NCBI RefSeq assembly: GCF_032484785.1
Contig: NZ_JAUETR010000001.1
Span: 4,529,501 to 4,593,500, forward strand
Origin: Bradyrhizobium sp. SZCCHNS1050
GTDB lineage: Bacteria > Pseudomonadota > Alphaproteobacteria > Rhizobiales > Xanthobacteraceae
Reading direction: 5' to 3'
Length of the DNA stretch: 64,000 nt
Made by a program: the position numbers and the translations under genes. Positions 1 through 64,000 of the stretch are shown piece by piece. Positions within the stretch are counted from its first letter, which is position 1; each line of letters begins with the position of its first letter. Under the pieces are notes generated by a model. It saw only the letters and a program-made list of their open reading frames with translations. It had not been told where the DNA came from and did not search any database.

Positions 1-1451
1 GCGCAGGCATGGAACAGCACGGGCCCGGCATGATTGCCGTAGGCGCCGGTGTTGGAAAGAACATCGAGCTGCAGCGCGGTCAGCTTGCCATCCTTGTCGG
101 CGCCGGCCTTGACCGTGACGCGCATCGGATGCCGCGTCGAGGTCGCGATGAACTGCTCCTCTCTGGTGAATTCGAGCTTCACGGGGCGCTTTGTCTTCAG
201 CGCGGCGAGCGCGAGGATGTCCTCGACGAACATCTCCTGCTTGCCGCCGAAGCCGCCGCCGACGCGCTCGCAGAACACGCGGACATTATCGGGCGCGAGG
301 TCGAAGATCTCGCACAGCGCCCGTTTCGTCAGGAACGGCACCTGCGTGCTGGAACGGACGGTGAGCACGCCCTTCTCGTCGAGCCAAGCGAGACCGCCGT
401 GCGTTTCCAGCGCCGCATGCTGCACGCGCTGGGTGGTGAAGGTGCCTTCATAGGTCGCGGCGGCGGACGCGAGCGCGGCGGCGACGTCGCCGAACTCGCC
501 ATGGGTCTCGGCGACGATGTTGCGGGCGACGTCCGCGATGCGATGCGCGCTGCCACGGCCGGCGTGAATGACCGGCGCGCCGGGCTCGATCGCGTCAGCG
601 GGATCGACCACGGCAGGCAGGATCTCGTAGTCGACGACGAGACACCGACAGGCCTCTTCGGCCGCTGCCTCGGTCTCGGCGACGACGGCCGCGACCTTCT
701 GGCCGATGAAGCGCACGACATCGTCGAGCACGCGGGTGTCGGCCGGATCCATCCACGCCTGCTCATGGCGCGCGGTGGAGAACAGAGCCGCCGGCGCATC
801 CTCGTGCGTCAGCACCGCATGCACGCCGGGCACGGCCAGCGCAGACCTCTTGTCGATGCCGACGATGCGCGCATGCGCGTGCGGCGAGCGCGCGAGCTTG
901 ACGTGCAGCAGGCCTTCGACCGTCGTGTCGAAGGTATAGCGCGCCCGGCCGCGTACGACGTCGGGGCCGGCGGGGGCGGGCAGGCTGCGTCCGAAGGCTT
1001 CGCCGGCTGTGACCTGCTCGACATGAACGTGGCCGAGCAGCGCGTCCTCGATGGCGCGATAGCCGGTGCAGCGGCACAGATTGCCCTTCAGCGCCGCGCC
1101 GAGATCCTTCTTCTGCGCCTGGTTCAACGAGGCGCAGGTGACGATCATGCCGGCGGTGCAGAAGCCGCATTGGAACGCCTGCGCATCGAGGAAGGCCTGC
1201 TGCATCGGATGCAGGCCGTCATCGGTCGCGAGGCCTTCGACAGTCGTGACCGCCTTGCCATCGGCACGAAAGGCAGGGATCAGGCAGCTGTGCACCGGTT
1301 CGCCGTCGAGCAGCACAGTGCAGGCACCGCAATCGCCGGCGTCGCAGCCCTTCTTGACGCCGAAATGGCCGGTGTCGCGCAGAAAGGTCCGCAGGCATTG
1401 CCCGGGGCGCGGGGCAGCATCGACCTCCTTGCCATCGACGATCACGCTCAT
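1..1451 (-). CDS. Fused [2Fe-2S]/molybdopterin hydroxylase subunit (XdhD-type), 3' part cut by window edge
   Basis: The reading frame opens with ATG at 1451 and stays open to base 1 (about 483 codons). Residues 1-140 form the small iron-sulfur subunit. Plant-type [2Fe-2S] cysteines are C36, C41, C44 and C56, and the second cluster has C95, C98, C126 and C128 (motif GNLCRCTGY). From about residue 155 the protein continues as the molybdopterin-binding large subunit, with a VGGGFGGKQE motif near the cut end. Fusion of the small and large subunits with a separate FAD subunit is the arrangement of E. coli XdhD/YgfM. The start overlaps the stop of the FAD gene (ATGA), so the two are translationally coupled. 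Xanthine or another purine is the likely substrate from context, but an aldehyde or other N-heterocycle cannot be excluded. Confidence 0.88.
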   Translation of the reverse strand, partial: MSVIVDGKEVDAAPRPGQCLRTFLRDTGHFGVKKGCDAGDCGACTVLLDGEPVHSCLIPAFRADGKAVTTVEGLATDDGLHPMQQAFLDAQAFQCGFCTAGMIVTCASLNQAQKKDLGAALKGNLCRCTGYRAIEDALLGHVHVEQVTAGEAFGRSLPAPAGPDVVRGRARYTFDTTVEGLLHVKLARSPHAHARIVGIDKRSALAVPGVHAVLTHEDAPAALFSTARHEQAWMDPADTRVLDDVVRFIGQKVAAVVAETEAAAEEACRCLVVDYEILPAVVDPADAIEPGAPVIHAGRGSAHRIADVARNIVAETHGEFGDVAAALASAAATYEGTFTTQRVQHAALETHGGLAWLDEKGVLTVRSSTQVPFLTKRALCEIFDLAPDNVRVFCERVGGGFGGKQEMFVEDILALAALKTKRPVKLEFTREEQFIATSTRHPMRVTVKAGADKDGKLTALQLDVLSNTGAYGNHAGPVLFHAC

Positions 1452-2272
1452 GGCCTGAAGCCCGCGAGCTCGGCGCGGATCTCCTCGGCGAGGCGCAGAG
1501 TCATCGCCTTGCGCCAGGCGGGCCTGCCATGAACATCATCATGATACGACGCGTCTGGGATGCTGCCGAGAATGCCGGCGCGCAATTCGGTTGGGTCGGG
1601 CATCGTGGCAAAGCGCAGCTGCTGCGGCTTGATAGTCGATCCGGTTACCGTGAGCAGCAGGTCGCCGCTGCGGCCCGAGGTGCCGATCAGCAGCGCGCCG
1701 GAGCGTCCGACCGGGGTGAGGGCGATCTGGCGGAAGGCAGTGCGGCGCTTCAGCGCGGCCAGCGGAACGTCGATCTGGCGCAGCAGATCTCCAGGCGCGA
1801 GCACGTTGCTGTTGTTTCCGGTGACGAAGTCGGTGACCTGGATGCGCTGCTCGCTGCCGTCGTTCTTCCAGATCGTGCAGACGCCCTCGAGCGCGGCGAG
1901 CAGCGAGATCATCGGCCCGGCTGGCAGCGACATGCAGAGATTGCCGCCCACGGTCGCCGTCTTCCAGATCTTGAACGAAGCGAGGAACGCGCGGCAGCAT
2001 CGATCGATCAGCGGCGCCGCGATCCACTCGGCCGGGCAGGGCAGCGCGTCCAGATCGGCGACGCTGCAGGTCGCGGCGATGCACAGGCCCTGATCGCTGA
2101 TGCTGAGAGACGGCCAGGCGAGATCGTGGAGATCGATCAGCCGCGACAGGCGCGGCTGCGGTTCCGAGAAAAGCCACGTGCCGCCGGCCAGCCAGGCATC
2201 GCCTGCCTGCCAGCTGGGCAGCTCGGCCCGCGTCCTCGGGCGCACGACCGCCGTGATGGTGTTCAGATCCAT
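1448..2272 (-). CDS. FAD-binding subunit of a molybdenum hydroxylase (YgfM/CoxM-like)
   Basis: A 274-residue protein matching the medium FAD subunit of xanthine dehydrogenase/CO dehydrogenase-type enzymes. The FAD-contacting ATVGGNLCMSLPAGP segment is clear, and a C-terminal CO-dehydrogenase flavoprotein region follows. It passes electrons between the iron-sulfur clusters of its partner and NAD or another acceptor. A longer frame opens upstream, but the ATG at 2272 gives the usual N-terminus of the family. The downstream fused iron-sulfur/Mo gene overlaps by 4 bases. The divergent neighbour at 2413 is an 8-oxoguanine deaminase, which supports a purine role. The 140 bp between them must hold both promoters. 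Confidence 0.85.
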   Translation of the reverse strand: MDLNTITAVVRPRTRAELPSWQAGDAWLAGGTWLFSEPQPRLSRLIDLHDLAWPSLSISDQGLCIAATCSVADLDALPCPAEWIAAPLIDRCCRAFLASFKIWKTATVGGNLCMSLPAGPMISLLAALEGVCTIWKNDGSEQRIQVTDFVTGNNSNVLAPGDLLRQIDVPLAALKRRTAFRQIALTPVGRSGALLIGTSGRSGDLLLTVTGSTIKPQQLRFATMPDPTELRAGILGSIPDASYHDDVHGRPAWRKAMTLRLAEEIRAELAGFRP

Positions 2273-2412
2273 GGTGAAGCCAGCTCGTGGGCGCAGCCTA
2301 TCGCGGGTGGAATCCTTGCAAGACCAGCGCCAACTGGCAATAGGATGACGCCGGCCTTCCGCTTGCAAGTTACCGGCACATGCAAACGCCCAATCACCGA
2401 GACGAGACAGCC

Positions 2413-3759
2413 ATGAGCACGACGCCGATCTGGATCAAGGACCCGCTCGCCATTCTCGCCGAGGGTGCTGCGCGCGGTGTCGTCGTCAAGGACGGCCGCA
2501 TCGCCGAGCTGGTGCCTGCCGGGGCCGAGCCGGCCACCGCTGATGCGGCGATCTATGATGCCAGCGGGCATGTCGTGATCCCCGGGCTGATCAACACCCA
2601 TCATCACTTCTACCAGACGCTGACGCGCGCGCTGCCGGCTGCGATGGACCGCGAGCTGTTCCCCTGGCTGAAGGCGCTCTATCCGATCTGGGCAAAGCTG
2701 ACGCCGGAGGCACTGGATGCGGCGGTCACGGTTGCGATGGCCGAGCTGATGCTGTCCGGCTGCACGACGACGACCGATCATCACTACGTGTTTCCGGCCG
2801 GCCTCGAGGACGCGGTCGGCATCGAGGTGGCGGCTGCGAAGCGGCTGGGCATTCGAGTGCTATTGACCCGCGGCTCGATGAACCTGTCCGAGCGCGACGG
2901 CGGACTGCCGCCGGACAGTGTGGTGCAGGACGAGGATACGATCCTCGCCGACAGCGAGCGCGTGGTCGCGACCTATCACGAGCGCGGGCCGGATGCGATG
3001 GTGCAGATCGCGCTGGCGCCGTGCTCGCCGTTTTCGGTCACGGGATCGCTGATGCAGAAGACGGCCGATCTCGCCGACAAGCTCGACGTGCGGCTGCATA
3101 CCCATCTCGCGGAGACCGAGGACGAGAACCGCTTCTGCGAGGCGATGTTCGGCTGCCGTCCGCTCGACTATCTGGAGAAGCATGGCTGGCTCGGACCGCG
3201 AACCTGGCTGGCGCACGGCATCTTCTTCAATGCCGAGGAGATGAAACGGCTCGGCAAGGCCAAGACCGCGATCACTCACTGCGCCTGCTCGAACCAGTTG
3301 CTCGCATCCGGCTGCTGCCCGGTGTGCGAGATGGAGGAGGCGGGCGTCGGGATCGGCCTCGGCGTCGACGGCTCGGCGTCGAACGACGGCTCAAACCTGA
3401 TGCAGGAGGTGCGTGCCGCGTTCCTGCTGCAGCGGGCGCGCTACGGCGTTGGCCGGATCAGCCACAAGGATGCGCTGCGCTGGGCGACGAAGGGCTCGGC
3501 CGCCTGCGTCGGCCGGCCGGAGCTCGGCGAGATCGCGGTCGGCAAGGCCGCCGACCTCGCGCTGTTCAAGCTCGACGAGCTGCGCTTCTCGGGTTCAGGG
3601 GATCCGATCGCGGCGCTGGTGCTGTGCGGCGCGCACCGCGCCGACCGCGTGATGGTCGGCGGCCGCTGGACCGTGATCGACGGCGCCATTCCGGGGCTGG
3701 ACGTCGGCGGGCTGATCGATCGGCACAGCGCGGCCGCCAAGGCCATGCGGGGAGGGTGA
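2413..3759 (+). CDS. 8-oxoguanine deaminase-type amidohydrolase
   Basis: A 448-residue member of the TRZ/ATZ/SsnA branch of the amidohydrolase superfamily. The metal-binding HxH is H63/H65 in NTHHHFYQ. Further ligand regions are HTHLAETEDE, the histidine in WLAHGIFF and the aspartate in GLGVDGSASND. The motif set and length fit 8-oxoguanine deaminases, which give urate and ammonia; related enzymes deaminate guanine or hydroxy-triazines. An in-frame upstream ATG exists at 2380, but the ATG at 2413 gives the normal family N-terminus. It is transcribed away from the molybdenum hydroxylase genes. E. coli groups ssnA, ygfM and xdhD similarly, so the three are probably one purine-salvage function. 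Confidence 0.85.
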   Translation: MSTTPIWIKDPLAILAEGAARGVVVKDGRIAELVPAGAEPATADAAIYDASGHVVIPGLINTHHHFYQTLTRALPAAMDRELFPWLKALYPIWAKLTPEALDAAVTVAMAELMLSGCTTTTDHHYVFPAGLEDAVGIEVAAAKRLGIRVLLTRGSMNLSERDGGLPPDSVVQDEDTILADSERVVATYHERGPDAMVQIALAPCSPFSVTGSLMQKTADLADKLDVRLHTHLAETEDENRFCEAMFGCRPLDYLEKHGWLGPRTWLAHGIFFNAEEMKRLGKAKTAITHCACSNQLLASGCCPVCEMEEAGVGIGLGVDGSASNDGSNLMQEVRAAFLLQRARYGVGRISHKDALRWATKGSAACVGRPELGEIAVGKAADLALFKLDELRFSGSGDPIAALVLCGAHRADRVMVGGRWTVIDGAIPGLDVGGLIDRHSAAAKAMRGG

Positions 3760-3789
3760 AGCGCGCAGCGTTGGAAAATATCCGCTCGA

Positions 3790-3818
3790 GAACTCCCCCC
3801 GACGTGTGGGGGGAGTTC
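3790..3818. terminator. Bidirectional terminator hairpin between convergent genes
   Basis: An 11-bp perfect stem (GAACTCCCCCC at 3790-3800, GGGGGGAGTTC at 3808-3818) with a 7-nt loop lies between the converging deaminase gene and the binding-protein gene. There is no long T-run on the plus side (TT follows), so termination strength is uncertain. Confidence 0.65.
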
Positions 3819-3834
3819 TTGCCGGGTGCTGCGT

Positions 3835-4914
3835 CTACTTGCCCGGCACCTTGTCGTCGACGCCCTTGACGTAGAAGTTCATGCCGAGGATCTGGCCGTC
3901 GGCGAGATGGTCGCCGCCCTTGCACTCGATCTCCTTGCCGTCCTGGCCGAGCACCGGGCACTTGAACGGGTGCAGCTTGCCGGCGGTGATCGCGGCCTGG
4001 GTCTCCTCGGCCAGCTTCTTCACGTCATCGGGCATGTTGGTATAGGGCGCCATCTCGAACATCTTGGAATCGAGGCCGCCCCAGGTGTCCTCCGACTTCC
4101 AGGTGCCGTCGAGCTCGGCCTTGACGCGCGCGATGTAGTAGGGGCCCCAGGTGTCGAGGATCGAGGTGAGCTGCGCCTTGGGGCCGAACTTGATCATTTC
4201 GGAGTCCTGGCCGAAGGCGAGCTTGCCGCGCTCGGCTGCGATCTGCATGGCAGCCGGGCTGTCGGTGTGCTGCATGATGATGTCGGCGCCCTGGTCGATC
4301 AGTGCCTTGGCGGCGTCGGCTTCCTTGCCCGGGTCGAACCAGGTGTTGGCCCAGATGATCTTGACCTTGATGTTCGGATTGACCGTCTGCGCGCCGATGA
4401 TGGTGGCGTTGATGCCCGAAATGACCTCCGGGATCGGGAACGAGCCGATATAGCCGAGCACGCCGGCCTTCGACATCTTGCCGGCGATGATGCCCTGGAT
4501 GTAGCGGCCCTGATACCAGCGCGCCGAATAGGTCGACATGTTCTTGTCGCGCTTGTATCCGGTGGCGTGCTCGAAATGCACGTTGGGATACTTCTTGGCG
4601 ACCTTCAGGGTCGGATCCATGTAGCCGAACGAGGTCGTGAAGATCAGCTTGTTGCCGGCGCGGACCAACTGCTCGATGGCGCGCTCGGCGTCCGGGCCTT
4701 CCGGTACGTTCTCCAGATAGGTCGTCTCGATCTTGTCACCGAGCTCCTTCACCAGCGCCTGGCGCGCGAGCTCATGCTGATAGGTCCAGCCGAGGTCGCC
4801 GATCGGTCCGAGATAGATGAAGCCGACCTTCAGCTTGTCGGCGGCGTGCGCCACGCCGGCAATGCTTCCCGCCAGCACCAGCGCGGCGGCAGCCCCCAGA
4901 AGCCTTTTCATCAT
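3835..4914 (-). CDS. BMP-family ABC transporter substrate-binding protein (nucleoside/purine)
   Basis: A 359-residue periplasmic binding protein of the BmpA/PnrA type. It has a signal peptide (MMKRLLGAAAALVLAG, cleavage after AHA), then the family opening KVGFIYLGPIGDLGWTYQHE and the central motif FGYMDPTLKVAKKYP. BMP proteins bind nucleosides or free purines for import. Two adjacent ATGs (4914, 4911) can serve as start. It is the last gene of a four-gene operon running ATPase, permease, permease, binding protein from 8552 leftwards. The facing 8-oxoguanine deaminase and molybdenum hydroxylase suggest a purine ligand. Confidence 0.9.
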   Translation of the reverse strand: MMKRLLGAAAALVLAGSIAGVAHAADKLKVGFIYLGPIGDLGWTYQHELARQALVKELGDKIETTYLENVPEGPDAERAIEQLVRAGNKLIFTTSFGYMDPTLKVAKKYPNVHFEHATGYKRDKNMSTYSARWYQGRYIQGIIAGKMSKAGVLGYIGSFPIPEVISGINATIIGAQTVNPNIKVKIIWANTWFDPGKEADAAKALIDQGADIIMQHTDSPAAMQIAAERGKLAFGQDSEMIKFGPKAQLTSILDTWGPYYIARVKAELDGTWKSEDTWGGLDSKMFEMAPYTNMPDDVKKLAEETQAAITAGKLHPFKCPVLGQDGKEIECKGGDHLADGQILGMNFYVKGVDDKVPGK

Positions 4915-4995
4915 CGTCCATGCCTCCAAACAATCCGGGGAAAACCTCGTGCGCCAGAGCACCGCGCCCCATCGCTGGCGCTCCGGATGATTGGT

Positions 4996-5913
4996 TCAGC
5001 GATCCGGCACGAACACCGTCCCCAGCGCTGCCGGCGCGGTGGAGCCGCCGGTGCGGGCGCGCGACAGCAGCACCAGAACGATCACGGTGGCGAGGTACGG
5101 CAGCGCCGACATGAACTGCGAGGGGATGCCGACGCCGGCGCCCTGCGCATGCAGCTGCAGGATCGTCACCGCACCGAACAGGTAGGCGCCGATGACAAGG
5201 CGGCCCGGTCGCCAGGATGCGAACACGACCAGCGCCAGCGCGATCCAGCCGCGCCCCGCGGTCATGCCGGGGATGAAGAACGGCGTATAAGCCAGCGGCA
5301 GATAGGCGCCGGCGAGCCCGGCGCAGCCGCCGCCGAACAGCACCGCGAGCAAACGGATGCGCAGCACGGGATAGCCGAGCGCGTGGGCGGAGACATGGTT
5401 GTCGCCGCAGGCGCGCAGCACCAGGCCGGCACGGGTGCGGTACAGGAACCACCAGACGGCGATGATCAAGACGAGCGACAGATAGACGAACGCATCCTCG
5501 CCGAACGCGATACGGCCGACCAGCGGGATGTCGCTGAGGCCGGGAATGGAAAGGTGCGGCGCGGTGCTGATGCGTTCGCCGACAAAGCGCGCGCCGATCA
5601 GGCCGGACAGACCGGTGCCGAGAATGGTCAGCGCGAGGCCCGTCGCCACCTGGTTCACGGCGAGGCCGAGGGTCATGAACGCGAAGATCAGCGACATCAG
5701 CATGCCGGCGACGATGCCGCACAGCGCGCCGACGATGATCGAGCCGGACAGCCAGGCCCCGCCGAAGCCGCAGGCCGCGCCGACGATCATCATGCCCTCG
5801 ACGCCGAGGTTGAGGACGCCCGAGCGCTCGGTGACCAGCTCGCCGGTGGCCGCCAGCAGCAGCGGCGTCGATGCGGCGAGCACCGACAGGATGATTGCTT
5901 CAACCAGCACCAC
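4996..5913 (-). CDS. ABC transporter permease (BMP/nucleoside type, second subunit)
   Basis: A 305-residue integral membrane protein of the branched-chain/sugar-type permease superfamily. Hydrophobic segments recur throughout, and the motif SGVLNLGVEGMMIVGA near the N-terminus is characteristic of the second permease (YufQ/NupC-like) of nucleoside importers. Its start lies inside the end of the preceding permease gene (14-base overlap), consistent with coupled translation of the two membrane subunits. It would pair with the upstream permease to form the channel. Confidence 0.9.
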   Translation of the reverse strand: MVLVEAIILSVLAASTPLLLAATGELVTERSGVLNLGVEGMMIVGAACGFGGAWLSGSIIVGALCGIVAGMLMSLIFAFMTLGLAVNQVATGLALTILGTGLSGLIGARFVGERISTAPHLSIPGLSDIPLVGRIAFGEDAFVYLSLVLIIAVWWFLYRTRAGLVLRACGDNHVSAHALGYPVLRIRLLAVLFGGGCAGLAGAYLPLAYTPFFIPGMTAGRGWIALALVVFASWRPGRLVIGAYLFGAVTILQLHAQGAGVGIPSQFMSALPYLATVIVLVLLSRARTGGSTAPAALGTVFVPDR

Positions 5914-6991
5914 TTTGCACCTGCCGCGCGGCGAAGACGAGCTTGAAACGGTAGAGGATGAGCGAGTCGCAGGCGAGCACGTAGAACAGCAGGATGCCCT
6001 GGAACACCTTGGTCACATCGAGCGGAATCTTCATCGTGATCTGGGCCTGCTCGCCGCCAATGAACGTCAATGCGAGAAAAAGCCCTGCAATGAATATTCC
6101 AACCGGATTGAGCCGTCCGAGGAAGGCCACGATGATCGCGGTGAAGCCATAGCCCGGCGAGATGCCAGGCTGCAGATGTCCGATGGGTCCCGCCACCTCG
6201 ATGATCCCTGCGAGACCGGCCAATGCGCCCGACACGGCGAACGTCAGAAGGATGAGCTGGTTCGCATTGAAGCCGCCGAACCGTGCCGCACGCGGCGCCA
6301 CGCCCACGACTCGGATCTCGAACCCCTTGATGGTGCGCTCGAGCAGCACGAAGGCGCCGGCAACAACAATCAGTGCGATGATGCTGCCGAGATGCAGGCG
6401 TCCGCCCTCGATCAGCACCGGCACGGTGGCGACCGGATCGAACTCCGCCGTGGTGGGGAAGTTGAAGCCGGCGGGATCGCGCCAGGGGCCGCGAACGAGA
6501 TAGTCGAGCAGGAGATCGGCGACATAGACCAGCATCAGGCTGATGAGGATCTCGCTGGCGCCGAACTTGACGCGGCACAGCGCCGGGATCAGCGCATAGA
6601 GCGCGCCGGCTGCGGCGCCTGCGACCAGCATCGCCGGCAGCACCCAGTGTCCCGCTTCGGTGCCTTGCGTCTTCACCGCGATCCAGCTGCCGGCAACGGC
6701 CCCGATCAGGAACTGGCCCTCGGCACCGATGTTCCAGGCGTTGGCGAGGTAGCACAGCGACAAGCCGATCGCGATCATGACCAGCGGCGTGGCCTTCACC
6801 GCGATCTCCTGCAGAGAATAGCCGTCGGTGAGCGGCGCGATGAAGTAGACGCCGAGCGCGGTGATCGGGTTCTTGCCGAGCACGGCGAACAGCACGCTCA
6901 TGGTCACCAGCGTCAGTCCGATCGCGATCAGCGGCGAAACCAGCGCGATGGTGCGCGAACGCTCGGCGCGCTTCTCAAGCACGAGCTGCAT
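5900..6991 (-). CDS. ABC transporter permease (BMP/nucleoside type, first subunit)
   Basis: A 363-residue permease with about ten hydrophobic segments and the typical NAWNIGAEGQFLIGA motif of the first permease (YufP/NupB-like) of nucleoside importers. The ATG at 6991 starts MQLVLEKRAER; a longer arginine-rich frame from 7021 is less likely because it would run further into the upstream ATPase gene. The start overlaps the ATPase gene by 17 bases and the end overlaps the next permease by 14, so the operon is tightly packed. Confidence 0.9.
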   Translation of the reverse strand: MQLVLEKRAERSRTIALVSPLIAIGLTLVTMSVLFAVLGKNPITALGVYFIAPLTDGYSLQEIAVKATPLVMIAIGLSLCYLANAWNIGAEGQFLIGAVAGSWIAVKTQGTEAGHWVLPAMLVAGAAAGALYALIPALCRVKFGASEILISLMLVYVADLLLDYLVRGPWRDPAGFNFPTTAEFDPVATVPVLIEGGRLHLGSIIALIVVAGAFVLLERTIKGFEIRVVGVAPRAARFGGFNANQLILLTFAVSGALAGLAGIIEVAGPIGHLQPGISPGYGFTAIIVAFLGRLNPVGIFIAGLFLALTFIGGEQAQITMKIPLDVTKVFQGILLFYVLACDSLILYRFKLVFAARQVQSGAG

Positions 6992-8552
6992 GCGCCGCCT
7001 CCTTCTCGAGGCTGGCGCCACCCATCAACAGGCCGAGCCTTTCCCGCGTCGCCTCCGCGCGTGGCAGCGCCTCCGACAAGTGTCCGTGAAACATCACCGC
7101 GATGCGGTCGGCGATCTCGATCAGTTCGTCGAGGTCCTGGCTGGTCACGAGGACGGCAGCGCCCGCGCTGGCGAGATCGATCAGCGCCTGGCGGATGATC
7201 GCGGCGGCACCTGCGTCGACGCCCCAGGTCGGCTGGTTGACGACCAGCACCGCCGGCGTGCGCAGGATCTCGCGGCCGACGACGAACTTCTGCAGATTGC
7301 CGCCGGACAGGCTCGCCGCTTCCGGATCGCGCTTGGCCTTGCGGACATCGAACGTCTCGGTCGTCAGATCGACCGTCCGCAATGTCGCTGCGGCGTTGAT
7401 GAAGCCGTGCCGGACCATGTCGCCCGCGGCGTGCCCGGTCAGTAGCGCATTCTCGGACAACCTCATCCGCGGCGCGGTGCCATGCCCAAGCCGCTCCTCC
7501 GGCACGAACGCCGCGCCCATCTTGCGGCGCTCGGTGATCGAGAGATTGCCGCAGGCGAGGCCGTCGATGATGATCGCGCCGGGCTCTTTGACGAGGCGTT
7601 CGCCGGACAACGCAGCAAACAGCTCGTCCTGGCCGTTGCCGGCGACACCGGCGATGCCGAGGATCTCGCCGCCCTTCAGCTCGAAGGAAATGTTCTTGAG
7701 GCCCACGCCATGCAGCTCGCTGGGGGCGAGGGTGAGATCATTGACGACCAGACGCGGCACGGTGGTGCGCCGCTCGGCCGGCGGCTTCACGTCCTTGATC
7801 TCGGTCCCCACCATCATGCGCGCCAGCGAGGCAGCCGTCTCCAGCTTCGGATTGCAGGTCGCGACCTTCCTGCCGCCGCGCAGGATGGTGGCAGTGTCGC
7901 ACAGCCGCTTCACCTCTTCGAGCTTGTGGCTGATGTAGAGGATGGCGCGGCCTTCTGCTTTCAGTCGCTCGAGCACGACGAACAACTGGTCGGCCTCCTG
8001 CGGCGTCAACACGGCGGTGGGCTCGTCCAGGATGAGGAATTTCGGATTCTGCATGAGCGCGCGCACGATCTCGATGCGCTGCCGCTCGCCCACCGACAGT
8101 TGCCAGACTTCGCGCTTCGGATCGAGCGGCAGTCCGTAGTCGCGCGCGACGTCCGCGAGCCGCGCCGACATGGCCTTGAATGGCTCCTTGCCATCGAGCC
8201 CGAGCGCCACGTTCTCAGCCACCGTGAGGTTGTCGAACAGGGAGAAATGCTGAAATACCATGCCGATGCCGAGGGATCGCGCTTCCGCGGGACCGGACAG
8301 CGTGATGGGCACACCCTGCCAGCGCAGCTCACCGGCGCTCGGCTGCACCAGTCCGTAGATCGTCTTCACCAGCGTCGACTTCCCGGCGCCGTTCTCGCCG
8401 AGCAAGGCGTGAATCTCGCGTGGCCGGATCTCGATGTCGATCTTGTCGTTGGCAACGAAGTCGCCATAGCGCTTGGTCAATCCGATCGTCTGCAGGAGCG
8501 GAGGCGTAGGGTTCGGATCGGCCGGCGCGGGGTCAGGCATTTGCTGCGTCAT
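6975..8552 (-). CDS. ABC transporter ATP-binding protein with two nucleotide-binding domains
   Basis: A 525-residue duplicated ATPase as found in sugar and nucleoside importers (RbsA/YufO type). Domain 1 has Walker A GENGAGKST, signature LSVGERQRIE and Walker B LILDEPTAV. Domain 2 has a degenerate Walker A (GVAGNGQDEL, no GKS/T), signature LSGGNLQK and VVNQPTWGVD in place of a DEPT-type Walker B. A catalytically weak second domain is usual in this family. It is the first gene of the importer operon; the promoter should lie in the 566-bp gap upstream. Confidence 0.92.
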   Translation of the reverse strand: MTQQMPDPAPADPNPTPPLLQTIGLTKRYGDFVANDKIDIEIRPREIHALLGENGAGKSTLVKTIYGLVQPSAGELRWQGVPITLSGPAEARSLGIGMVFQHFSLFDNLTVAENVALGLDGKEPFKAMSARLADVARDYGLPLDPKREVWQLSVGERQRIEIVRALMQNPKFLILDEPTAVLTPQEADQLFVVLERLKAEGRAILYISHKLEEVKRLCDTATILRGGRKVATCNPKLETAASLARMMVGTEIKDVKPPAERRTTVPRLVVNDLTLAPSELHGVGLKNISFELKGGEILGIAGVAGNGQDELFAALSGERLVKEPGAIIIDGLACGNLSITERRKMGAAFVPEERLGHGTAPRMRLSENALLTGHAAGDMVRHGFINAAATLRTVDLTTETFDVRKAKRDPEAASLSGGNLQKFVVGREILRTPAVLVVNQPTWGVDAGAAAIIRQALIDLASAGAAVLVTSQDLDELIEIADRIAVMFHGHLSEALPRAEATRERLGLLMGGASLEKEAAHAARA

Positions 8553-9118
8553 GGGGCAGGGGAATGAAGCTGCCTCAATTGTGATCTAATTTGCCGCGGC
8601 GCGTAAGAGGCGAAAAGCGCCATCGTCTGCCCAACTCTTGTCCAAGCGTCCATCGCGCCGCGTTCGGCGAATGCAGTGCGCCAGCGGTTGCAGGCATCAC
8701 GTCCCGCAATCGGTCGAGCGGAGCGAACGATAAAGTTCTGTGGCAGTTTTGAGACACCGGCCGGAAATCGATCCGCCCGCAGCACGTTGCCCGTTGGATG
8801 AGCAGCGTCATCCCATGCGCGTCCAGGGGCGCGCTTGCGCTCGCGCGTTGCCGCGAACGCGCGCGGAAGGCCAGGCGGGGCTTTTCGGAAAAACTTCAGC
8901 AATGTGAAGCCGCAAGATCGGGGTCTAGGAGCGTCGTGGCCGCGGCCAATCGTCCCATGCCCAAGCTCGCGACCGATGTCGTCGCCGCTGCAATACGGCG
9001 GAACCTTGATCAAACTGCGGGCAAGTCCTGGAGAAAGTTGAGGCTTCTCCCACCCGTGGAACGGCGCAACTGTGCATGCAAGTCGGGAATCGGCGCTTGT
9101 CAACTGGGGGTGTTCTGA
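8553..9118. other. Intergenic region, divergent promoters expected
   Basis: This 566-bp gap separates the leftward ABC importer operon from the rightward outer-membrane protein gene. Several frames remain open by chance, but their translations are Arg/Pro/Ala-rich and have no family-like motif. It contains a short TTGATCAA palindrome at 9008-9015. No RNA gene or clear operator was recognised. Confidence 0.5.
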
Positions 9119-10240
9119 ATGTCGTTACGTCAAACAATCGCGGCGGTCGTCGCAATGGGCGCGGCAGCGCTGACGTCGGTCGGTGCAGCGGGGGCCGCTG
9201 ACCTGCCCGCCAAGGCGATCGCGAAGAAGGCGCCGGCCGAGGTGCCGTTCTTCCTCGTCGTCGACAATCGCGTCAGCTACTCCTATATCTTCGATGCCAG
9301 CCAGCCTGGTGCATGGAGTGTCAACGGCAACGGCACATTCAACGCCAAGACCGCCAAGCAGGTCTACTCGTTCACCCATTTCGACGTCTGGGGTTACGGC
9401 ACCAACTTCTTCACGATCTCGCTGTTCAAGTCGGACCACAACGACCCCGCTGGGCCTTGCACGCAGACCGGCGGGATCGTGTCGCCCAACGCAGGTTTCG
9501 CCTTCACGCCGGCGAGCTGTGCCGGTGCGACCGAGATCTACGGACTGTTCCGCTCGACCTTCGGCTGGAACCAGATCTTCAACACCAAGGCCTTCACGAT
9601 GGGCCCGCTGCAGAACATTTCGTTCGAGGTGGGCATGGATGCCAATACCGAGAACCGCTATTTCGGGGCCGCCAAACGCGACGTGGTTGCCGGCCTGCAG
9701 TTCGCGTTCAACCTGCCCTACAAGGGCTATTTCAACGTCGCTCCCCTGATGTATTGGGAGTTCGCCAACCACAATTCGTTCTCGCAGTGCGGGGCCGGCT
9801 GGTCGAACCCCTGCATCAATGACGGCAATACCTCGTTCAAGCCGACCTGGGCCGTCGAGACCAACTACTACATGGATCTCGGTTTCCTGCCGGAGAGCAT
9901 GCAATTCTTCTCGATCTCGGGCCGCGCCGGCTGGTACGGCAAGAAGGGCACCGACACCGAGCCGCTCCCGGCCAGCGTCGCGAACGGCGTCTATCCGACC
10001 AAGGTCGAGTTCAATTCCGAGCCGATCCGCCTGACCTTCGATGCGTCGAAGGCGATGTGGGGCGAGAAGCAGAGCCACCTGATCGACGTCTGGGTGGCCT
10101 ATCGCTACTGGCAGAACAAGTTCGGCCTCGACCACAACAACGCGGTCGGCTGTTCCGTCGCCGGTGTCGGCGGCACCCGCGTCGCCACGGGCGCCTGCAC
10201 CGAATCGTCGCTCTACTCGGGCGTGACCGTGAAGTTCTGA
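9119..10240 (+). CDS. Outer-membrane beta-barrel protein, Tsx-like nucleoside channel candidate
   Basis: A 373-residue exported protein. An N-terminal signal peptide (MSLRQTIAAVVAMGAAALTS, then AGAADLPAKA) is followed by alternating aromatic/polar stretches typical of beta strands, and the chain ends in GVTVKF with the terminal Phe needed for outer-membrane insertion. Segments such as YSFTHFDVWGYG and LMYWEFANHNSF recall Tsx-type nucleoside channels. It lies beside a nucleoside-type ABC importer and two purine deaminases, so it may be the outer-membrane port for the same substrates. The Tsx assignment is by resemblance and context only; the barrel and export assignment is firmer. Confidence 0.7.
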   Translation: MSLRQTIAAVVAMGAAALTSVGAAGAADLPAKAIAKKAPAEVPFFLVVDNRVSYSYIFDASQPGAWSVNGNGTFNAKTAKQVYSFTHFDVWGYGTNFFTISLFKSDHNDPAGPCTQTGGIVSPNAGFAFTPASCAGATEIYGLFRSTFGWNQIFNTKAFTMGPLQNISFEVGMDANTENRYFGAAKRDVVAGLQFAFNLPYKGYFNVAPLMYWEFANHNSFSQCGAGWSNPCINDGNTSFKPTWAVETNYYMDLGFLPESMQFFSISGRAGWYGKKGTDTEPLPASVANGVYPTKVEFNSEPIRLTFDASKAMWGEKQSHLIDVWVAYRYWQNKFGLDHNNAVGCSVAGVGGTRVATGACTESSLYSGVTVKF

Positions 10241-10259
10241 CATCGATCGAGCCACGCGA

Positions 10260-10291
10260 GCAGGCGCCGCGCCTCCGGTCGCGGCGCCTGC
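10260..10291. terminator. Terminator hairpin between convergent genes
   Basis: A perfect 12-bp stem (GCAGGCGCCGCG at 10260-10271, CGCGGCGCCTGC at 10280-10291) with an 8-nt loop follows the outer-membrane protein gene and abuts the stop of the deaminase gene on the other strand. The trailing TTCAGTTGT is only moderately T-rich. Confidence 0.7.
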
Positions 10292-10292
10292 T

Positions 10293-10817
10293 TCAGTTGT
10301 CCCAGACGCCGTCATGTAGTGCCGCGGCTTCCTCCTCCAGCAGGGGGCCGACGATTTCGGTCGCGCGCTGGCCGCTCGCGAACACGTCGCGGCAGGGCAG
10401 GTCGAGCGTCGGATTCTCCGGATGATTGCCGGTGATGCCGCGCAGCCGCCGCTCACCGAGGCCGTAGACCACGCGTCCGATGCCGGCCCAATAGATGGCG
10501 CCCGCGCACATCGCGCACGGCTCTGCCGACGAATACAGCGTGGCCGCCGCCCTGATCTCGGGCGCTATCGAAATGCAGGCCTGGGTCGCAACCAGCCGCT
10601 CGGCATGGGCCGTGGCGTCATGAGCTGGCATGTAGCCGTTCTCGGCCTCGATCAGAACGCGGCCGTCGGCAGCGATCAGCACCGCTCCGAATGGATGATT
10701 GCCGTTGGATGTCGCGCGGCGGGCGATGGCGAAGCTGTGCCGCAGGAAATGTGTGTCCCGGTCTTGGGCGCCGGCTTGCCTCCGTCCGTCTCTCGCCTGA
10801 TCTCTCGGCGCCATCAT
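10293..10817 (-). CDS. Nucleoside/guanine deaminase (CMP/dCMP deaminase fold)
   Basis: A 174-residue zinc deaminase. The metal site is visible as TAHAERLV (HAE: His ligand and catalytic Glu) and EPCAMCAGAIYW (PCxxC cysteines). The fold is shared by tRNA adenosine deaminase, guanine deaminase and other nucleoside deaminases. In this setting guanine or a nucleoside is the likely substrate. The start is ATG 10817 (or the adjacent ATG 10814) because a GGAG stands about 8 bases upstream; a longer Arg-rich frame from 10970 is not supported. It is divergent from the CDF transporter. Confidence 0.82.
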   Translation of the reverse strand: MMAPRDQARDGRRQAGAQDRDTHFLRHSFAIARRATSNGNHPFGAVLIAADGRVLIEAENGYMPAHDATAHAERLVATQACISIAPEIRAAATLYSSAEPCAMCAGAIYWAGIGRVVYGLGERRLRGITGNHPENPTLDLPCRDVFASGQRATEIVGPLLEEEAAALHDGVWDN

Positions 10818-10947
10818 CACTCTGCTCCGTTGCGGATCGGGCGATCCTGCTCCGGCGCGACGACGCGCGCAAGCGCGCCAAGGGAACCGATGCGCCGCAG
10901 CTCGCGTTGCCCGGCGCACGAGCGCAAAGAGAGAATAGGCAGGCGAC

Positions 10948-11910
10948 ATGGCGGCAAACGCGGATTCCAAGGTTGCCGTCTATGCCGCGCTTGCCGGCAA
11001 TCTGCTCGTGGCCTGCACCAAGACCGCCGCGGCGGTGTGGACCGGCAGCTCGGCCATGACGAGCGAGGCGATCCACTCCGCCGTCGACACCTCGAACGAA
11101 CTGCTGCTGCTCTACGGCTTTCATCGCGCAAGCCGTCCGCCCGACCAGCGGCATCCGCTCGGCCATGGCCGTGAGCTCTATTTCTGGAGCTTCATCGTTG
11201 CGCTGCTGCTGTTCGCGCTTGGCGCCGGCGTCTCGCTGTACGAAGGCGTGGCGCACCTGATGCATCCGCTGCCGATCGAAGACCCGACGGTGAACTACAT
11301 CGTGCTCGGGCTCTCCTTCGTGTTCGAGGCAGGCTCCTGGTGGGTGGCGGTGCGGCGGTTTCGCGCGGCTGCGCCGGGTCTCTCCTATCTCGAGGCGTTC
11401 AGGCGCAGCAAGGACCCGCCAGCCTTCATGGTCGTGTTCGAGGACAGCGCGGCACTGATCGGCATCGTGATTGCTGCTGCCGCGATGGCTGCGGCCGTCG
11501 CCTTCGATGAGCCGGCATGGGACGGCATCGGATCGATCCTGATCGGTGTGCTGCTTGCGGCGACCTCGATGGTGCTCGCGCGGGAGAGCAAGAGTCTCCT
11601 GATCGGCGAGCCGGCGGATCCGGAGCTGGCGCGTTCGATCCTCGACATCGCGCGCAAGAGGAAGGGCGTCAAGTCAGCCAATGGCCTGCTCACGGTGCAG
11701 CTGTCACCGCAGCATGTCGTTGTCGCGCTGAGCATCGAATTTGCGGACGATCAGCGCGCCGATGATATCGAGCGCGCCGTCGTTGCGATCGAGAGCGAGC
11801 TGAGGGCGCGGCATCCGATCGTCGCGGCGCTGTTCGTCAAGCCGCAGACCGGTGCGCGCTATCAGGAAATGCGCGAGAGCGTGCTCCAAAATGGCTCGAC
11901 TCCGGCGTGA
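10948..11910 (+). CDS. Cation diffusion facilitator (CDF) family transporter
   Basis: A 320-residue inner-membrane metal/proton antiporter. TM segments start near residue 10, and the TM2 metal-site region reads TSEAIHSAVDTSNE, with HPLGHGRELYFW following. A second acidic site lies in VVFEDSAALIGI, and the C-terminal cytoplasmic domain runs from about residue 215. CDF proteins export Zn, Co, Fe or Mn; here the usual HxxxD/DxxxD pairs are modified (EAIHSAVD, FEDSAAL), so the metal cannot be named. It is monocistronic and divergent from the deaminase gene. Confidence 0.88.
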   Translation: MAANADSKVAVYAALAGNLLVACTKTAAAVWTGSSAMTSEAIHSAVDTSNELLLLYGFHRASRPPDQRHPLGHGRELYFWSFIVALLLFALGAGVSLYEGVAHLMHPLPIEDPTVNYIVLGLSFVFEAGSWWVAVRRFRAAAPGLSYLEAFRRSKDPPAFMVVFEDSAALIGIVIAAAAMAAAVAFDEPAWDGIGSILIGVLLAATSMVLARESKSLLIGEPADPELARSILDIARKRKGVKSANGLLTVQLSPQHVVVALSIEFADDQRADDIERAVVAIESELRARHPIVAALFVKPQTGARYQEMRESVLQNGSTPA

Positions 11911-12003
11911 GATCCGCAGCTCAGCGATAGACGACGTCGCTTCGGGCAGACGAATGGCCGAGGCATGAGATGCCGGGTCGAACCGGAGCGGCGCGCCTCG
12001 TTC

Positions 12004-13140
12004 CTAAGGCTGCGTGCTCGCGGCCAACGGCGCACTCAGCAGCACGATCACCAGCAGTGCGGCCAACATCCAGAATGCGGCCGGCAGGCTGGTGGCTGCG
12101 GCGATGAAGCCGATGCCTGCGGGGCCCAGCAGCACGCCTGAGTAGCCTGCGGTGGTGACGGCCGCGACGGCCAGCCCGACCGGCATGGCGGTCTGCGCCC
12201 CGGCTCGGCGGAACAGCACCGGGACCAGGTTCGACGCGCCGAGGCCGATCAGCGCAAAGCCCGCCATGGCAGCAGCAACCCACGGAGCCGTGAGCAGCAG
12301 GACGAAGCCCGCGATGGCGATGGCGCCGCCCCCGAGCAACGTTGCGCGATCACCGATCCGTGCAACCACCGCGTCACCGACGAGGCGCCCTGCGGTCATT
12401 GCGATCGAGAACATGATGTAGCCCAGTCCGGCCTGCGCCGCCGGCAGGCGGCCGGAACCGACGAGCAGCAGCGCGCTCCAGTCGAGCATCGCGCCCTCGA
12501 CCAGGAACATGATTGCGGCGAGTGCCGCCAGCAGCAGCACCGCGCCGTGCGGAAGCACGAGCAGAGGCCCCGATTGCGCGGGTTTGCTCGCCATCAGTCG
12601 CGGGGCAGCCACGATCATCGCGGCCAGGGCGAGGGCGCAGCAGGCGAGCGTGCCGAGCAGCGGCGCGACGTCGAATGCGAGCAGCGCCGTCATGACGCCG
12701 GAGCCCGCGAAGCCGCCGATGCTGAACTGGGCATGGAAACCCGACATCAGCGGACGCTCGCTCAGCCGCTCGACGTCGATCGCCTGGATGTTCACCGCGA
12801 CGTCGAGCGAGCCCAGCGCCGCACCGAAGGCGAACAATGCGAGTGCGAGTGTCGCTGGCGTTGCTGCGATCGCCAGCAGCGGCAGGAACAGCGCGAGAGC
12901 GATGCCGCTGACGATGACGACCGGCTTGCTGCCATAATGGGCGCTCAGCAGTCCGGCGGCCAGCATCGATGCGACCGAGCCAACGCCGAGCGAGAGCAGG
13001 AGCAGCCCGAGCGTCGCATCATCGACGCCGAGCCGCTGTTTGGCAAACGGCACCAGCGGTGCCCAGCAGGCGATGCCGAAGCCGGCGACGAAGAAGGCCA
13101 GGCGGGTCGCGAGCCGCGCCCCGCTGTGATCAGAACTCAT
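12004..13140 (-). CDS. MFS transporter, probable sugar-acid carrier
   Basis: A 378-residue major-facilitator protein with about 12 hydrophobic segments. The motif-A-like loop between TM2 and TM3 reads GLLSAHYGSKPV. The ATG at 13140 has an AGGA at suitable distance. An alternative GTG at 13176 would overlap the stop of the upstream DeoR-type gene (GTGA) and add 12 residues; either is possible. It follows the regulator directly and faces away from dgoK/dgoA, so a sugar-acid substrate is inferred from context. No substrate-specific residues were recognised. Confidence 0.82.
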   Translation of the reverse strand: MSSDHSGARLATRLAFFVAGFGIACWAPLVPFAKQRLGVDDATLGLLLLSLGVGSVASMLAAGLLSAHYGSKPVVIVSGIALALFLPLLAIAATPATLALALFAFGAALGSLDVAVNIQAIDVERLSERPLMSGFHAQFSIGGFAGSGVMTALLAFDVAPLLGTLACCALALAAMIVAAPRLMASKPAQSGPLLVLPHGAVLLLAALAAIMFLVEGAMLDWSALLLVGSGRLPAAQAGLGYIMFSIAMTAGRLVGDAVVARIGDRATLLGGGAIAIAGFVLLLTAPWVAAAMAGFALIGLGASNLVPVLFRRAGAQTAMPVGLAVAAVTTAGYSGVLLGPAGIGFIAAATSLPAAFWMLAALLVIVLLSAPLAASTQP

Positions 13141-13172
13141 TTGGAAGATTCCTGACTTTCTGAAGGGCGCTG

Positions 13173-13946
13173 TCACCCCGGCGGGGCGGCCGTCATGATG
13201 GCGGCTCCCGCCCGTTTGAGCAGGGCGAGCCGGGCCGCCGGCGCATCATGCTCGACGGTGAGCTGGCTGATGGTCTTGGCGCCGGCGATACGGTGGGGGG
13301 CTCGGGTCTCGAGCTTCTCGTTGGTGACCATTGCGACGCTGACGCGGCTCAGCGACAGCAGGGTCCGCTTGAATGCTGCGTCAGCCGGATCAACCGCGCT
13401 GATGCCGCCTTGCGCCGATACAGCGCAGACGCCGATGAAGCAGCGGTCGATGTTCAAGCGCTGCACCTGCATGAGGGCGTCGGCGTCGACACAGCCGCCG
13501 ACTGCGGGGTGAACGGAGCCGCCGATCATGATCAGCTGCAGGTCCTGCCGGTGCAGCACGGTTGCGGCAATGTCGATGGCGTTGGTTGCGACGGTGAGAT
13601 CGAAATCATCGGGCAGGACCTCAGCGAGGGCGAGATTGGTGCTGCCACTATCGAGGAAGAGAAATTCGCCACGCGCGATGCCGCGGGCGGCCGTCCGGGC
13701 GAGCGCCAGCTTGCGGTCGCGATCTTGCCCGATCCGCGCCGCCATCGGTGTCATGCCGCCGGCGATCGGCAATGCGCCGCCATACACCCGGCGGCAGCGT
13801 CCTTCGGCGGCAAGCGCACGAAGATCGCGCCGGATGGCATCCTCGGAGACGCCGAATTCGTGGGCCAGGGCGGCCGCGACGACCGCGTGCCCCGCCGAGA
13901 GGCGGCCGGCGATCTGGTCGCGGCGCGCCAGTGGAAGGTCTGACAT
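13173..13946 (-). CDS. DeoR-family transcriptional regulator
   Basis: A 257-residue regulator with an N-terminal helix-turn-helix (EFGVSEDAIRRDLRALAAEG, residues about 30-50) and a C-terminal sugar-phosphate sensing domain with FLDSGSTNLALA and TVATNAIDIA. DeoR proteins usually repress sugar genes and respond to a phosphorylated sugar. It is divergent from dgoK/dgoA and co-directional with the MFS gene, so KDGal-6-phosphate or a related sugar phosphate is a plausible effector. The 13947-14069 gap carries a candidate operator. Confidence 0.9.
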   Translation of the reverse strand: MSDLPLARRDQIAGRLSAGHAVVAAALAHEFGVSEDAIRRDLRALAAEGRCRRVYGGALPIAGGMTPMAARIGQDRDRKLALARTAARGIARGEFLFLDSGSTNLALAEVLPDDFDLTVATNAIDIAATVLHRQDLQLIMIGGSVHPAVGGCVDADALMQVQRLNIDRCFIGVCAVSAQGGISAVDPADAAFKRTLLSLSRVSVAMVTNEKLETRAPHRIAGAKTISQLTVEHDAPAARLALLKRAGAAIMTAAPPG

Positions 13947-13976
13947 GCCCTCTTCATATCAGGCATAAACAAGAAT

Positions 13977-14014
13977 AACAACGTGCATAATCGTGCATTG
14001 CGCAATTTGTTGTT
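13977..14014. promoter_or_regulatory. Candidate DeoR-type operator in divergent promoter
   Basis: AACAAC (13977-13982) and GTTGTT (14009-14014) form an inverted repeat. Inside it are two direct copies of CGTGCAT (13982-13988 and 13992-13998) one helical turn apart. It lies between the divergent DeoR-type gene and dgoK, where an autoregulated operator would be expected. Confidence 0.5.
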
Positions 14015-14069
14015 TGCGCGGCCCGCGCGGCATGGCATTGCCAGATGTCGAAGTGATCGGGAGCAAGGT

Positions 14070-15008
14070 GTGACCGCCGTCTATTCGTCAGCAACGCCGG
14101 CCCTTGTCGCCGTCGACTGGGGGACATCCAGCTTCCGCGCCTGGCTGATGGCCGGAGATGGGACGGAGCTGGCCGAGAGCCGCGGTAGCGAGGGCATGCT
14201 GCATTGCGCGACATCAGGCTTCGCGCCGGTGCTGCGCGACCATCTGGCGAAGCTCGGCGCGCCGGCCGATGTTCCGGTGCTGATCTGCGGCATGGCCGGC
14301 GCGCGGCAAGGCTGGGTCGAGGCGCCTTATCTGCACACGCCCACCCGGCTGGAGGCGCTGCATGCCGGCGCGATTGGCGTCGACACGGAGGGCGACGTCA
14401 GGATTCTGCCGGGATTGGCGCAGGCGCGGGCGGATCAGCCGGACGTGATGCGCGGCGAGGAAACCCAGCTGCTCGGCGTCACCGAGCCGGACTTCACCGG
14501 GATCGTCTGCATTCCGGGCACCCACAGCAAATGGATCCGGATCGATGCCGGCGCTGTGATCGACTTTGCCACCTACATGACCGGCGAGCTGTTCGCGGTC
14601 GTCTCTCAACATAGCATTTTGATGCACGCCGTCGAACCGGAGGCCTCGGCCGTCGAGCACGACGCGGCGTTCCGCGAGAGCTTCGCAGCGTCGCTTGCCG
14701 CGCCGACGGCACTGACCAATGCGCTGTTCCGGCTGCGCGCAGCCCAGCTCCTCGGTTTTGAGCAGCGGTCCGATGGGGCTGCGAGGCTCTCCGGGCTTCT
14801 GATCGGCAGTGAGATCGCCGACGCTCGGGCGCGGTTTGGCGCCGAGCTTCCACTCCGGTTGATCGGAGCGGGCCGGCTCGGCCGGCTCTATCGCGCGGCG
14901 CTGGCCGCTGCTGGTTTCGACGTGAACGAATGTGATGCCGAACAGGCGTCCCGGCGCGGCCTGGTCAAGGCCGCGCGGCAGATCTGGGGAGCGCGTTTCC
15001 GACCATGA
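14070..15008 (+). CDS. dgoK: 2-dehydro-3-deoxygalactonokinase
   Basis: A 312-residue sugar-acid kinase that phosphorylates 2-keto-3-deoxygalactonate. The ASKHA-type phosphate loop ALVAVDWGTSSFRAWL is at the N-terminus and the family motif CIPGTHSKW sits mid-protein. The start is taken as GTG 14070 because GGGAG stands 6 bases upstream; a longer frame from 13983 would run through the operator region. Its stop overlaps the start of the aldolase gene (ATGA). Together they perform the last two steps of DeLey-Doudoroff galactonate breakdown to pyruvate and glyceraldehyde-3-phosphate. Confidence 0.92.
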   Translation: MTAVYSSATPALVAVDWGTSSFRAWLMAGDGTELAESRGSEGMLHCATSGFAPVLRDHLAKLGAPADVPVLICGMAGARQGWVEAPYLHTPTRLEALHAGAIGVDTEGDVRILPGLAQARADQPDVMRGEETQLLGVTEPDFTGIVCIPGTHSKWIRIDAGAVIDFATYMTGELFAVVSQHSILMHAVEPEASAVEHDAAFRESFAASLAAPTALTNALFRLRAAQLLGFEQRSDGAARLSGLLIGSEIADARARFGAELPLRLIGAGRLGRLYRAALAAAGFDVNECDAEQASRRGLVKAARQIWGARFRP

Positions 15009-15646
15009 CAAAGTCCGTTGCCTGGCCGCATGTCAAGCGGTCGCTGGTCGCGATCCTGCGCGGCATCAAGCCCGACGAGTCCGAGGCCATCGTCGATGTC
15101 CTGATCGAAGCCGGTTTCGAGCTGATCGAGGTTCCTCTTAACTCTCCGGAACCGTTCGTCTCGATCGAGCGTCTCGCCGCCCGGTTCGGCAAGGACTGCC
15201 TGATCGGTGCAGGGACGGTCGTCAATGCCGCAGATTGCGTGCGTGTCGCGGAGGCCGGCGGGCGTCTGATGGTCAGCCCCAACGTCGATGTCGAAGTGCT
15301 GGCGACGGCGCAGGCCTACGACATGGTCACCATGCCCGGGGTGTTCACGCCGACGGAGGCCTTTCTTGCTTTGCGTTGCGGCGCCTCGGCCCTGAAATAC
15401 TTTCCGGCGTCGGTGCTTGGTCCGTCGGGGATTGCAGCGCAACTTGCCGTCCTGCCGAAAGGCGTCGTGGTCGGTGCCGTCGGCGGTGTGTCGGACAACA
15501 ATCTCGCCTCCTATGCCGTAGCCGGTGTGCGAGCCTTCGGACTCGGCTCCAGCCTGTACAAGCCGGGGATGAGCGCGAGCGATGTGCGAGACACCGCGGT
15601 CGCTTCCGTGCGTGCCTATGACGATGCCATCGCAGCCACGGGCTGA
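15005..15646 (+). CDS. dgoA: 2-dehydro-3-deoxy-6-phosphogalactonate aldolase
   Basis: A 213-residue class I aldolase of the KDPG/KDPGal family. The conserved ILRGIKPDE opening, the glutamate-containing GFELIEVPLNSPEP, GAGTVVNAADC and the Schiff-base lysine in GASALKYFPAS are all present. It splits KDPGal to pyruvate and glyceraldehyde-3-phosphate. It overlaps dgoK by 4 bases. No galactonate dehydratase (dgoD) is seen in the window, so the pathway's first step must be encoded elsewhere. Confidence 0.93.
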   Translation: MTKSVAWPHVKRSLVAILRGIKPDESEAIVDVLIEAGFELIEVPLNSPEPFVSIERLAARFGKDCLIGAGTVVNAADCVRVAEAGGRLMVSPNVDVEVLATAQAYDMVTMPGVFTPTEAFLALRCGASALKYFPASVLGPSGIAAQLAVLPKGVVVGAVGGVSDNNLASYAVAGVRAFGLGSSLYKPGMSASDVRDTAVASVRAYDDAIAATG

Positions 15647-15827
15647 GCAGATCACGCTCCATGACGGCTTCGTGACGCTGTCTTGAAACTGTCGTCAGAG
15701 CTCGGCGTTGGAAGGGAACCAATTGTCCGTGCTCGCAAGAGTCTTGGTCCGCGTCTCCGGAACGAGCGGCCCTTGAACGCAGCTTGCGCGCATGGACCGG
15801 CTACGAACAACCGGGAGCAAGCCGGAC

Positions 15828-16175
15828 ATGACCGAATCCGTCATCCGCTTCCTGATCGGCGGCGTCATCGTTTCGACATTCGCGATCATTGGCGATGTGT
15901 TGCGTCCGAAGAGCTTTGCCGGCCTGTTCGGAGCAGCGCCCTCGGTCGCGCTGGCGACGTTGGGCGTTGCGGTTGTCACGCATGATGCCGCCTATGCGGC
16001 GGTCCAGAGCCATTCGATGATGTTCGGCGCAGCCGCGCTCTGTCTCTATAGCATGACCGTGTGCCGGCTGCTGATGCGGCAGCATATGCGCGCATTGAGC
16101 GCGAGCCTGCTCGCAACGGCCGTGTGGCTGGTCGCAGCGCTGGGACTGCAGGCGGTCTTCTCCGGAGGGGCGTGA
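15828..16175 (+). CDS. Small membrane protein, DUF3147-like (first of a pair)
   Basis: A 115-residue protein with four hydrophobic segments (starting VIRFLIGGVIVSTFAIIGD) and no catalytic motif. It resembles DUF3147-type membrane proteins of unknown function. GGGAG precedes the ATG at 15828. The stop overlaps the start of the next gene (TGATG), and both share the FLIGG/FALGG...A..P arrangement, so the pair may be an old duplication forming a two-subunit membrane complex. Confidence 0.68.
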   Translation: MTESVIRFLIGGVIVSTFAIIGDVLRPKSFAGLFGAAPSVALATLGVAVVTHDAAYAAVQSHSMMFGAAALCLYSMTVCRLLMRQHMRALSASLLATAVWLVAALGLQAVFSGGA

Positions 16176-16675
16176 TGCTGATCCGCATCTCGCCCTCGGC
16201 GCTGAAGGACGGCAAGTGGCATGAATACGTCATCCGCTTTGCGCTGGGCGGCGCCGCCACAGTCGCGACCGGGCTCATTGCCAAAGCCTTAGGTCCTGCG
16301 ATCGGCGGCCTCTTCCTGGCATTGCCGGCGATCTTCTGTGCCAGCGTCACCCTGATCGAGGCGCACGAGATCAGGCGCAAGCGCCGTCAGGGACTCTCCG
16401 GCGAGCGGCGCGGACGCGAAGCGGCTGCACTCGACACCGCAGGTGCAGTGCTCGGCAGTTTCGGCATGCTGGCGTTCGCGGCCGTATTCTCCACGCTGGT
16501 TCAGTCAAGCGTCGCGGCCGCCTTCGTCGCCGCAACGACGGCGTGGCTCGTCGTCTCGGTGACAGCGTGGGCGATCCGGCGCAAGCTGCGTGTTGCGGCA
16601 ACGACCCGCAAAGTTGCGGGCCGTCGCGATACGTCTCGGCCGCAGCCTCCGCTGGTCAGCTGGCGGCGGCGTTGA
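16175..16675 (+). CDS. Small membrane protein, DUF3147-like (second of a pair)
   Basis: A 166-residue protein with an N-terminal soluble stretch, then hydrophobic segments including [19 protein letters not shown] and [19 protein letters not shown], a basic cytoplasmic loop ([16 protein letters not shown]), two more membrane spans and an Arg-rich tail. GGAGG lies 7-8 bases upstream of the ATG. It is translationally coupled to the previous gene. Its 3' end overlaps the 3' end of the convergent BVMO-esterase gene by 20 bases. Function unknown. Confidence 0.7.
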
Positions 16676-19310
16676 TCTCCGGCGATTCGCCTTCTTCCGC
16701 AGACTGCGTGAATGCCTGCAGCGCCTCCGCCATCTGCATGCGGCCGCCGACGCCGGTGATGACGACGTCGACCATCGTGAACGACGAGTGGAAATGGCCG
16801 TGGGCCTTGAGCTGCCCGACCGGCACGCCGTTGGCGGCGAGCGCCTCCGCATAGGCGACGCCCTCGTCGCGCAGCGGATCGAACTCGCAGGTGACGATGT
16901 AGGCCGGCGGCAGGCCCTGCAGCTTGCCCCGCAACGGCGACGCGCGCGGATCGGTGCGATCCGCCGGCGAGCAGTAGATGTCCCAGAACCAGTACATCAG
17001 GCCGCGCGTCAGGAAGTAGCCGGCCGCGTTGTCGGTGTAGGACGGCCGATCGAAGCTGCAATCGGTCACCGGGCAGACCAGCAACTGTCCGCCGACGAGA
17101 GGCCCGCCGCGATCCCGCGCGAGCTGGCAAGTGACCGCAGCGATGTTTCCGCCGGCGCTCCAGCCGGCCACCAGCACCGGTCCGTCGCGTCCGCCGAGCT
17201 CGGCGGCGTGCTCGGCCACCCAGCGCGTCGCCGCATAGCCGTCCTCGGCCGCCGCCGGGAAGCGGTGCTCGGGCGCATGGCGATAGCCGACGCTGACGAA
17301 GATCATGTTGGAGCGGCGGCACATGTCGCGGCAGAATGGATCGTCCGACTGCTCGTCGCCGAGCACCCAGCCGCCGCCATGGAAGTAGACGACGATCGGA
17401 TGCGGCCCGGGCGTCGCCGGCCGATACAGCCGATAGGGCAGGGGACCGTCGGCGCCCTGCAATGTGCCATCCTTGACTTCGCCAACGGGACGTCCAGGCG
17501 GCCTCGTCGCGTTGAACTGCGCAACGAATTCGCGGGCGCCAGCCGCGCCCATCGATTCGATCGGCGGCAAGTTCATCTCGGCCAGCATGTTCAGCACCAG
17601 CCTGACATCCGGCTGCAGCCGCACGATCTCGCCGTCATTGCATTGGGACGCGCCGTTCGGACCTGACAGCTTGAAGCCGAGCATGCCGCGGCTGACGATT
17701 TCGTTGCAGATGCCGCGATAGGGGCCGACGCCGCCAGTATAGGGCATCAGGGTCTGCGGCTTGCCCGGCACGTTGGCACCAGTGTACCAGGTGTTGGCGA
17801 GCCGATGCAGCGTCACGGTCGCGCAGTCCGCCATGTGGCGTGCCCAGCCGGCCTGCGCAGTCTCCGTGGCCTCGATGGTCGTGAACCCGGCTTCGCGCAG
17901 GGCGACGAGACGATCGACGACCCAGTCGACATGCTGCTCGATCGAGACCGCCATGTTCGACAGCACCGATGGGCTGCCGGGACCCGTGATCAGGAACAGA
18001 TTGGGAAAGTCTGCGACCGTGAGCCCGAGATAGGTTTGCGGTCCGTTGGCCCAGACATCCTCCAGCGATTTGCCGCCGCGCCCGGTGATCGGATGCACGG
18101 CGCGGATCGCACCGGTCATGGCATCGAAGCCGGTCGCGAACACGATGACGTCGATGTCGAAGCTGCGCCTGTCGGTCTTGATGCCATCAGCGGTGATGGA
18201 TGTGATCGGCTCCTGGCGCAGATTGACCAGCGTGACATTGGGGCGGTTGAACGTCTGATAGTAGTTGGTGTCCAAGCACGGGCGCTTGGCGCCGAACGGA
18301 TGGTCGTGAGGCGTGAGCGCGGCGGCGGTCTCGGGATCCTTGACGATCTCGTGGATCTTCTCGCGGATGAGGTCGGCGAGCAGCGCATTGCCGTCGGGGT
18401 CGACACCCTGGTCGGCCCAGAGCTGCGTCAGCATGCCGACGAGGTCGCCCGACGCCCACAGCTTCTCGAAGCGTTCGCGGCGCTCGGCCTCGCTCAACGC
18501 CCAGCTGAAGTCGGTGGCCGGCGGGATCGGCACGCCAGCCATCGACCAGCGCGCCTGCTCGCGCAGCCCGTTGCGATCTTCTGCGAGCTGCGCGGCGCGA
18601 TCGGCCGGGAGCGGGCCGTTATGCGCCGGCAGTGCGAAGTTCGGCGTGCGCTGGAAAACCGTGAGCTGTGCTGCCTGCTCGGCGATGATCGGGATCGACT
18701 GGATGCCGGACGAGCCGGTGCCGATCACCGCGACGCGCTTGCCGCGGAGGTCGACACCGTCATGCGGCCAGCGGCTGGTGAAGTAGATCTCGCCCTTGAA
18801 GTCGTGCACGCCGTCGATCTCCGGCGGCTTCGGCTGCGACAGGCAGCCGGTCGCCATGATGTAGTGGCGGCAGGAGACGGCGGGGCCCTTGTCGGTCGTC
18901 AGCAGCCAGCGCTCCTTGGCGTCATCCCAGGAGGCGCCGAGCACGCGGGTGCCGAAGCGGATGTCGCGGCGCAGATCGTAGCGATCGGCGACAAAGCCGA
19001 GATAGCGCAGGATCTCCGGCTGGGTGGCGTATTTCTCCGACCATTGCCACGCCTTCTCGAGCTCGGGATCGAAGGTGTAGCTGTAGTCGACGGTCTGGAT
19101 GTCGCAGCGCGCGCCGGGATAGCGGTTCCAGTACCAGGTGCCGCCGACATCGTTGGCCGTATCCAGAGCCACGGTCGAGAAGCCCGCCTTGCGCAGGCGG
19201 TGCAGCAGGTAAAGTCCCGCAAATCCGGCACCCACGACGGCGACATCGACCGTCTGCGTTTCACCGCCCGACACCTCCGACGCGCGTGTCTCGACAACCC
19301 CGTCTGACAT
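16656..19310 (-). CDS. Baeyer-Villiger monooxygenase fused to an alpha/beta-hydrolase esterase
   Basis: An 884-residue two-enzyme fusion. Residues 1-560 are a flavin monooxygenase: FAD Rossmann motif GAGFAG (27-32), NADP Rossmann VIGTGSSG, and the [10 protein letters not shown] segment carrying the Arg conserved in BVMOs. The fingerprint FxGxxxHxxxWP reads [12 protein letters not shown] (171-182), so the usual His is Phe177. Residues 575-884 are an HSL-type esterase with HGGG (644-647), nucleophile S718 in GWSAGG, an acidic EFDPLRDE segment and a catalytic-His region HGHFHSSF (837-844). The logical reaction is ketone to ester by the first half, and ester to acid plus alcohol by the second. 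A strong GGGAGG precedes the ATG. Confidence 0.9.
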
Positions 19311-19599
19311 GCTGACCTCCCGATGATTTTGTGATTGGAAGAAAGGCTAGCTCTGCTCGCATGGTTTGTCAGCAGCCAAAACAGCGATCTGCGGTTGTTG
19401 CAGTGCGGGCCGTGCGGTGCGGCCGGTATGCCAGGCGCTGATTTTGCATCCCCGGTCAAAAGGCCGCGACGGAGTGGACAAGACCCTGAGAAAGCGACAG
19501 AAAGCGACCCTGCCGCGTCGCATTCACCAAGTTTCAACGCATCGCGACTGTAACAACCGCTACACTACGCCACATCCACGACTGAACCAGGCCAGGCCC

Positions 19600-20847
19600 A
19601 TGCCGTTATCGCTTCCCAAGCAAAAGATCCGCGTTCTGCTCCTCGAGGGCGTGAACGACTCGGCCGTCCGCATGTTCGAGGCCAACGGCTATACGGAAAT
19701 CGAGCGGCTGCCGAAGGCGCTCGGTTCGGCGGAGTTGAAGCGTATGCTGTCGGGCGTGCACATGCTTGGCATTCGCTCGCGGACGCATCTCACCGCCGAT
19801 GTGCTGCAGGCCGCCGACCGGCTGATGGTGGTCGGCTGCTTCTCCGTCGGCACCAACCAGGTCGATCTCGATGCCGCGAAGCGGCTCGGCATCCCCGTGT
19901 TCAATGCGCCCTATTCGAACACCCGCAGTGTCGCCGAGCTGACGATCGCCGAGGTCGTGATGCTGATGCGCCGCATCTTCCCGCGCTCGGTGTCGGCGCA
20001 TGCCGGCGGCTGGGACAAGTCGGCCAATGGCAGCCGAGAGGTGCGCGGCAAGACGCTCGGCATCATCGGCTATGGCAACATCGGCTCGCAGCTGTCGAAC
20101 CTCGCCGAGGCCATGGGCATGCGGGTGATCTTCTTCGATCTCACCGACAAGCTCCGTCACGGCAACACCGAGCCGGTCGAGAGCCTCGACGAGCTCCTGG
20201 CGATGAGCGACGTCGTGTCGCTGCACGTGCCGGAGACGCCGGCGACCGCCAACATGATCGGCGAGCGCCAGATCCGTCACATGAAGGACGGGGCCTATCT
20301 GATCAACAATTCGCGCGGCACGGTGGTCGACATCGAGGCGCTGGCCAGCGCATTGCGCGAGGGCAAGCTCTCAGGTGCTGCCGTCGACGTGTTTCCGGTC
20401 GAACCGGCATCGAACGCCGATCCGTTCGTCTCGCCGCTGCAGGGCCTGCCCAACGTGATCCTGACCCCGCATGTCGGCGGCTCCACCGAGGAGGCGCAGG
20501 ATCGCATCGGTGGCGAGGTTGCGCGCAAGCTGATCGACTATTCCGATGTCGGCTCGACCTTCGGCGCCGTGAACTTCCCGCAGGTGCAACTGCCGGCGCG
20601 CCCGACGGGCACGCGCTTCATCCACGTTCATCGCAACGTGCCCGGCGTGCTGCGCCAGGTCAACGAGGCGGTCTCGCGGCACAACATCAACATCCTCGCG
20701 CAATATCTGCAGACCGATCCCGAGGTCGGCTATGTCGTGCTCGAGACCGACGTGGTCGGCGGTGAGGGCGAGGCGCTGCTGTCGGAGCTGCGCGCGGTGG
20801 AGGGCACGATCCGCGTTCGCGTCCTGTACGATCACGACCGGCCCTGA
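19600..20847 (+). CDS. serA: D-3-phosphoglycerate dehydrogenase
   Basis: A 415-residue enzyme of serine biosynthesis, close to the 410 residues of E. coli SerA. It has an N-terminal substrate domain (LLEGVNDSAVRMFEANGY), NAD-binding TLGIIGYGNIGSQL, the catalytic LINNSRGTVVDI and TPHVGGSTEEAQ regions, and a C-terminal ACT domain (about 335-415) for serine feedback. The ATG at 19600 gives the standard N-terminus. It stands alone on the plus strand; the 289 bp before it are the divergent promoter region with the BVMO gene. Confidence 0.94.
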   Translation: MPLSLPKQKIRVLLLEGVNDSAVRMFEANGYTEIERLPKALGSAELKRMLSGVHMLGIRSRTHLTADVLQAADRLMVVGCFSVGTNQVDLDAAKRLGIPVFNAPYSNTRSVAELTIAEVVMLMRRIFPRSVSAHAGGWDKSANGSREVRGKTLGIIGYGNIGSQLSNLAEAMGMRVIFFDLTDKLRHGNTEPVESLDELLAMSDVVSLHVPETPATANMIGERQIRHMKDGAYLINNSRGTVVDIEALASALREGKLSGAAVDVFPVEPASNADPFVSPLQGLPNVILTPHVGGSTEEAQDRIGGEVARKLIDYSDVGSTFGAVNFPQVQLPARPTGTRFIHVHRNVPGVLRQVNEAVSRHNINILAQYLQTDPEVGYVVLETDVVGGEGEALLSELRAVEGTIRVRVLYDHDRP

Positions 20848-20868
20848 GGCTGTGGAGGCTGCCGCGCG

Positions 20869-21348
20869 ATGACCGGCTCGTCTGCATCGTCTTCAGCCTC
20901 GTCCGTCGTTCTCAGCACGACGGTGCCTGCGCGCGTGCTGCGCCATGATCCGCAATATGGCATGTCGACGTTGTTCTTCGCCGACGGCGAGTTGCGCGTT
21001 CCGATGGTCGACGCCGCGATCGACGCCGGCGTCTCCGTGACCATCGAGGCCCGCGATGTGTCGATCGCGCTGTCGCGGCCGATGGATGTTTCGATCACCA
21101 ACCGGCTGCCCGGCCGGATCGAGGAGATCCTGCCGCTCGATCCGCCCTATGTGCGCGTGACGTTCGATCTCGGTGCGACGAAGCTGCACGCCTTGGTCAC
21201 GCTGGAGTCCGTCGAGCGGCTGGCGTTGGAGCCGGATCTGTCGGCCTGGGCGATGATCAAGAGCGTCGCGATCGGGCCCGGCGCGGTTCGGCCTTCGGAG
21301 CTGCCTCGGCCGCGCCGCTGGCCCGCTTCTGATAGCGGGGATCGGTAG
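20869..21348 (+). CDS. Free-standing TOBE/Mop-domain protein resembling the ModC C-terminus
   Basis: A 159-residue protein whose residues 18-135 align by eye with the C-terminal TOBE region of the ModC encoded at 23348-24442. Examples are VLRHDPQYGMSTL against [13 protein letters not shown], and IEARDVSIALSRP against [13 protein letters not shown]. There is no ATPase domain. TOBE/Mop domains bind molybdate or tungstate. GGAGG stands upstream of the ATG. Its 3' end overlaps the modE-type gene on the opposite strand by 92 bp. It may store molybdate or act as sensor for the DNA-binding-only regulator. Confidence 0.75.
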   Translation: MTGSSASSSASSVVLSTTVPARVLRHDPQYGMSTLFFADGELRVPMVDAAIDAGVSVTIEARDVSIALSRPMDVSITNRLPGRIEEILPLDPPYVRVTFDLGATKLHALVTLESVERLALEPDLSAWAMIKSVAIGPGAVRPSELPRPRRWPASDSGDR

Positions 21349-21679
21349 CCTTCTGCAGCTCAGCGAGCGCCGCGGCGGTGGCCGTGCGGGTGCGCCGCTC
21401 CATCGAGCGATACAGCGCGATCAGCCGCTCGCCGAACGGCGTGATCTCGGCGCCGCCGCCCCGTCGCCCCGGATGAGTCTCGAACACTGGCGTCTCGAAG
21501 GTGCGGTTGAGCGCATCGACCATCAGCCAGCATTTGCGGTAGGAGATGCCGCTCGCGCGCGCGGCGCCGAGGATCGAGCGCTCCCGGCGGATGAAGTCGA
21601 TCAGCAGCAGATCTTCGGGCGACAGACTTCCGCCGTTGCCGAAAGTGATGGTCAATGCGATCTGAGCTTCGCGCTTCAT
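21257..21679 (-). CDS. modE: ModE-type molybdenum-responsive regulator, DNA-binding domain only
   Basis: A 140-residue protein that is the winged-helix domain of ModE: SLSPEDLLLIDFIRRERSIL, then the recognition region ARASGISYRKCWLMVDALN and the typical HPGRRGGGAEITPFGERL wing. Full ModE has two more Mop domains (about 260 residues); here the chain ends in a basic Ala/Arg tail. Its start overlaps the stop of the DUF2478 gene (ATGA), so it is the last gene of the operon starting at 23141, whose promoter carries two Mo-boxes. Autoregulation is therefore likely. Confidence 0.88.
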   Translation of the reverse strand: MKREAQIALTITFGNGGSLSPEDLLLIDFIRRERSILGAARASGISYRKCWLMVDALNRTFETPVFETHPGRRGGGAEITPFGERLIALYRSMERRTRTATAAALAELQKATDPRYQKRASGAAEAAPKAEPRRARSRRS

Positions 21680-22266
21680 CCTATTCCGATCCGCTCGCGT
21701 TGTGAGCCGATCATGTCACGCGGGCTTCGCGCTGTCACCATGCGGCCGGACCACGCCTCGATCCAGCCGGGACGGCGCGCGACATCGACCGGGACGCATT
21801 CGGCGAACACGCCGGCGAAGCGCTTCCACGCCTCCATCATCGCGGGCGATACCGCCGTGATGATCGGAAGCCCGGCTGACATCGCCGAGCCGAAGGCGTC
21901 GGCGAGGCCTCCTCCCGTCGCCTCCTGCTTGCCGAACTTGCTGAGGATCACGACATCCGTGCCGCGCGCGATCGACTGCTGCACGGCGGCGCAGGCCAGC
22001 ACCAATCCTTCGGGATCGAGATTGCAGCCCTGCGATCCCGGGCCGAGATCCTGCGAGATCGAGAACACGCGGTCGTCGTCGAGGCTGCGCAGCATCATGG
22101 CCTTGCACGGCCTGGTCTTGTCGGCGCTGCTCTCGATCACGCCGGAGACGCGCAGCCCGATGCCTGCGAGCCGCGTGGCGAGCTCATCGAGCAGCTCCTG
22201 GATGACGGTGGACGCAGCGCCCTGCAGCGCCACGATCTGACACGTCCCGACCTCAGCGACACCCAT
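21676..22266 (-). CDS. DUF2478 protein of the molybdenum island
   Basis: A 196-residue protein of DUF2478. It starts as a Rossmann/P-loop-like alpha-beta unit (IVALQGAASTVIQELLDELA, then GLRVSGVIES) and includes DVVILSKFGKQEATGGGL, which resembles a strand-loop region of nucleotide-binding proteins. The classic GKS/T is not present. Members of this family are often encoded near molybdate transporters. GGAGGA precedes the ATG at 22266. It lies between the YqeB-like gene and modE in one operon. A role in molybdenum cofactor or molybdate handling is inferred from context alone. Confidence 0.75.
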   Translation of the reverse strand: MGVAEVGTCQIVALQGAASTVIQELLDELATRLAGIGLRVSGVIESSADKTRPCKAMMLRSLDDDRVFSISQDLGPGSQGCNLDPEGLVLACAAVQQSIARGTDVVILSKFGKQEATGGGLADAFGSAMSAGLPIITAVSPAMMEAWKRFAGVFAECVPVDVARRPGWIEAWSGRMVTARSPRDMIGSQRERIGIG

Positions 22267-22277
22267 GGCAGTCCTCC

Positions 22278-23141
22278 TCACACGTTGGCGGAGACGCGGC
22301 CCGCCTTCCGACCGGTTTGCACGATCGCGTGGACCGCCGAGACGACGCTCGCGGCGATCGATCGCCCGCGGTCGTCCATGCCGGTCCATGCCGCGTGGCG
22401 GCCGCGCGGATCGATCTCCAGCAGCTTGACGTTGGCCGGCACGCGCAATCCGTCGCGGGCGATGCCGCGCAGTGCGCCATCGAGCGGCGCCAGCACAGGT
22501 GTGCCGCCGAGCGAGCCGAGCTGCAGTCCCTTGTAGACGCGGGTGCCGATGTCGAGCGGCGTATGCCAGACGGCGTCCTGATTGGAATAGACGAAGCGCT
22601 CGCGGCCGGCGCCGCCGAGCGCACGCGCCTTGCCGTCCGCGTCGCGCGTGGTGCCGTGCGCCACGATCGCGCCGGTGTCGCAAGGATGCGTCTCGATCGC
22701 GATGTCGCAATTGTGCCCGACCGCAAAGCGCGGTCCGATGCCGACGGCGATGCCGGCAGCGCCGCGCAGATCCGGCGTGGCCAGATGCTTCTGCATCCGT
22801 GCGTCGACGATGACCGCGGGATAGCGGAACGCGATGATGTCGGTGAGATGCATCCCGGTGACGGCGACCTGGCTGGGCTCGCGATGAATGCGCACGACGT
22901 CCGCGATGCCCTCGGCCCGGCAGCCGACCACGCCGTCGATGTCGCAGGCCTCGCCATACAGGACGTCGTGGAAGGCCATGCCGCGTCGGATCACCGGCGG
23001 AAAGGCGTCGTGACAGAGGACGAGCGCGAAGCGCTCATGGTTGAGCTTGGCCGCGATCGCGGAGGCGATCTCGTTGGTGCCCAGCACCAGCGCGAGCGGC
23101 TTGGGCGCGTTCGGATGCCAAGTGACGGCGGCGGCTTTCAT
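22278..23141 (-). CDS. YqeB/EF2563-family molybdenum hydroxylase maturation protein
   Basis: A 287-residue protein of the family known as selenium-dependent molybdenum hydroxylase system protein. The N-terminal Rossmann-like part begins LALVLGTNEIASAIAAKLNH, IGPRFAVGHNCDIAIET lies in the middle, and the C-terminal biotinyl-like hammerhead PLDGALRGIARDGLRV is diagnostic. E. coli YqeB is encoded in the region that also carries xdhD, ygfM and ssnA. The partner enzyme may be the fused hydroxylase at 1-2272. The start is ATG 23141 with GAGG upstream. It is the first gene of a Mo-box-controlled operon. Confidence 0.8.
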   Translation of the reverse strand: MKAAAVTWHPNAPKPLALVLGTNEIASAIAAKLNHERFALVLCHDAFPPVIRRGMAFHDVLYGEACDIDGVVGCRAEGIADVVRIHREPSQVAVTGMHLTDIIAFRYPAVIVDARMQKHLATPDLRGAAGIAVGIGPRFAVGHNCDIAIETHPCDTGAIVAHGTTRDADGKARALGGAGRERFVYSNQDAVWHTPLDIGTRVYKGLQLGSLGGTPVLAPLDGALRGIARDGLRVPANVKLLEIDPRGRHAAWTGMDDRGRSIAASVVSAVHAIVQTGRKAGRVSANV

Positions 23142-23259
23142 GCTGATGACCTCGTGTTGCGAGATCGAATGAGCAAGCCGCGGGCCAGATCGTTGCGCGC
23201 CGATCAACATGTTCATTGCATTGAGGAAAAGCAGGCAGCCTCGGTTTGTCTGATGCAAA

Positions 23260-23281
23260 GCTGTATTGTTTAGGATATAAC
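23260..23281. promoter_or_regulatory. Mo-box-like ModE binding site 1
   Basis: GCTGTATTG (23260-23268) and GATATAAC (23274-23281) form an imperfect palindrome of the ModE type (TATATT and an inverted TATA-AC half). It lies about 130 bp upstream of the YqeB-like start, in the 206-bp gap behind modC. Confidence 0.65.
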
Positions 23282-23288
23282 ATCGGAT

Positions 23289-23310
23289 GCTATATTGTCG
23301 CTTATACAAC
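23289..23310. promoter_or_regulatory. Mo-box-like ModE binding site 2
   Basis: GCTATATTGTCGCTTATACA and the AC that follows span 23289-23310. The arms GCTATATTG and TTATACAAC match the known ModE consensus closely, including the central GTCGC. It is centred 29 bp from site 1, nearly three helical turns, so cooperative binding is possible. Confidence 0.75.
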
Positions 23311-23347
23311 ATGTTGTGATGGTGCGGGGCAGGTCGGCGCGTGCCGA

Positions 23348-24442
23348 TCAGGCGATGGGCTCTTCGCGGCGCACCAGCGCGACGCCCTTGACCTGGGCGT
23401 AGACGGCAAGCCCTGCCTGCAGGCCGAGCTCGTTCCACGAGCGTTGGGTGACCCGCGACAGCAATCGTGCACCCTGGCCGTCCTCGCCGAGGCCGAGCAG
23501 GGCGGTGACGCGGTGGTCCGATTGGCTGCGGATTTCCAGGATCTTCGCGCGTAGCACGTTGACGATGGTGCTGCGGCTCGGCGTTTCCAAGGCGAGGCTG
23601 ACATCATCGGCCAGCACGCGCAGGCGGCGGCGTGTTCCCGGCGCAAGCGGCTCGGCCGGCAGCACGAAATGCCCGCCCGGCACCGCAAGCGTCACCATGC
23701 CGTCGATGGCGTCGTGCTTCAGAACGGTGGCGTCGAGACTGACCGCTGCATCGCGGGAGAGCGCGAGCGGCAGTGTCAGGTCGGCTTGGAGCACGGACAG
23801 CGGACCTGAAGCCAGGACGCTGCCATTGCGCATCAGCACCAGCTGATCGGCGAGCCGCTCGACCTCCGCGATATCGTGGCTGATGTAGAGGATCGGCAGG
23901 TCGAGCGCGGCATGCAGCCGCTCCAGATAGGGCAGGATCTCGTCCTTGGTGATCTGGTCGAGCGCCGACAGCGGCTCGTCCATCAGCAGCAGCTTCGGCT
24001 GGCTGAGCAGCGCGCGGCCGATCGCCACGCGCTGCCGCTCGCCGCCGGACAGATGGCGCGGCGAGCGCTCCAGCAGCTTGGCAATGCCGAGCAGCGACAC
24101 GACCTCATCGAAGCCGATGGCGGTGGGGCCGGACGGGCCGGGATGCCCGTACATCAGGTTGCGGCGGACGGAGAGGTGCGGGAACAGATTGGCTTCCTGA
24201 AAGACGTAGCCGATCGGGCGCCGGTGCACCGGGCGGAAGGTCTTCTCGTCCTGCCAGACGTCGCCGGCGACGGAGCATCGTCCGTCCAGGCGGTTGAGGC
24301 CGGCGATGCTGCGCATGACGGCGGTCTTGCCGCAGCCGGACGGGCCGAAGATCGCGGTGACGCCGCGCGCCGGCACCTCGAACCGCGCGTTCAGCTCGAA
24401 GCGCCCGAGCGTACCGCGGAAATCGACCTTGACGGTGCTCAT
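23348..24442 (-). CDS. modC: Molybdate ABC transporter ATP-binding protein
   Basis: A 364-residue importer ATPase: Walker [11 protein letters not shown], signature [14 protein letters not shown], Walker [13 protein letters not shown], switch His in YISHDIAEV, and a C-terminal regulatory TOBE domain from about residue 230 that binds oxyanion. The start overlaps the modB stop (ATGA). It is the third gene of modABC. Its TOBE region is echoed by the free TOBE protein at 20869. Confidence 0.94.
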
Positions 24443-25128
24443 GACGCGCGTCGCGTCATCTTCTTCTCGATCAGCATCATCGTCAGAATGACGCCGAACG
24501 AGAACACGACCATGCCGAGCGCCAGCACCGAGGCTTCGGTCCATTGCGAGGTCTCGACGTAGTCGTAGATCGCGATCGACAGCACCTTTGTCCTGCCGGG
24601 AATGTTGCCGCCGATCATCAGCACGACGCCGAACTCGCCGACGGTGTGGGCAAAGCCGAGGATCGCGCCGGTGAGGAAGCCGGGGCTCGCCAGCGGCACG
24701 GCGATCGTCCAGAACGCGCGCCAGGGCGTGGCCCGCAGCGTGGCGGCTGCTTCCAGGGGCTTCTCGCCCATGGCCTCGAAGGCGTTGCGGATCGGCTGCA
24801 CCACGAACGGCATCGAGAACAGCACCGAGCCGATCACGAGGCCTGGGAAAGTGAAGGCGAGGGTGCGTGCACCCCACAAGGACGCCAGCGCCCCGCCCGG
24901 ACCGCTCGGGCCGAGCGCGACCAGCAGATAGAAGCCGAGCACGGTCGGCGGCAGCACGAGCGGAATCGCCACCAGGGCTGCGACCGCCTCCTTCCACCAC
25001 GCCTGCGACCGCGCCAGCCACCATGCGATCGGTGTTCCCACGATCATCAGAATGACGGTCGTGATCGCTGCCAATTCGAGGGTCAGACTGACCGGTTGCC
25101 AGATATCGGCCGAGACGTGCAAGTTCAT
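24439..25128 (-). CDS. modB: Molybdate ABC transporter permease
   Basis: A 229-residue inner-membrane permease with about five to six spans and the EAA loop [21 protein letters not shown] cut to its core [11 protein letters not shown] that docks onto Mod[15 protein letters not shown] and [18 protein letters not shown] are hallmark ModB sequences. It is translated just downstream of modA and coupled to modC. Confidence 0.94.
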
Positions 25129-25154
25129 CCTTGGAAGTTCATCGACGTGAGCGC

Positions 25155-25922
25155 TCAGCTGCCGGACTTCGGGTCCAGAGCATAGCCGAACTTCTCGATG
25201 ACCGCACGGGCTTCCGGAGTCTTGAGGAAGGTCAGGAACGCGGTCGCCGCCTCGTTGCCGGCGGATGCCTTCAGCAGCACGGCATCCTGACGGATCTCGC
25301 TGTAGAGGTTCTGCGGCACCAGCCAGCGCGAGCCGCCCGCATTCGGCATCAGCTGCGACAGTGCGACGAAGCCGACCTCGGCATTGCCGGTATCGACGAA
25401 CTGGAACGCCTGCGAGATCGTGTTGCCCTGCACGATCTTGGGCTTGATCGTCTCATAGAGATTGAGCGCCTTCAGCGTCTCCACTGCAGCCGCGCCATAG
25501 GGCGCGGCGGCGGGATTGGCGATCGACAGCTTGTTGAACGCGTTCGCCTTCAGCGTTTCCTCGCCTCTCACCGCGTTCGGGTCCTTGCTCCACAGAACGA
25601 GCTTGCCGATCGCGTAGGTGAAACGGCTCCCGGCGACGCCGAGGCCCTCGTCGACCAGCTTCTTCGGCCGTTCGTCGTCGGCGGAGAGCAGGATCGCGAA
25701 CGGCGCGTTCTCCTTGATCTGGGTGTAGAACTGTCCGGACGCGCCGAAGCTCAGCACCAATTCGTGTCCCGTCTTGGCCTTGAACAGACCGGCGATCTCC
25801 TTGGCCGGCTCGGTGAAGTTGGCGGCCACGGCGATGTTGGCGCTCCCGGCGAACGCATTTGCGCCAGTCAGGAGAGCGGCAGCCGCGCACAGGGCAGCGG
25901 CGACGAAGCGCATCGATCTCAT
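25155..25922 (-). CDS. modA: Molybdate ABC transporter periplasmic binding protein
   Basis: A 255-residue binding protein with signal peptide ([20 protein letters not shown], cleaved near AFA). The mature part starts [19 protein letters not shown] and includes [11 protein letters not shown] and [12 protein letters not shown], which carry oxyanion-binding residues of ModA. An overlapping GTG at 25925 is an alternative start; GAGGA upstream fits the ATG at 25922 better. A Mo-box-like palindrome sits about 100 bp upstream, so high molybdate should repress the operon. Confidence 0.93.
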
Positions 25923-26010
25923 CACAATTGTCCTCGTTCATATCGCAGAGACGGGTTCGCTTCGGTGAATTGCAAGTCCCGTTCCGGCGCAGCGCCCGTA
26001 CCGATGCCGT

Positions 26011-26032
26011 GCTATATTCATTCGTATACATC
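26011..26032. promoter_or_regulatory. Mo-box-like ModE site upstream of modA
   Basis: GCTATATTC (26011-26019) and GTATACATC (26024-26032) form a Mo-box-like palindrome with the same spacing as the two sites at 23260-23310. It is centred about 100 bp upstream of the modA start. Confidence 0.7.
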
Positions 26033-26062
26033 AAAATAGACAGGTCGGCGACGTCCCGTCAA

Positions 26063-26080
26063 CCCGAGGGGCCCCTCGGG
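26063..26080. repeat. 18-bp perfect palindrome upstream of modA
   Basis: CCCGAGGGGCCCCTCGGG is fully self-complementary. It lies between the modA Mo-box and the end of the amidase gene. It may be a protein site or part of the amidase 3' end structure; function unknown. Confidence 0.5.
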
Positions 26081-26145
26081 CAAACGCGATGGGCGTCAGT
26101 GTACGACTTTCGACAATCGAGGCTGAAGCGATGTTGGAAACATGA

Positions 26146-26173
26146 CGGCCCGAGAGCCGGGGTTCTCGGGCCG
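26146..26173 (-). terminator. Terminator hairpin after the amidase gene
   Basis: CGGCCCGAGA (26146-26155) pairs with TCTCGGGCCG (26164-26173) across an 8-nt loop, immediately downstream of the leftward amidase stop. The next bases on that strand read TCATGTTTCC, only partly T-rich. Confidence 0.6.
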
Positions 26174-26181
26174 GCGCGAGA

Positions 26182-27747
26182 CTAAGCCATCCGCTCCCAG
26201 AGCTGCCGCACCAGCATGCCCGCACGCTTCTCGATCGCCGCGGCGGCATCGAGCGCGAGATCCTCGCGATAGCGGCCGGCGATCAGCTGCACGCCGATCG
26301 GCTGGCCATTGTGAACCGCCACCGGCACCACCGCGCCGGGCAGCCCGAGCACGTTGATGGCCGAGATGAAGCGGATCTCGTTGAAGAAGATTTCGCGCAC
26401 GCGCTCCGGGCTTACCGTGTCCTCGCGCGGGCCCGGCGTCGGCTTGACCGTCGTCGGCGCCAGCACCACCGGATAATCCTCGAAGAACAGCTGCCAGGCG
26501 CGGATATGGGTGGAGCGCTGCGCCGTCGCGTTCATCCAGCCCGCGAGGTCGAGGATCTCGGCCTTGGCCCGCATCCCGCCCCACGCCTTGTGGAAGTCTT
26601 CCGAGGTGACGGCCAGCATCTTGGCCTCCTGCATCACGACCACCTCGGTGGTGATGACGTCGCACCAGGTCTGCCAGACGCCGGAGATGTCGGGGACCTC
26701 GACCTCGCTGACCCGGTAGCCGGAGCGTTCCAGATGATCGGCGGCCTGCCGCAGCGCGGCCTGCACCGAAGGATCGACGTCCATGTCATCGGGGATCTTG
26801 GCGAGCGCGACCTTGATCGGCCGCTTGGGCTTCTCGCCCTCGAGCGGGGCCGGCACCCACCAGGGATCGCGCGGATCGCGCCGGCTCATCACCTCCAGCG
26901 CCAGCCTGACGTCGGCGACGCTACGCGCCAGCGGGCCCTGCGACGACATCAGATGCGCCAGCATCGGCCGCTCGGCCGCGGCGCTTTCGTTGTAGGCCGG
27001 GATGCGCCCCTGCGTCGGCTTGATCGTGACAACGCCGTTGCAATGCGCCGGCCAGCGCAGCGAGCCGCCGATGTCGTTGCCATGCGCGATGGTGCCGATA
27101 CCGGCGGCGACCGCAGCTCCAGCGCCGCCCGACGAGCCGCCGCAGGTGATCTCGGGATCCCACGGGTTCAAGGTCAGTCCGTGCAGCGGGTTGTCGGTGA
27201 AGCCGCGGAATGAGAATTCCGGCGTGTTGGTGAGGCCGAGCACGATCGCGCCCGCGTTCTTGAGGTTGCGCACGACGGGCGCGTCCGACGGCGCGATGAT
27301 TCCCATCTGCGCCTGAACGCCGTTGGGGTTTGGCCGTCCCTGGTAGTCGACGTTCTCCTTGATGGTGACGGGCACGCCATGCAGCAGGCCGTCCTTGTTG
27401 CGCGCCTTGTCCGCGGCGCGCGCAGCTTTCAATGCTTCTTCGGACAGATCGACGACGACCGCATTCAGCTTCGGATTGACCTCATGCATGCGCGCGATGT
27501 GCGCCTCGGTCACCTCGACCGAGGAGACCGCGCCCGAGCGGATCGCAGCGGCGGTGTCGAGCGCCGACCACTGCCAGACCGGTCCTCTCGGCAGCCGCGG
27601 CTTCGGCGCGGCGGCCCTCGCCTGTGGTCTGGCCTGCGGCTTCGCCTTTGCGGGCTTCCTGTTGGCCGTGGCGCGCGTGGCCACGCGCTTCGGAGCCGGC
27701 TTGGCGGTCTTTGCCTCCGGCTTCTTCCTTGTCGCTGTTTTCGCCAT
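26182..27747 (-). CDS. Amidase-signature hydrolase with a basic N-terminal extension
   Basis: A 521-residue amidase-signature enzyme that hydrolyses a carboxamide. The Ser-cisSer-Lys triad is seen as VTIKENVDYQG (Lys), the GGSSGGAGAAVAAG glycine/serine loop (cis-Ser) and GNDIGGSLRWPA (nucleophilic Ser). Residues 2-50 are an unusual Lys/Ala/Pro/Arg-rich segment (for example KPAKAKPQARPQARAAAPKP) with no export motif. The ATG at 27747 has GGGG upstream. It follows the M20 hydrolase gene by 23 bp in one operon. The natural substrate is unknown. Confidence 0.88.
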   Translation of the reverse strand: MAKTATRKKPEAKTAKPAPKRVATRATANRKPAKAKPQARPQARAAAPKPRLPRGPVWQWSALDTAAAIRSGAVSSVEVTEAHIARMHEVNPKLNAVVVDLSEEALKAARAADKARNKDGLLHGVPVTIKENVDYQGRPNPNGVQAQMGIIAPSDAPVVRNLKNAGAIVLGLTNTPEFSFRGFTDNPLHGLTLNPWDPEITCGGSSGGAGAAVAAGIGTIAHGNDIGGSLRWPAHCNGVVTIKPTQGRIPAYNESAAAERPMLAHLMSSQGPLARSVADVRLALEVMSRRDPRDPWWVPAPLEGEKPKRPIKVALAKIPDDMDVDPSVQAALRQAADHLERSGYRVSEVEVPDISGVWQTWCDVITTEVVVMQEAKMLAVTSEDFHKAWGGMRAKAEILDLAGWMNATAQRSTHIRAWQLFFEDYPVVLAPTTVKPTPGPREDTVSPERVREIFFNEIRFISAINVLGLPGAVVPVAVHNGQPIGVQLIAGRYREDLALDAAAAIEKRAGMLVRQLWERMA

Positions 27748-27770
27748 TGTGTTTCCCCCCAGTGTATCTC

Positions 27771-29189
27771 TCAAACGACCGACATGGTCAGCGGCGGCTC
27801 GACCTCGGCGGGCAGCGGGCTGACATAGGGCGTGCGCAGCGTCCGCTTCTTCAGGTCGGCCTTGGCGGCTGCGATCAGCGCCGGCTCATTGAGCGCCTTG
27901 ATGCCGAGACCGGCCATCGCCTTGGCGGCCTGCACCATCGCCTTGTGCGCGGCCGGCGTCTTGCCTTGCGCAACGACCTGCCAGGTGTGGAACGGCGTGC
28001 CGATCGCCACCGTCGGCGCGTGCACCTGCACCGTTGGCACCACCCAGCTGACGTCGCCGACATCGGTCGAGCCGATCTGCGGATTGCGCTTGGCGTTCAG
28101 CGGCACCAGGAAGTCGGCCAGCGGCTTGTCGGTCGGATCCATGCCGATGCTGTAGTAGACGGATTCGATGTCCTTGTCGGTCAGGGTCGCCTGGATCTGA
28201 CCGGCAAAATCCTTGTCGCTCGCGTCGAAATGCGGCGGCCCCAGCTCCTCCATGATCCCGTGCAGCGCCTCTTCGAGCGGCGTGTTGGGCAGGATGTTGG
28301 AGACCGCCGAGATGATCTTCATCTCGACCTTGGTCTCGGTCATCATCGTGGCACCTTGCGCGATCTTGTGTACGCGCCCGACCAGCTCGTTCATGCCGGG
28401 CAGGTCGCGCGCGCGGATCGAGTAGCGGACGCGCGCATGCGCCTGCACGACGTTGGGCGCAATGCCGCCGGTGTCGAGCAGCGCGTAATGCACGCGGGCG
28501 TCGCTCGGCATGTGCTCGCGCATGTAGTTGACGCCGACATTCATCAGCTCCACCGCGTCGAGCGCGCTGCGGCCGAGATGCGGCGAGGCGGCCGCATGCG
28601 AGGTGCGTCCGGTGAAGATGAAGTCGGCGCGCGTGTTGGCGAGAGAGGGCGTCATCACCACTTCCCAGAAGCTCGACGGATGCCAGGTGATTGCGATGTC
28701 GGCATCCTCGAACGCGCCTGAGCGCACCATGAAGGCCTTTGCGGCGCCGCCTTCCTCGGCAGGGCAGCCGTAGTAGCGCACGCGTCCCGGAACCTTGTTG
28801 GCGGCGAGCCAGTCCTTCACGGCGGTTGCCGCGAGCAGCGCCGCCGAGCCCAGGAGATTGTGGCCGCAGCCATGGCCATGGCCGCCGGTCTCGATCGGAC
28901 GATGCTCGGCGACGCCGGCCTCCTGGCTGAGGCCGGGCAGGGCGTCGTATTCGCCCATGAACGCGATGACCGGACCGCCTTCGCCCCATTCGCCCATCAG
29001 CGCGGTCGGGATGCCCGCGACCTTTTCGATGATCCGAAAACCCTGGTGCTTCAACTCGGCGAGGTGTTCGGCGGACGAGCGGGCCTCGGTGTAGCAGACC
29101 TCGGGCATGCTCCACACCCGGTCGCTGAGCTCGATGAAACGGGTCTTGATCGCGTCGACGCCGCGCCAGATCTCGCTGCGGTTGTCCAT
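27771..29189 (-). CDS. M20-family amidohydrolase (AbgB-like)
   Basis: A 472-residue metallo-hydrolase of peptidase family M20D, which removes acyl or aminobenzoyl groups from amino acids. Metal-site motifs are visible: FMGEYDALPGLSQEAG, the GGHGHGCGHNLLG histidines and CPAEEGGAAK with the catalytic Glu. A dimerisation-domain motif FTGRTSHAAASPHLGRSALD follows. Length and motif order match AbgB rather than AbgA. It is the first gene of an operon with the amidase, suggesting two steps on an N-acyl amide or dipeptide-like substrate. Confidence 0.87.
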   Translation of the reverse strand: MDNRSEIWRGVDAIKTRFIELSDRVWSMPEVCYTEARSSAEHLAELKHQGFRIIEKVAGIPTALMGEWGEGGPVIAFMGEYDALPGLSQEAGVAEHRPIETGGHGHGCGHNLLGSAALLAATAVKDWLAANKVPGRVRYYGCPAEEGGAAKAFMVRSGAFEDADIAITWHPSSFWEVVMTPSLANTRADFIFTGRTSHAAASPHLGRSALDAVELMNVGVNYMREHMPSDARVHYALLDTGGIAPNVVQAHARVRYSIRARDLPGMNELVGRVHKIAQGATMMTETKVEMKIISAVSNILPNTPLEEALHGIMEELGPPHFDASDKDFAGQIQATLTDKDIESVYYSIGMDPTDKPLADFLVPLNAKRNPQIGSTDVGDVSWVVPTVQVHAPTVAIGTPFHTWQVVAQGKTPAAHKAMVQAAKAMAGLGIKALNEPALIAAAKADLKKRTLRTPYVSPLPAEVEPPLTMSVV

Positions 29190-29487
29190 CTCCGGTCCTT
29201 GTCCTCTGCTGCCGATAGGGGGCCGGTATGGTTATCAGCTAAGTTCCCCGACGCCTAGCGATCCGCCGCGAGAGCAGCCATGCGGCGCGCGGCAAGGCGC
29301 GGTGGAGCGCGCGTCATCCTTGAGCAGATGATGCCGCGATTGGATGCAGCGCGATGCTTTCGGCGGCGCAGCGAGAAGGATGGGGACGCCGTCCTCAAAT
29401 TTCGGAACTGCCGCCGTGCGCCGTTACCGCACCCGTCCAGGAACGATCGTGGTCGCGTCCTGTTCTCGTGTCAGGAGTGCGACCGCC

Positions 29488-29733
29488 ATGCGTGCAGGAC
29501 CCATCACCATCATCGTCGCATTGCTGCTGATTCTCGCGGCCGCCGTCGTCTTCGCCTATCAGGGCATGACCTTGCCCGGCGATCCGATGCCGACCGAGGG
29601 CTGGATCGCGCTCACGCTCGGCGTGGTGTTTTCGCTCATCGTGGGGATCGGGCTGATGGTGCTGTTGTTCTACAGCAGCCGCAAGGGCTACGACGAGCCA
29701 TCACAGTTCGGGGCTGATGATCATCGCGACTGA
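29488..29733 (+). CDS. Small membrane protein next to the nor region
   Basis: An 81-residue protein with two hydrophobic helices (ITIIVALLLILAAAVVFAYQ and LGVVFSLIVGIGLMVLLFYS) separated by a short loop, and an acidic tail ending GADDHRD. AGGAG lies about 10 bases before the ATG. No recognised family. It converges on the 62-residue gene at 29740. Confidence 0.62.
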   Translation: MRAGPITIIVALLLILAAAVVFAYQGMTLPGDPMPTEGWIALTLGVVFSLIVGIGLMVLLFYSSRKGYDEPSQFGADDHRD

Positions 29734-29739
29734 GACCGC

Positions 29740-29928
29740 TCAAGCCGGATGCGGCGGATGCTGTGTCCGCGGATGCCGGTCGTGAAGCAGCTTGGCGAGT
29801 TCGTGCCTCAGATCGTCGTGACCGCGCATCGCCGTCTCGAACAGCGCTTCCTGGATGTCGCGCGGCATGTCGCCCCAGACGCCGATGGCGGCGTTGCCGA
29901 GCAGCTCTGCGAACCGGTTGTCGTCCAT
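29740..29928 (-). CDS. Small conserved-looking protein, unknown function
   Basis: A 62-residue soluble protein (opening MDDNRFAELLGNAAIGVWG, with a His/Pro-rich tail) preceded by a strong GGAGGT ribosome site 5 bases before the ATG. The body looks helical and amphipathic; no family recognised. It follows the 51-residue gene on the same strand by 53 bp, and both lie downstream of the FixK/NnrR-like box at 30187, so co-regulation with nor is possible. Confidence 0.6.
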   Translation of the reverse strand: MDDNRFAELLGNAAIGVWGDMPRDIQEALFETAMRGHDDLRHELAKLLHDRHPRTQHPPHPA

Positions 29929-29981
29929 GCGGCACCTCCGGACGATCTGACGCCCGAGGACGGCAAAGGTTCCAGGCCAGG

Positions 29982-30137
29982 TTATTGCGTGGTGAACAGG
30001 ACCACCGCAATCGCAACGGAGAGCGCGATCGCGGACACGGTCCCCGTGGTCGACAGCACGCCCATGCGCCGCAGCGCCGCTGCAAACACGATGATGATCG
30101 GGGTAGCGGTGACGAGGCCGAGCTGCGCTTCGGTCAT
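29982..30137 (-). CDS. Small two-helix membrane protein divergent from norE
   Basis: A 51-residue protein with two hydrophobic helices (LGLVTATPIIIVFAAAL and VSAIALSVAIAVVLFTT). The ATG at 30137 is chosen because AGGAG stands 7 bases upstream; in-frame ATGs at 30143 and further up have poor spacing. It is divergent from norE with a shared 116-bp control region holding an FNR/FixK/NnrR-like box. Function unknown. Confidence 0.55.
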   Translation of the reverse strand: MTEAQLGLVTATPIIIVFAAALRRMGVLSTTGTVSAIALSVAIAVVLFTTQ

Positions 30138-30186
30138 GGACATGCTCCTGATGTCGATCCCGTAGCGCATCCAGGCGCCGTGCTGT

Positions 30187-30200
30187 TTGTGCGCCGACAA
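30187..30200. promoter_or_regulatory. FNR/FixK/NnrR-type box between norE and a small divergent gene
   Basis: TTGTGCGCCGACAA matches the TTG-N8-CAA frame of CRP/FNR-family sites with the GACAA half also present before norC. It lies about 60 bp upstream of the norE start. Confidence 0.65.
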
Positions 30201-30253
30201 AGAGCATGTCTGCCGCCCCGATTAGCTTTGCCGACATCTGATCGGAGGTGGCG

Positions 30254-30832
30254 GTGTCGGCACTCACATACGAACCGGAACCAACGGAGCGCTGGGGCGT
30301 GCTCGACGGGTTGCCGGGCGACCCCATGATGTGGGTCCTGATCCTCAGCGAGCTTGTCGCTTTCGGCCTGCTGCTCGGCGCCTTCGTCGTGGCGCGCGCA
30401 GTCAATCCAGTCATGTTCGCAGCCGGGCAGGCCATGCTGGACGGACCTCTCGCCGCATTGAACACGATCGTGCTTGTGACGAGCGGGTGGGCTGCGGCGC
30501 GCGGGGCGGCGGCGGCGAGAGGCGGATCGCCGGCCACAGCACGGCGTTGGATCATGCTGGCGATCCTGCTCGGCACGGCCTTCATTGCCGTCAAGCTGAC
30601 CGAGTATGGCAGGGAGATTGCCGCCGGCGCAGGCCTGGAGACGTCGCCGTTCTTCACGCTCTATTTTCTGCTCACGGGCTTCCATCTGCTTCACGTCGTA
30701 CTCGGGATGGTCATCCTCGGAATCGTCGGTCGTCATGCCGCGCCCACCAGCGTCGAGACCGGGACGGCGTTCTGGCACATGGTCGACCTGGTCTGGATCG
30801 TGATGTTCCCGATCCTCTATCTGGTGGGATGA
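30254..30832 (+). CDS. norE: NorE-like protein (cytochrome oxidase subunit III family)
   Basis: A 192-residue membrane protein of the cox3 superfamily with five predicted helices; DPMMWVLILSELVAFGLLL, LYFLLTGFHLLHVVLGM and FWHMVDLVWIVMFPILYL are typical. NorE aids assembly or activity of nitric oxide reductase. GTG at 30254 is chosen because GGAGG (30244-30248) is 5 bases away; the GTG at 30248 overlaps that site. norF follows after 3 bases. Confidence 0.88.
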   Translation: MSALTYEPEPTERWGVLDGLPGDPMMWVLILSELVAFGLLLGAFVVARAVNPVMFAAGQAMLDGPLAALNTIVLVTSGWAAARGAAAARGGSPATARRWIMLAILLGTAFIAVKLTEYGREIAAGAGLETSPFFTLYFLLTGFHLLHVVLGMVILGIVGRHAAPTSVETGTAFWHMVDLVWIVMFPILYLVG

Positions 30833-30835
30833 GTC

Positions 30836-31099
30836 ATGGTCCGCGATCGCCTCACGCTCGCCTGGCTTCAATTGCTGAGCTTCGCCGTCGCCACGCTCGC
30901 GGCCTCGTTGCTGCTGCCGAATCGCTGGCTCGCCGATGCCCTCGTGCTCGCGCTCGCATCGGCAAAGGGCAGGGTGATCGTGCTGGATTTTCTCGGCCTG
31001 CGCCATGCGCCCGCGCTGTGGCGCGGCCTGCTCGCATCGTGGCTCCTAGGCCTGGTTGCGCTCGCCGGGCTGGCGGTGGCGCTCCGCGCGCTGGTCTGA
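30836..31099 (+). CDS. norF: NorF-like small membrane protein
   Basis: An 87-residue protein with two to three hydrophobic helices (LTLAWLQLLSFAVATLAASL near the N-terminus), related to cox subunit IV-like NorF. It is packed 3 bases behind norE and precedes norC, the standard norEF-norCBQD order. NorEF are accessory factors for NO reductase under denitrifying conditions. Confidence 0.8.
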   Translation: MVRDRLTLAWLQLLSFAVATLAASLLLPNRWLADALVLALASAKGRVIVLDFLGLRHAPALWRGLLASWLLGLVALAGLAVALRALV

Positions 31100-31118
31100 C
31101 GGGCCATCGCCGTGCTGC

Positions 31119-31132
31119 TTGCGCCGCGACAA
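31119..31132. promoter_or_regulatory. FNR/FixK/NnrR-type box upstream of norC
   Basis: TTGCGCCGCGACAA is a 14-bp TTG-N8-CAA site, very similar in form to the box reported for the Bradyrhizobium norCBQD promoter. It lies about 70 bp before the norC start codon. Confidence 0.75.
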
Positions 31133-31200
31133 AGAGACTCCCGGCAGTGCCGGTAGATTGCCTTCACCATCGACCTTCACCAAAACGGAAAGGACGTGTC

Positions 31201-31653
31201 ATGGCGGAACGCCTGACCAAGTCGGCCGCACGGAACGTCTTCTACGGCGGTTCGGCCTTCTTCTTTGCGATCTTCCTCGGGCTCACAGCGCACAGCCACT
31301 ACTACATGGTCACGACCTCGACCAATGCGTCGACGCTGTCCGACGGAGTCGCTCGCGGCAAGCACGTCTGGGAGAGAAACTCCTGCATCAACTGCCATAC
31401 CCTGCTCGGCGAGGGCGCCTATTTCGCGCCAGAGGTCGGCAATGTCTGGGACCGCTGGGGCGGCAGGCAGGACCCGGCCGCCGCGCGCGAGATGCTGAAA
31501 TCTTGGATGCAGTCGCAACCCTCCGGTGCGCCCGGCCGCAGGCAGATGCCGCAGTTCAATCTGTCCGACCAGGAGCTCAACGACCTCGCCGACTTCCTGC
31601 AATGGACCGACACGATCAAGCGCCAGGACTGGCCGCCGAACAAGGCCGGCTGA
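31201..31653 (+). CDS. norC: Nitric oxide reductase cytochrome c subunit
   Basis: A 150-residue membrane-anchored monohaem cytochrome c. One N-terminal helix (about 13-30) anchors it; the periplasmic domain has the haem site C62-I-N-C65-H66 and a Met ligand in RRQMPQF. It delivers electrons from a periplasmic donor to NorB, which reduces NO to N2O. AAGGA precedes the ATG. First gene of norCBQD. Confidence 0.96.
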   Translation: MAERLTKSAARNVFYGGSAFFFAIFLGLTAHSHYYMVTTSTNASTLSDGVARGKHVWERNSCINCHTLLGEGAYFAPEVGNVWDRWGGRQDPAAAREMLKSWMQSQPSGAPGRRQMPQFNLSDQELNDLADFLQWTDTIKRQDWPPNKAG

Positions 31654-31689
31654 GCCGGCATCCCGTCCCCGTCATGAGAGAGATCCGCG

Positions 31690-33036
31690 ATGAGATATGA
31701 GACCCAGAAGGTCGCGATGCTGTATTTCTACGGCGCGCTGACGCTCTTCCTCGCCCAGGTCATCTTCGGCCTGCTCGCCGGCACCATCTACGTGCTGCCG
31801 AACACGCTGTCGGTCCTGCTTCCCTTCAACATCGTCCGCATGATCCACACCAACGCGCTGATCGTGTGGTCGCTGATCGGCTTCATGGGCGCCACCTACT
31901 TCCTGCTGCCCGAGGAGACCGAGACCGAGCTCTACAGCCCGCTGCTCGCCAAGATCCAGTTCTGGATGTTCTTCGGCGCCGCGGGTGCGGCCGTCGTCGG
32001 CTATCTCTTCCACTACCATGAGGGCCGTGAGTTCCTCGAGCAGCCCTTCATCATCAAGGTCGGCATCGTCGTCGTCTGCCTGATGTTCCTGTTCAACGTC
32101 ACGATGACCGCCCTGAAGGGTCGCAAGACGACGGTGACCAACATCCTGCTGTTCGGTCTGTGGAGCGTCGCGATCTTCTTCCTGTTCGCGTTCTACAATC
32201 CGGCAAATCTCGCCGTCGACAAGATGTACTGGTGGTACATCGTCCATCTCTGGGTGGAGGGCGTCTGGGAGTTGATCATGGCCTCGATCCTGGCCTTCCT
32301 GATGATCAAGCTCAACGGCATCGACCGCGAGGTGGTGGAGAAGTGGCTCTACGTCATCATTGGCCTGGCGCTGTTCTCTGGCATCCTCGGCACCGGCCAT
32401 CATTTCTACTGGATCGGCGCGCCCGGCTATTGGCAGTGGATCGGCTCGCTGTTCTCAACGCTCGAGGTCGCGCCGTTCTTCACCATGGTGATCTTCACGG
32501 TGCAGATGACGCTCAAGGCGGGACGCAAGCATCCGAATCGCGCCGCGCTGCTGTGGTCGGTCGGCTGCTCCGTCATGGCGTTCCTCGGCGCCGGCGTGTG
32601 GGGCTTCCTGCACACGCTGTCCAGCGTGAACTACTACACCCACGGCACCCAGGTGACCGCCGCGCACGGCCATCTCGCCTTCTTCGGCGCCTATGTGATG
32701 CTCAACCTCGCGGTCATGGCCTATGCGGTGCCGCAGCTGCGCCAGCGTGCGCCGTATAATCAGTGGCTCTCGATGGCGAGCTTCTGGATCATGTGCACGG
32801 CGATGATGACGATGACCTTTGCGCTGACCTTCGCCGGCATCATCCAGGTGCATCTGCAGCGCGTGCTCGGCCAGAGCTACATGGACGTGCAGGACCAGCT
32901 CGCGATGTTCTACTGGGTTCGGCTCGGCTCCGGTGTGTTCGTGGCGATCGCGGCGCTGATGTTCGTCTGGGCCGTGCTGGTGCCCGGCCGCGCCAAGCAG
33001 GCGATCATCCCCGGCGCCCTGCAGCCGGCGGAGTAA
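31690..33036 (+). CDS. norB: Nitric oxide reductase catalytic subunit
   Basis: A 448-residue, 12-helix haem-copper superfamily enzyme. Haem ligand regions are visible: RMIHTNALIVWSLIG in helix II, the HLWVEGVWE His/Glu site, and the LGTGHHFYW histidine pair; GHLAFFGAYVMLNLAVM carries further haem ligands. The non-haem iron site glutamates (VEGVWELIMA) are intact. The length without an N-terminal quinol-oxidising extension indicates the cytochrome-c-dependent (cNor) type, in line with norC next door. Confidence 0.97.
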   Translation: MRYETQKVAMLYFYGALTLFLAQVIFGLLAGTIYVLPNTLSVLLPFNIVRMIHTNALIVWSLIGFMGATYFLLPEETETELYSPLLAKIQFWMFFGAAGAAVVGYLFHYHEGREFLEQPFIIKVGIVVVCLMFLFNVTMTALKGRKTTVTNILLFGLWSVAIFFLFAFYNPANLAVDKMYWWYIVHLWVEGVWELIMASILAFLMIKLNGIDREVVEKWLYVIIGLALFSGILGTGHHFYWIGAPGYWQWIGSLFSTLEVAPFFTMVIFTVQMTLKAGRKHPNRAALLWSVGCSVMAFLGAGVWGFLHTLSSVNYYTHGTQVTAAHGHLAFFGAYVMLNLAVMAYAVPQLRQRAPYNQWLSMASFWIMCTAMMTMTFALTFAGIIQVHLQRVLGQSYMDVQDQLAMFYWVRLGSGVFVAIAALMFVWAVLVPGRAKQAIIPGALQPAE

Positions 33037-33042
33037 AACCCC

Positions 33043-33072
33043 GCAGGCGGCGGCTTCGATGCCGCCGCCTGC
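33043..33072 (+). other. Intercistronic hairpin between norB and norQ
   Basis: GCAGGCGGCGGC (33043-33054) and GCCGCCGCCTGC (33061-33072) form a perfect 12-bp stem with a TTCGAT loop, in the 59-bp norB-norQ gap. No T-run follows, so it probably stabilises or attenuates the message rather than ending it. This would give norCB higher expression than norQD. Confidence 0.7.
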
Positions 33073-33095
33073 ATCCCCCGATTCGGAGAGTGATC

Positions 33096-33905
33096 ATGAA
33101 GCCCGCGCTGCACGCGATCGATACCGTCCTGTCGTTCCCCTCGTACACGCCGACCGGCAATGAATGCGCGCTGTTCGAGCATGCGTTCCGACATCGCCTA
33201 CCGGTGCTGCTGAAGGGGCCGACCGGCTGCGGCAAGACCCGCTTCGTCGCGCACATGGCGGCGCGACTGGGCCTGCCGCTGCACACGGTCGCCTGTCACG
33301 ACGACCTCACCGCCGCCGACCTCACCGGGCGATATCTGCTCAAGGGCGGTGACACCGTGTGGACCGACGGCCCGCTGACCCGCGCGGTGCGCGAGGGCGG
33401 CATCTGCTATCTCGACGAGGTCGTCGAGGCGCGGAAGGATGTGACCGTCGTGCTGCATCCTCTCACCGACGACCGCCGCATTCTTCCGCTGGAGCGCACC
33501 GGCGAGGAGCTGCTCGCGCCCGACGGCTTCATGCTGGTGGTGTCCTACAATCCGGGTTATCAGTCGCTGCACAAGGCGCTGAAGCCATCGACACGGCAGC
33601 GCTTCATCGCCATCGAATTCGGCTTCCTGCCCGCCGAGCAGGAGATCGCGGTGGTTGCCGCCGAGAGCGGGCTGGCGCCGGAGCGCGTTCGGCCGCTGGT
33701 GGCGCTCGCGCATCGGCTGCGAGCGCTGCAAGGCCATGACTTGGAGGAGGGCGTCTCGACGCGGCTCCTGGTCTATTGCGCGACGCTCGTCGCTGCCGGA
33801 GCATCCATCGCGGACGCCGTGCTCGCCGCGATGATCGAGCCGCTCACCGACGACGCCGACGTCAAGGCCGCGTTACGCGAGGTCGCGCATGCCGTGATCG
33901 GGTGA
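33096..33905 (+). CDS. norQ: NorQ, MoxR-type AAA+ ATPase for NO reductase activation
   Basis: A 269-residue AAA+ protein with Walker A LLKGPTGCGKTRF, Walker B GGICYLDEVVEA, and sensor motif LVVSYNPGYQS. NorQ with NorD is needed for insertion of the non-haem iron into NorB. ATG 33096 follows GGAGAG. norD begins 3 bases after the stop. Confidence 0.94.
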   Translation: MKPALHAIDTVLSFPSYTPTGNECALFEHAFRHRLPVLLKGPTGCGKTRFVAHMAARLGLPLHTVACHDDLTAADLTGRYLLKGGDTVWTDGPLTRAVREGGICYLDEVVEARKDVTVVLHPLTDDRRILPLERTGEELLAPDGFMLVVSYNPGYQSLHKALKPSTRQRFIAIEFGFLPAEQEIAVVAAESGLAPERVRPLVALAHRLRALQGHDLEEGVSTRLLVYCATLVAAGASIADAVLAAMIEPLTDDADVKAALREVAHAVIG

Positions 33906-33908
33906 GCC

Positions 33909-35822
33909 ATGCTCGACTTCCTCGAACTGGAGGAGACCGTCGGCCGCGCCTGGCATCGCCTGGTCGGCACGACCTCGAGCTATCCGGTCCATCCGGATCA
34001 GGCCGTCGCCCTGAACGAGATCAGCGGCCGCATCGCCGTGATGTTCCGCGCGCTGGGCGGCGAGAGCGGCGTGCAGGTCGCCGGAGCCAAGGCGCGCAAA
34101 TCGGGCCATCGGCTCGGCTGGCGCCAGCGCATTGGCCTCGGCGACGAATGCCTCGATCAGGCCGGGCGCGATGGCGCCACCGTCTTCCTGCCGGAGACCA
34201 TCGCGCTGCTGCCGGGTCGCGCGCTCAATACGCAGCTCTATCACTGGCTCGCGGCGTGGTTCGCGACCATGGCGGTCGAGCCGATCGCGGAGCGCGATCC
34301 GCTGCGGCATGATCTGCTGGCGCTGCGCCGGGCCTGTGAGACGACCTCGCTGGTGCTGGCGCGCTTCCCTGGACTGGCGCGTCCGCATGCGCAACTCGCC
34401 GAAGCGCTGGCTGTGGCGCGTCCGCGGCGGCCGCTGCCTCGGCTCGAGCAGCAGGTCGAGCACATCGTCATGGCCCTGCTCGGCGCCGGCGCGCCGCCCA
34501 AGGGCGCGCTGTGGAATGCGGTCATCGCTGGCGGCGCGTTGCCGGAGGCCGCCCCGCCCGGCTATCGGCCGATGCTGCCGTGTCCGCTGTGGGGCGATTG
34601 CTGGAGCCGCGATGCCGTTGCCGCGGCGCGCGAGGACGACGAGACGCAGACGCCCGCAGAGCAGGAGGGGGCACCCGACACCCGCAAACGCTTCGCGCGG
34701 CGCGAGCGCGACGACACGGCCAAGCGCGATCCATTCATCCTCAACCGCTTCGAGAAGATCCTGGCGATGGCGGAGATGGTCAATGTCGATCGTCCGTCCG
34801 ACGATACCGACGATGACGACGCCCGCAAGGCTGCCGACGATCTCGATGAGCTCGCGATCGCCAGGCGCAAGGGGCGTCCGGCGAGCAAGCTGAAGTTCGA
34901 TCTCGACCTGCCGCCCGAGGCGGTGGACACGGCCCGGCTCGACAGCGGCCGGCTGTATCCCGAGTGGAATTATCGCAGCGGCGCCTATCTGCCGGACCAT
35001 TGTCGCGTCGTGACCGGCGATGCCGCCGAGGCGGGCGAGGCGTGGTCTCCGGACGATGCGATGCGCCGGCGCATCCGCAGCGTGCGGCGCAGGTTCGAGA
35101 CCTTGCGGCCGCGTCATGAGGTGATGCGCGCGCAGGCCGACGGCCACGACCTCGACATCGACGCGCTGGTGCGCGCGCGCAGCGATCTCAATGCCGGCCA
35201 TGGCGGACTTGATCGCGTGCATCTGGCGATGCGCCCGCTCGCGCATGATCTCGCGGTGACTCTCCTGGTCGACGTGTCCCTATCGACCGATGCGTGGATC
35301 GACGGCGTGCGCGTTCTCGACGTCGAGAAGGAGGCGCTGCTGGTGCTGGCGCATGGGCTGTCGGCCTGCGGCGACAGCCACAGCATTCTCACCTTCACCT
35401 CGCGGCGCAACTCATGGGTCCGCCTGGAGACCGTGAAGGCATTCGACGAGCCGATGAGCGGGCGGGTCGAGCGCCGCATCGGCGCGCTCAGGCCCGGCTA
35501 CTATACGCGTATCGGCACGGCGGTGCGTCATGCCGCCAGCCAGCTCGCCGAGCGATCCGAGCGCAAGCGCCTGCTGCTGGTGCTCACCGACGGCAAGCCG
35601 AACGACGTCGATCACTATGAGGGGCGGTTCGCGATCGAGGACACGCGCAAGGCGGTGCAGGAAGCGCGGCGCGGCGGCGTCGCGGTGTTCGGCGTGACCA
35701 TCGATGCGTCGGCGCAGTCGTATTTTCCCACCCTGTTCGGCCGCGGCGGCTACGCCATCGTCGGCAACATCAGGCGACTGCCCGCCGCGCTGCCGGCGCT
35801 GTACCGGCAGCTCGCGCATTGA
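33909..35822 (+). CDS. norD: NorD, von Willebrand A-domain partner of NorQ
   Basis: A 637-residue protein. The N-terminal 400 residues are the NorD-specific helical region with an acidic segment DDTDDDDARKAADDLDELA near residue 300. The C-terminal VWA domain has the MIDAS motif LLVDVSLSTDAWI and LLVLTDGKPNDVDHYEG. MoxR/VWA pairs remodel metalloenzymes; NorQD activates NorB. It is the last gene of the nor operon and converges on the DUF2267 gene. Confidence 0.94.
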   Translation: MLDFLELEETVGRAWHRLVGTTSSYPVHPDQAVALNEISGRIAVMFRALGGESGVQVAGAKARKSGHRLGWRQRIGLGDECLDQAGRDGATVFLPETIALLPGRALNTQLYHWLAAWFATMAVEPIAERDPLRHDLLALRRACETTSLVLARFPGLARPHAQLAEALAVARPRRPLPRLEQQVEHIVMALLGAGAPPKGALWNAVIAGGALPEAAPPGYRPMLPCPLWGDCWSRDAVAAAREDDETQTPAEQEGAPDTRKRFARRERDDTAKRDPFILNRFEKILAMAEMVNVDRPSDDTDDDDARKAADDLDELAIARRKGRPASKLKFDLDLPPEAVDTARLDSGRLYPEWNYRSGAYLPDHCRVVTGDAAEAGEAWSPDDAMRRRIRSVRRRFETLRPRHEVMRAQADGHDLDIDALVRARSDLNAGHGGLDRVHLAMRPLAHDLAVTLLVDVSLSTDAWIDGVRVLDVEKEALLVLAHGLSACGDSHSILTFTSRRNSWVRLETVKAFDEPMSGRVERRIGALRPGYYTRIGTAVRHAASQLAERSERKRLLLVLTDGKPNDVDHYEGRFAIEDTRKAVQEARRGGVAVFGVTIDASAQSYFPTLFGRGGYAIVGNIRRLPAALPALYRQLAH

Positions 35823-35889
35823 AGGCGAGAGGCGCACTGCCGCCGTACCGACGACCGATACCGGCCAGCTGATCGAAGGGGTCCGGCCC

Positions 35890-36324
35890 TCAGGTCGCCG
35901 GCTCGCGCAGATTGCGCAGCGGCACCGGCAGGTGGCCCATCAGCTTGTCGAACTCGCCGGGATCGAGCTTCTCCCAGAGAATTTCGAAGATGCCGCGCGC
36001 AGCCGTGAGCGGATCGACCGGGAATTGCGGCGGCAGTTGGCGGAAGATGTCATCGACGAAATATTCGAGATGGCGGTCCTTGGTCGGGGTTGCCGCGTGG
36101 TGCCAGCCCTCGTAGTAGATCCCGCGAATGAGCATCGGCAACTGGGCGCCGAAATTCACGGCGACGGCCATCGGCATACGGTCGCGCAGCACATGCAGCA
36201 CGGCACGCAGTGCGTTGTAGGCCTGCTGCCGGCTCGCCAGCGCGAGGCGTTGCTCGATGGCCTTCAGCCAGATGTTGGTTTCCTGGACGGTGTGATCCAG
36301 GGCGGTCACGCCGGTCTCGCTCAT
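35890..36324 (-). CDS. DUF2267 protein, probably FixK/FNR-controlled
   Basis: A 144-residue soluble helical protein of DUF2267 (TVQETNIWLKAIEQRLAL, AYNALRAVLHVLRDRMPM, QLPMLIRGIYYEGWH). Function unknown; relatives are often seen in stress and low-oxygen regulons. ATG 36324 has GGAG 6 bases upstream; an earlier ATG at 36336 is less well placed. An FNR-type box is centred about 125 bp upstream, and the gene faces norD tail to tail, suggesting a shared low-oxygen or NO response. Confidence 0.78.
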   Translation of the reverse strand: MSETGVTALDHTVQETNIWLKAIEQRLALASRQQAYNALRAVLHVLRDRMPMAVAVNFGAQLPMLIRGIYYEGWHHAATPTKDRHLEYFVDDIFRQLPPQFPVDPLTAARGIFEILWEKLDPGEFDKLMGHLPVPLRNLREPAT

Positions 36325-36441
36325 GTGGTTCTCCATGATGACAAGTGCACAGGACCGTTCGAGGGACGCCGAACGAGATAACGGCAAGGCCTGATTCGCT
36401 TGAACGCCTTGTCAGTAGGTGGTGCGTTCGGGCCGGTTATG

Positions 36442-36455
36442 TTGACCTGCATCAA
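36442..36455. promoter_or_regulatory. FNR/FixK-type box upstream of the DUF2267 gene
   Basis: TTGACCTGCATCAA fits TTGAT/C-N4-ATCAA with one deviation. It is the best FNR-type site in the window and lies about 118 bp upstream of the DUF2267 start on its promoter side. Confidence 0.7.
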
Positions 36456-37588
36456 ATCACGATGTCGTGGTTGGACCGTGAGGTAAATGGCGGGTCAACG
36501 TCCGGCGCAGTCGTTTACGATCCCTTGCTACCGCAGCGGCACCGGCGGTAGGCAAGCCCATCCGTCATCTTACGGGGATCGTCGTGGTCCCGTGCACGGC
36601 ACGTGACAATGGTCAGCAGTTCACTCTGACAAACAGCCATCGACAAACAGAACGTCTACAAATCAGCACGTCGCGATCTCGCGGCGCCTATCGCGCCCGA
36701 GTCTTGCTTGACGGAGCCCTCTTCAAGTGAGAGGGCGCAGGGAAGGCCGGGAGCTCGCCGCCCCCATGGCCCCCGTGCGGAAAGAATGCACGGGGCAGGA
36801 ACCACAGGTTCGGCTGAGACATCCCGGCCTTCCCTGCGCGATAGTGTTACGGCTTATACGCATTCTCCCCGGTGAACGGGCTGTCTTGCCACCGTCACCC
36901 GCGCGAGGCTGAAACCTCGTCACGAGCTTGACGCCAGCGTCGCGGCGCCAGGACCATGCGACTTCGCCGTCCGCGCCGTGCCGTTCGTCCGCAGGCATGA
37001 CACCCGCTGCGACACGTCGCGTCCATCGCATCCCGCACTCCACGTCTCGTGACGTTCGCGACACGCCCCTCTTCATGAGGCGGGATGCGCGGAAATGTCG
37101 TCCTGATTTGCCCGACGGTGCAAGCTGTTTATCTGCGGCAGACTGGCACGACGGGCAATTCGCGCATGGCGGTCATGCTGATTCGTTCGTCCGATGGCCC
37201 CGGGATTTTGCGTCTGCCCGTGCTCAGTCGGAGAGCGCATCCAAGTTGGGATCGGGCTGCTGCCTTGGGGGCGGCGCGAGGTGGGCGCTGCGGGCGCTGA
37301 GAGACGCGCGACCACGGCGCTCCTCGTTCGCGGTGGCGCGCATGATGGCGAGCGACCGGAACGTTCGCGTTGCAAGTCCGGAACTTGCGCGACTCGTTCG
37401 CGCCGAACATCCCGAGATCATCGCGGGCCGGCGCTGCGCCGTCAGGTTGAACCCGTAATCGCCCTGCTTGTGAAGAACACGTCTTCGCTTGCTCGTCGCG
37501 ACAGACTCACCTTACATCGGAGTCGTCCGAGGCGGAGAGATCGCGCGCTCGACACCCCTTTCAACTCACGAATCGACGTCGGCTCGCA
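36456..37588. other. Long non-coding, repeat-like region
   Basis: About 1.1 kb without a convincing gene. Open frames here (for example on the plus strand at 36928-37458) are Arg/Ala/Ser-rich and lack family motifs. It holds the inverted repeat at 36735-36839 and stretches that look like decayed dispersed repeats. No tRNA or known RNA was recognised. Confidence 0.5.
36735..36839. repeat. Inverted-repeat element with 18-bp perfect arms
   Basis: GCGCAGGGAAGGCCGGGA (36735-36752) and its exact complement TCCCGGCCTTCCCTGCGC (36822-36839) enclose 69 bp with further short palindromic pieces such as CCCCGTGC...GCACGGGG. It has the look of a dispersed intergenic element of Bradyrhizobium-type genomes. 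Confidence 0.7.
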
Positions 37589-37831
37589 ATGCTCAAGTCT
37601 GCCCAAGAGAAGTCTGTTCACAACAAGCCTGCTCAAGACAAATCCGGCAACGACCTTCCGCTGACCGGCTATGCCGTCGTGGTCGATGGTCAGATCAAGA
37701 CCGAATTCAAGACCAAGGATGGCGCACACAACGGCGCGCATGACCTCAAGCGCCGGTTTCCGATGTTGCAGATCAGGGTGTACGACGCGGAGACGAAGCA
37801 GACCCACGACATCGAACTGACGCGGGCGTGA
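37589..37831 (+). CDS. Small protein of unknown function
   Basis: An 80-residue soluble protein. The first 20 residues are Lys/Gln/Ser-rich and probably flexible; the rest (LTGYAVVVDGQIKTEFKTKD, then LKRRFPMLQIRVYDAET) looks like a small alpha-beta unit. Lysine-rich, AT-richer codon use differs somewhat from neighbours. No clear ribosome site was seen. Similar short proteins occur in Bradyrhizobium, but no function is known to me. Confidence 0.55.
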   Translation: MLKSAQEKSVHNKPAQDKSGNDLPLTGYAVVVDGQIKTEFKTKDGAHNGAHDLKRRFPMLQIRVYDAETKQTHDIELTRA

Positions 37832-38134
37832 GACCGGCCTGCCGCGCGGGCCGTGGTGTTGTGAGGACGCAAGGCCGTTGCACCTTGTCGAGCCCGCAAT
37901 CGCTGTCGATGTTTGAGTGCATGGAGAGCATGCTCCTGATGTAGCCGAGGGTGCGGTGTCGGTCGCCGCGTCCTCGCCCCTGTGGGAGAGGGCGCAGTAT
38001 CGCGCAGGGGCGTGCGGTCTGAGGTGCACGCAGGCGACTGTCGGCCTGCGCGCCCGATACGCCGGGATGGGCTGTTGCGGTGGCTGCGTGATATGAGCCA
38101 ATCTGCCTCATCTCCGACCATGCGAGCAGCCATC
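37832..38134. other. Intergenic region
   Basis: About 300 bp with a small inverted arrangement (CGCCCCTGTGGGAGAGGGCG at 37976-37995) typical of repeat fragments. No gene, RNA or clear operator was recognised; the creatininase promoter should be here. Confidence 0.4.
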
Positions 38135-38929
38135 ATGACCGAAACCGCCTGGAACAGACTTTCCGCCGCAGCGCTTCGCGCGCTCGCGGCCCGAGACGCG
38201 ATCGTGCTGTTGCCGGTGGCCTCGACCGAGCAGCACGGCCCGCATCTGCCGACGGGAGTTGACGACTTCCTGTGCAGCGAGGTCTGCCGTCGCACCGCGC
38301 TGGAGCTGACTCCAGACCATCCCATCGTGGTCGCGCCGACCGTTTGGTGCGGGCTCGCCGACCATCACGTTCCGTTCGGTGGCACCTTCACCCTCGGTCT
38401 CTCCACCTACCACGCCGTGCTCAGAGACCTGTGCCGCTCGATTCTGAATGCCGGCTTCCGCCGCATCGTGATCGTCAACGGCCATGGCGGCAACATCCAG
38501 GCGCTGGCCACCCTCACCGGCGAACTGACGCGCGAGCTCAATGCGCCGATCGCGACGACGACCTATTTCATGGAAGGGCGGGAGACCATGGCCAAGGTCC
38601 TCGAGGATCAGGAGGGCGTGATGCATGCCTGCGAAGCCGAGACCTCGATGATGATGGCGGCTCATCCAGGCCTCGTCGACGCGGCGAGGCTCGACGCTGC
38701 CTTTGGGCCGAGCTTCGACATCATGGGCTCGCTGGTCCCGTCGCTGAAGATGTTCAGATCGTTCGCCGACATCACCACCTCCGGCGTCGCAGGCGATGCG
38801 CGCAAGGCATCTGCTGCAAAGGGCGAGAAGCTGCTCGCCGGCTGCGCGGCGGCGCTGGCGGCGCGATTGCGGGCGGGCGAGCCATGGTCCACTGCACCAA
38901 TTCCGCCGCCAGCCGCAAGACGACAGTGA
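38135..38929 (+). CDS. Creatininase-family amidohydrolase
   Basis: A 264-residue member of the creatininase/formamide-hydrolase family, which opens small cyclic or linear amides. Metal-site motifs: LLPVASTEQHGPHLPTGVDD (Glu, His, Asp), HHVPFGGTFTLG, IVNGHGGNIQAL (His) and HACEAETSMMM (Glu). The start is uncertain: ATGs at 38093, 38120 and 38135 are all in frame with weak ribosome sites; 38135 gives the usual family N-terminus (TAWNRLSAAALRAL). It stands at the left end of the organic-nitrogen island, and creatinine or a hydantoin-like ring is possible. Confidence 0.87.
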   Translation: MTETAWNRLSAAALRALAARDAIVLLPVASTEQHGPHLPTGVDDFLCSEVCRRTALELTPDHPIVVAPTVWCGLADHHVPFGGTFTLGLSTYHAVLRDLCRSILNAGFRRIVIVNGHGGNIQALATLTGELTRELNAPIATTTYFMEGRETMAKVLEDQEGVMHACEAETSMMMAAHPGLVDAARLDAAFGPSFDIMGSLVPSLKMFRSFADITTSGVAGDARKASAAKGEKLLAGCAAALAARLRAGEPWSTAPIPPPAARRQ

Positions 38930-39032
38930 CGCGGAGCATCATCCCGAGAAGCCCGTCGCAGGCGGGCGTTTCGGATGATGGGCCGCAAACGATACGTCCA
39001 CGGGTTTGATGGACGCATGCCGATCGGCAAGC

Positions 39033-39971
39033 TCAGCCGCGCTGCGCGGAAGCGGCGAGGCTCGGAGCTCCGATCGCGTCGAGGCCGTCCGCAAGACTGC
39101 GGCTCGCGTTTCGCACCTCGCTGCGAAACGTCTTCGCCAGGTTCGACAGCGGCCGCGCCTCCGACCACAGCACATAGGCCGAGACTTTGGTGCTCGGCGT
39201 GAACGGCCGTACCACGAGATCATGCCCGCCCTGGCGCGGCGAGAATGGATCGACCACGGCGACGCCGACGCCGGTCGAAGCCAGCACGCAGGCCGTGTTG
39301 CAGTAACGCACTTCGACGGTCGGCTGGAAGTCGGCATCGGCTTGCCGGAAGCTCTCGCGCACCGCTTCGCCGAGGCGCGTGCCGCGTTCGAGGCCGATCA
39401 GCGGGAAGCCGGCGAGATCCCGCGCTGAAATCACGTCGCATTCGGCAAGCGGATGCAGGGCCGGCATCACGCACACCATCTCCCCGGTATGCACGACCTC
39501 ATGGGCGATCCCGGGATGATCGGACAGTCCGAGCGCGAAGCCGAGCTCGGCGACGTTGCCGAGCACACCCTCGATGATGCCTTCGTAGCGGCGCACGTCG
39601 AAGAACATCCGCGTCTGCGGCCGGCGCCGCAGGAAGCCTGACAAGGTCGGCGGGATGATGCTGTAGGCGAGCGGCGGCGTGGCGACGATCGACAGATGAC
39701 CCGTCTTCTGCTCGCGCAGGTCACGCACGCGGTTTTCCAGCCGGGCGTGCAGGGTGAAGATCGCCTCGCTCTCCTCATAGAGCGTCATCGCCTCGGGTGT
39801 CGGGAACAGCCGGTTGTTGACGCGCTCGAACAGCGTGAAGCCGGCCTGCGCCTCCATCGCCTTCAGCGCATTGCTGATCGCAGGCTGCGACAGCGCGAGC
39901 TCCTCGGCGGCAGCGACCGTGGTGTGGTGGCGGATGACCGCCCGCAGGATCTCCAACTGGCGCAGGTTCAT
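39033..39971 (-). CDS. LysR-family regulator of the carbamoylase/ABC operon
   Basis: A 312-residue LysR regulator with N-terminal HTH (HHTTVAAAEELALSQPAISN, residues 15-34) and a substrate-binding domain from about residue 90. It is divergent from the N-carbamoyl-D-amino acid hydrolase and ABC genes, the usual place for a LysR controlling its neighbours. The effector is unknown, perhaps an N-carbamoyl compound. Confidence 0.93.
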   Translation of the reverse strand: MNLRQLEILRAVIRHHTTVAAAEELALSQPAISNALKAMEAQAGFTLFERVNNRLFPTPEAMTLYEESEAIFTLHARLENRVRDLREQKTGHLSIVATPPLAYSIIPPTLSGFLRRRPQTRMFFDVRRYEGIIEGVLGNVAELGFALGLSDHPGIAHEVVHTGEMVCVMPALHPLAECDVISARDLAGFPLIGLERGTRLGEAVRESFRQADADFQPTVEVRYCNTACVLASTGVGVAVVDPFSPRQGGHDLVVRPFTPSTKVSAYVLWSEARPLSNLAKTFRSEVRNASRSLADGLDAIGAPSLAASAQRG

Positions 39972-39998
39972 GGCATGGTCGCCCTATTAGCCCGGGTG

Positions 39999-40020
39999 AT
40001 GATCTCGGCCAAAATATCAT
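39999..40020. promoter_or_regulatory. Candidate LysR operator
   Basis: ATGAT (39999-40003) and ATCAT (40016-40020) form an inverted repeat in the 179-bp gap between the LysR gene and the divergent hydrolase gene. The symmetry is short, so this is tentative. Confidence 0.35.
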
Positions 40021-40150
40021 AGACCGAGGTCGTCCCGACTGGTTGCAATTCCTGCGCCGGTTTCGCTTCATTGATGCTTCTCTTGCGCGTCGCAGAGGGC
40101 GGTGCTGCCGCCTGCTGGAAAGGCATGACGCACAGATCGGAGGCAGAGTT

Positions 40151-41101
40151 TTGAGCCGTATCTTCCGCGCCGCCGCCGCCCAGATGGGGCCGACCCAGCG
40201 CGCCGACAGCCGCGGGCACACGCTGTCGCGCATGATCGGGCTCCTGGAACAGGCGGCCGCCCAGGGCGCGAAGCTGGTGGTGTTTCCGGAACTCGCATTC
40301 ACGACCTTCTTCCCGCGTTGGATCCTCGAAGGCGATGAGCTCGACAGCTATTTCGAGCGCGCGATGCCGAACCCGTCCGTTGCCGCGCTGTTCGACCGGG
40401 CGCGGGCGCTTCGCGTCGGCTTCTATGTCGGCTATGCCGAGCTGACACCGGACGGACGCCGCTTCAACAGCTCCATCCTGGTCGATCCCGACGGCGAGAT
40501 CATCAGCAAATATCGCAAGGTGCATCTGCCCGGCTCCGTCGAGCCGCGCCCGAGTGCCAAGTATCAGCAGCTGGAGAAGCGCTATTTCAGCTATGGCGAT
40601 CTCGGCTTTCCGGCCGTGCGCGCCGGCCGCGAGTGGGGCGGCGCCATCATGGGCATGATGATCTGCAACGACCGGCGCTGGCCGGAATCGTGGCGGGTGC
40701 TGGGGCTGCAGGGCGTCGAGCTGGTCTGCGTCGGCTACAATTCCGCGGCCTATGATCCGAATGGCGGCAACACCGAGGATGCCTCGCTGCGTACCTTCCA
40801 TTCGACCCTGGTGGCGCAGGCCAACGCCTACATGAATGCGACGTGGGCGATCGCGGTCGCAAAGGCGGGCGACGAGGACGGCAGCGGGCTGATCGGCGGC
40901 TCCTGCATCGTCGATCCCAATGGCTGCATCGTGGCGCGGGCGAAGACGCTCGCTGACGAGGTCGTCGTCGCCGACATCGACCTCGATCTGTGCCGCCAGG
41001 GCAAGGACAAGATGTTCAACTTCGCGGCGCATCGCCGGCCGGATCAGTACAGGCTCATCACCGAGCGCGCCGGCGCCGTCGAGCCGGTCGTGGTCGATTA
41101 G
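40151..41101 (+). CDS. N-carbamoyl-D-amino acid hydrolase-like nitrilase (paralogue 1)
   Basis: A 316-residue nitrilase-superfamily carbamoylase that removes CO2 and ammonia from N-carbamoyl amino acids. The Glu-Lys-Cys triad is visible in VVFPELAFTTFFPRW (Glu), YRKVHLPG (Lys) and GMMICNDRRWPE (Cys). The ELAFTTFFPRW and CNDRRWPE forms are specific to D-carbamoylases. TTG 40151 is the best start: GGAGG stands 7 bases before it, and the upstream frame is Arg-rich. It precedes an ABC importer in the same direction and has a paralogue at 51665. Confidence 0.88.
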   Translation: MSRIFRAAAAQMGPTQRADSRGHTLSRMIGLLEQAAAQGAKLVVFPELAFTTFFPRWILEGDELDSYFERAMPNPSVAALFDRARALRVGFYVGYAELTPDGRRFNSSILVDPDGEIISKYRKVHLPGSVEPRPSAKYQQLEKRYFSYGDLGFPAVRAGREWGGAIMGMMICNDRRWPESWRVLGLQGVELVCVGYNSAAYDPNGGNTEDASLRTFHSTLVAQANAYMNATWAIAVAKAGDEDGSGLIGGSCIVDPNGCIVARAKTLADEVVVADIDLDLCRQGKDKMFNFAAHRRPDQYRLITERAGAVEPVVVD

Positions 41102-41124
41102 CCGTTCACGTGGGGAGTTGCAGG

Positions 41125-41946
41125 ATGCGCCGTTCGTTGTTCGCAGGTTTCGTCATCCTCGCCTCGCTTGCTCCGGCGGGGGCCGCGGAGCTGCCCGCTG
41201 AGATCAAGCAGGCTGGCGTGCTCAAGCTCACGGTCAACTCGACCTACGCGCCGATGGAATATCACGACCCCGCCACCAACGAGCTGAAGGGGCTCGACAT
41301 CGATCTCGCCAACGAACTGGCGAAGCGGTTCGGCGTCAAGATCGTGTGGAGCGAGACGGCGTTCGCCGAACTCATTCCCTCGCTGCAGACCCGGCGCGCC
41401 GACTTCATCATCTCGGGCATCTCCGACCGTGCCTCGCGGCGCGAGACCGCCGACTTCGTCGACTATCTCGTCACCGGCCCGCAGTTCTTCGTGCTGGCGG
41501 AGAGCGATGCCAAGGTCGCGACCGATCTGTGCGGCCGGAAGATCGGCACCACGCGCTCGACGAGCTTCCCGCAGGAGATCGAGAAATGGAGCAAGGCCAA
41601 TTGCGAGGCCGCAGGCAAGCCTGCCGCGCAATATGTGCCGGGGGAGAACTCGATCGATGTCCGCAATCAGCTCAAGCAGAGCCGCATCGATGCCGCCGTG
41701 CAGGGCAGCGAGACCTTGCCCTATGCGCAGTCGCAGGAGGCCGGCAAGTATCGCATCGTCGGTGAGCCCATCGTCTTCGGCTACCAGGGCATCATGTTCC
41801 GCAAGGACGATGCAGGCTTTCGCGAGGTCGTGACCGAACAGCTCAAGGCGATGATCGCCGACGGCAGCTACAAGGCCATTCTCGACAAATGGGGTCTCGG
41901 CGCCAATGCGGTGCGCGAGCCGATGCTCAACGCGGCGCCGCAATGA
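41125..41946 (+). CDS. Amino-acid-type ABC transporter binding protein (first of two)
   Basis: A 273-residue periplasmic binding protein of family 3 (polar amino acids). It has a signal peptide (MRRSLFAGFVILASLAPAGA), then GVLKLTVNSTYAPMEYHD, the GLDIDLANELAKRFGV ligand loop and ADFIISGISDRASR. It shares clear sequence similarity with the second binding protein at 43566 (both carry AELPxEIKQxG after the signal and PYA/PYI near the end). The ligand is unknown; the setting suggests N-carbamoyl amino acids or hydantoins. Confidence 0.9.
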   Translation: MRRSLFAGFVILASLAPAGAAELPAEIKQAGVLKLTVNSTYAPMEYHDPATNELKGLDIDLANELAKRFGVKIVWSETAFAELIPSLQTRRADFIISGISDRASRRETADFVDYLVTGPQFFVLAESDAKVATDLCGRKIGTTRSTSFPQEIEKWSKANCEAAGKPAAQYVPGENSIDVRNQLKQSRIDAAVQGSETLPYAQSQEAGKYRIVGEPIVFGYQGIMFRKDDAGFREVVTEQLKAMIADGSYKAILDKWGLGANAVREPMLNAAPQ

Positions 41947-42796
41947 GCCGCGCCGACGTACTGGCTGATGGCTTTCCCGACCTGTCGGCGCACAGGATCG
42001 CGCGCAAGGCGCATTGGGGCCGCTGGCTTACGGCTGCCGTCATTGTCGTGATCCTGCTGGCGATCGGCCGCGCCTTCGCCAGAGGCCAGATCGAATGGTC
42101 TTACGTCGAACGCTTCCTGACCGCGCCGGTGATCCTGCGCGGCATCGTCAACACCATGGTCATGGCTGTCGCGGCGATGGCGCTGGGCATCGCGCTCGGC
42201 GTGGTCGTCGCGATCATGCGGCTGTCGCCCAATCCGGTGCTGCGGTCGGTCGCCGCCGGCTACACCTGGCTGTTTCGCGGTACGCCGCTGATCCTCCAGT
42301 TGTTGTTGTGGTTCAACCTCGCGCTGGTGTTTCCGACCATCGGCATTCCCGGCCTGTGGAGCGCGCGCGCCGTCGACGTGATGACGCCGTTCCTGGCCGC
42401 GCTGCTCGGGCTCGGCATCAACCAGGGCGCCTACACCTCGGAGGTGATGCGAGCCGGGCTGCTGTCGGTCGACATCGGGCAATACGAGGCGGCGCAGGCG
42501 ATCGGCATGGGACGGCTGCAGGCGCTGCGCCGGATCATCCTGCCGCAGGCGATGCGGGTGGTGATCCCGCCGCTCGGCAACGAGTTCATTGGCCTGGTCA
42601 AGGCGACCTCGCTCGCCAGCGTGATCCAGTATCCGGAGGTGCTGCACTCGGCCGAGAACATCTACTACGCCAATTCGCGCGTCATCGAGCTCCTGATCGT
42701 CGCCGGCCTCTGGTATCTGCTCGTGGTCTCGATGCTGACGCCGCTGCAGATGCTGCTCGAACACCGTTTTGCCCGTGGCATCGCGCGGGGTCGCTG

Positions 42797-42797
<1 letters not shown>
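41943..42797 (+). CDS. Amino-acid-type ABC transporter permease
   Basis: A 284-residue permease of the HisM/GlnP type with about five helices. [20 protein letters not shown] starts the conserved core and [20 protein letters not shown] is the EAA loop. An unusual N-terminal soluble lead of about 25 residues precedes the first helix. Start and stop overlap the neighbours (ATGA with the binding protein gene; TGATG with the ATPase gene). Only one permease gene is present, so it probably acts as a homodimer. Confidence 0.92.
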
Positions 42798-43561
<764 letters not shown>

Positions 43562-43565
43562 GGTG

Positions 43566-44384
43566 ATGGAATTGAAGTCGATCGTGCTGGCTGGGCTCAT
43601 GAGCGCGGCCGTGGCGGGCGCAGCTCTCGCCGCCGAGCTGCCGACCGAGATCAAGCAGAACGGTCTGCGCATCGCGGTGGTGCCGAACTATCCACCGATG
43701 GAGTTCAAGGATCCGGCCACCGCGACCCTGACCGGCTTCGACGTCGCGCTCGGCGAGGCGCTGGCCAAGAAGCTCGGCGTCAAGGCGGTGTGGCAGGAGA
43801 CCAGCTTCGACCAGTTGATGCCGGGCCTCGCCACGCAGCGTTTCGACATCATCCTGACCGGCATGACCGACTACAAGAGCCGGCAGGATACCGCGACCTT
43901 CATCGACTACCTGCGCAGCGGTCCGCGATTCTTCGTGCAGGCTTCGCGCGCCAGCGAGTTCAGGGAGCCGACGGCGCTGTGCGGCAAGAAGGTCGGCGCC
44001 TCCAGGCGCACGATGTTCCCGAAGGACATCGCCGCCTGGAGCGAGAAGAACTGCGGCGCGAGCGGAATCGAGCTCGTCGGCACCGAGGGCTCGGCCGACG
44101 CCCGGACGCAGCTCAAGCAGGGCCGCATCGACGCCGCCGTGCAGGGCAACGAGACCTTGCCCTACATCATGGATCTCGAGCCGAACACTTACGTGCCGGT
44201 CGGCACGCCCATCGCGTACCAATATACGGGGCTGGCGACGCCGGTGAAGGCGGACGAACTGCGCGAGGCGCTGCGCGCCGCGCTGGAGGGCCTGATTGCC
44301 GACGGCAGCTACAAGGCGCTGCTGGCGAAGTGGAAGCTGAGCGACAATGGAATCGAGAAGGTGCTGATCAATGCTGGACAGTAA
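43566..44384 (+). CDS. Amino-acid-type ABC transporter binding protein (second of two)
   Basis: A 272-residue family 3 binding protein: signal peptide MELKSIVLAGLMSAAVAGAA, then GLRIAVVPNYPPMEFKD, GFDVALGEALAKKLGV and FDIILTGMTDYKSRQ. It resembles the receptor at 41125, which suggests duplication with possible change in ligand. It begins 4 bases after the ATPase stop and overlaps the next gene by 14 bases, so it belongs to the same transcript. Confidence 0.9.
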   Translation: MELKSIVLAGLMSAAVAGAALAAELPTEIKQNGLRIAVVPNYPPMEFKDPATATLTGFDVALGEALAKKLGVKAVWQETSFDQLMPGLATQRFDIILTGMTDYKSRQDTATFIDYLRSGPRFFVQASRASEFREPTALCGKKVGASRRTMFPKDIAAWSEKNCGASGIELVGTEGSADARTQLKQGRIDAAVQGNETLPYIMDLEPNTYVPVGTPIAYQYTGLATPVKADELREALRAALEGLIADGSYKALLAKWKLSDNGIEKVLINAGQ

Positions 44385-45264
44385 GGCGCTCGCGGGAATC
44401 CCGGTCGTTCCCGCCAACACTTCGCCGCCGGCGCCGGACTATCCATGGCCTGCGCCGCACAGAGCGGCGATGTTCCTGTCGTTCGACATCGACGCCGAGA
44501 GCGCCTGGACCTCGAAGGATCCCGCGCATGCGGCGCGTCTGGTCACGATGAGCTTCGGCGGCTTCGAGGCGCGCGTCGGCACGCCGAAGCTGCTCGAGCT
44601 GCTCGCCGAGCTCGATCTCAAGGCGACGTTCTTCATCACGGGATGGGCGGTCGACGCGCATCCGGCGATGGCGGAAGCGGTGCTGAAGGCGGGCCACGAG
44701 ATCGGCCATCACGGCTATCACCATCTGCTGCCGGATCCCGGCGATCCCTTCATCGTCGAGGAGATCGAACGCGGCTTCGAGGCGATCCAGCGCCGGCTCG
44801 GCATCCGGCCGATCGGCTACCGCGCGCCGTTCGGCGAGTTCTGCGAGGAGCTGCTGACAGCGCTGGTGCGCCAGGGCATCGTCTACACCTCCTCGTTCCG
44901 CGATGACGTCAGGCCCTATCGCCATCGCTTGGCCTCCGGCTCGCCGGGCACGATCGAAATCCCGGTGACCGCGAGCTATGACGACTGGATGCACGGCCTG
45001 TCGGCGCGGTTCTCGCCGCGCTCGATCTTTCCGAAAGAGCACGTGCTGTCGATGTGGAAGGATGAGCTGGACGAAGTCCGCGATTGGGGCGCGATGGTGA
45101 CGACCGTGCTGCATCCGCAGGTCTCGGGCCGGCCGATGCGCTTCCGGCTGCTGCGCGAGTTCCTGACCTACGCCAAATCGTGCCGGGACGTGTGGATCAC
45201 GACCGGAGCCGAGATCGCGGCGAACTACCAGCGCCATGAGGCGGCGGAAGCGAAGGACGCATGA
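44371..45264 (+). CDS. Polysaccharide-deacetylase-fold hydrolase (PuuE-like setting)
   Basis: A 297-residue NodB-homology metal-dependent hydrolase. The catalytic and metal residues appear as AMFLSFDIDAES (aspartates), GHEIGHHGYHHLLP (two histidines) and GYRAPFGEF. There is no signal peptide, so it acts in the cytoplasm and is unlikely to act on cell wall. Cytoplasmic members such as PuuE open cyclic ureides (allantoin). Given neighbours acting on hydantoins, pyrimidines and N-carbamoyl compounds, a cyclic-amide hydrolase is the better guess. It overlaps both flanking genes. Confidence 0.83.
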   Translation: MLDSKALAGIPVVPANTSPPAPDYPWPAPHRAAMFLSFDIDAESAWTSKDPAHAARLVTMSFGGFEARVGTPKLLELLAELDLKATFFITGWAVDAHPAMAEAVLKAGHEIGHHGYHHLLPDPGDPFIVEEIERGFEAIQRRLGIRPIGYRAPFGEFCEELLTALVRQGIVYTSSFRDDVRPYRHRLASGSPGTIEIPVTASYDDWMHGLSARFSPRSIFPKEHVLSMWKDELDEVRDWGAMVTTVLHPQVSGRPMRFRLLREFLTYAKSCRDVWITTGAEIAANYQRHEAAEAKDA

Positions 45265-46634
45265 GTACGACGGCGATCTTCGGCAGCTACGTGCTGACGC
45301 GCAAGGACGGCGCGCAGGACGTCCTGCGCGATCACTGGGTGCTGGTCGAGGGCAGGCGCATCGCGGCCGTGACGCGTGATCGGCCGGCGGCGGACGAGGT
45401 GTTCGATCGTCCGGGCCGCTTCGTGCTGCCGGGCCTGTTGAACCTGCACAACCACATCTTCAGCGAGGCGATCGCACGCACGCTCACCGAGGACGGCAAC
45501 GGCCGGCGCAACAACAAGAGCATCGTCTACACCGTGCTGCTGCCGCTGTCCAAGCGCGGGGCCGAGATCCTTTCGGTGAAGGAGCGGCTGGCGATCGGCC
45601 GCATGGGGGTGCTGCAGCTCCTGAAGGGCGGCGCCACCACGGTGATGGAGCCGTTCCGCAACACGATCCCGGAGCTGTTCGATGCGGCTCTCGAGATGGG
45701 CCTGCGCTTCTATGGCGCGCCCTATCTGTTCTCGACATCAGATGCCAGGGCGGATGCCTCCGGCGTCGTGACTTACGCCGGCGATGACGGCGAGGCCGAC
45801 ATGGCGGTCTGGAATGCGCTCCATCAGCGCTGGCACGGCCAGGGCGACGGCCGCATTCGTCTTGCGATGAGCCCGCACGCGACCGATACCTGCGGACCGG
45901 ATCTGTTGCGCGCGGCTGCCAGCCGGGCGCGCGAGCTCGGCGTTCCCATCACCACGCACATGGCGCAGAGCGCGGGCGAGGTCGCGACGATCGCGCAGCG
46001 CCATGGCGGCCGCACCCCGGCCGAATATCTCGACTGGCTCGGCCTGCTTGGTCCCGATCTGCTGGCGGCGCATTGCCACGCATCGACCGATGCGGACCTT
46101 GCGCTGATGGCGGCGCGTGGTGCCGGCGTGCTGAACTGCCCGCGCGTGTTCGCGCGCGCCGGAGTCACCGCCGCCTTCGGCCGCTTCGCCGCGCATGGCG
46201 TCCGCACCGCGGTCGGCACCGACGGCTACAACATGGATCTGCTCGGCGAGCTCAACGCCGCGTCGATGATCTCGAAGATCGTGCTGGGAAGCGCCGAGAC
46301 GGCGAGCGCGCCGGAACTGATCGACGCCGTCACCACGACGGCCGCCGCCATGATCAAGCGCGACGATCTCGGCGTCATCGCGCCCGGCGCGACCGCCGAC
46401 CTCACCGTCGTCGACATGACGCATCCACATCTTCAGCCGCTACACGACCCGCGTCGCGGCCTGATCGCGCTCGCGAACCGCGCCAACATCGACCAGGTGA
46501 TGATCGACGGCCGGCTGCTGATCCACGACGGCCGCTATCTCCACGGTGACGAGGCGGCGATCACGGCGGCAGGCGCTGCAGCGATCGAAAAGATCTGGGC
46601 GTTGCCGGAGGCAGAGGCCGCATTCGCCGGCTGA
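45261..46634 (+). CDS. Amidohydrolase of the TRZ/ATZ/guanine-deaminase group
   Basis: A 457-residue amidohydrolase with the HxH metal site in GLLNLHNHIFSEA (about residues 63-68), LAMSPHATDTCGP, TTHMAQSAGE (His), LAAHCHASTDAD and the aspartate in AVGTDGYNMDLLG. This group deaminates or dechlorinates N-heterocycles. It overlaps the preceding hydrolase gene (ATGA) and ends the operon that starts at 40151 or 41125. Its exact substrate cannot be told; it is clearly different from the 8-oxoguanine deaminase at 2413. Confidence 0.86.
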   Translation: MSTTAIFGSYVLTRKDGAQDVLRDHWVLVEGRRIAAVTRDRPAADEVFDRPGRFVLPGLLNLHNHIFSEAIARTLTEDGNGRRNNKSIVYTVLLPLSKRGAEILSVKERLAIGRMGVLQLLKGGATTVMEPFRNTIPELFDAALEMGLRFYGAPYLFSTSDARADASGVVTYAGDDGEADMAVWNALHQRWHGQGDGRIRLAMSPHATDTCGPDLLRAAASRARELGVPITTHMAQSAGEVATIAQRHGGRTPAEYLDWLGLLGPDLLAAHCHASTDADLALMAARGAGVLNCPRVFARAGVTAAFGRFAAHGVRTAVGTDGYNMDLLGELNAASMISKIVLGSAETASAPELIDAVTTTAAAMIKRDDLGVIAPGATADLTVVDMTHPHLQPLHDPRRGLIALANRANIDQVMIDGRLLIHDGRYLHGDEAAITAAGAAAIEKIWALPEAEAAFAG

Positions 46635-46640
46635 ATGCTG

Positions 46641-47270
46641 CTACCGCGTGCCGTAGGCGCGGTCGCCGGCGTCGCCGAGGCCGGGAACGATGAAGGCGTC
46701 GTCGTCGAGGCCGTCGTCGATCGCGGCGGTCCACAGTGCGGCATCGGGATGCAGGCCGCGGACGCGCTCGACGCCCTCGGGCGCCGCGATCATGCAGACC
46801 ATGCGGATATCCTTGGCGCCGCGCTCCTTGAGCCGGTCGACCGCGGCGACTGCGCTGTTGCCGGTCGCGAGCACCGGCGTGACGACGACGGCCAGGCGCT
46901 CCTGCAGGTCGGACGGCGCCTTGAAGAAATACTCGACGGCGGTGAAGGTCTGCGGCTCGCGGTACAGGCCGATATGGGCGACGCGGGCGGTCGGCACCAG
47001 ATCGAGCATGCCGTCGACGAAGGTGACGCCGGCGCGCAGCACCGGCACGAACACCAGCTTCTTGCCGGCGATCTTGGCCGACTGCATTCGCGCCAGCGGC
47101 GTCTCGATCTCGACCTCCGTGAGCGGCAGGTCGCGCGTGACCTCGTAGCACAGGAGCATGCCGATCTCCTTCAAAAGCTCGCGGAACGACTTGGTCGAGA
47201 TCGACTTGTCGCGGATCAAGGTCAGCTTGTGCTGCACCAGCGGATGATCGACGACCGTGACGCCTTCCAT
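46641..47270 (-). CDS. upp: Uracil phosphoribosyltransferase
   Basis: A 209-residue enzyme making UMP from uracil and PRPP; E. coli Upp has 208 residues. It has [37 protein letters not shown] and [19 protein letters not shown]; the last is the PRPP-binding loop, with PVLATG where DPMLATG is usual. ATG 47270 is chosen since GGAG lies 9 bases upstream; an ATG at 47279 is too close to it. In the URC route of uracil breakdown UPRTase performs the first step, and URC4 and URC1 follow upstream on the same strand. Confidence 0.93.
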
Positions 47271-47286
47271 GGCTTTCATCTCCAAA

Positions 47287-47377
47287 GCGTAGGGTGGCAA
47301 AGGCGCGAAGCGCCGTGCCCACCTGATACTAGCTCAGCTTGGAATGGTGGGCACGCTGCGCTTTGCCCACCCTACGC
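47287..47377. repeat. Inverted-repeat element (GCGTAGGGTGG family)
   Basis: GCGTAGGGTGG at 47287 and CCACCCTACGC ending at 47377 are the outer arms; inner arms CGTGCCCACC and GGTGGGCACG also pair. This dispersed intergenic element lies just upstream of upp. Confidence 0.75.
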
Positions 47378-47392
47378 GCAACTTATGAACTG

Positions 47393-47504
47393 CGTCGTTG
47401 CGAGGAGCGAAGCGACGAAGCAATCCAGACTTTCTTCCGGGCCCTGGATTGTTTCCGCCGTCGCCCTTCGGGCTATGGCGGACAAGTCGCTTCGCTCGCA
47501 ATGA
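47393..47504. repeat. Inverted-repeat element (GAGCGAAGCGACGAAGCAAT family), copy 1
   Basis: Outer arms CGTCGTTGCGAGGAGCGAAG and the complementary CTTCGCTCGCAATGACG at the right, with inner CAATCCAG/CTGGATTG. The same core occurs at 51559-51639, so this is a dispersed repeat family; this copy has an interrupted right arm. Confidence 0.8.
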
Positions 47505-47540
47505 CGTCGGCTGTTATGAAGCAAGGCTACCAAACACCTC

Positions 47541-48764
47541 TTAAAACACCGTGCCGTCGCTGAGGATGGTCAGCGGCGGCGAACCGTCCGGGCGGCGGGC
47601 GAAGGCGAGCTTGCGGCCGGCGGCCCAGCTGCCGCCTTCGAGGATGCGCGCCAAGGGCAGCTGTTCCGCCGTCTGGCCGGTGCGCTGGCGGATCAGCGCG
47701 GCCAGGCGATCGAGCAGGCCGACGGTCAGCGCGCGCCATTCCACCACCAGCGGGGAATCAACGGCATGCGCCCGCGCGGCATCGGCGGGATCGCGCAGCA
47801 CCAGCACGCCGCCGTCGACGAACAGGCCGCCATTGCGGTATTCGGCGAGTCCCGTAAGGCCGTCGATGTTCTCGAGCACGAGGCCGGCGCGCTGCAGCGG
47901 TTCGATCAGCGAATAGCTCAGCCATTGCGACAGCTTGTGCAATGGGACGAGACCGCTGGTCGCGTCATCGGTGACCAGGGAAGCATGGTGCCAGCAGTCG
48001 CCGAGCGCGATGCCTTGCAGCGTCAGCCGCGACGGCCAGATTGGGCCGAGCTGCAGCAGCACCTGCTGCAGAATGTCAGCGGCCTGGAGGTGGCCGCCGA
48101 TCGCACCGGCGGCGAGCTGATCGAACAGACCGCCGGGACGTGGGGTATCTTTCCGACCGAAGATATCCGGCTTTGCAGCCGTGACCTCGCCTAGCCGGCG
48201 CAGCAGCGCAACGCGGCCTTCGAGTCCGACCAGCGGATTGTCGGCGCTCACCTGGAAGCCGCGTTCGAGATCGGCGACGATGATGTGCTGCAGCTTCGCG
48301 GCGTCGGCCCGCAGCGGATGGCTTGCATCGGCCGAAAACGCACCGCGTGCGAACATGTCGAGGCTCGCCAGTGCCAGCCCTTCGGAGCGGCCGATGCGTG
48401 CGCCGGTCACGGCATCCTGATAGCGCCACGCCGCGCCGGCGCCGGCGTCGAGCAGCACGCTGGTGATGGCGAGATCGAACTCGGCGCGCGCCCGTGAAGC
48501 CGCATTCGGCCAATTCACTTTGTCGGCGATCGCGGCCCAGCGATCGACACCGCCGACCACGAAATGCCGCCAGCGCGAGTGGAACGGCACCTCGCCGCCG
48601 GGATAGGCCCTGCGGGTCACGTCGAGCACGAGGTCGGCAATCGCATCGAGCTTCGCGAGATCGATGCGGAAGTGCGGCAGCCTGTCGGCGAGACCGAGCG
48701 CAAGCAGCTGATGCGCCCGCTCGCGTACGGCGCGGGCGGACAGGAGATATGAAACGTCGGTCAT
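47541..48764 (-). CDS. URC4/Urg3-family protein (DUF1688) of uracil catabolism
   Basis: A 407-residue DUF1688 protein. Family traits include YPGGEVPFHSRWRHFVVGG near residue 55, the RSEGLALASLDMFARGAFS region and FVDGGVLVLRD near the C-terminus. In the yeast Lachancea kluyveri URC4 is required after URC1 to process the opened pyrimidine, with ribosylurea as a related metabolite. Bacterial homologues sit next to GTP-cyclohydrolase-II-like genes, as here (14-bp gap). Catalytic residues are not established. Confidence 0.88.
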   Translation of the reverse strand: MTDVSYLLSARAVRERAHQLLALGLADRLPHFRIDLAKLDAIADLVLDVTRRAYPGGEVPFHSRWRHFVVGGVDRWAAIADKVNWPNAASRARAEFDLAITSVLLDAGAGAAWRYQDAVTGARIGRSEGLALASLDMFARGAFSADASHPLRADAAKLQHIIVADLERGFQVSADNPLVGLEGRVALLRRLGEVTAAKPDIFGRKDTPRPGGLFDQLAAGAIGGHLQAADILQQVLLQLGPIWPSRLTLQGIALGDCWHHASLVTDDATSGLVPLHKLSQWLSYSLIEPLQRAGLVLENIDGLTGLAEYRNGGLFVDGGVLVLRDPADAARAHAVDSPLVVEWRALTVGLLDRLAALIRQRTGQTAEQLPLARILEGGSWAAGRKLAFARRPDGSPPLTILSDGTVF

Positions 48765-48778
48765 GATCAGCCGCTGCG

Positions 48779-50035
48779 CTAGTACTTTTCGAGCGGTCGG
48801 CCGACGGTGTCGCCGAGCGCCTCGGGCTTCTGCGGCTCCAGCGAGAAATAGCCGGCGGCCTTCTTGGCCGCGATCTCGACATGGGCATCCGCCGGGATCA
48901 GCTCGTCGGGGATCGGCACGCGCTCGACGATGTCGACACCCTGGCCAACCAGCGCATCGTGCTTCATGTCGCTCATCGAGATGAAGCGGTCGATGCGTTT
49001 GATGCCGAGCCAATGGATGACGTCGGGCATCAATTGCTGGAAGCGCGCATCCTGCACGCCGGCGACGCATTCGGTGCGCTCGAAATAGGCCGCCGCGGCG
49101 TCGCCGTCCTCCTGGCGCTTGCGCGCATTGTAGACCAGGAACTTCGTCACCTCGCCGAGCGCGCGGCCTTCCTTGCGGTTGTAGACGATGATGCCGAGGC
49201 CGCCGTTCTGCCCGGCCGCAACGCATTCTTCGATACCGTGGATCAGATACGGGCGACAGGTGCAGATGTCGGAGCCGAACACGTCGGAGCCGTTGCACTC
49301 GTCATGCACGCGACATGTGATCTTCGTCCGGCTGTCATTGAGCTTGTCGACGTCGCCGAACAGATAGACCGTGGTGCCGCCGATCGGCGGCAGGAATACC
49401 TGCAGGTCGGGCCGGGTCACCAGCTCCGGATACATGCCGCCGGTCTGCTCGAACAGGCCGCGGCGCAGACTGGTCTCGCTGGTGCCGAAGCGCGCGGCCA
49501 CGCCGGGCAGGTACCACACCGGGTCGATCGCGATCTTCACCACGGAGACGCTGCCATTGGCATGCACGACGTCGCCGTCATGAACGAGGCGCTTGGCCGC
49601 GAGCGCCGCATGCAACTCAGGAAGCTCGATCCGCGCCTTGGTCACGGCGATCGTCGGCCGGATATCGATTCCTTCCGCGATCTCGCCGCCGAAATTCTCG
49701 GCCACCAGATGGCCCCAGGGATCGAGCGCGACGATCTTCGCCGGATCTTGCCACTGCGCGAACGGGCCGATCGTGGCGGCGGGATGGGTGTTGGTGAGAT
49801 CGGGGCGGCGGATCGGATCGAGCGCACCAGATGATACCGCGAGCGCACGGTAGACCGTGTAGGAACCGCCATGGCTGCCGATCACGTTGCGGTCCTGCGG
49901 ACGTGATACCGTGCCGATCACGGGTCCGCGCTCGCGCGCGTTCTCCGCGCCCCAATGAAGCGGGAAATTGTGCTTGGCGCCTGGCACCGGGTGCGAGGTC
50001 AGGCGGATGTGATCCGTACGGTTGGAGCGAGTCAT
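48779..50035 (-). CDS. URC1-type GTP cyclohydrolase II-like enzyme of uracil catabolism
   Basis: A 418-residue protein. The C-terminal half is a GTP cyclohydrolase II fold with zinc cysteines in ECNGSDVFGSDICTC (C-x10-C-x-C) and NRKEGRALGEVTKF in place of the RibA RQEGRGIGL segment. The 200-residue N-terminal extension and that loop separate it from riboflavin RibA and match URC1. URC1 is thought to open the uracil ring at the nucleotide level. No other riboflavin gene is nearby. It begins with ATG 50035 and is first in a URC1-URC4(-upp) group. Confidence 0.88.
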   Translation of the reverse strand: MTRSNRTDHIRLTSHPVPGAKHNFPLHWGAENARERGPVIGTVSRPQDRNVIGSHGGSYTVYRALAVSSGALDPIRRPDLTNTHPAATIGPFAQWQDPAKIVALDPWGHLVAENFGGEIAEGIDIRPTIAVTKARIELPELHAALAAKRLVHDGDVVHANGSVSVVKIAIDPVWYLPGVAARFGTSETSLRRGLFEQTGGMYPELVTRPDLQVFLPPIGGTTVYLFGDVDKLNDSRTKITCRVHDECNGSDVFGSDICTCRPYLIHGIEECVAAGQNGGLGIIVYNRKEGRALGEVTKFLVYNARKRQEDGDAAAAYFERTECVAGVQDARFQQLMPDVIHWLGIKRIDRFISMSDMKHDALVGQGVDIVERVPIPDELIPADAHVEIAAKKAAGYFSLEPQKPEALGDTVGRPLEKY

Positions 50036-50291
50036 CGGACAGCCACCCCCAAAACGGCAACGGCCCGCCTTGACGACGGGCCTGAGCAGAACGCGTTCAC
50101 GTTTTCCATGCACCAATATAGCAGTTTTTCCCCGCCAAACAAGTGGTCCCGGGTGGCCGGTTATTTGTAAACGAATGGTTTCGGATCCCGGTCGGCGGTC
50201 CCGCGGCGTCAGGCCCTGGCATGGCGCTTGCCTTTTGCAGGCGACGCCGCCAGCTTGGCGCGCATATGGAATTCTCGAGGGCAACGGCGGC

Positions 50292-51521
50292 ATGGACCTG
50301 ATCATTCGCAATGCGGTGCTGGCGCAGCACAGTGAGCTGCGCCGGGCCGATATCGGAGTTTCCGACGGCACCATCGTGGCGATCGCGCCGTCATTGCAGG
50401 CCGACGGCGAACAGCGCGATGCCGAGAACTGCCTCGTCGTGCCCGGCTTCATCGAGACGCACATCCATCTCGACAAGACCTGCATCCTCGACCGCTGCAC
50501 GATCAGGGAAGGGACCGTGGCAGAGGCGGTGAGCGAGACTGCGGCCGCCAAGCGCAACTTCACGGCCGACGATGTCTACGCGCGAGCAAAGCAGACCGTG
50601 GAGCGTTGCGTCAGCCACGGCACGATGCGGATGCGCACCCATGTCGAGCTCGATCCCGGCATCGGTTTCATCGGCTTCGAGGCGATCCAGCAGCTCGCGC
50701 GCGACTATGCCTGGGCGCTCGACCTCGAGATCTGCGTGTTTCCGCAGGAAGGGCTCACCAACTATCCGGGCACCGAGGAGCTCTTGATCGAGGGCCTGCG
50801 CCGCGGCGCACGCACCATCGGCGCCGCCCCCTATTTCGACACCGACCCGCCGGCACAGATCGACCGCATCTTCGCGATCGCGCGTGACCACGACGTCGAC
50901 ATCGACATGCATCTCGATCTTGCCGAGACGCTCGATCACATGCAGATCGAATATGTCTGCCGCAAGACGGAGGAATACGGCTGGGGCGGCCGCGTCGCGG
51001 TCGGCCACGTCACGCAGCTGTCGCTGCTGCCGCCGGAGCGTTTCGACGCGATCGCAACGCAGCTCGCCAATGCCGGCGTCGCAGTCACCGTGCTGCCCTC
51101 GACCGACCTGCATCTGATGGGGCGCCGGCACGATCACGCGATCCCGCGTGGCGTGGTCCCGCTGGAGCCGCTGCGCGCGCGAGGGGTGACCTGCTCGCTC
51201 TCGACCAACAACGTGCTGAACCCGTTCACGCCGTATGGCGACGGCTCGCTGATCCGGATGGCGAACCTCTACGCCAACGTCTGCCAGGTCTCGCGGCCGG
51301 ATCATCTTGCGGGGTGTCTCGACATGGTCACGCACGACGCGGCGCGGCTGATGCGGCTCGATGACTACGGCATCGAGGTCGGCGCGCCGGCCGATCTCGT
51401 CTGCATCGATGCAGCGACGCCGACCGAGGCCGTGGCGACCCTGGCGCAGCCGCTCTGGGGCCTCAAGCGCGGCCGGCCGTCGTTCTCGCGGACGCGGCCG
51501 GTGCTGTACCGGCCGGGGTGA
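50292..51521 (+). CDS. Cytosine deaminase-like amidohydrolase
   Basis: A 409-residue amidohydrolase with the CodA-type motif FIETHIHLDKTCILDRC (metal His pair at about 56-58), RMRTHVELDPG, DMHLDLAETLDHMQIEYVC cut to its core HLDLAETLDH, VGHVTQLSLL and TNNVLNPFTPYGDG. These match cytosine and related pyrimidine or isoguanine deaminases. It is divergent from URC1, so it may feed uracil into the URC route. The 256-bp gap holds the promoters; no riboswitch was recognised. Confidence 0.85.
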   Translation: MDLIIRNAVLAQHSELRRADIGVSDGTIVAIAPSLQADGEQRDAENCLVVPGFIETHIHLDKTCILDRCTIREGTVAEAVSETAAAKRNFTADDVYARAKQTVERCVSHGTMRMRTHVELDPGIGFIGFEAIQQLARDYAWALDLEICVFPQEGLTNYPGTEELLIEGLRRGARTIGAAPYFDTDPPAQIDRIFAIARDHDVDIDMHLDLAETLDHMQIEYVCRKTEEYGWGGRVAVGHVTQLSLLPPERFDAIATQLANAGVAVTVLPSTDLHLMGRRHDHAIPRGVVPLEPLRARGVTCSLSTNNVLNPFTPYGDGSLIRMANLYANVCQVSRPDHLAGCLDMVTHDAARLMRLDDYGIEVGAPADLVCIDAATPTEAVATLAQPLWGLKRGRPSFSRTRPVLYRPG

Positions 51522-51558
51522 AACGATGAGGGGTGTTGCATGACGCTGTCGCCACATT

Positions 51559-51639
51559 CGTCATTGCGGGGAGCGAAGCGACGAAGCAATCCAGAGTCCT
51601 CGTGTAGCCCTGGATTGCTTCGCTTCGCTCGCAATGACG
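51559..51639. repeat. Inverted-repeat element (GAGCGAAGCGACGAAGCAAT family), copy 2
   Basis: Arms CGTCATTGCGGGGAGCGAAG...CAATCCAG and CTGGATTGCTTCGCTTCGCT...CAATGACG fold into a long near-perfect hairpin between the cytosine-deaminase-like and carbamoylase genes. It shares its core with 47393-47504. Confidence 0.85.
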
Positions 51640-51664
51640 TCGGAGTTCGGATAGGAGTTTTGCA

Positions 51665-52591
51665 ATGCGCGTGATCAACGTCGCCGCCGCCCAGATGGGA
51701 CCGATTCAGCGCGCTGACAGCCACGAGGCGGTCGTCGCGCGCATGATCGCACTGATGGACGAGGCCAAGCGCAAGGACGCCGACCTGATCGTCTACCCGG
51801 AGCTGGCGCTGACCACGTTCTTTCCGCGCTGGTACATGGAGGATCAGGCCGAAGTCGACAGCTGGTTCGAGCGCGAGATGCCCAATGCGGCCGTGCAGCC
51901 GCTGTTCGATCGCGCCGCGCAGCATCAGATGGCCATGTATCTCGGCTATGCCGAGCTGACACCGGACGGGCACCACTACAACACGGCAGTTCTCACCGAC
52001 CGCGCCGGCAACATCGTCGGCAAGTATCGCAAGGTGCATCTGCCCGGCCACGAGGAGTTCGAACCGGAGCGCAGCCACCAGCATCTGGAGAAGCGCTATT
52101 TCGAGCCGGGCGATCTCGGCTTTCCCGTCTGGCGCAGTCTCGATGGCATTATCGGCATGGCGATCTGCAACGATCGCCGTTGGCCGGAGACCTATCGCGT
52201 CATGGGGCTGCAGGACGTCGAGCTGGTGCTGATCGGCTATAACACGCCGTCGGTGAACTCATTGAAATCGGCCGAGGGACTGCAGCAGCGCCTGTTCCAC
52301 AACCGGCTCTCCGCGCAGGCCGGCGCCTATCACAACTCGTGTTGGGTCGTCGCGGTCGCGAAGGCCGGCGTCGAGGACGGTCATCATCTGATCGGCGGCA
52401 GCCTGATCGTCAATCCCGACGGCGAGATCGTCGCGGAGGCGGTGACGGAAGGCGACGAGGTGCTGGTCGCACCCTGCGATCTCGATGCGACGAGGTTCGG
52501 CAAGCAGACGATCTTCGATTTCGCAAGGCATCGGCGGATCGAGCATTACCGGCTGATCACCAGCCGCACGGGCGCGGTGCCGCCGGAGTGA
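51665..52591 (+). CDS. N-carbamoyl-D-amino acid hydrolase (paralogue 2)
   Basis: A 308-residue nitrilase-superfamily D-carbamoylase with Glu in VYPELALTTFFPRWY, Lys in YRKVHLPGHEEFEP and Cys in GMAICNDRRWPETY. Length and motifs are those of classical D-carbamoylases (304 residues). It shares the AAAQMGPxQRADS opening with the copy at 40151. The racemase-like and hydantoinase genes next door complete a hydantoin-to-D-amino acid route: hydantoinase opens the ring, the carbamoylase frees the amino acid, and the racemase recycles the other isomer. Confidence 0.93.
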   Translation: MRVINVAAAQMGPIQRADSHEAVVARMIALMDEAKRKDADLIVYPELALTTFFPRWYMEDQAEVDSWFEREMPNAAVQPLFDRAAQHQMAMYLGYAELTPDGHHYNTAVLTDRAGNIVGKYRKVHLPGHEEFEPERSHQHLEKRYFEPGDLGFPVWRSLDGIIGMAICNDRRWPETYRVMGLQDVELVLIGYNTPSVNSLKSAEGLQQRLFHNRLSAQAGAYHNSCWVVAVAKAGVEDGHHLIGGSLIVNPDGEIVAEAVTEGDEVLVAPCDLDATRFGKQTIFDFARHRRIEHYRLITSRTGAVPPE

Positions 52592-52667
52592 GGCAGGAGA
52601 GAGAGTGGGCCTGACCACGCTGATCAGCAGTTGCATTGTCAGGCACGAGCGCCGCTACACAAACAGT

Positions 52668-52782
52668 GTCGTCCCGGCGAACGCCGGGACCCATACCGCG
52701 GAAGCTATCGAGGAACGGAGCTGACAGTTGCCTGCCTCACGTCGGCCGGCGGCTATGGGTCCCGGCTCAAGGCCGGGACGAC
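52668..52782. repeat. Inverted-repeat element (GTCGTCCCGGC family)
   Basis: GTCGTCCCGGC (52668-52678) pairs with GCCGGGACGAC (52772-52782); the arms also carry GGGACCCATA and TATGGGTCCC. A dispersed element in the gap between converging carbamoylase and racemase-like genes. Confidence 0.8.
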
Positions 52783-52847
52783 AGCGGAGTGTGAGATGGC
52801 CGGCCGGGCAGGTCCGTGCAGGGGCAAACGACGGATGTGCGAACCAC

Positions 52848-53507
52848 TCACCCCGCAAACGCCACCGCGCCGAGCGCCATGGTCACTGCGGCCTGGGTCG
52901 GATCGATCACCGGAATTCCCAGCGCGTCCTCCAGGTTCTTGCGATGCCGTGCCATGCCGGCGCAGCCCATGACGATGGCGCCGGCGCCGTCCTCGTCCTT
53001 CAGCGCGCGGCCGACCGCGATCATCTTCGCCAAGGTGCCTTCGCCTGACGCCGTCTCCGCCACGGTCATGTCCAGCGGGCGCTCCGCGGCCAACCGATCC
53101 ATCAAGCCCATCTGGCGGAGATAGCGGATGTGGCGGCGGATCGAGCGCTGCGCGATGGCGAGCACGCCGAACGTATCGGCGCGGGTCAGCGCGGTGAGCA
53201 CGCCGCATTCGGCGATGCCGAGCACCGGCCGTGCCGTGGCCTCGCGGCAGACATGCAGGCCAGGGTCGCTGTAGCAGGCGATCACGAACGCGCTGGATGC
53301 GTTGTCGCCCTCGACGAAACGCCGCAGCGGCAGGGTGACGCTGTCGGCATCCTTCTGGCTCTCGATGCCGTATGGACCTTCCTTCAAGGTCTCGCAGACG
53401 ATCTCCGGCCCGTCGGCGAACATCAGCGGCTTGAGCGCCGCCGCCAAGCCGTCGGTGACCATCTGGTTGGAGTTCGGATTGATCACGGTGATGCGCGGGC
53501 GGGACAT
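52848..53507 (-). CDS. Asp/Glu/hydantoin racemase-family protein
   Basis: A 219-residue member of the Asp/Glu/hydantoin racemase family. It opens ITVINPNSNQMVTDGLAAAL, as hydantoin racemases do, and has the two catalytic-cysteine regions FVIACYSDPGLHV and AIVMGCAGMARH. Such enzymes invert the C5 centre of 5-substituted hydantoins without cofactor. ATG 53507 gives the standard start. It is divergent from the hydantoinase gene across 128 bp. Confidence 0.88.
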   Translation of the reverse strand: MSRPRITVINPNSNQMVTDGLAAALKPLMFADGPEIVCETLKEGPYGIESQKDADSVTLPLRRFVEGDNASSAFVIACYSDPGLHVCREATARPVLGIAECGVLTALTRADTFGVLAIAQRSIRRHIRYLRQMGLMDRLAAERPLDMTVAETASGEGTLAKMIAVGRALKDEDGAGAIVMGCAGMARHRKNLEDALGIPVIDPTQAAVTMALGAVAFAG

Positions 53508-53635
53508 GGGAGCTACCTGCTTCTTCAGTGTTGACGGCGCGTGACAGGCAACCACTATGCCACGGCTGACGCAATGGGGCCGATGCGGTCACCTCGCGTC
53601 CACGGCGTTCCATCTGGCAGAACTAGGAGATCGCG

Positions 53636-55105
53636 ATGACCGAGCCGGCCTATGACCTGATCATCCGAGGCGGGCGCGTCGCCACCACCACCGATACGTT
53701 CGAGGCTGATGTCGCCATCACAGGCGAGACCATCGCGGCGATCGGCCGCGGGCTCGGAACGGCGAAGCGCGAGATCGACGCGCGCGGCAAATATGTGCTG
53801 CCCGGCGGCGTCGACAGCCATTGCCATATCGAGCAGCTCTCGGCGGCAGGGATCGTCAATGCCGACACCTTCGAGAGCGCCACCACGTCGGCCGCCTTCG
53901 GTGGCACCACGTCCGTGATCTCCTTCGCGGCCCAGCATGTCGGCATGCAGTTGCCCCAGGTGGTCGAGGACTATCACGCGCTGGCGCGCAAGGGTGCCGT
54001 GATCGACTACGCGTTCCACATGATCGTCGCCGATCCGACCAGGGAGACGCTGGAGCGCGACCTGCCGGCGCTGATCCGTCAGGGCCACGGCTCGATCAAG
54101 ATCTTCATGACCTACGACCGGCTCAAGATCGACGACGAGCCGCTGCTCGACATTCTCGTCGCCGCGCGCGAGGGCGGCGCCATGCTGTGCGCGCACGCCG
54201 AGAACCATGGCATCATCTCCTGGATGGTGAAGCGGCTGCTGTCGCGCGGCTACACCGCGCCGAAATACCACGCCATCAGCCACGCGCGCTTCTCCGAGGC
54301 CGAGGCGTTCAACCGCCTGATCGGCATGGCCGCCCTCGTCGATCAGCCGATCATGATCTTCCACGTCTCGACCGCGGAAGGCGCCAAGGTGATCCGCGAT
54401 GCGCGCGGGCAGGGGCTGAAGGTGTTCGCGGAGACCTGTCCGCAATACCTGTTCATGACGGCTGATGATCTCGACAAGCCCGGCATCGAGGGCGCGAAGT
54501 GGATGTGCAGCCCGCCGCCGCGCCGCGCGCCCGACCAGGAGGCGCTGTGGCAGGCGCTGTCGCTCGGCGATCTGCAGACCATCTCCTCCGATCACGCGCC
54601 GTATCGCTTCGACGAGACCGGCAAGCTGCGCGCCGGCCCCAACCCCAACTTCAAGCAGATCGCCAACGGCCTGCCGGGCCTGGAGCTGCGGCTGCCGCTG
54701 CTGTTCGATGCGATGGTGTCGAAGGGCCGGCTCGGCCTCAACAAGTTCGTCGAGCTCACGGCGACGGCGCCGGCCAAGATCTACAATCTGCATCCGAGGA
54801 AAGGCGCGATCGCGATCGGCGCCGATGCCGACATCGCGCTGTGGGATCCGGACAAGCACGTCACGATCAGCGATGCCGCCATGCACGACCTCGCCGGCTA
54901 CACGCCGTTTGCGGGGCGCAGCGTGCAGGGCTGGCCGGTGACCGTGCTGTCGCGCGGCCGCGTCATCATTGACAACGGCAGACTGTCGGCCGCGCCCGGC
55001 TCCGGCCAGTTCCTCGCCCGCAGCGGCGGCGAGGCTGCGAAGCCGACGGGGCGCCTGGTCGCGGATATGGACCCGGAGCAGAATTTTGGGGCGAAGCTGC
55101 TCTAG
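53636..55105 (+). CDS. Hydantoinase / dihydropyrimidinase
   Basis: A 489-residue cyclic amidohydrolase of the dihydropyrimidinase family. The metal HxH is in GVDSHCHIEQLS, the bridging (carboxylated) Lys in GSIKIFMTYDRL, further His in LCAHAENHG and IFHVSTAEG, and Asp in TISSDHAPYRF. It opens dihydrouracil or 5-substituted hydantoins. Neighbouring racemase-like and D-carbamoylase genes favour D-hydantoinase. With URC also present, the cell may have two routes for pyrimidines. No dihydropyrimidine dehydrogenase (pydAB) is in the window. Confidence 0.92.
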   Translation: MTEPAYDLIIRGGRVATTTDTFEADVAITGETIAAIGRGLGTAKREIDARGKYVLPGGVDSHCHIEQLSAAGIVNADTFESATTSAAFGGTTSVISFAAQHVGMQLPQVVEDYHALARKGAVIDYAFHMIVADPTRETLERDLPALIRQGHGSIKIFMTYDRLKIDDEPLLDILVAAREGGAMLCAHAENHGIISWMVKRLLSRGYTAPKYHAISHARFSEAEAFNRLIGMAALVDQPIMIFHVSTAEGAKVIRDARGQGLKVFAETCPQYLFMTADDLDKPGIEGAKWMCSPPPRRAPDQEALWQALSLGDLQTISSDHAPYRFDETGKLRAGPNPNFKQIANGLPGLELRLPLLFDAMVSKGRLGLNKFVELTATAPAKIYNLHPRKGAIAIGADADIALWDPDKHVTISDAAMHDLAGYTPFAGRSVQGWPVTVLSRGRVIIDNGRLSAAPGSGQFLARSGGEAAKPTGRLVADMDPEQNFGAKLL

Positions 55106-55161
55106 ACGCGAAGAGCTGTTGGAGTAGCTGATCATGTTGACGCGGTCGCTCCGCTCTCCGC

Positions 55162-55248
55162 CGTCATGCCCGGGCTCGACCCGGGCATCCACGTGCTTCC
55201 CGGGATGCCGCCGGACGTGGATGGCCGGGACGGCGCCAGGCCATGACG
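55162..55248. repeat. Inverted-repeat element (CGTCATGCCCGGGCTCGACC family)
   Basis: CGTCATGCCCGGGCT on the left pairs with GGCCATGACG on the right, and ATCCACG with CGTGGAT inside. It is a third type of dispersed palindromic element, placed between the hydantoinase and epimerase genes. Confidence 0.7.
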
Positions 55249-55303
55249 TGGGGCGAGAGCTGAATGCCCTTCGTCGATCGCTGTCCAGGCGAGGACCTCC
55301 TTG

Positions 55304-56275
55304 ATGCATGTCCTGATCTTCGGCGGCGCCGGCTTCGTCGGGCTCAACATCGCGCAAGGGCTGCTCGAGCGCGGCCATGCCGCGACGATCTTCGACGCAG
55401 CGGCTCTGCCGAACGCGGCGGAGCGCGCCTTTGCGCCGTATCGCGAGCGTCTGCACCTCGTGCAGGGCGACGTCACCGATGCGAGCGCTGTTGCGGCCGC
55501 GATCGCCGGCGGCTGCGATGCCGTTGTCATGGGCGCCGCGATTACCGCCGGTCCGGAGCGTGACGCATCCGACCCCGAGCGCATCCTCGCGGTCAATCTG
55601 CTGGCGCAGGTGCCGATCCTGCAGGCGGCGCGGCGCAGCGGCATCCGCCGCGTCATCAATCTCTCCTCGGCGGCGTCCTACGGCGCCAGCGGTCAGCGCT
55701 TTGCCGTGCTGGAGGAGAGCACGCCGTGCGAGCCGGTGTCGCTCTATGCGATCAGCAAGTTCGCCTCTGAGCGCGTCGCGTCGCGGCTGTCGGACCTGTG
55801 GCAAACCGACGTGATCAGCGTGCGCCTGTCGGCGGTGTTCGGCCCGTTCGAGCGCGGCGGCGGCGTGCGCGACACGCCATCGCCGCAGACGCTGATCGCG
55901 GCCTGTTGCGCGCGCAATGCGCCGGCGCTGCTGAACGAGCCGGGCGACAAGGACTGGGTCTATGCGGTCGACGTCGCCGACGCGGTCTGCCGGTTGCTGG
56001 AAGCCGAGATGCCGCAGCACACGCTCTACAACATCTCCAGCGTAGCCACGTTTACAGTCGAGGCCTGGGGCCGCGCCTTCGCGCAAGGCCGCCCCGGCTT
56101 CGTCTGCCGGCTTGCGGAGCAGGGCGAGACGCCGACGGTGCCGGTGTTCGCGCCGAGCCGCGGCCGGCTGTCGACGACGCGACTGGCCGAGGAGTTCGGC
56201 TGGCGCGCGCGCTTCGACTGCGCGGCATCGGCCGAGCATTTCGGCCGCTGGTTCGATCAGTACGGGAGAGACTGA
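55304..56275 (+). CDS. NAD-dependent epimerase/dehydratase family protein
   Basis: A 323-residue extended SDR enzyme with N-terminal GGAGFVGLNIAQGL, the Ser of NLSSAASYGAS and the catalytic YAISKFASE (YxxxK). It acts on a sugar nucleotide or similar diol; the substrate is not evident. ATG 55304 has GAGG upstream; a TTG directly before it is in frame. It overlaps no gene but is followed 1 base later by the SDR gene, so the two are one operon. Confidence 0.86.
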   Translation: MHVLIFGGAGFVGLNIAQGLLERGHAATIFDAAALPNAAERAFAPYRERLHLVQGDVTDASAVAAAIAGGCDAVVMGAAITAGPERDASDPERILAVNLLAQVPILQAARRSGIRRVINLSSAASYGASGQRFAVLEESTPCEPVSLYAISKFASERVASRLSDLWQTDVISVRLSAVFGPFERGGGVRDTPSPQTLIAACCARNAPALLNEPGDKDWVYAVDVADAVCRLLEAEMPQHTLYNISSVATFTVEAWGRAFAQGRPGFVCRLAEQGETPTVPVFAPSRGRLSTTRLAEEFGWRARFDCAASAEHFGRWFDQYGRD

Positions 56276-56276
56276 G

Positions 56277-57038
56277 ATGAGGCTCAAGGCGAAGGTCGCG
56301 GTCATCACCGGCGGCGGCTCCGGCATCGGCCGCGCCAGCGCCGTCATGTTCGCGCGCGAGGGCGCTTATGTTGCGCTGGTCGACCGCGACGCGGCAGGCG
56401 CGGAGGAAACCCTGTTGCTCCTGGCCAAGGCCGGAGGCCAGGGCCGCGTGTATGTCGGCGATGTCGGTGATGCGGATTTTGCAAAGGCGACGGTCGAGAG
56501 CGTGGCAGCCGCGCGCGGCCGGCTGGATGTGCTGATGACCGCTGCCGGCTTCTCCTGCGGCGGCACCGTGGTCACGACCGATCCCATGGATTGGGACGCG
56601 GTGTTCCGCGCCAATGTCGGCGGCACCTGGCTGTGGGCCAAGGTCGCGGTGCCGATCATGCAGAAGCAGAAGGCCGGGTCGATCATCACCGTGGCATCGC
56701 AGCTTGCGGTCGCCGGCGGCAAAGGCAATAGCGCCTATATCGCCGCCAAGGGCGCGATCATCAGCCTGACCCGCACCATGGCGGTCGACTTCGCTACCGA
56801 CGGCATCCGCGTCAATGCGCTGGCGCCGGGTGCGATCGACACGCCGCTGCTGCGCCGGAGCTTTGCGCGCCACGTCGATCCGGAGCCGGTGCGCGAGGCC
56901 TCGCGCCAGCGCCACGCGATGAAGCGCTTTGGCGCGGCCGACGAGGTCGCGGCCGCCGCGCTGTTCCTGGCCAGCGACGAGGCGTCGTTCACGACCGGCA
57001 TCGTGCTGCCGGTGGATGGCGGCTGGCTCGCGGCGTAG
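56277..57038 (+). CDS. SDR-family oxidoreductase
   Basis: A 253-residue classical short-chain dehydrogenase: TGGGSGIGRASA for NAD(P), the Ser of ITVASQLAVAGG, YIAAKGA (YxxxK) and the closing VLPVDGGWLA. It oxidises an alcohol or reduces a ketone. It runs tail to tail with the LysR gene (1 base apart). The substrate is unknown; it could process the carbon skeleton released by the preceding steps. Confidence 0.9.
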   Translation: MRLKAKVAVITGGGSGIGRASAVMFAREGAYVALVDRDAAGAEETLLLLAKAGGQGRVYVGDVGDADFAKATVESVAAARGRLDVLMTAAGFSCGGTVVTTDPMDWDAVFRANVGGTWLWAKVAVPIMQKQKAGSIITVASQLAVAGGKGNSAYIAAKGAIISLTRTMAVDFATDGIRVNALAPGAIDTPLLRRSFARHVDPEPVREASRQRHAMKRFGAADEVAAAALFLASDEASFTTGIVLPVDGGWLAA

Positions 57039-57039
57039 C

Positions 57040-57936
57040 TCAACGCCTGGCCGTGCCGGACTTCCGATCGCGCCCGCGCAAAATGTCCGCAAGCGCGGCC
57101 GCGTTGCGAGACAGCGGCTCGAAGCGAGGCGTCAGGAGATACGCGCGCATCGGAATCTTCGGTGCGAGTGGCCGTGCCGCGAGGTCGGGCCAGGCGCGGC
57201 CGCGCAGCACGAATTGGTCGACCACGGCAAGGCCCGCGCCGGCGCGGGCCATGGCGCAGGCGTCGGGCGTGTAGCGCACGATCGTGGTCGGCTCCGGGCC
57301 GCCGGCCAGGGCCGACGTGACGATGTGACCATAAGGCGTCTGCGGGCCGAAGCCGACCAGCGGATAGGGCAGCATGTCCTTCGGTCTGATGCTGCGCAGC
57401 CTCGTCAGGGCATGGTCGGCCGGCATGATCACGTGCAGCGCGCCCTCCGCGATCGTCTCTACCGCGACTGTCGGCTCGTCGACCGGCAGCACAGTGATGC
57501 CGAGGTCGGCGCGGGCTGTGCCGACGCGGCTGACGATCTCCAGCAGGGTCAACGATTCGAACTCGACGCGCAGATCTGGAAAGCGGCCGCGCAGCCGCGC
57601 CAGCGCCTCCGGCACCATGCTGTGGGCCGCGCTCGGGCTCGCCACCACGCGGATGGTGCCCGTGCCGCCGGCGCGCAGTTCGTCGGCGAGGTCGTTGATG
57701 CGCGCGACGCCGCGATGGACGTGCTCGACCTCGGCGAACAACCGCTTGGCCTCCGGCGTCGGCTGCACCCGGCCGCTGATGCGCTCGAACAGCTTGAGCT
57801 TGAGGCCATCCTCGGTATAGGCCAGCAGCCGGCTGATCGCGGGCTGCGACACCGAGAGCAGCCGCGCAGCGCCGCTGATCGAGCCCGTCATCATAATCGC
57901 GCGGAACACCTCGATCTGGCGCAGATTGAGCGGCAT
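57040..57936 (-). CDS. LysR-family regulator
   Basis: A 298-residue LysR regulator with N-terminal HTH (TGSISGAARLLSVSQPAISR, residues 16-35). ATG 57936 has GAGG 4 bases before; a longer frame from 57993 would run across the operator. It is divergent from the flavoprotein and peptide-type ABC genes and faces the SDR gene. A near-perfect palindrome with a T-N11-A core lies 53 bp upstream, so autoregulation and control of the rightward genes are likely. Confidence 0.93.
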   Translation of the reverse strand: MPLNLRQIEVFRAIMMTGSISGAARLLSVSQPAISRLLAYTEDGLKLKLFERISGRVQPTPEAKRLFAEVEHVHRGVARINDLADELRAGGTGTIRVVASPSAAHSMVPEALARLRGRFPDLRVEFESLTLLEIVSRVGTARADLGITVLPVDEPTVAVETIAEGALHVIMPADHALTRLRSIRPKDMLPYPLVGFGPQTPYGHIVTSALAGGPEPTTIVRYTPDACAMARAGAGLAVVDQFVLRGRAWPDLAARPLAPKIPMRAYLLTPRFEPLSRNAAALADILRGRDRKSGTARR

Positions 57937-57988
57937 GCGACCTCTTGTCTCGCTGTGGATGGCTGTCGACTCTAGCCGCCGCTGCCGC

Positions 57989-58009
57989 CCCATAACAAGC
58001 TGTTATGGG
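57989..58009. promoter_or_regulatory. LysR operator palindrome (T-N11-A)
   Basis: CCCATAACA-AGC-TGTTATGGG is a perfect 9-bp inverted repeat with a 3-bp centre and includes the LysR T-N11-A spacing (T at 57993, A at 58005). It lies between the divergent LysR and flavoprotein genes. Confidence 0.8.
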
Positions 58010-58146
58010 CGGCGGACAAATCGGTATGGTCGGTGCCGGACCTGCTTTGCTAAGCTTCGCGTGCCGGGTGACATGACTGATGGAGAGAGCGTGAGCGACA
58101 GCGAGCGTTTCGATCGCGATTGCGCGTGTCAATTCCGGTGCCCGGC

Positions 58147-59562
58147 ATGAGCGATGGCCTCGCCGCGCTGACGGCCCAGGTCCGTGGCGATCTTGCCAGG
58201 ATCGCCCATCCCAGCATGCCATGGCTGACGCCCGTCGTCGGTCCCGATGGCCGGCCTGCGCGCGATGTGCTGATCGTCGGCGGCGGCCAATCGGGTCTTG
58301 CCACCGCCTTCGCGCTGCTGCGCTCGCGCGTCAGCAACGTTCTCGTGCTCGACAAGGCCGAGGCAGGCCGCGAAGGACCGTGGCTCAGCTATGCGCGCAT
58401 GCCGACCCTGCGCAGCCCGAAGGACTTCACCGGACCCGATCTCGACGTCCCCTGTCTGACCTATCAGGCGTGGCACGAGGCGAAGTTTGGCGGCGAGAGC
58501 TGGCGCAATCTTGACCTGATCCCGCGCGAATATTGGGCAGACTATCTCGCCTGGTATCGCGAGGTGCTCGACCTTCCAGTGCGCAACGGCTGCGAAGTCG
58601 TCGATATCGCACCGGCCGCTGACGGACTGCTGCAGGCGACAGTGCGCAGCAAGGATGGTGAGACGACGATCTATGCCCGCAAGATCGTGCTGGCGACCGG
58701 GCAGGAGGGGATGGGCGATTGGAGCATTCCGGAGCCTCTGCGCCATTTGCCCGCAACGCGCTGCGCCCATTCCGGCGCCGAGATCGATTTCGACAGCTTG
58801 CGCGGCCGCCGCGTCGCCGTGATCGGGGCCGGTGCCTCGGCGTTCGACAATGCGGCGGCTGCGCTCGAAGCCGGTGCGAACAGCGTCGATCTGCTATGCC
58901 GCCGCACGGAAATCCAACTGATCCAACCCTATCGCTGGCTGACGTTCCGTGGTTTCCTGCGGCATTTCTCCGAACTCGACGACGTCTGGCGCTGGCGTTT
59001 CATGCGCGCGGTCCTCGAGTTGCGCGAGGGCTTTCCGCAGCACACCTATGATCGCTGCGCCCGTCATGCTGCGTTCCACCTGCATGAGGGCGCGCCTGTG
59101 CTGATCGCGTGCGAAACGTCAGAGGGAGTCGTGCTGCGGACACCGCAAGGCGAAGTCACAGTCGATTTCGTGGTCAGCGCGACGGGCATCTCGATGGACT
59201 TCGCAAAGCGTCCGGAGCTGCAGCGCTTTGCCGCCAACATCGCGCGTTGGTGCGATCGCTACACGCCCGATGCCGGCGAGCGCAACGACCGGCTTGGCGC
59301 CTTTCCCTATCTCGCCGACGACTATGCGCTGTGCGAGCGTGTGGCTGGCCGGACGCCGTGGATCCGCGACGTCCATGTGTTTGCCATTGCCTCGACGATG
59401 AGCTTCGGCGCGTCGGGATCTTCCATCAATGCAATGACCACCGCGGTGCCGAAGCTCGTGCATGGGCTGACGCGCGGGCTGTTCAAGGCCGACATCGACA
59501 AGCATTGGGCCAACTTCCAGGCCTACGATGTGAAGCAGGCCGAGGTGCGCTGTGGCACGTGA
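58147..59562 (+). CDS. FAD-dependent oxidoreductase (flavin monooxygenase-like)
   Basis: A 471-residue flavoprotein with FAD Rossmann LIVGGGQSGLATAFALL near residue 40, a second nucleotide motif AVIGAGASAFDNAAAA near residue 220, and the DFVVSATG region before the C-terminus. It resembles N-hydroxylating or flavin-containing monooxygenases; the substrate is unknown. The start is uncertain (ATG 58147 has a weak ribosome site; TTG 58120 is in frame). After its TGA stop the same frame stays open to 59694, through three 15-bp repeats, and overlaps the next ATG. Confidence 0.8.
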   Translation: MSDGLAALTAQVRGDLARIAHPSMPWLTPVVGPDGRPARDVLIVGGGQSGLATAFALLRSRVSNVLVLDKAEAGREGPWLSYARMPTLRSPKDFTGPDLDVPCLTYQAWHEAKFGGESWRNLDLIPREYWADYLAWYREVLDLPVRNGCEVVDIAPAADGLLQATVRSKDGETTIYARKIVLATGQEGMGDWSIPEPLRHLPATRCAHSGAEIDFDSLRGRRVAVIGAGASAFDNAAAALEAGANSVDLLCRRTEIQLIQPYRWLTFRGFLRHFSELDDVWRWRFMRAVLELREGFPQHTYDRCARHAAFHLHEGAPVLIACETSEGVVLRTPQGEVTVDFVVSATGISMDFAKRPELQRFAANIARWCDRYTPDAGERNDRLGAFPYLADDYALCERVAGRTPWIRDVHVFAIASTMSFGASGSSINAMTTAVPKLVHGLTRGLFKADIDKHWANFQAYDVKQAEVRCGT

Positions 59563-59574
59563 TTTGCTGCTGAA

Positions 59575-59619
59575 CTCCCATCTGATGCGCTCCCATCTGA
59601 TGCACTCCCATCTGATGCG
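59575..59619 (+). repeat. Three tandem 15-bp repeats
   Basis: CTCCCATCTGATGCG is repeated three times (59575-59589, 59590-59604 with A for G at the end, 59605-59619) in the gap between the flavoprotein and the binding-protein genes. In the frame of the flavoprotein gene it would read LPSDA three times beyond the stop. Confidence 0.95.
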
Positions 59620-59690
59620 CTTGCGTCGCCGGTGACCGCTGGCAGGCTATTTCAGTCCCGGATTTTGAGACCAATGAGGGAACAAGGGCG

Positions 59691-61310
59691 ATGAGTTTCG
59701 AGATGTCCAAACGTTCGTTGTTCGCTGCGACCGCCTTGCTCGCGGTGATGCTGGCTGCGCCATCGGCGCATGCGCAGAGCCGCGCCGAGACTCTGCGCTA
59801 TGTCACCGGTGCCACCGTCAACACGCTCGATCCGAACATTCCGGGCTCGACGCGCGAGGCCTTCGCGCTGTCGATGTCGAGCTACGACCGGCTGGTGTCG
59901 TTCGGTCGCAAGCAGCTCAATGGTAAGTGGGTGTTCGATCTCGACACGATCACCGGCGAGCTCGCTGAATCCTATCAGGTCAGCTCTGACGGTTTGAAGA
60001 TCACCTTCAAGCTGCGCCCCGACGCCAAGTTCCAGGACGGCTCGCCGGTGACGGCCGAGGACGTCAAATGGTCGCTCGACCGCTGCGTCACCGCGCCAAT
60101 CCTCGGCAAGGCGCAACTGCTGACGGGCTCGCTGACGTCGGCCGATCAGTTCAAGGTCATTGATCCCCTGACGTTCGAAGTGACCTTGCCGAAGCCGGAC
60201 AAGCTGGCGCTGCCGAATCTCGCGACCGTCTATCCGATCATCATCAACTCCAAGCTCGCCAAGGCGCATGCGACGGCCGAAGACCCATGGGCGCTGAACT
60301 GGACCAAGGAGAACGCGGCCGGCAGCGGTGCCTACATCGTCGAGACCTTCAAGCCCGGCGAGCAGGTGATCGCCAAGCGCAGCGAGGCCTGGAATCGCGG
60401 CGCGCCGGACAAGCCGGCGGCGTTCAAGCGCCTGATCATCCAGTCGGTGCCTGAACCGGCGACGCGCGCCAACCTCGTGGAGCGCGGCGACGCCGACCTC
60501 GTCATCGACCTGCAGGCGAGCGACGTGCAGTCGCTCGAAGGCAAGGGCAAGCTGAAGGTGATCTCGACGCCGCAATACAACGCGGTGACCTTCATCTCGA
60601 TGAACAACACCATCCCGCCGTTCGACAACGTCAATGTGCGTCGCGCCATAGCCTACGCGCTGCCCTATGACGACATGTTCAAGGCGGCCTTGTTCGGCCG
60701 CGGCGCGCCGCTCTACGGCGCGACGTGGGCCGACGGCAAGCCGCCGAGCGGCGGCTATCCGATCCCGCAGCCGATCAAGCTCGATCTGGAGAAGGCGAGG
60801 GCCTATCTGAAGGACGCCGGCATGGCGGACGGCTTCTCCACCACCTTCAGCTTCAATGTCGGCCAGGCGGCGACCGCCGAGCCGATGGCCGCGCTGGTCA
60901 AGGAATCGCTCGCCAAGATCGGCATCAAGGTGGACATCCAGAAGCTGCCGGATGCGCAGATGTCGACCGCGATCAACGAGAAGAAGCTGCCGTTCTTCAC
61001 CGAAGGCATCGTCGCCTGGCTGCCCTCGACCGACTATTTCTATCGCAACTTCTACACGGGCAAGCAGCGCTGGAATTATTCCTCGACTGACAATGCCGAG
61101 CTGGAGAAGATCGCGCAGGAGGCGCGCTTTGAGGCCGACAAGGCGAAATATGAGGAGCAGGGCAAGGCGCTCAACGCCATCCATTTCGACCAGATGTTCC
61201 AGATCCCGATCTGGCAGGCGGCGCAGGACGCGGTGATGCAGCCGACGGTGGACGGCTACGTCTACCAGTTCACGCGGCAGGTCGATTATCGTAACCTGAG
61301 TCGCAAGTAA
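59691..61310 (+). CDS. Peptide/nickel-type ABC transporter binding protein
   Basis: A 539-residue solute-binding protein of family 5 (DppA/OppA type). Signal peptide MSFEMSKRSLFAATALLAVM, cleaved near AHA; then ETLRYVTGATVNTLDPN, the signature FKLRPDAKFQDGSPVTAEDV and NVNVRRAIAYALPYDD near residue 310. Family 5 receptors take peptides, glycosides or other organic solutes. GAGGGA precedes the ATG. The two permeases and ATPase follow on the same strand. Confidence 0.93.
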   Translation: MSFEMSKRSLFAATALLAVMLAAPSAHAQSRAETLRYVTGATVNTLDPNIPGSTREAFALSMSSYDRLVSFGRKQLNGKWVFDLDTITGELAESYQVSSDGLKITFKLRPDAKFQDGSPVTAEDVKWSLDRCVTAPILGKAQLLTGSLTSADQFKVIDPLTFEVTLPKPDKLALPNLATVYPIIINSKLAKAHATAEDPWALNWTKENAAGSGAYIVETFKPGEQVIAKRSEAWNRGAPDKPAAFKRLIIQSVPEPATRANLVERGDADLVIDLQASDVQSLEGKGKLKVISTPQYNAVTFISMNNTIPPFDNVNVRRAIAYALPYDDMFKAALFGRGAPLYGATWADGKPPSGGYPIPQPIKLDLEKARAYLKDAGMADGFSTTFSFNVGQAATAEPMAALVKESLAKIGIKVDIQKLPDAQMSTAINEKKLPFFTEGIVAWLPSTDYFYRNFYTGKQRWNYSSTDNAELEKIAQEARFEADKAKYEEQGKALNAIHFDQMFQIPIWQAAQDAVMQPTVDGYVYQFTRQVDYRNLSRK

Positions 61311-61328
61311 CGGGGACGGCTGATAACC

Positions 61329-62360
61329 ATGGGCACGATCGTCGCAACCTTGGCTCGGGCGGGACGACGCTTCGTCTCGTCGCTGCCGGCGCTGTTCGGG
61401 GTCCTGGTCTTCACCTTCCTGCTGATGCGCGTGCTGCCGGGGGATCCGGCCGTGTTCTTTGCCTCCGGCCCCAATGCCGGCCAGGAGGAGATCGAGGTCA
61501 TCCGCCGGCAGCTCGGGCTCGACAAGCCGCTGCCGAACCAGCTCGCGATCTATCTCTACGACGTCGGCCGCGGCAATCTCGGCCGCTCGATGATGACCGG
61601 GCAGGCGGTCGCCAAGGATCTCAAGGAGCGGCTGCCGGCCTCGCTCGAATTGACCCTGACGGCGCTGCTGATCGCGCTGGTGTCGGCGGTGCCGCTCGGC
61701 GTGCTGGCTGCGCTGCGGCCGGGCTCGCTGGTCGATCACGGCGTGCGGCTGTTCTGCTCGCTCGGCGTCTGCGTTCCGACCTTCGTCTCCGGTCTGCTGC
61801 TGATCTACGTGTTCTATTATCTGCTCGGCCTGGCGCCGGACCCCACGGGCCGCATCGATATCTTCGCCACACTGCCGCCGTCGCGGACCGGCTTCCTGAT
61901 CATCGACTTCCTGCTCGCCGGCGATGTCGAGGGCTGGTGGGCGGCGGCCCGGCAGCTGATGCTGCCGGCACTGACCATGGCGCTGTTCGTGATCGCGCCG
62001 CTGGCGCGCATCACCCGCGCCTCGATGCTGGTGTCGCTCGGCAGCGACTTCGTGCGCACGGCGCGCTCGGTCGGGCTGTCGTGGTGGCGCATCGTCGTGA
62101 CCTATGCGCTGAGGAACGCGATCCTGCCGGTCATCACCATCGCCGGGATCGTGTTCTCGACCATGCTCGGCGCCAATGTGCTGGTGGAGAAGGTGTTCTC
62201 CTGGCCGGGCGTCGCCTCCTACGCGCTCGATGCGCTGCTGGTCTCCGACTACGCGCCGGTGCAGGGCTTCGTGCTGCTGATGGCGACGATCTTCGTGATC
62301 GTCAATCTGCTGGTCGATGTGCTCTATGGCATCGCCGATCCCCGGGCGACGGTGGCGTGA
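61329..62360 (+). CDS. Peptide-type ABC transporter permease (DppB-like)
   Basis: A 343-residue permease with six helices. LPALFGVLVFTFLLMRVLPG and DPAVFFASG are typical of the first helix and loop of DppB; SVGLSWWRIVVTYALRNAIL is the EAA loop region. The periplasmic loop 1 motif LGLDKPLPNQLAIYL is also present. It lies 18 bp after the binding-protein gene and 5 bp before the second permease gene. Confidence 0.94.
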   Translation: MGTIVATLARAGRRFVSSLPALFGVLVFTFLLMRVLPGDPAVFFASGPNAGQEEIEVIRRQLGLDKPLPNQLAIYLYDVGRGNLGRSMMTGQAVAKDLKERLPASLELTLTALLIALVSAVPLGVLAALRPGSLVDHGVRLFCSLGVCVPTFVSGLLLIYVFYYLLGLAPDPTGRIDIFATLPPSRTGFLIIDFLLAGDVEGWWAAARQLMLPALTMALFVIAPLARITRASMLVSLGSDFVRTARSVGLSWWRIVVTYALRNAILPVITIAGIVFSTMLGANVLVEKVFSWPGVASYALDALLVSDYAPVQGFVLLMATIFVIVNLLVDVLYGIADPRATVA

Positions 62361-62365
62361 GTCAC

Positions 62366-63226
62366 ATGAGCATGATCGAGACCTCGTCGACCCTGCGCCA
62401 CACTGCCTTCGTGCTGCGCGGCAATCCGGTCACCGCTGTCGCGGCTGGCGGTGCGCTGCTGCTGGCGCTGATCGCGATCTTTGCGCCGTGGCTCGCGCCC
62501 TATGATCCGGTCGTCTCCGACGTACCGCAGGCGCTGCAGCCGCCGAGCGCGGCGCACTGGTTCGGCACCGACCAGCTCGGTCGCGATGTGCTCAGCCGCC
62601 TGATCGTCGCGAGCCGGCTCGACCTCACGATCGCGGTGACGGCGGTTGCTGTGTCCTTCGCGCTCGGCTCGGTGATCGGTGCACTCTGCGGCTATGCCGG
62701 CGGCCGGCTCGACAAGGCGGTCGGCCGCTTCGTCGACGTGCTGATGGCGTTCCCGCTGTTCGTGCTGGCGATGGCGATGGTCGCCGCGCTCGGCAATCGG
62801 GTCGAGAACATCGTGATCGCGACCGCGATCATCAACCTGCCGTTCTACATCCGCTTCGCCCGCGCCGAGGTGAACATTCGCCGCAACCTCGGCTGGGTCG
62901 AGGCCGCGCGGGCCTGCGGCGAGAGCCATGTCGCTGTCGTGCTGCGTTTCCTGCTGCCGAACGTGCTGCCGGCGATGGCGGTGCAGATGTCGCTCAATCT
63001 CGGCTGGGCGATCCTCAATGCCGCGGGCCTCTCCTTCATCGGCCTCGGCGTCAAGCCGCCGACGCCGGAATGGGGCATCATGGTCGCCGAGGGCGCCCGC
63101 TTCATCTCCACGGGGCGCTGGTGGCTGGTGGCGTTTCCCGGACTTGCGCTGATGAGCGCGGTGCTGTGCTTCAATCTGCTCGGCGACGGCCTGCGCGATA
63201 TCCTCGATCCCCGGATGCGCACATGA
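62366..63226 (+). CDS. Peptide-type ABC transporter permease (DppC-like)
   Basis: A 286-residue permease: N-terminal helix VAAGGALLLALIAIFAPWLA, PYDPVVSDVPQALQPP, the conserved HWFGTDQLGRDVLSRLI, and the EAA-type segment EAARACGESHVAVVLRFLLP. It pairs with the DppB-like subunit. A second ATG two codons later is an equal start choice. The ATPase gene follows after 46 bp. Confidence 0.94.
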   Translation: MSMIETSSTLRHTAFVLRGNPVTAVAAGGALLLALIAIFAPWLAPYDPVVSDVPQALQPPSAAHWFGTDQLGRDVLSRLIVASRLDLTIAVTAVAVSFALGSVIGALCGYAGGRLDKAVGRFVDVLMAFPLFVLAMAMVAALGNRVENIVIATAIINLPFYIRFARAEVNIRRNLGWVEAARACGESHVAVVLRFLLPNVLPAMAVQMSLNLGWAILNAAGLSFIGLGVKPPTPEWGIMVAEGARFISTGRWWLVAFPGLALMSAVLCFNLLGDGLRDILDPRMRT

Positions 63227-63272
63227 CGGGCGAATTGAAGATGATCAGCGTGGCGCATCCGAGGATGAGAAC

Positions 63273-64000
63273 GTGAGCGCACCGCTGCTCGAGGTCGAGA
63301 ACCTCAAGGTCTCCTTCTCCACCCGCCGTGGTATCGTCGAGGCCGTGCGCGGCGTGTCCCTGTCGCTCGCACCGGGTGAGATGCTTGGCCTCGTCGGCGA
63401 GAGCGGCTCCGGCAAATCGGTGACCGGCTTTGCCATCACCCATCTGCTCGACAAGGCCGGCCGCATCACCGGCGGCCGGATCCGCTTCAAGGGCCAGGAC
63501 ATCACCCGCGCCGGCGGCGCCGATCTGCGCAGCCTGCATGGTGCTGCGATGGCGATGATCTTCCAGAACCCGCGCGCGGCCCTCAATCCCATCCGTACCG
63601 TCGGCCAGCAGATTGCGGATGCGATCCTCGCGCATAGACGGCTGTCGCGGCAGGAGGCGCAGGCCGAGGCGCTGCAACTCTTGAAGGCCGTGCAGATCCG
63701 CGATCCCGAGCGGCGCATGAGCGCCTATCCGCATGAGCTCTCCGGCGGCATGTGCCAGCGGGTGATGATCGCGATCGCGATCTCCTGCAGCCCGCAGCTG
63801 CTGATCGCGGACGAGCCGACCACCGGCCTCGACGTCACCACGCAGAAGGTGGTGATGGACCTGCTCGCTCATATCGCCGCCGACCGCGGCATGGCGACGA
63901 TCCTGATCACGCATGATCTCGGGCTGGCCGCGCGCTACTGCGCGCGCGTCGTGGTGATGGAGCAGGGCAGGCTGGTCGAGGAGGCCGAGCCGCTCACGCT
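63273..64000 (+). CDS. Peptide-type ABC transporter ATP-binding protein (DppD-like), 3' end cut off
   Basis: The frame opens with GTG 63273 (GAGG 8 bases upstream) and runs off the window edge after about 242 codons. Walker [15 protein letters not shown]-loop [11 protein letters not shown], signature [15 protein letters not shown], Walker [13 protein letters not shown] and the switch His in [11 protein letters not shown] are present. The C-terminal iron-sulfur-like part of DppD-type ATPases, and probably a second ATPase gene, lie outside the window. Confidence 0.93.

Follow-up and report, generated by a model that had tools for sequence, protein, structure and literature searches.

Gene content of the locus

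The analysed window, a stretch of 64,000 nucleotides from the soil bacterium Bradyrhizobium sp. SZCCHNS1050, carries three genes in series on the minus strand. These encode a uracil phosphoribosyltransferase (UPRT, URC6-like, upp; positions 46641–47279; PF14681, 242.8 bits; TIGR01091, 265 bits against a cut-off of 208), a 407-aa URC4/DUF1688 protein predicted to be an N-ribosyl hydrolase of the Qng1 fold (47541–48764; PF07958, 485.9 bits), and URC1, a 418-aa GTP-cyclohydrolase-II homologue assigned to the UTP-cyclohydrolase type (48779–50035; NCBIfam NF005536/PRK07198, 759 bits against a cut-off of 403). A cytosine-deaminase-like amidohydrolase gene (about 50292–51521, plus strand; PF07969/PF01979; 177 bits to E. 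coli cytosine deaminase, 1k6w) is divergent from URC1, and the gene models leave between the two an intergenic region (50036–50291) that is probably a promoter region. No inverted repeat of at least 12 nt with arms at most 40 nt apart was found in this gap, and an Rfam scan at gathering thresholds gave no match. Start codons of these four genes were chosen by the analyst, and the profile scans of URC1 and the cytosine-deaminase-like gene used the longer open frames. Family scores for the window genes were far above chance level.

A hydantoin module neighbours this cluster. It comprises a D-carbamoylase-like CN hydrolase (51665–52591, plus strand; 413 bits to 6lei), an Asp/Glu/hydantoin racemase family protein (52848–53555, minus strand; PF01177, 174 bits) and a D-hydantoinase/dihydropyrimidinase (53636–55105, plus strand; NF009941, 791 bits against a cut-off of 647; 381 bits to 4kqn). 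On the other side, all on the plus strand, lie a second D-carbamoylase-like CN hydrolase (open frame 40043–41101, start provisional; 343 bits to 8i99 for the piece 40160–41101), an ABC importer with two SBP_bac_3 proteins, one permease and one ATPase (about 40990–44384; PF00497 twice, PF00528 and PF00005 once each), a polysaccharide-deacetylase-family hydrolase (44371–45264; PF01522; 168 bits to 3rxz) that is distant from the PuuE allantoinase (3cl6, 66 bits), and an amidohydrolase of the chlorohydrolase/deaminase type (45261–46634; PF01979, 146.6 bits), whose best solved relatives were 3hpa (139 bits) and the 8-oxoguanine deaminase 7ww2 (133 bits). An earlier note, made from the letters of the window, had described the three minus-strand genes, the divergent deaminase-like gene and the nearby hydantoinase, racemase-like and two D-carbamoylase-like genes, and the profile and structure-relative scores bear this layout out. 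The dedicated importer that it named is present as ABC importer genes assigned by family.

Conservation of the URC cluster

Judged by sequence, the minus-strand trio forms a URC operon for uracil catabolism in a bacterium, a cluster of known type. A URC1-family gene, a URC4/DUF1688 gene and a linked UPRT gene were found together with a putative route for urea use in the form of two strong ureC-like matches, which lie elsewhere in the genome and are not linked to the cluster. Of 40 loci with the URC1/URC4 pair, 39 have the UPRT gene next to it; URC1 and URC4 occur in the same 28 genomes, and URC4 is present in 114 of 146 same-genus genomes. NCBI already uses the name 'URC4/urg3 family protein' for close relatives (identity up to 97%), the Pfam text for DUF1688 gives its function as unknown, and the family matched at least 7,996 protein clusters. 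Four loci at which URC4 has no adjacent URC1 (L150, L152, L156 and L160) were considered as candidates for a substitute enzyme; this was rejected because URC1 was found elsewhere in all four genomes.

Predicted fold and active site of Urc4

The predicted structure of Urc4 matches the Qng1/DUF2419 fold over most of the protein, with 309–326 residues in the best alignments and an identity of 14–22% to the structures 7u07, 7uk3, 7ulc and 7ugk. Two models were used; they are not independent, since the alignment for the second was a subset of that for the first. Lys277, Glu308, Glu376 and Trp380 of Urc4, matched by spacing to K199, D231, D298 and W302 of Qng1, keep their order and nearly the same distances, with Glu in place of both Asp residues, and we propose Lys277 and Glu308 as the equivalents of Qng1 Lys199 and Asp231. 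Glu376 is replaced by Gln in 4 of 50 Urc4 sequences. In a substitution test on Urc4, for which the starting match was marginal (E 0.05), Asn311Ala also raised the score, which means that some conserved residues of Urc4 are not shared with Qng1.

At the level of sequence profiles the relationship is faint. The Q_salvage profile PF10343 matched 15 of the 50 Urc4 sequences (best E 6.3e-4) and 9 of 24 relatives inspected singly; all scores listed were below the gathering score of 25 bits, and Urc4 is not filed as a PF10343 member because it falls below the Pfam cut-off. Window Urc4 itself gave no match to PF10343, and PDB sequence searches with Urc4 found no DUF2419 structure. A PF10343 search of its own genome and 398 same-phylum genomes gave no match either, in a comparison where no positive control scored. 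Among the open PMC matches listed, none joined URC4, DUF1688 or PF07958 with a Qng1 or DUF2419 term; an earlier mention may exist, for instance in the publications on UTP cyclohydrolase or on the structure of Qng1.

A shared fold alone does not fix the substrate. From the models, Urc4 probably cuts urea from a sugar phosphate, like the related enzyme that helps to recycle queuine, a vitamin-like compound. We consider it likely that the DUF1688/Urc4 family belongs to the Qng1 fold as a branch so far unrecognised, and that it is a nucleosidase of ribonucleotides with urea as leaving group, which would close URC as a ribose-5-phosphate cycle running through PRPP, UMP, UTP, phosphoribosylurea and ribose 5-phosphate.

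Relation of URC to hydantoin metabolism

The earlier note had suggested a wider pathway in which URC products and N-carbamoyl compounds are handled together, and a search of related genomes for the same gene set. A D-hydantoinase orthologue was found in 81 of 146 same-genus genomes, a count that includes two partial matches (G063, G085) and leaves out one match of 48% identity (G027). URC4 was also present in 80 of these 81, and in 8 of those 80 the two genes lay no more than 12 kb apart, where random placement would give about 0.2 such genomes; these counts ignore the relatedness of the genomes, and genes on two contigs of a draft assembly, as in many of the other 72 genomes, were scored as not near. 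Four loci with matches of 29–31% (L109, L134, L136, L137) were left out of the neighbourhood count. The hydantoin genes occurred in two arrangements, on the 5' side of URC (the window, L079, L097, L089, L110 and L148) and on the 3' side (L128 and L131), in genomes that are related to one another.

The excess over random placement, the two arrangements and the near-constant company of URC4 in D-hydantoinase genomes speak for a joint pathway, which would be compatible with the main proposal, yet we regard it as quite improbable. Most genomes holding both genes do not have them within 12 kb, so that the hydantoin genes are not consistently linked to URC, and of 61 URC loci outside the genus one, in a Bradyrhizobiaceae MAG, has a D-hydantoinase orthologue next to it, against 12 of 61 for deo genes. 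Neither RutA (best 68 bits against a cut-off of 498) nor the dihydropyrimidine dehydrogenase PreA (best 34.5 bits against 335), which would feed a dihydropyrimidinase, was found over its cut-off in the genome. The available portions of the published URC accounts contain no N-carbamoyl compound as an intermediate, which leaves the suggested joint handling without a common intermediate there. We propose instead that the hydantoin module scavenges nitrogen separately and is a neighbour of URC.

Proposed pathway and alternative readings

The proposed route builds on gene identities, co-occurrence, the predicted fold and conserved residues. UPRT would convert uracil and PRPP to UMP, and cellular kinases would presumably raise UMP to UTP; the divergent cytosine-deaminase-like gene may supply uracil. 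Urc1, acting as a UTP cyclohydrolase, would open the pyrimidine ring hydrolytically and release pyrophosphate and the three-carbon part C4-C5-C6, probably as malonic semialdehyde first, leaving (5-phospho)ribosylurea by analogy with GTP cyclohydrolase II. In Urc4, Lys277 and Glu308, with Glu376 and Trp380, would then hydrolyse the C1'-N bond to give urea, which would pass to urease, and ribose 5-phosphate. The latter can go back to PRPP, which would make the ribose phosphate a recyclable handle. We put the whole proposal, namely a URC operon, Urc1 as UTP cyclohydrolase, Urc4 as N-ribosyl hydrolase and a separate hydantoin neighbour, at a probability of roughly three in four.

Urc1 shares 64% identity with PDB entry 7ej3 (251 of 392 aligned residues), and Cys247, Cys258 and Cys260, which we take to be the cysteines that bind zinc in the GCH II domain, were invariant in 22 of 22 sequences. 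On this likeness its substrate would be UTP, as 7ej3 and 7eev appear to come from the study of UTP cyclohydrolase that PMC12507026 cites. URC1 proteins in databases are labelled 'GTP cyclohydrolase II', as are both PDB entries, and URC1 retains the PF00925 domain; even so, that it is a plain riboflavin-pathway GTP cyclohydrolase II is scarcely credible, given its similarity to 7ej3, its occurrence in the same genomes as URC4, and another PF00925 protein with a higher domain score elsewhere in the genome (C1:4933448). For Urc4, the portion of PMC7530994 available assigns to URC4 the step from ribosylurea, its wording for the intermediate, to urea; the real substrate would be the phosphorylated form. 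The fold evidence does not pick the leaving group, and the nucleotide that Urc4 cleaves could be UMP, UTP or an acrylate intermediate with the ring open, instead of finished (phospho)ribosylurea. We judge this unlikely in view of that published step, and a UMP nucleosidase would reverse the reaction of the adjacent UPRT gene's product. A ureidohydrolase yielding ribosylamine, carbon dioxide and ammonia would equally remove ribosylurea, but with a predicted nucleosidase fold and urea as the product reported in the same source, very little weight can be given to it.

If the Urc4 prediction, with its substrate, products and catalytic residues, holds, it would clear up a step of pyrimidine degradation that is poorly described in fungi and bacteria, and one fold common to DNA-repair glycosylases would be used in uracil catabolism as well as in queuine salvage. 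The outcome would also touch the database name 'GTP cyclohydrolase II' on URC1 proteins.

Comparison with known systems

The available parts of PMC7530994 and PMC12507026 name four routes of pyrimidine degradation, URC among them. The Lachancea kluyveri pathway (URC1, URC4, URC6) uses the same URC1, URC4 and UPRT families, clustered here, and the roles given above are transferred from the yeast; the present genome differs in its ureC-like genes and the divergent cytosine-deaminase-like gene. Hydantoinase/D-carbamoylase/racemase gene sets share the three families found at 51665–55105; they lie outside URC and neighbour it in a minority of genomes. With the putative UTP cyclohydrolase entries the likeness is one of sequence over the 392 aligned residues, and UTP is the predicted substrate of window Urc1. 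The queuosine-5'-monophosphate nucleosidase Qng1 resembles the predicted structure of Urc4 in fold, and four of its active-site residues have proposed counterparts in Urc4 in the same order and at nearly the same spacing, whereas Urc4 is about 60–90 residues longer and its leaving group would be urea rather than queuine. HhH DNA glycosylases (AGOG, 1xqp and 7ou3; EndoIII, 1orn), which act on DNA, match Urc4 much more weakly, over about 190–230 residues.

Organization and distribution of the URC genes

The cluster in the window belongs to a known kind, the uracil-catabolism (URC) genes. URC1 (48779–50035), URC4 (47541–48764) and the uracil phosphoribosyltransferase gene (UPRT; 46641–47279) followed each other in this transcription order on the minus strand, with a divergent cytosine-deaminase-like gene starting approximately 256 bases upstream of URC1 according to the gene models, and an ABC importer at about 40990–44384. 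The best relatives of Urc4 were Bradyrhizobium proteins by name, up to 97% identical. The URC4–UPRT gap (47280–47540) was rich in repeats, its own palindromes being judged by eye only, and contained one of three copies of CGAAGCAATCCAG in the window (0 expected); the other two, at 51582–51622, formed both arms of a palindrome 3′ of the cytosine-deaminase-like gene. A creatininase-family amidohydrolase (37982–38929) was located near the URC/hydantoin island. At 31690–35822, a COX1-family oxidase subunit precedes CbbQ/NorQ-type AAA and VWA proteins, an arrangement that resembles a nitric oxide reductase gene set.

The URC core forms a compact unit with a wide distribution. Of 146 same-genus genomes, 114 encoded the Urc4 family PF07958 (DUF1688), as did 28 of 397 genomes (≥90% complete; 15 of 231 genera) of the same phylum, which we infer to be Pseudomonadota. 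A URC1 family model exceeded its cut-off in the identical 28 genomes, 11 of them from the own genus, and the pair was at most 2 kb apart in all 28. In two locus samples with at least three loci in common, so that the counts contain duplicates, URC1 adjoined URC4 in all 40 of the loci spanning about 20 kb, of which 23 came from the same genus and 17 from other genera, with UPRT beside the pair in 39, and the fetched stretches of 80 named loci, the best 80 of 578 confirmed candidates, included URC1 in 75 and UPRT in 78 (coverage filter applied). Among the five without URC1, one had it cut by the locus edge. Four loci (L150, L152, L156, L160) carried URC4 without adjacent URC1, and all four genomes encoded URC1 elsewhere (68–71% identity). 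URC4 also occurred on 13 plasmid records; of four inspected, those of Gordonia, Azospirillum and Pseudoroseomonas annotated the same URC1–URC4–UPRT triad, and that of Cupriavidus had no genes annotated at the URC4 site. In an Azospirillum locus (L182:10000–16024), an ABC importer of the BMP type together with an amidohydrolase (PF07969) came next after the triad, suggesting a module for nucleobase or nucleoside uptake.

Hydantoin and nucleoside genes beside URC

Family and structure matches confirmed the D-hydantoinase, racemase-family protein and two D-carbamoylase-like proteins described in the earlier note as flanking the URC genes. That note suggested a wider pathway of these genes, URC and an importer, of which the proximity was upheld. 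Orthologues of the D-hydantoinase, racemase and D-carbamoylase were found near URC in the window, in L079 and L089 among 20 same-genus loci, and in L097, L110, L128, L131 and L148 among the 80 named loci, with none close to URC in a separate set of 20 fetched loci. D-hydantoinase orthologues (84–100% identity) were present in 81 of 146 own-genus genomes, 80 of which also had URC4; the two genes were at most 12 kb apart in 8/80, where random placement expects about 0.2, an excess that holds numerically but whose meaning is uncertain, since the genomes are related to each other and many are drafts. Four further genomes had them 30–103 kb apart on one contig. FMO, SDR and epimerase genes accompanied the D-hydantoinase beside URC in L089, L110 and L148, as in the window (55301–59562). 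Cytosine-deaminase-like orthologues (77–93%) were located near URC in L079, L093, L094 and L097, and distant relatives (28–29%) in L061, L069 and L070.

In some loci of other genera, genes of nucleoside breakdown accompany URC, an association more in keeping with URC as the end of that breakdown than with a hydantoin pathway. The genes deoB, deoA, deoC or purine nucleoside phosphorylase (PNP; NCBIfam over cut-off, one representative each) shared the fetched stretch with URC in a raw count of 12/61 loci outside Bradyrhizobium (L164, L139, L141, L143, L145, L146, L147, L149, L153, L062, L063, L176), and in 0/59 Bradyrhizobium loci. In L164, PNP–deoC–deoA–deoB–URC1–URC4–UPRT lay in series.

Urc1 and routes of uracil ring opening

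Three cysteines, which we take to be zinc ligands, were invariant in 22/22 Urc1 sequences. The closest solved structures in a PDB sequence search were 7ej3 and 7eev (572 bits; 64% identity, 251 of 392 aligned), both titled GTP cyclohydrolase II; they appear to be the entries of the UTP cyclohydrolase paper cited in PMC12507026. URC1 proteins (as at 48779–50035) carry the name GTP cyclohydrolase II in the named database rows examined, which is probably misleading. A second PF00925 protein, encoded elsewhere in the genome, could supply riboflavin synthesis.

The source genome (7.62 Mb, 6 contigs) gave two strong ureC-like matches. Neither RutA nor PreA was found over the cut-off, which two control genomes exceeded in each search; URC was thus the one means of opening the uracil ring identified among the routes covered, which excluded the oxidative (barbiturate) one.

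Proposed relationship of Urc4 to Qng1

Urc4 agrees weakly in sequence with the queuosine-5′-monophosphate nucleosidase Qng1 (PF10343, Q_salvage). PF10343 matched 15/50 Urc4s (best E 6.3e-4) and the next foreign family 3/50; the profile scan gave no PF10343 match for the window's own Urc4. Among 24 Urc4s scanned singly, nine matched, all below the 25-bit gathering score. Residues about 261–366 (own numbering) of the matching proteins aligned with profile positions 147–251, except in L122, whose best stretch (146–197 against 57–108) was earlier in both.

PDB titles name the Qng1 mutants K199C and D231N, and D298 and W302 are described as active-site residues in PMC11592518. The spacing of these four residues (32/67/4) was similar to that of Urc4 K277, E308, E376 and W380 (31/68/4), conserved in 50, 50, 46 and 50 of 50 Urc4s, respectively; 1.3% of 20,000 shuffles contained a pattern of this kind within a small tolerance. 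In a 182-residue Urc4 fragment of L176 (13.6 bits, E 0.05), the Q_salvage score rose to 17.0 when Asp replaced E308; the profile thus favours Asp at the Glu308 column, as would be expected if this were the catalytic Asp of Qng1. E376 to Asp gave 15.3 and a longer match, and N311A also raised the score to 15.3. Scores were lowered by E308A (12.1), K277A (12.1), H276A (12.5), W380A (12.7) and R310A (10.6), and the match was lost with Y309A. Among the open-access papers listed, none tied DUF1688 to Qng1, key papers lying outside that search; what the analysis adds is a proposed function for DUF1688 that is both specific and testable.

We infer all reactions proposed here for the URC enzymes. URC4 is reported, in PMC7530994, to convert ribosylurea to urea. 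A Qng1-type Urc4 would do so by hydrolysing the N-glycosidic bond that links ribose C1′ to the nitrogen of urea. GTP cyclohydrolase II releases pyrophosphate. The substrate of Qng1 is a 5′-monophosphate, according to PMC11592518 and to PDB titles. Because of these two properties, analogy suggests 5-phosphoribosylurea as the true substrate of Urc4, which would yield ribose 5-phosphate.
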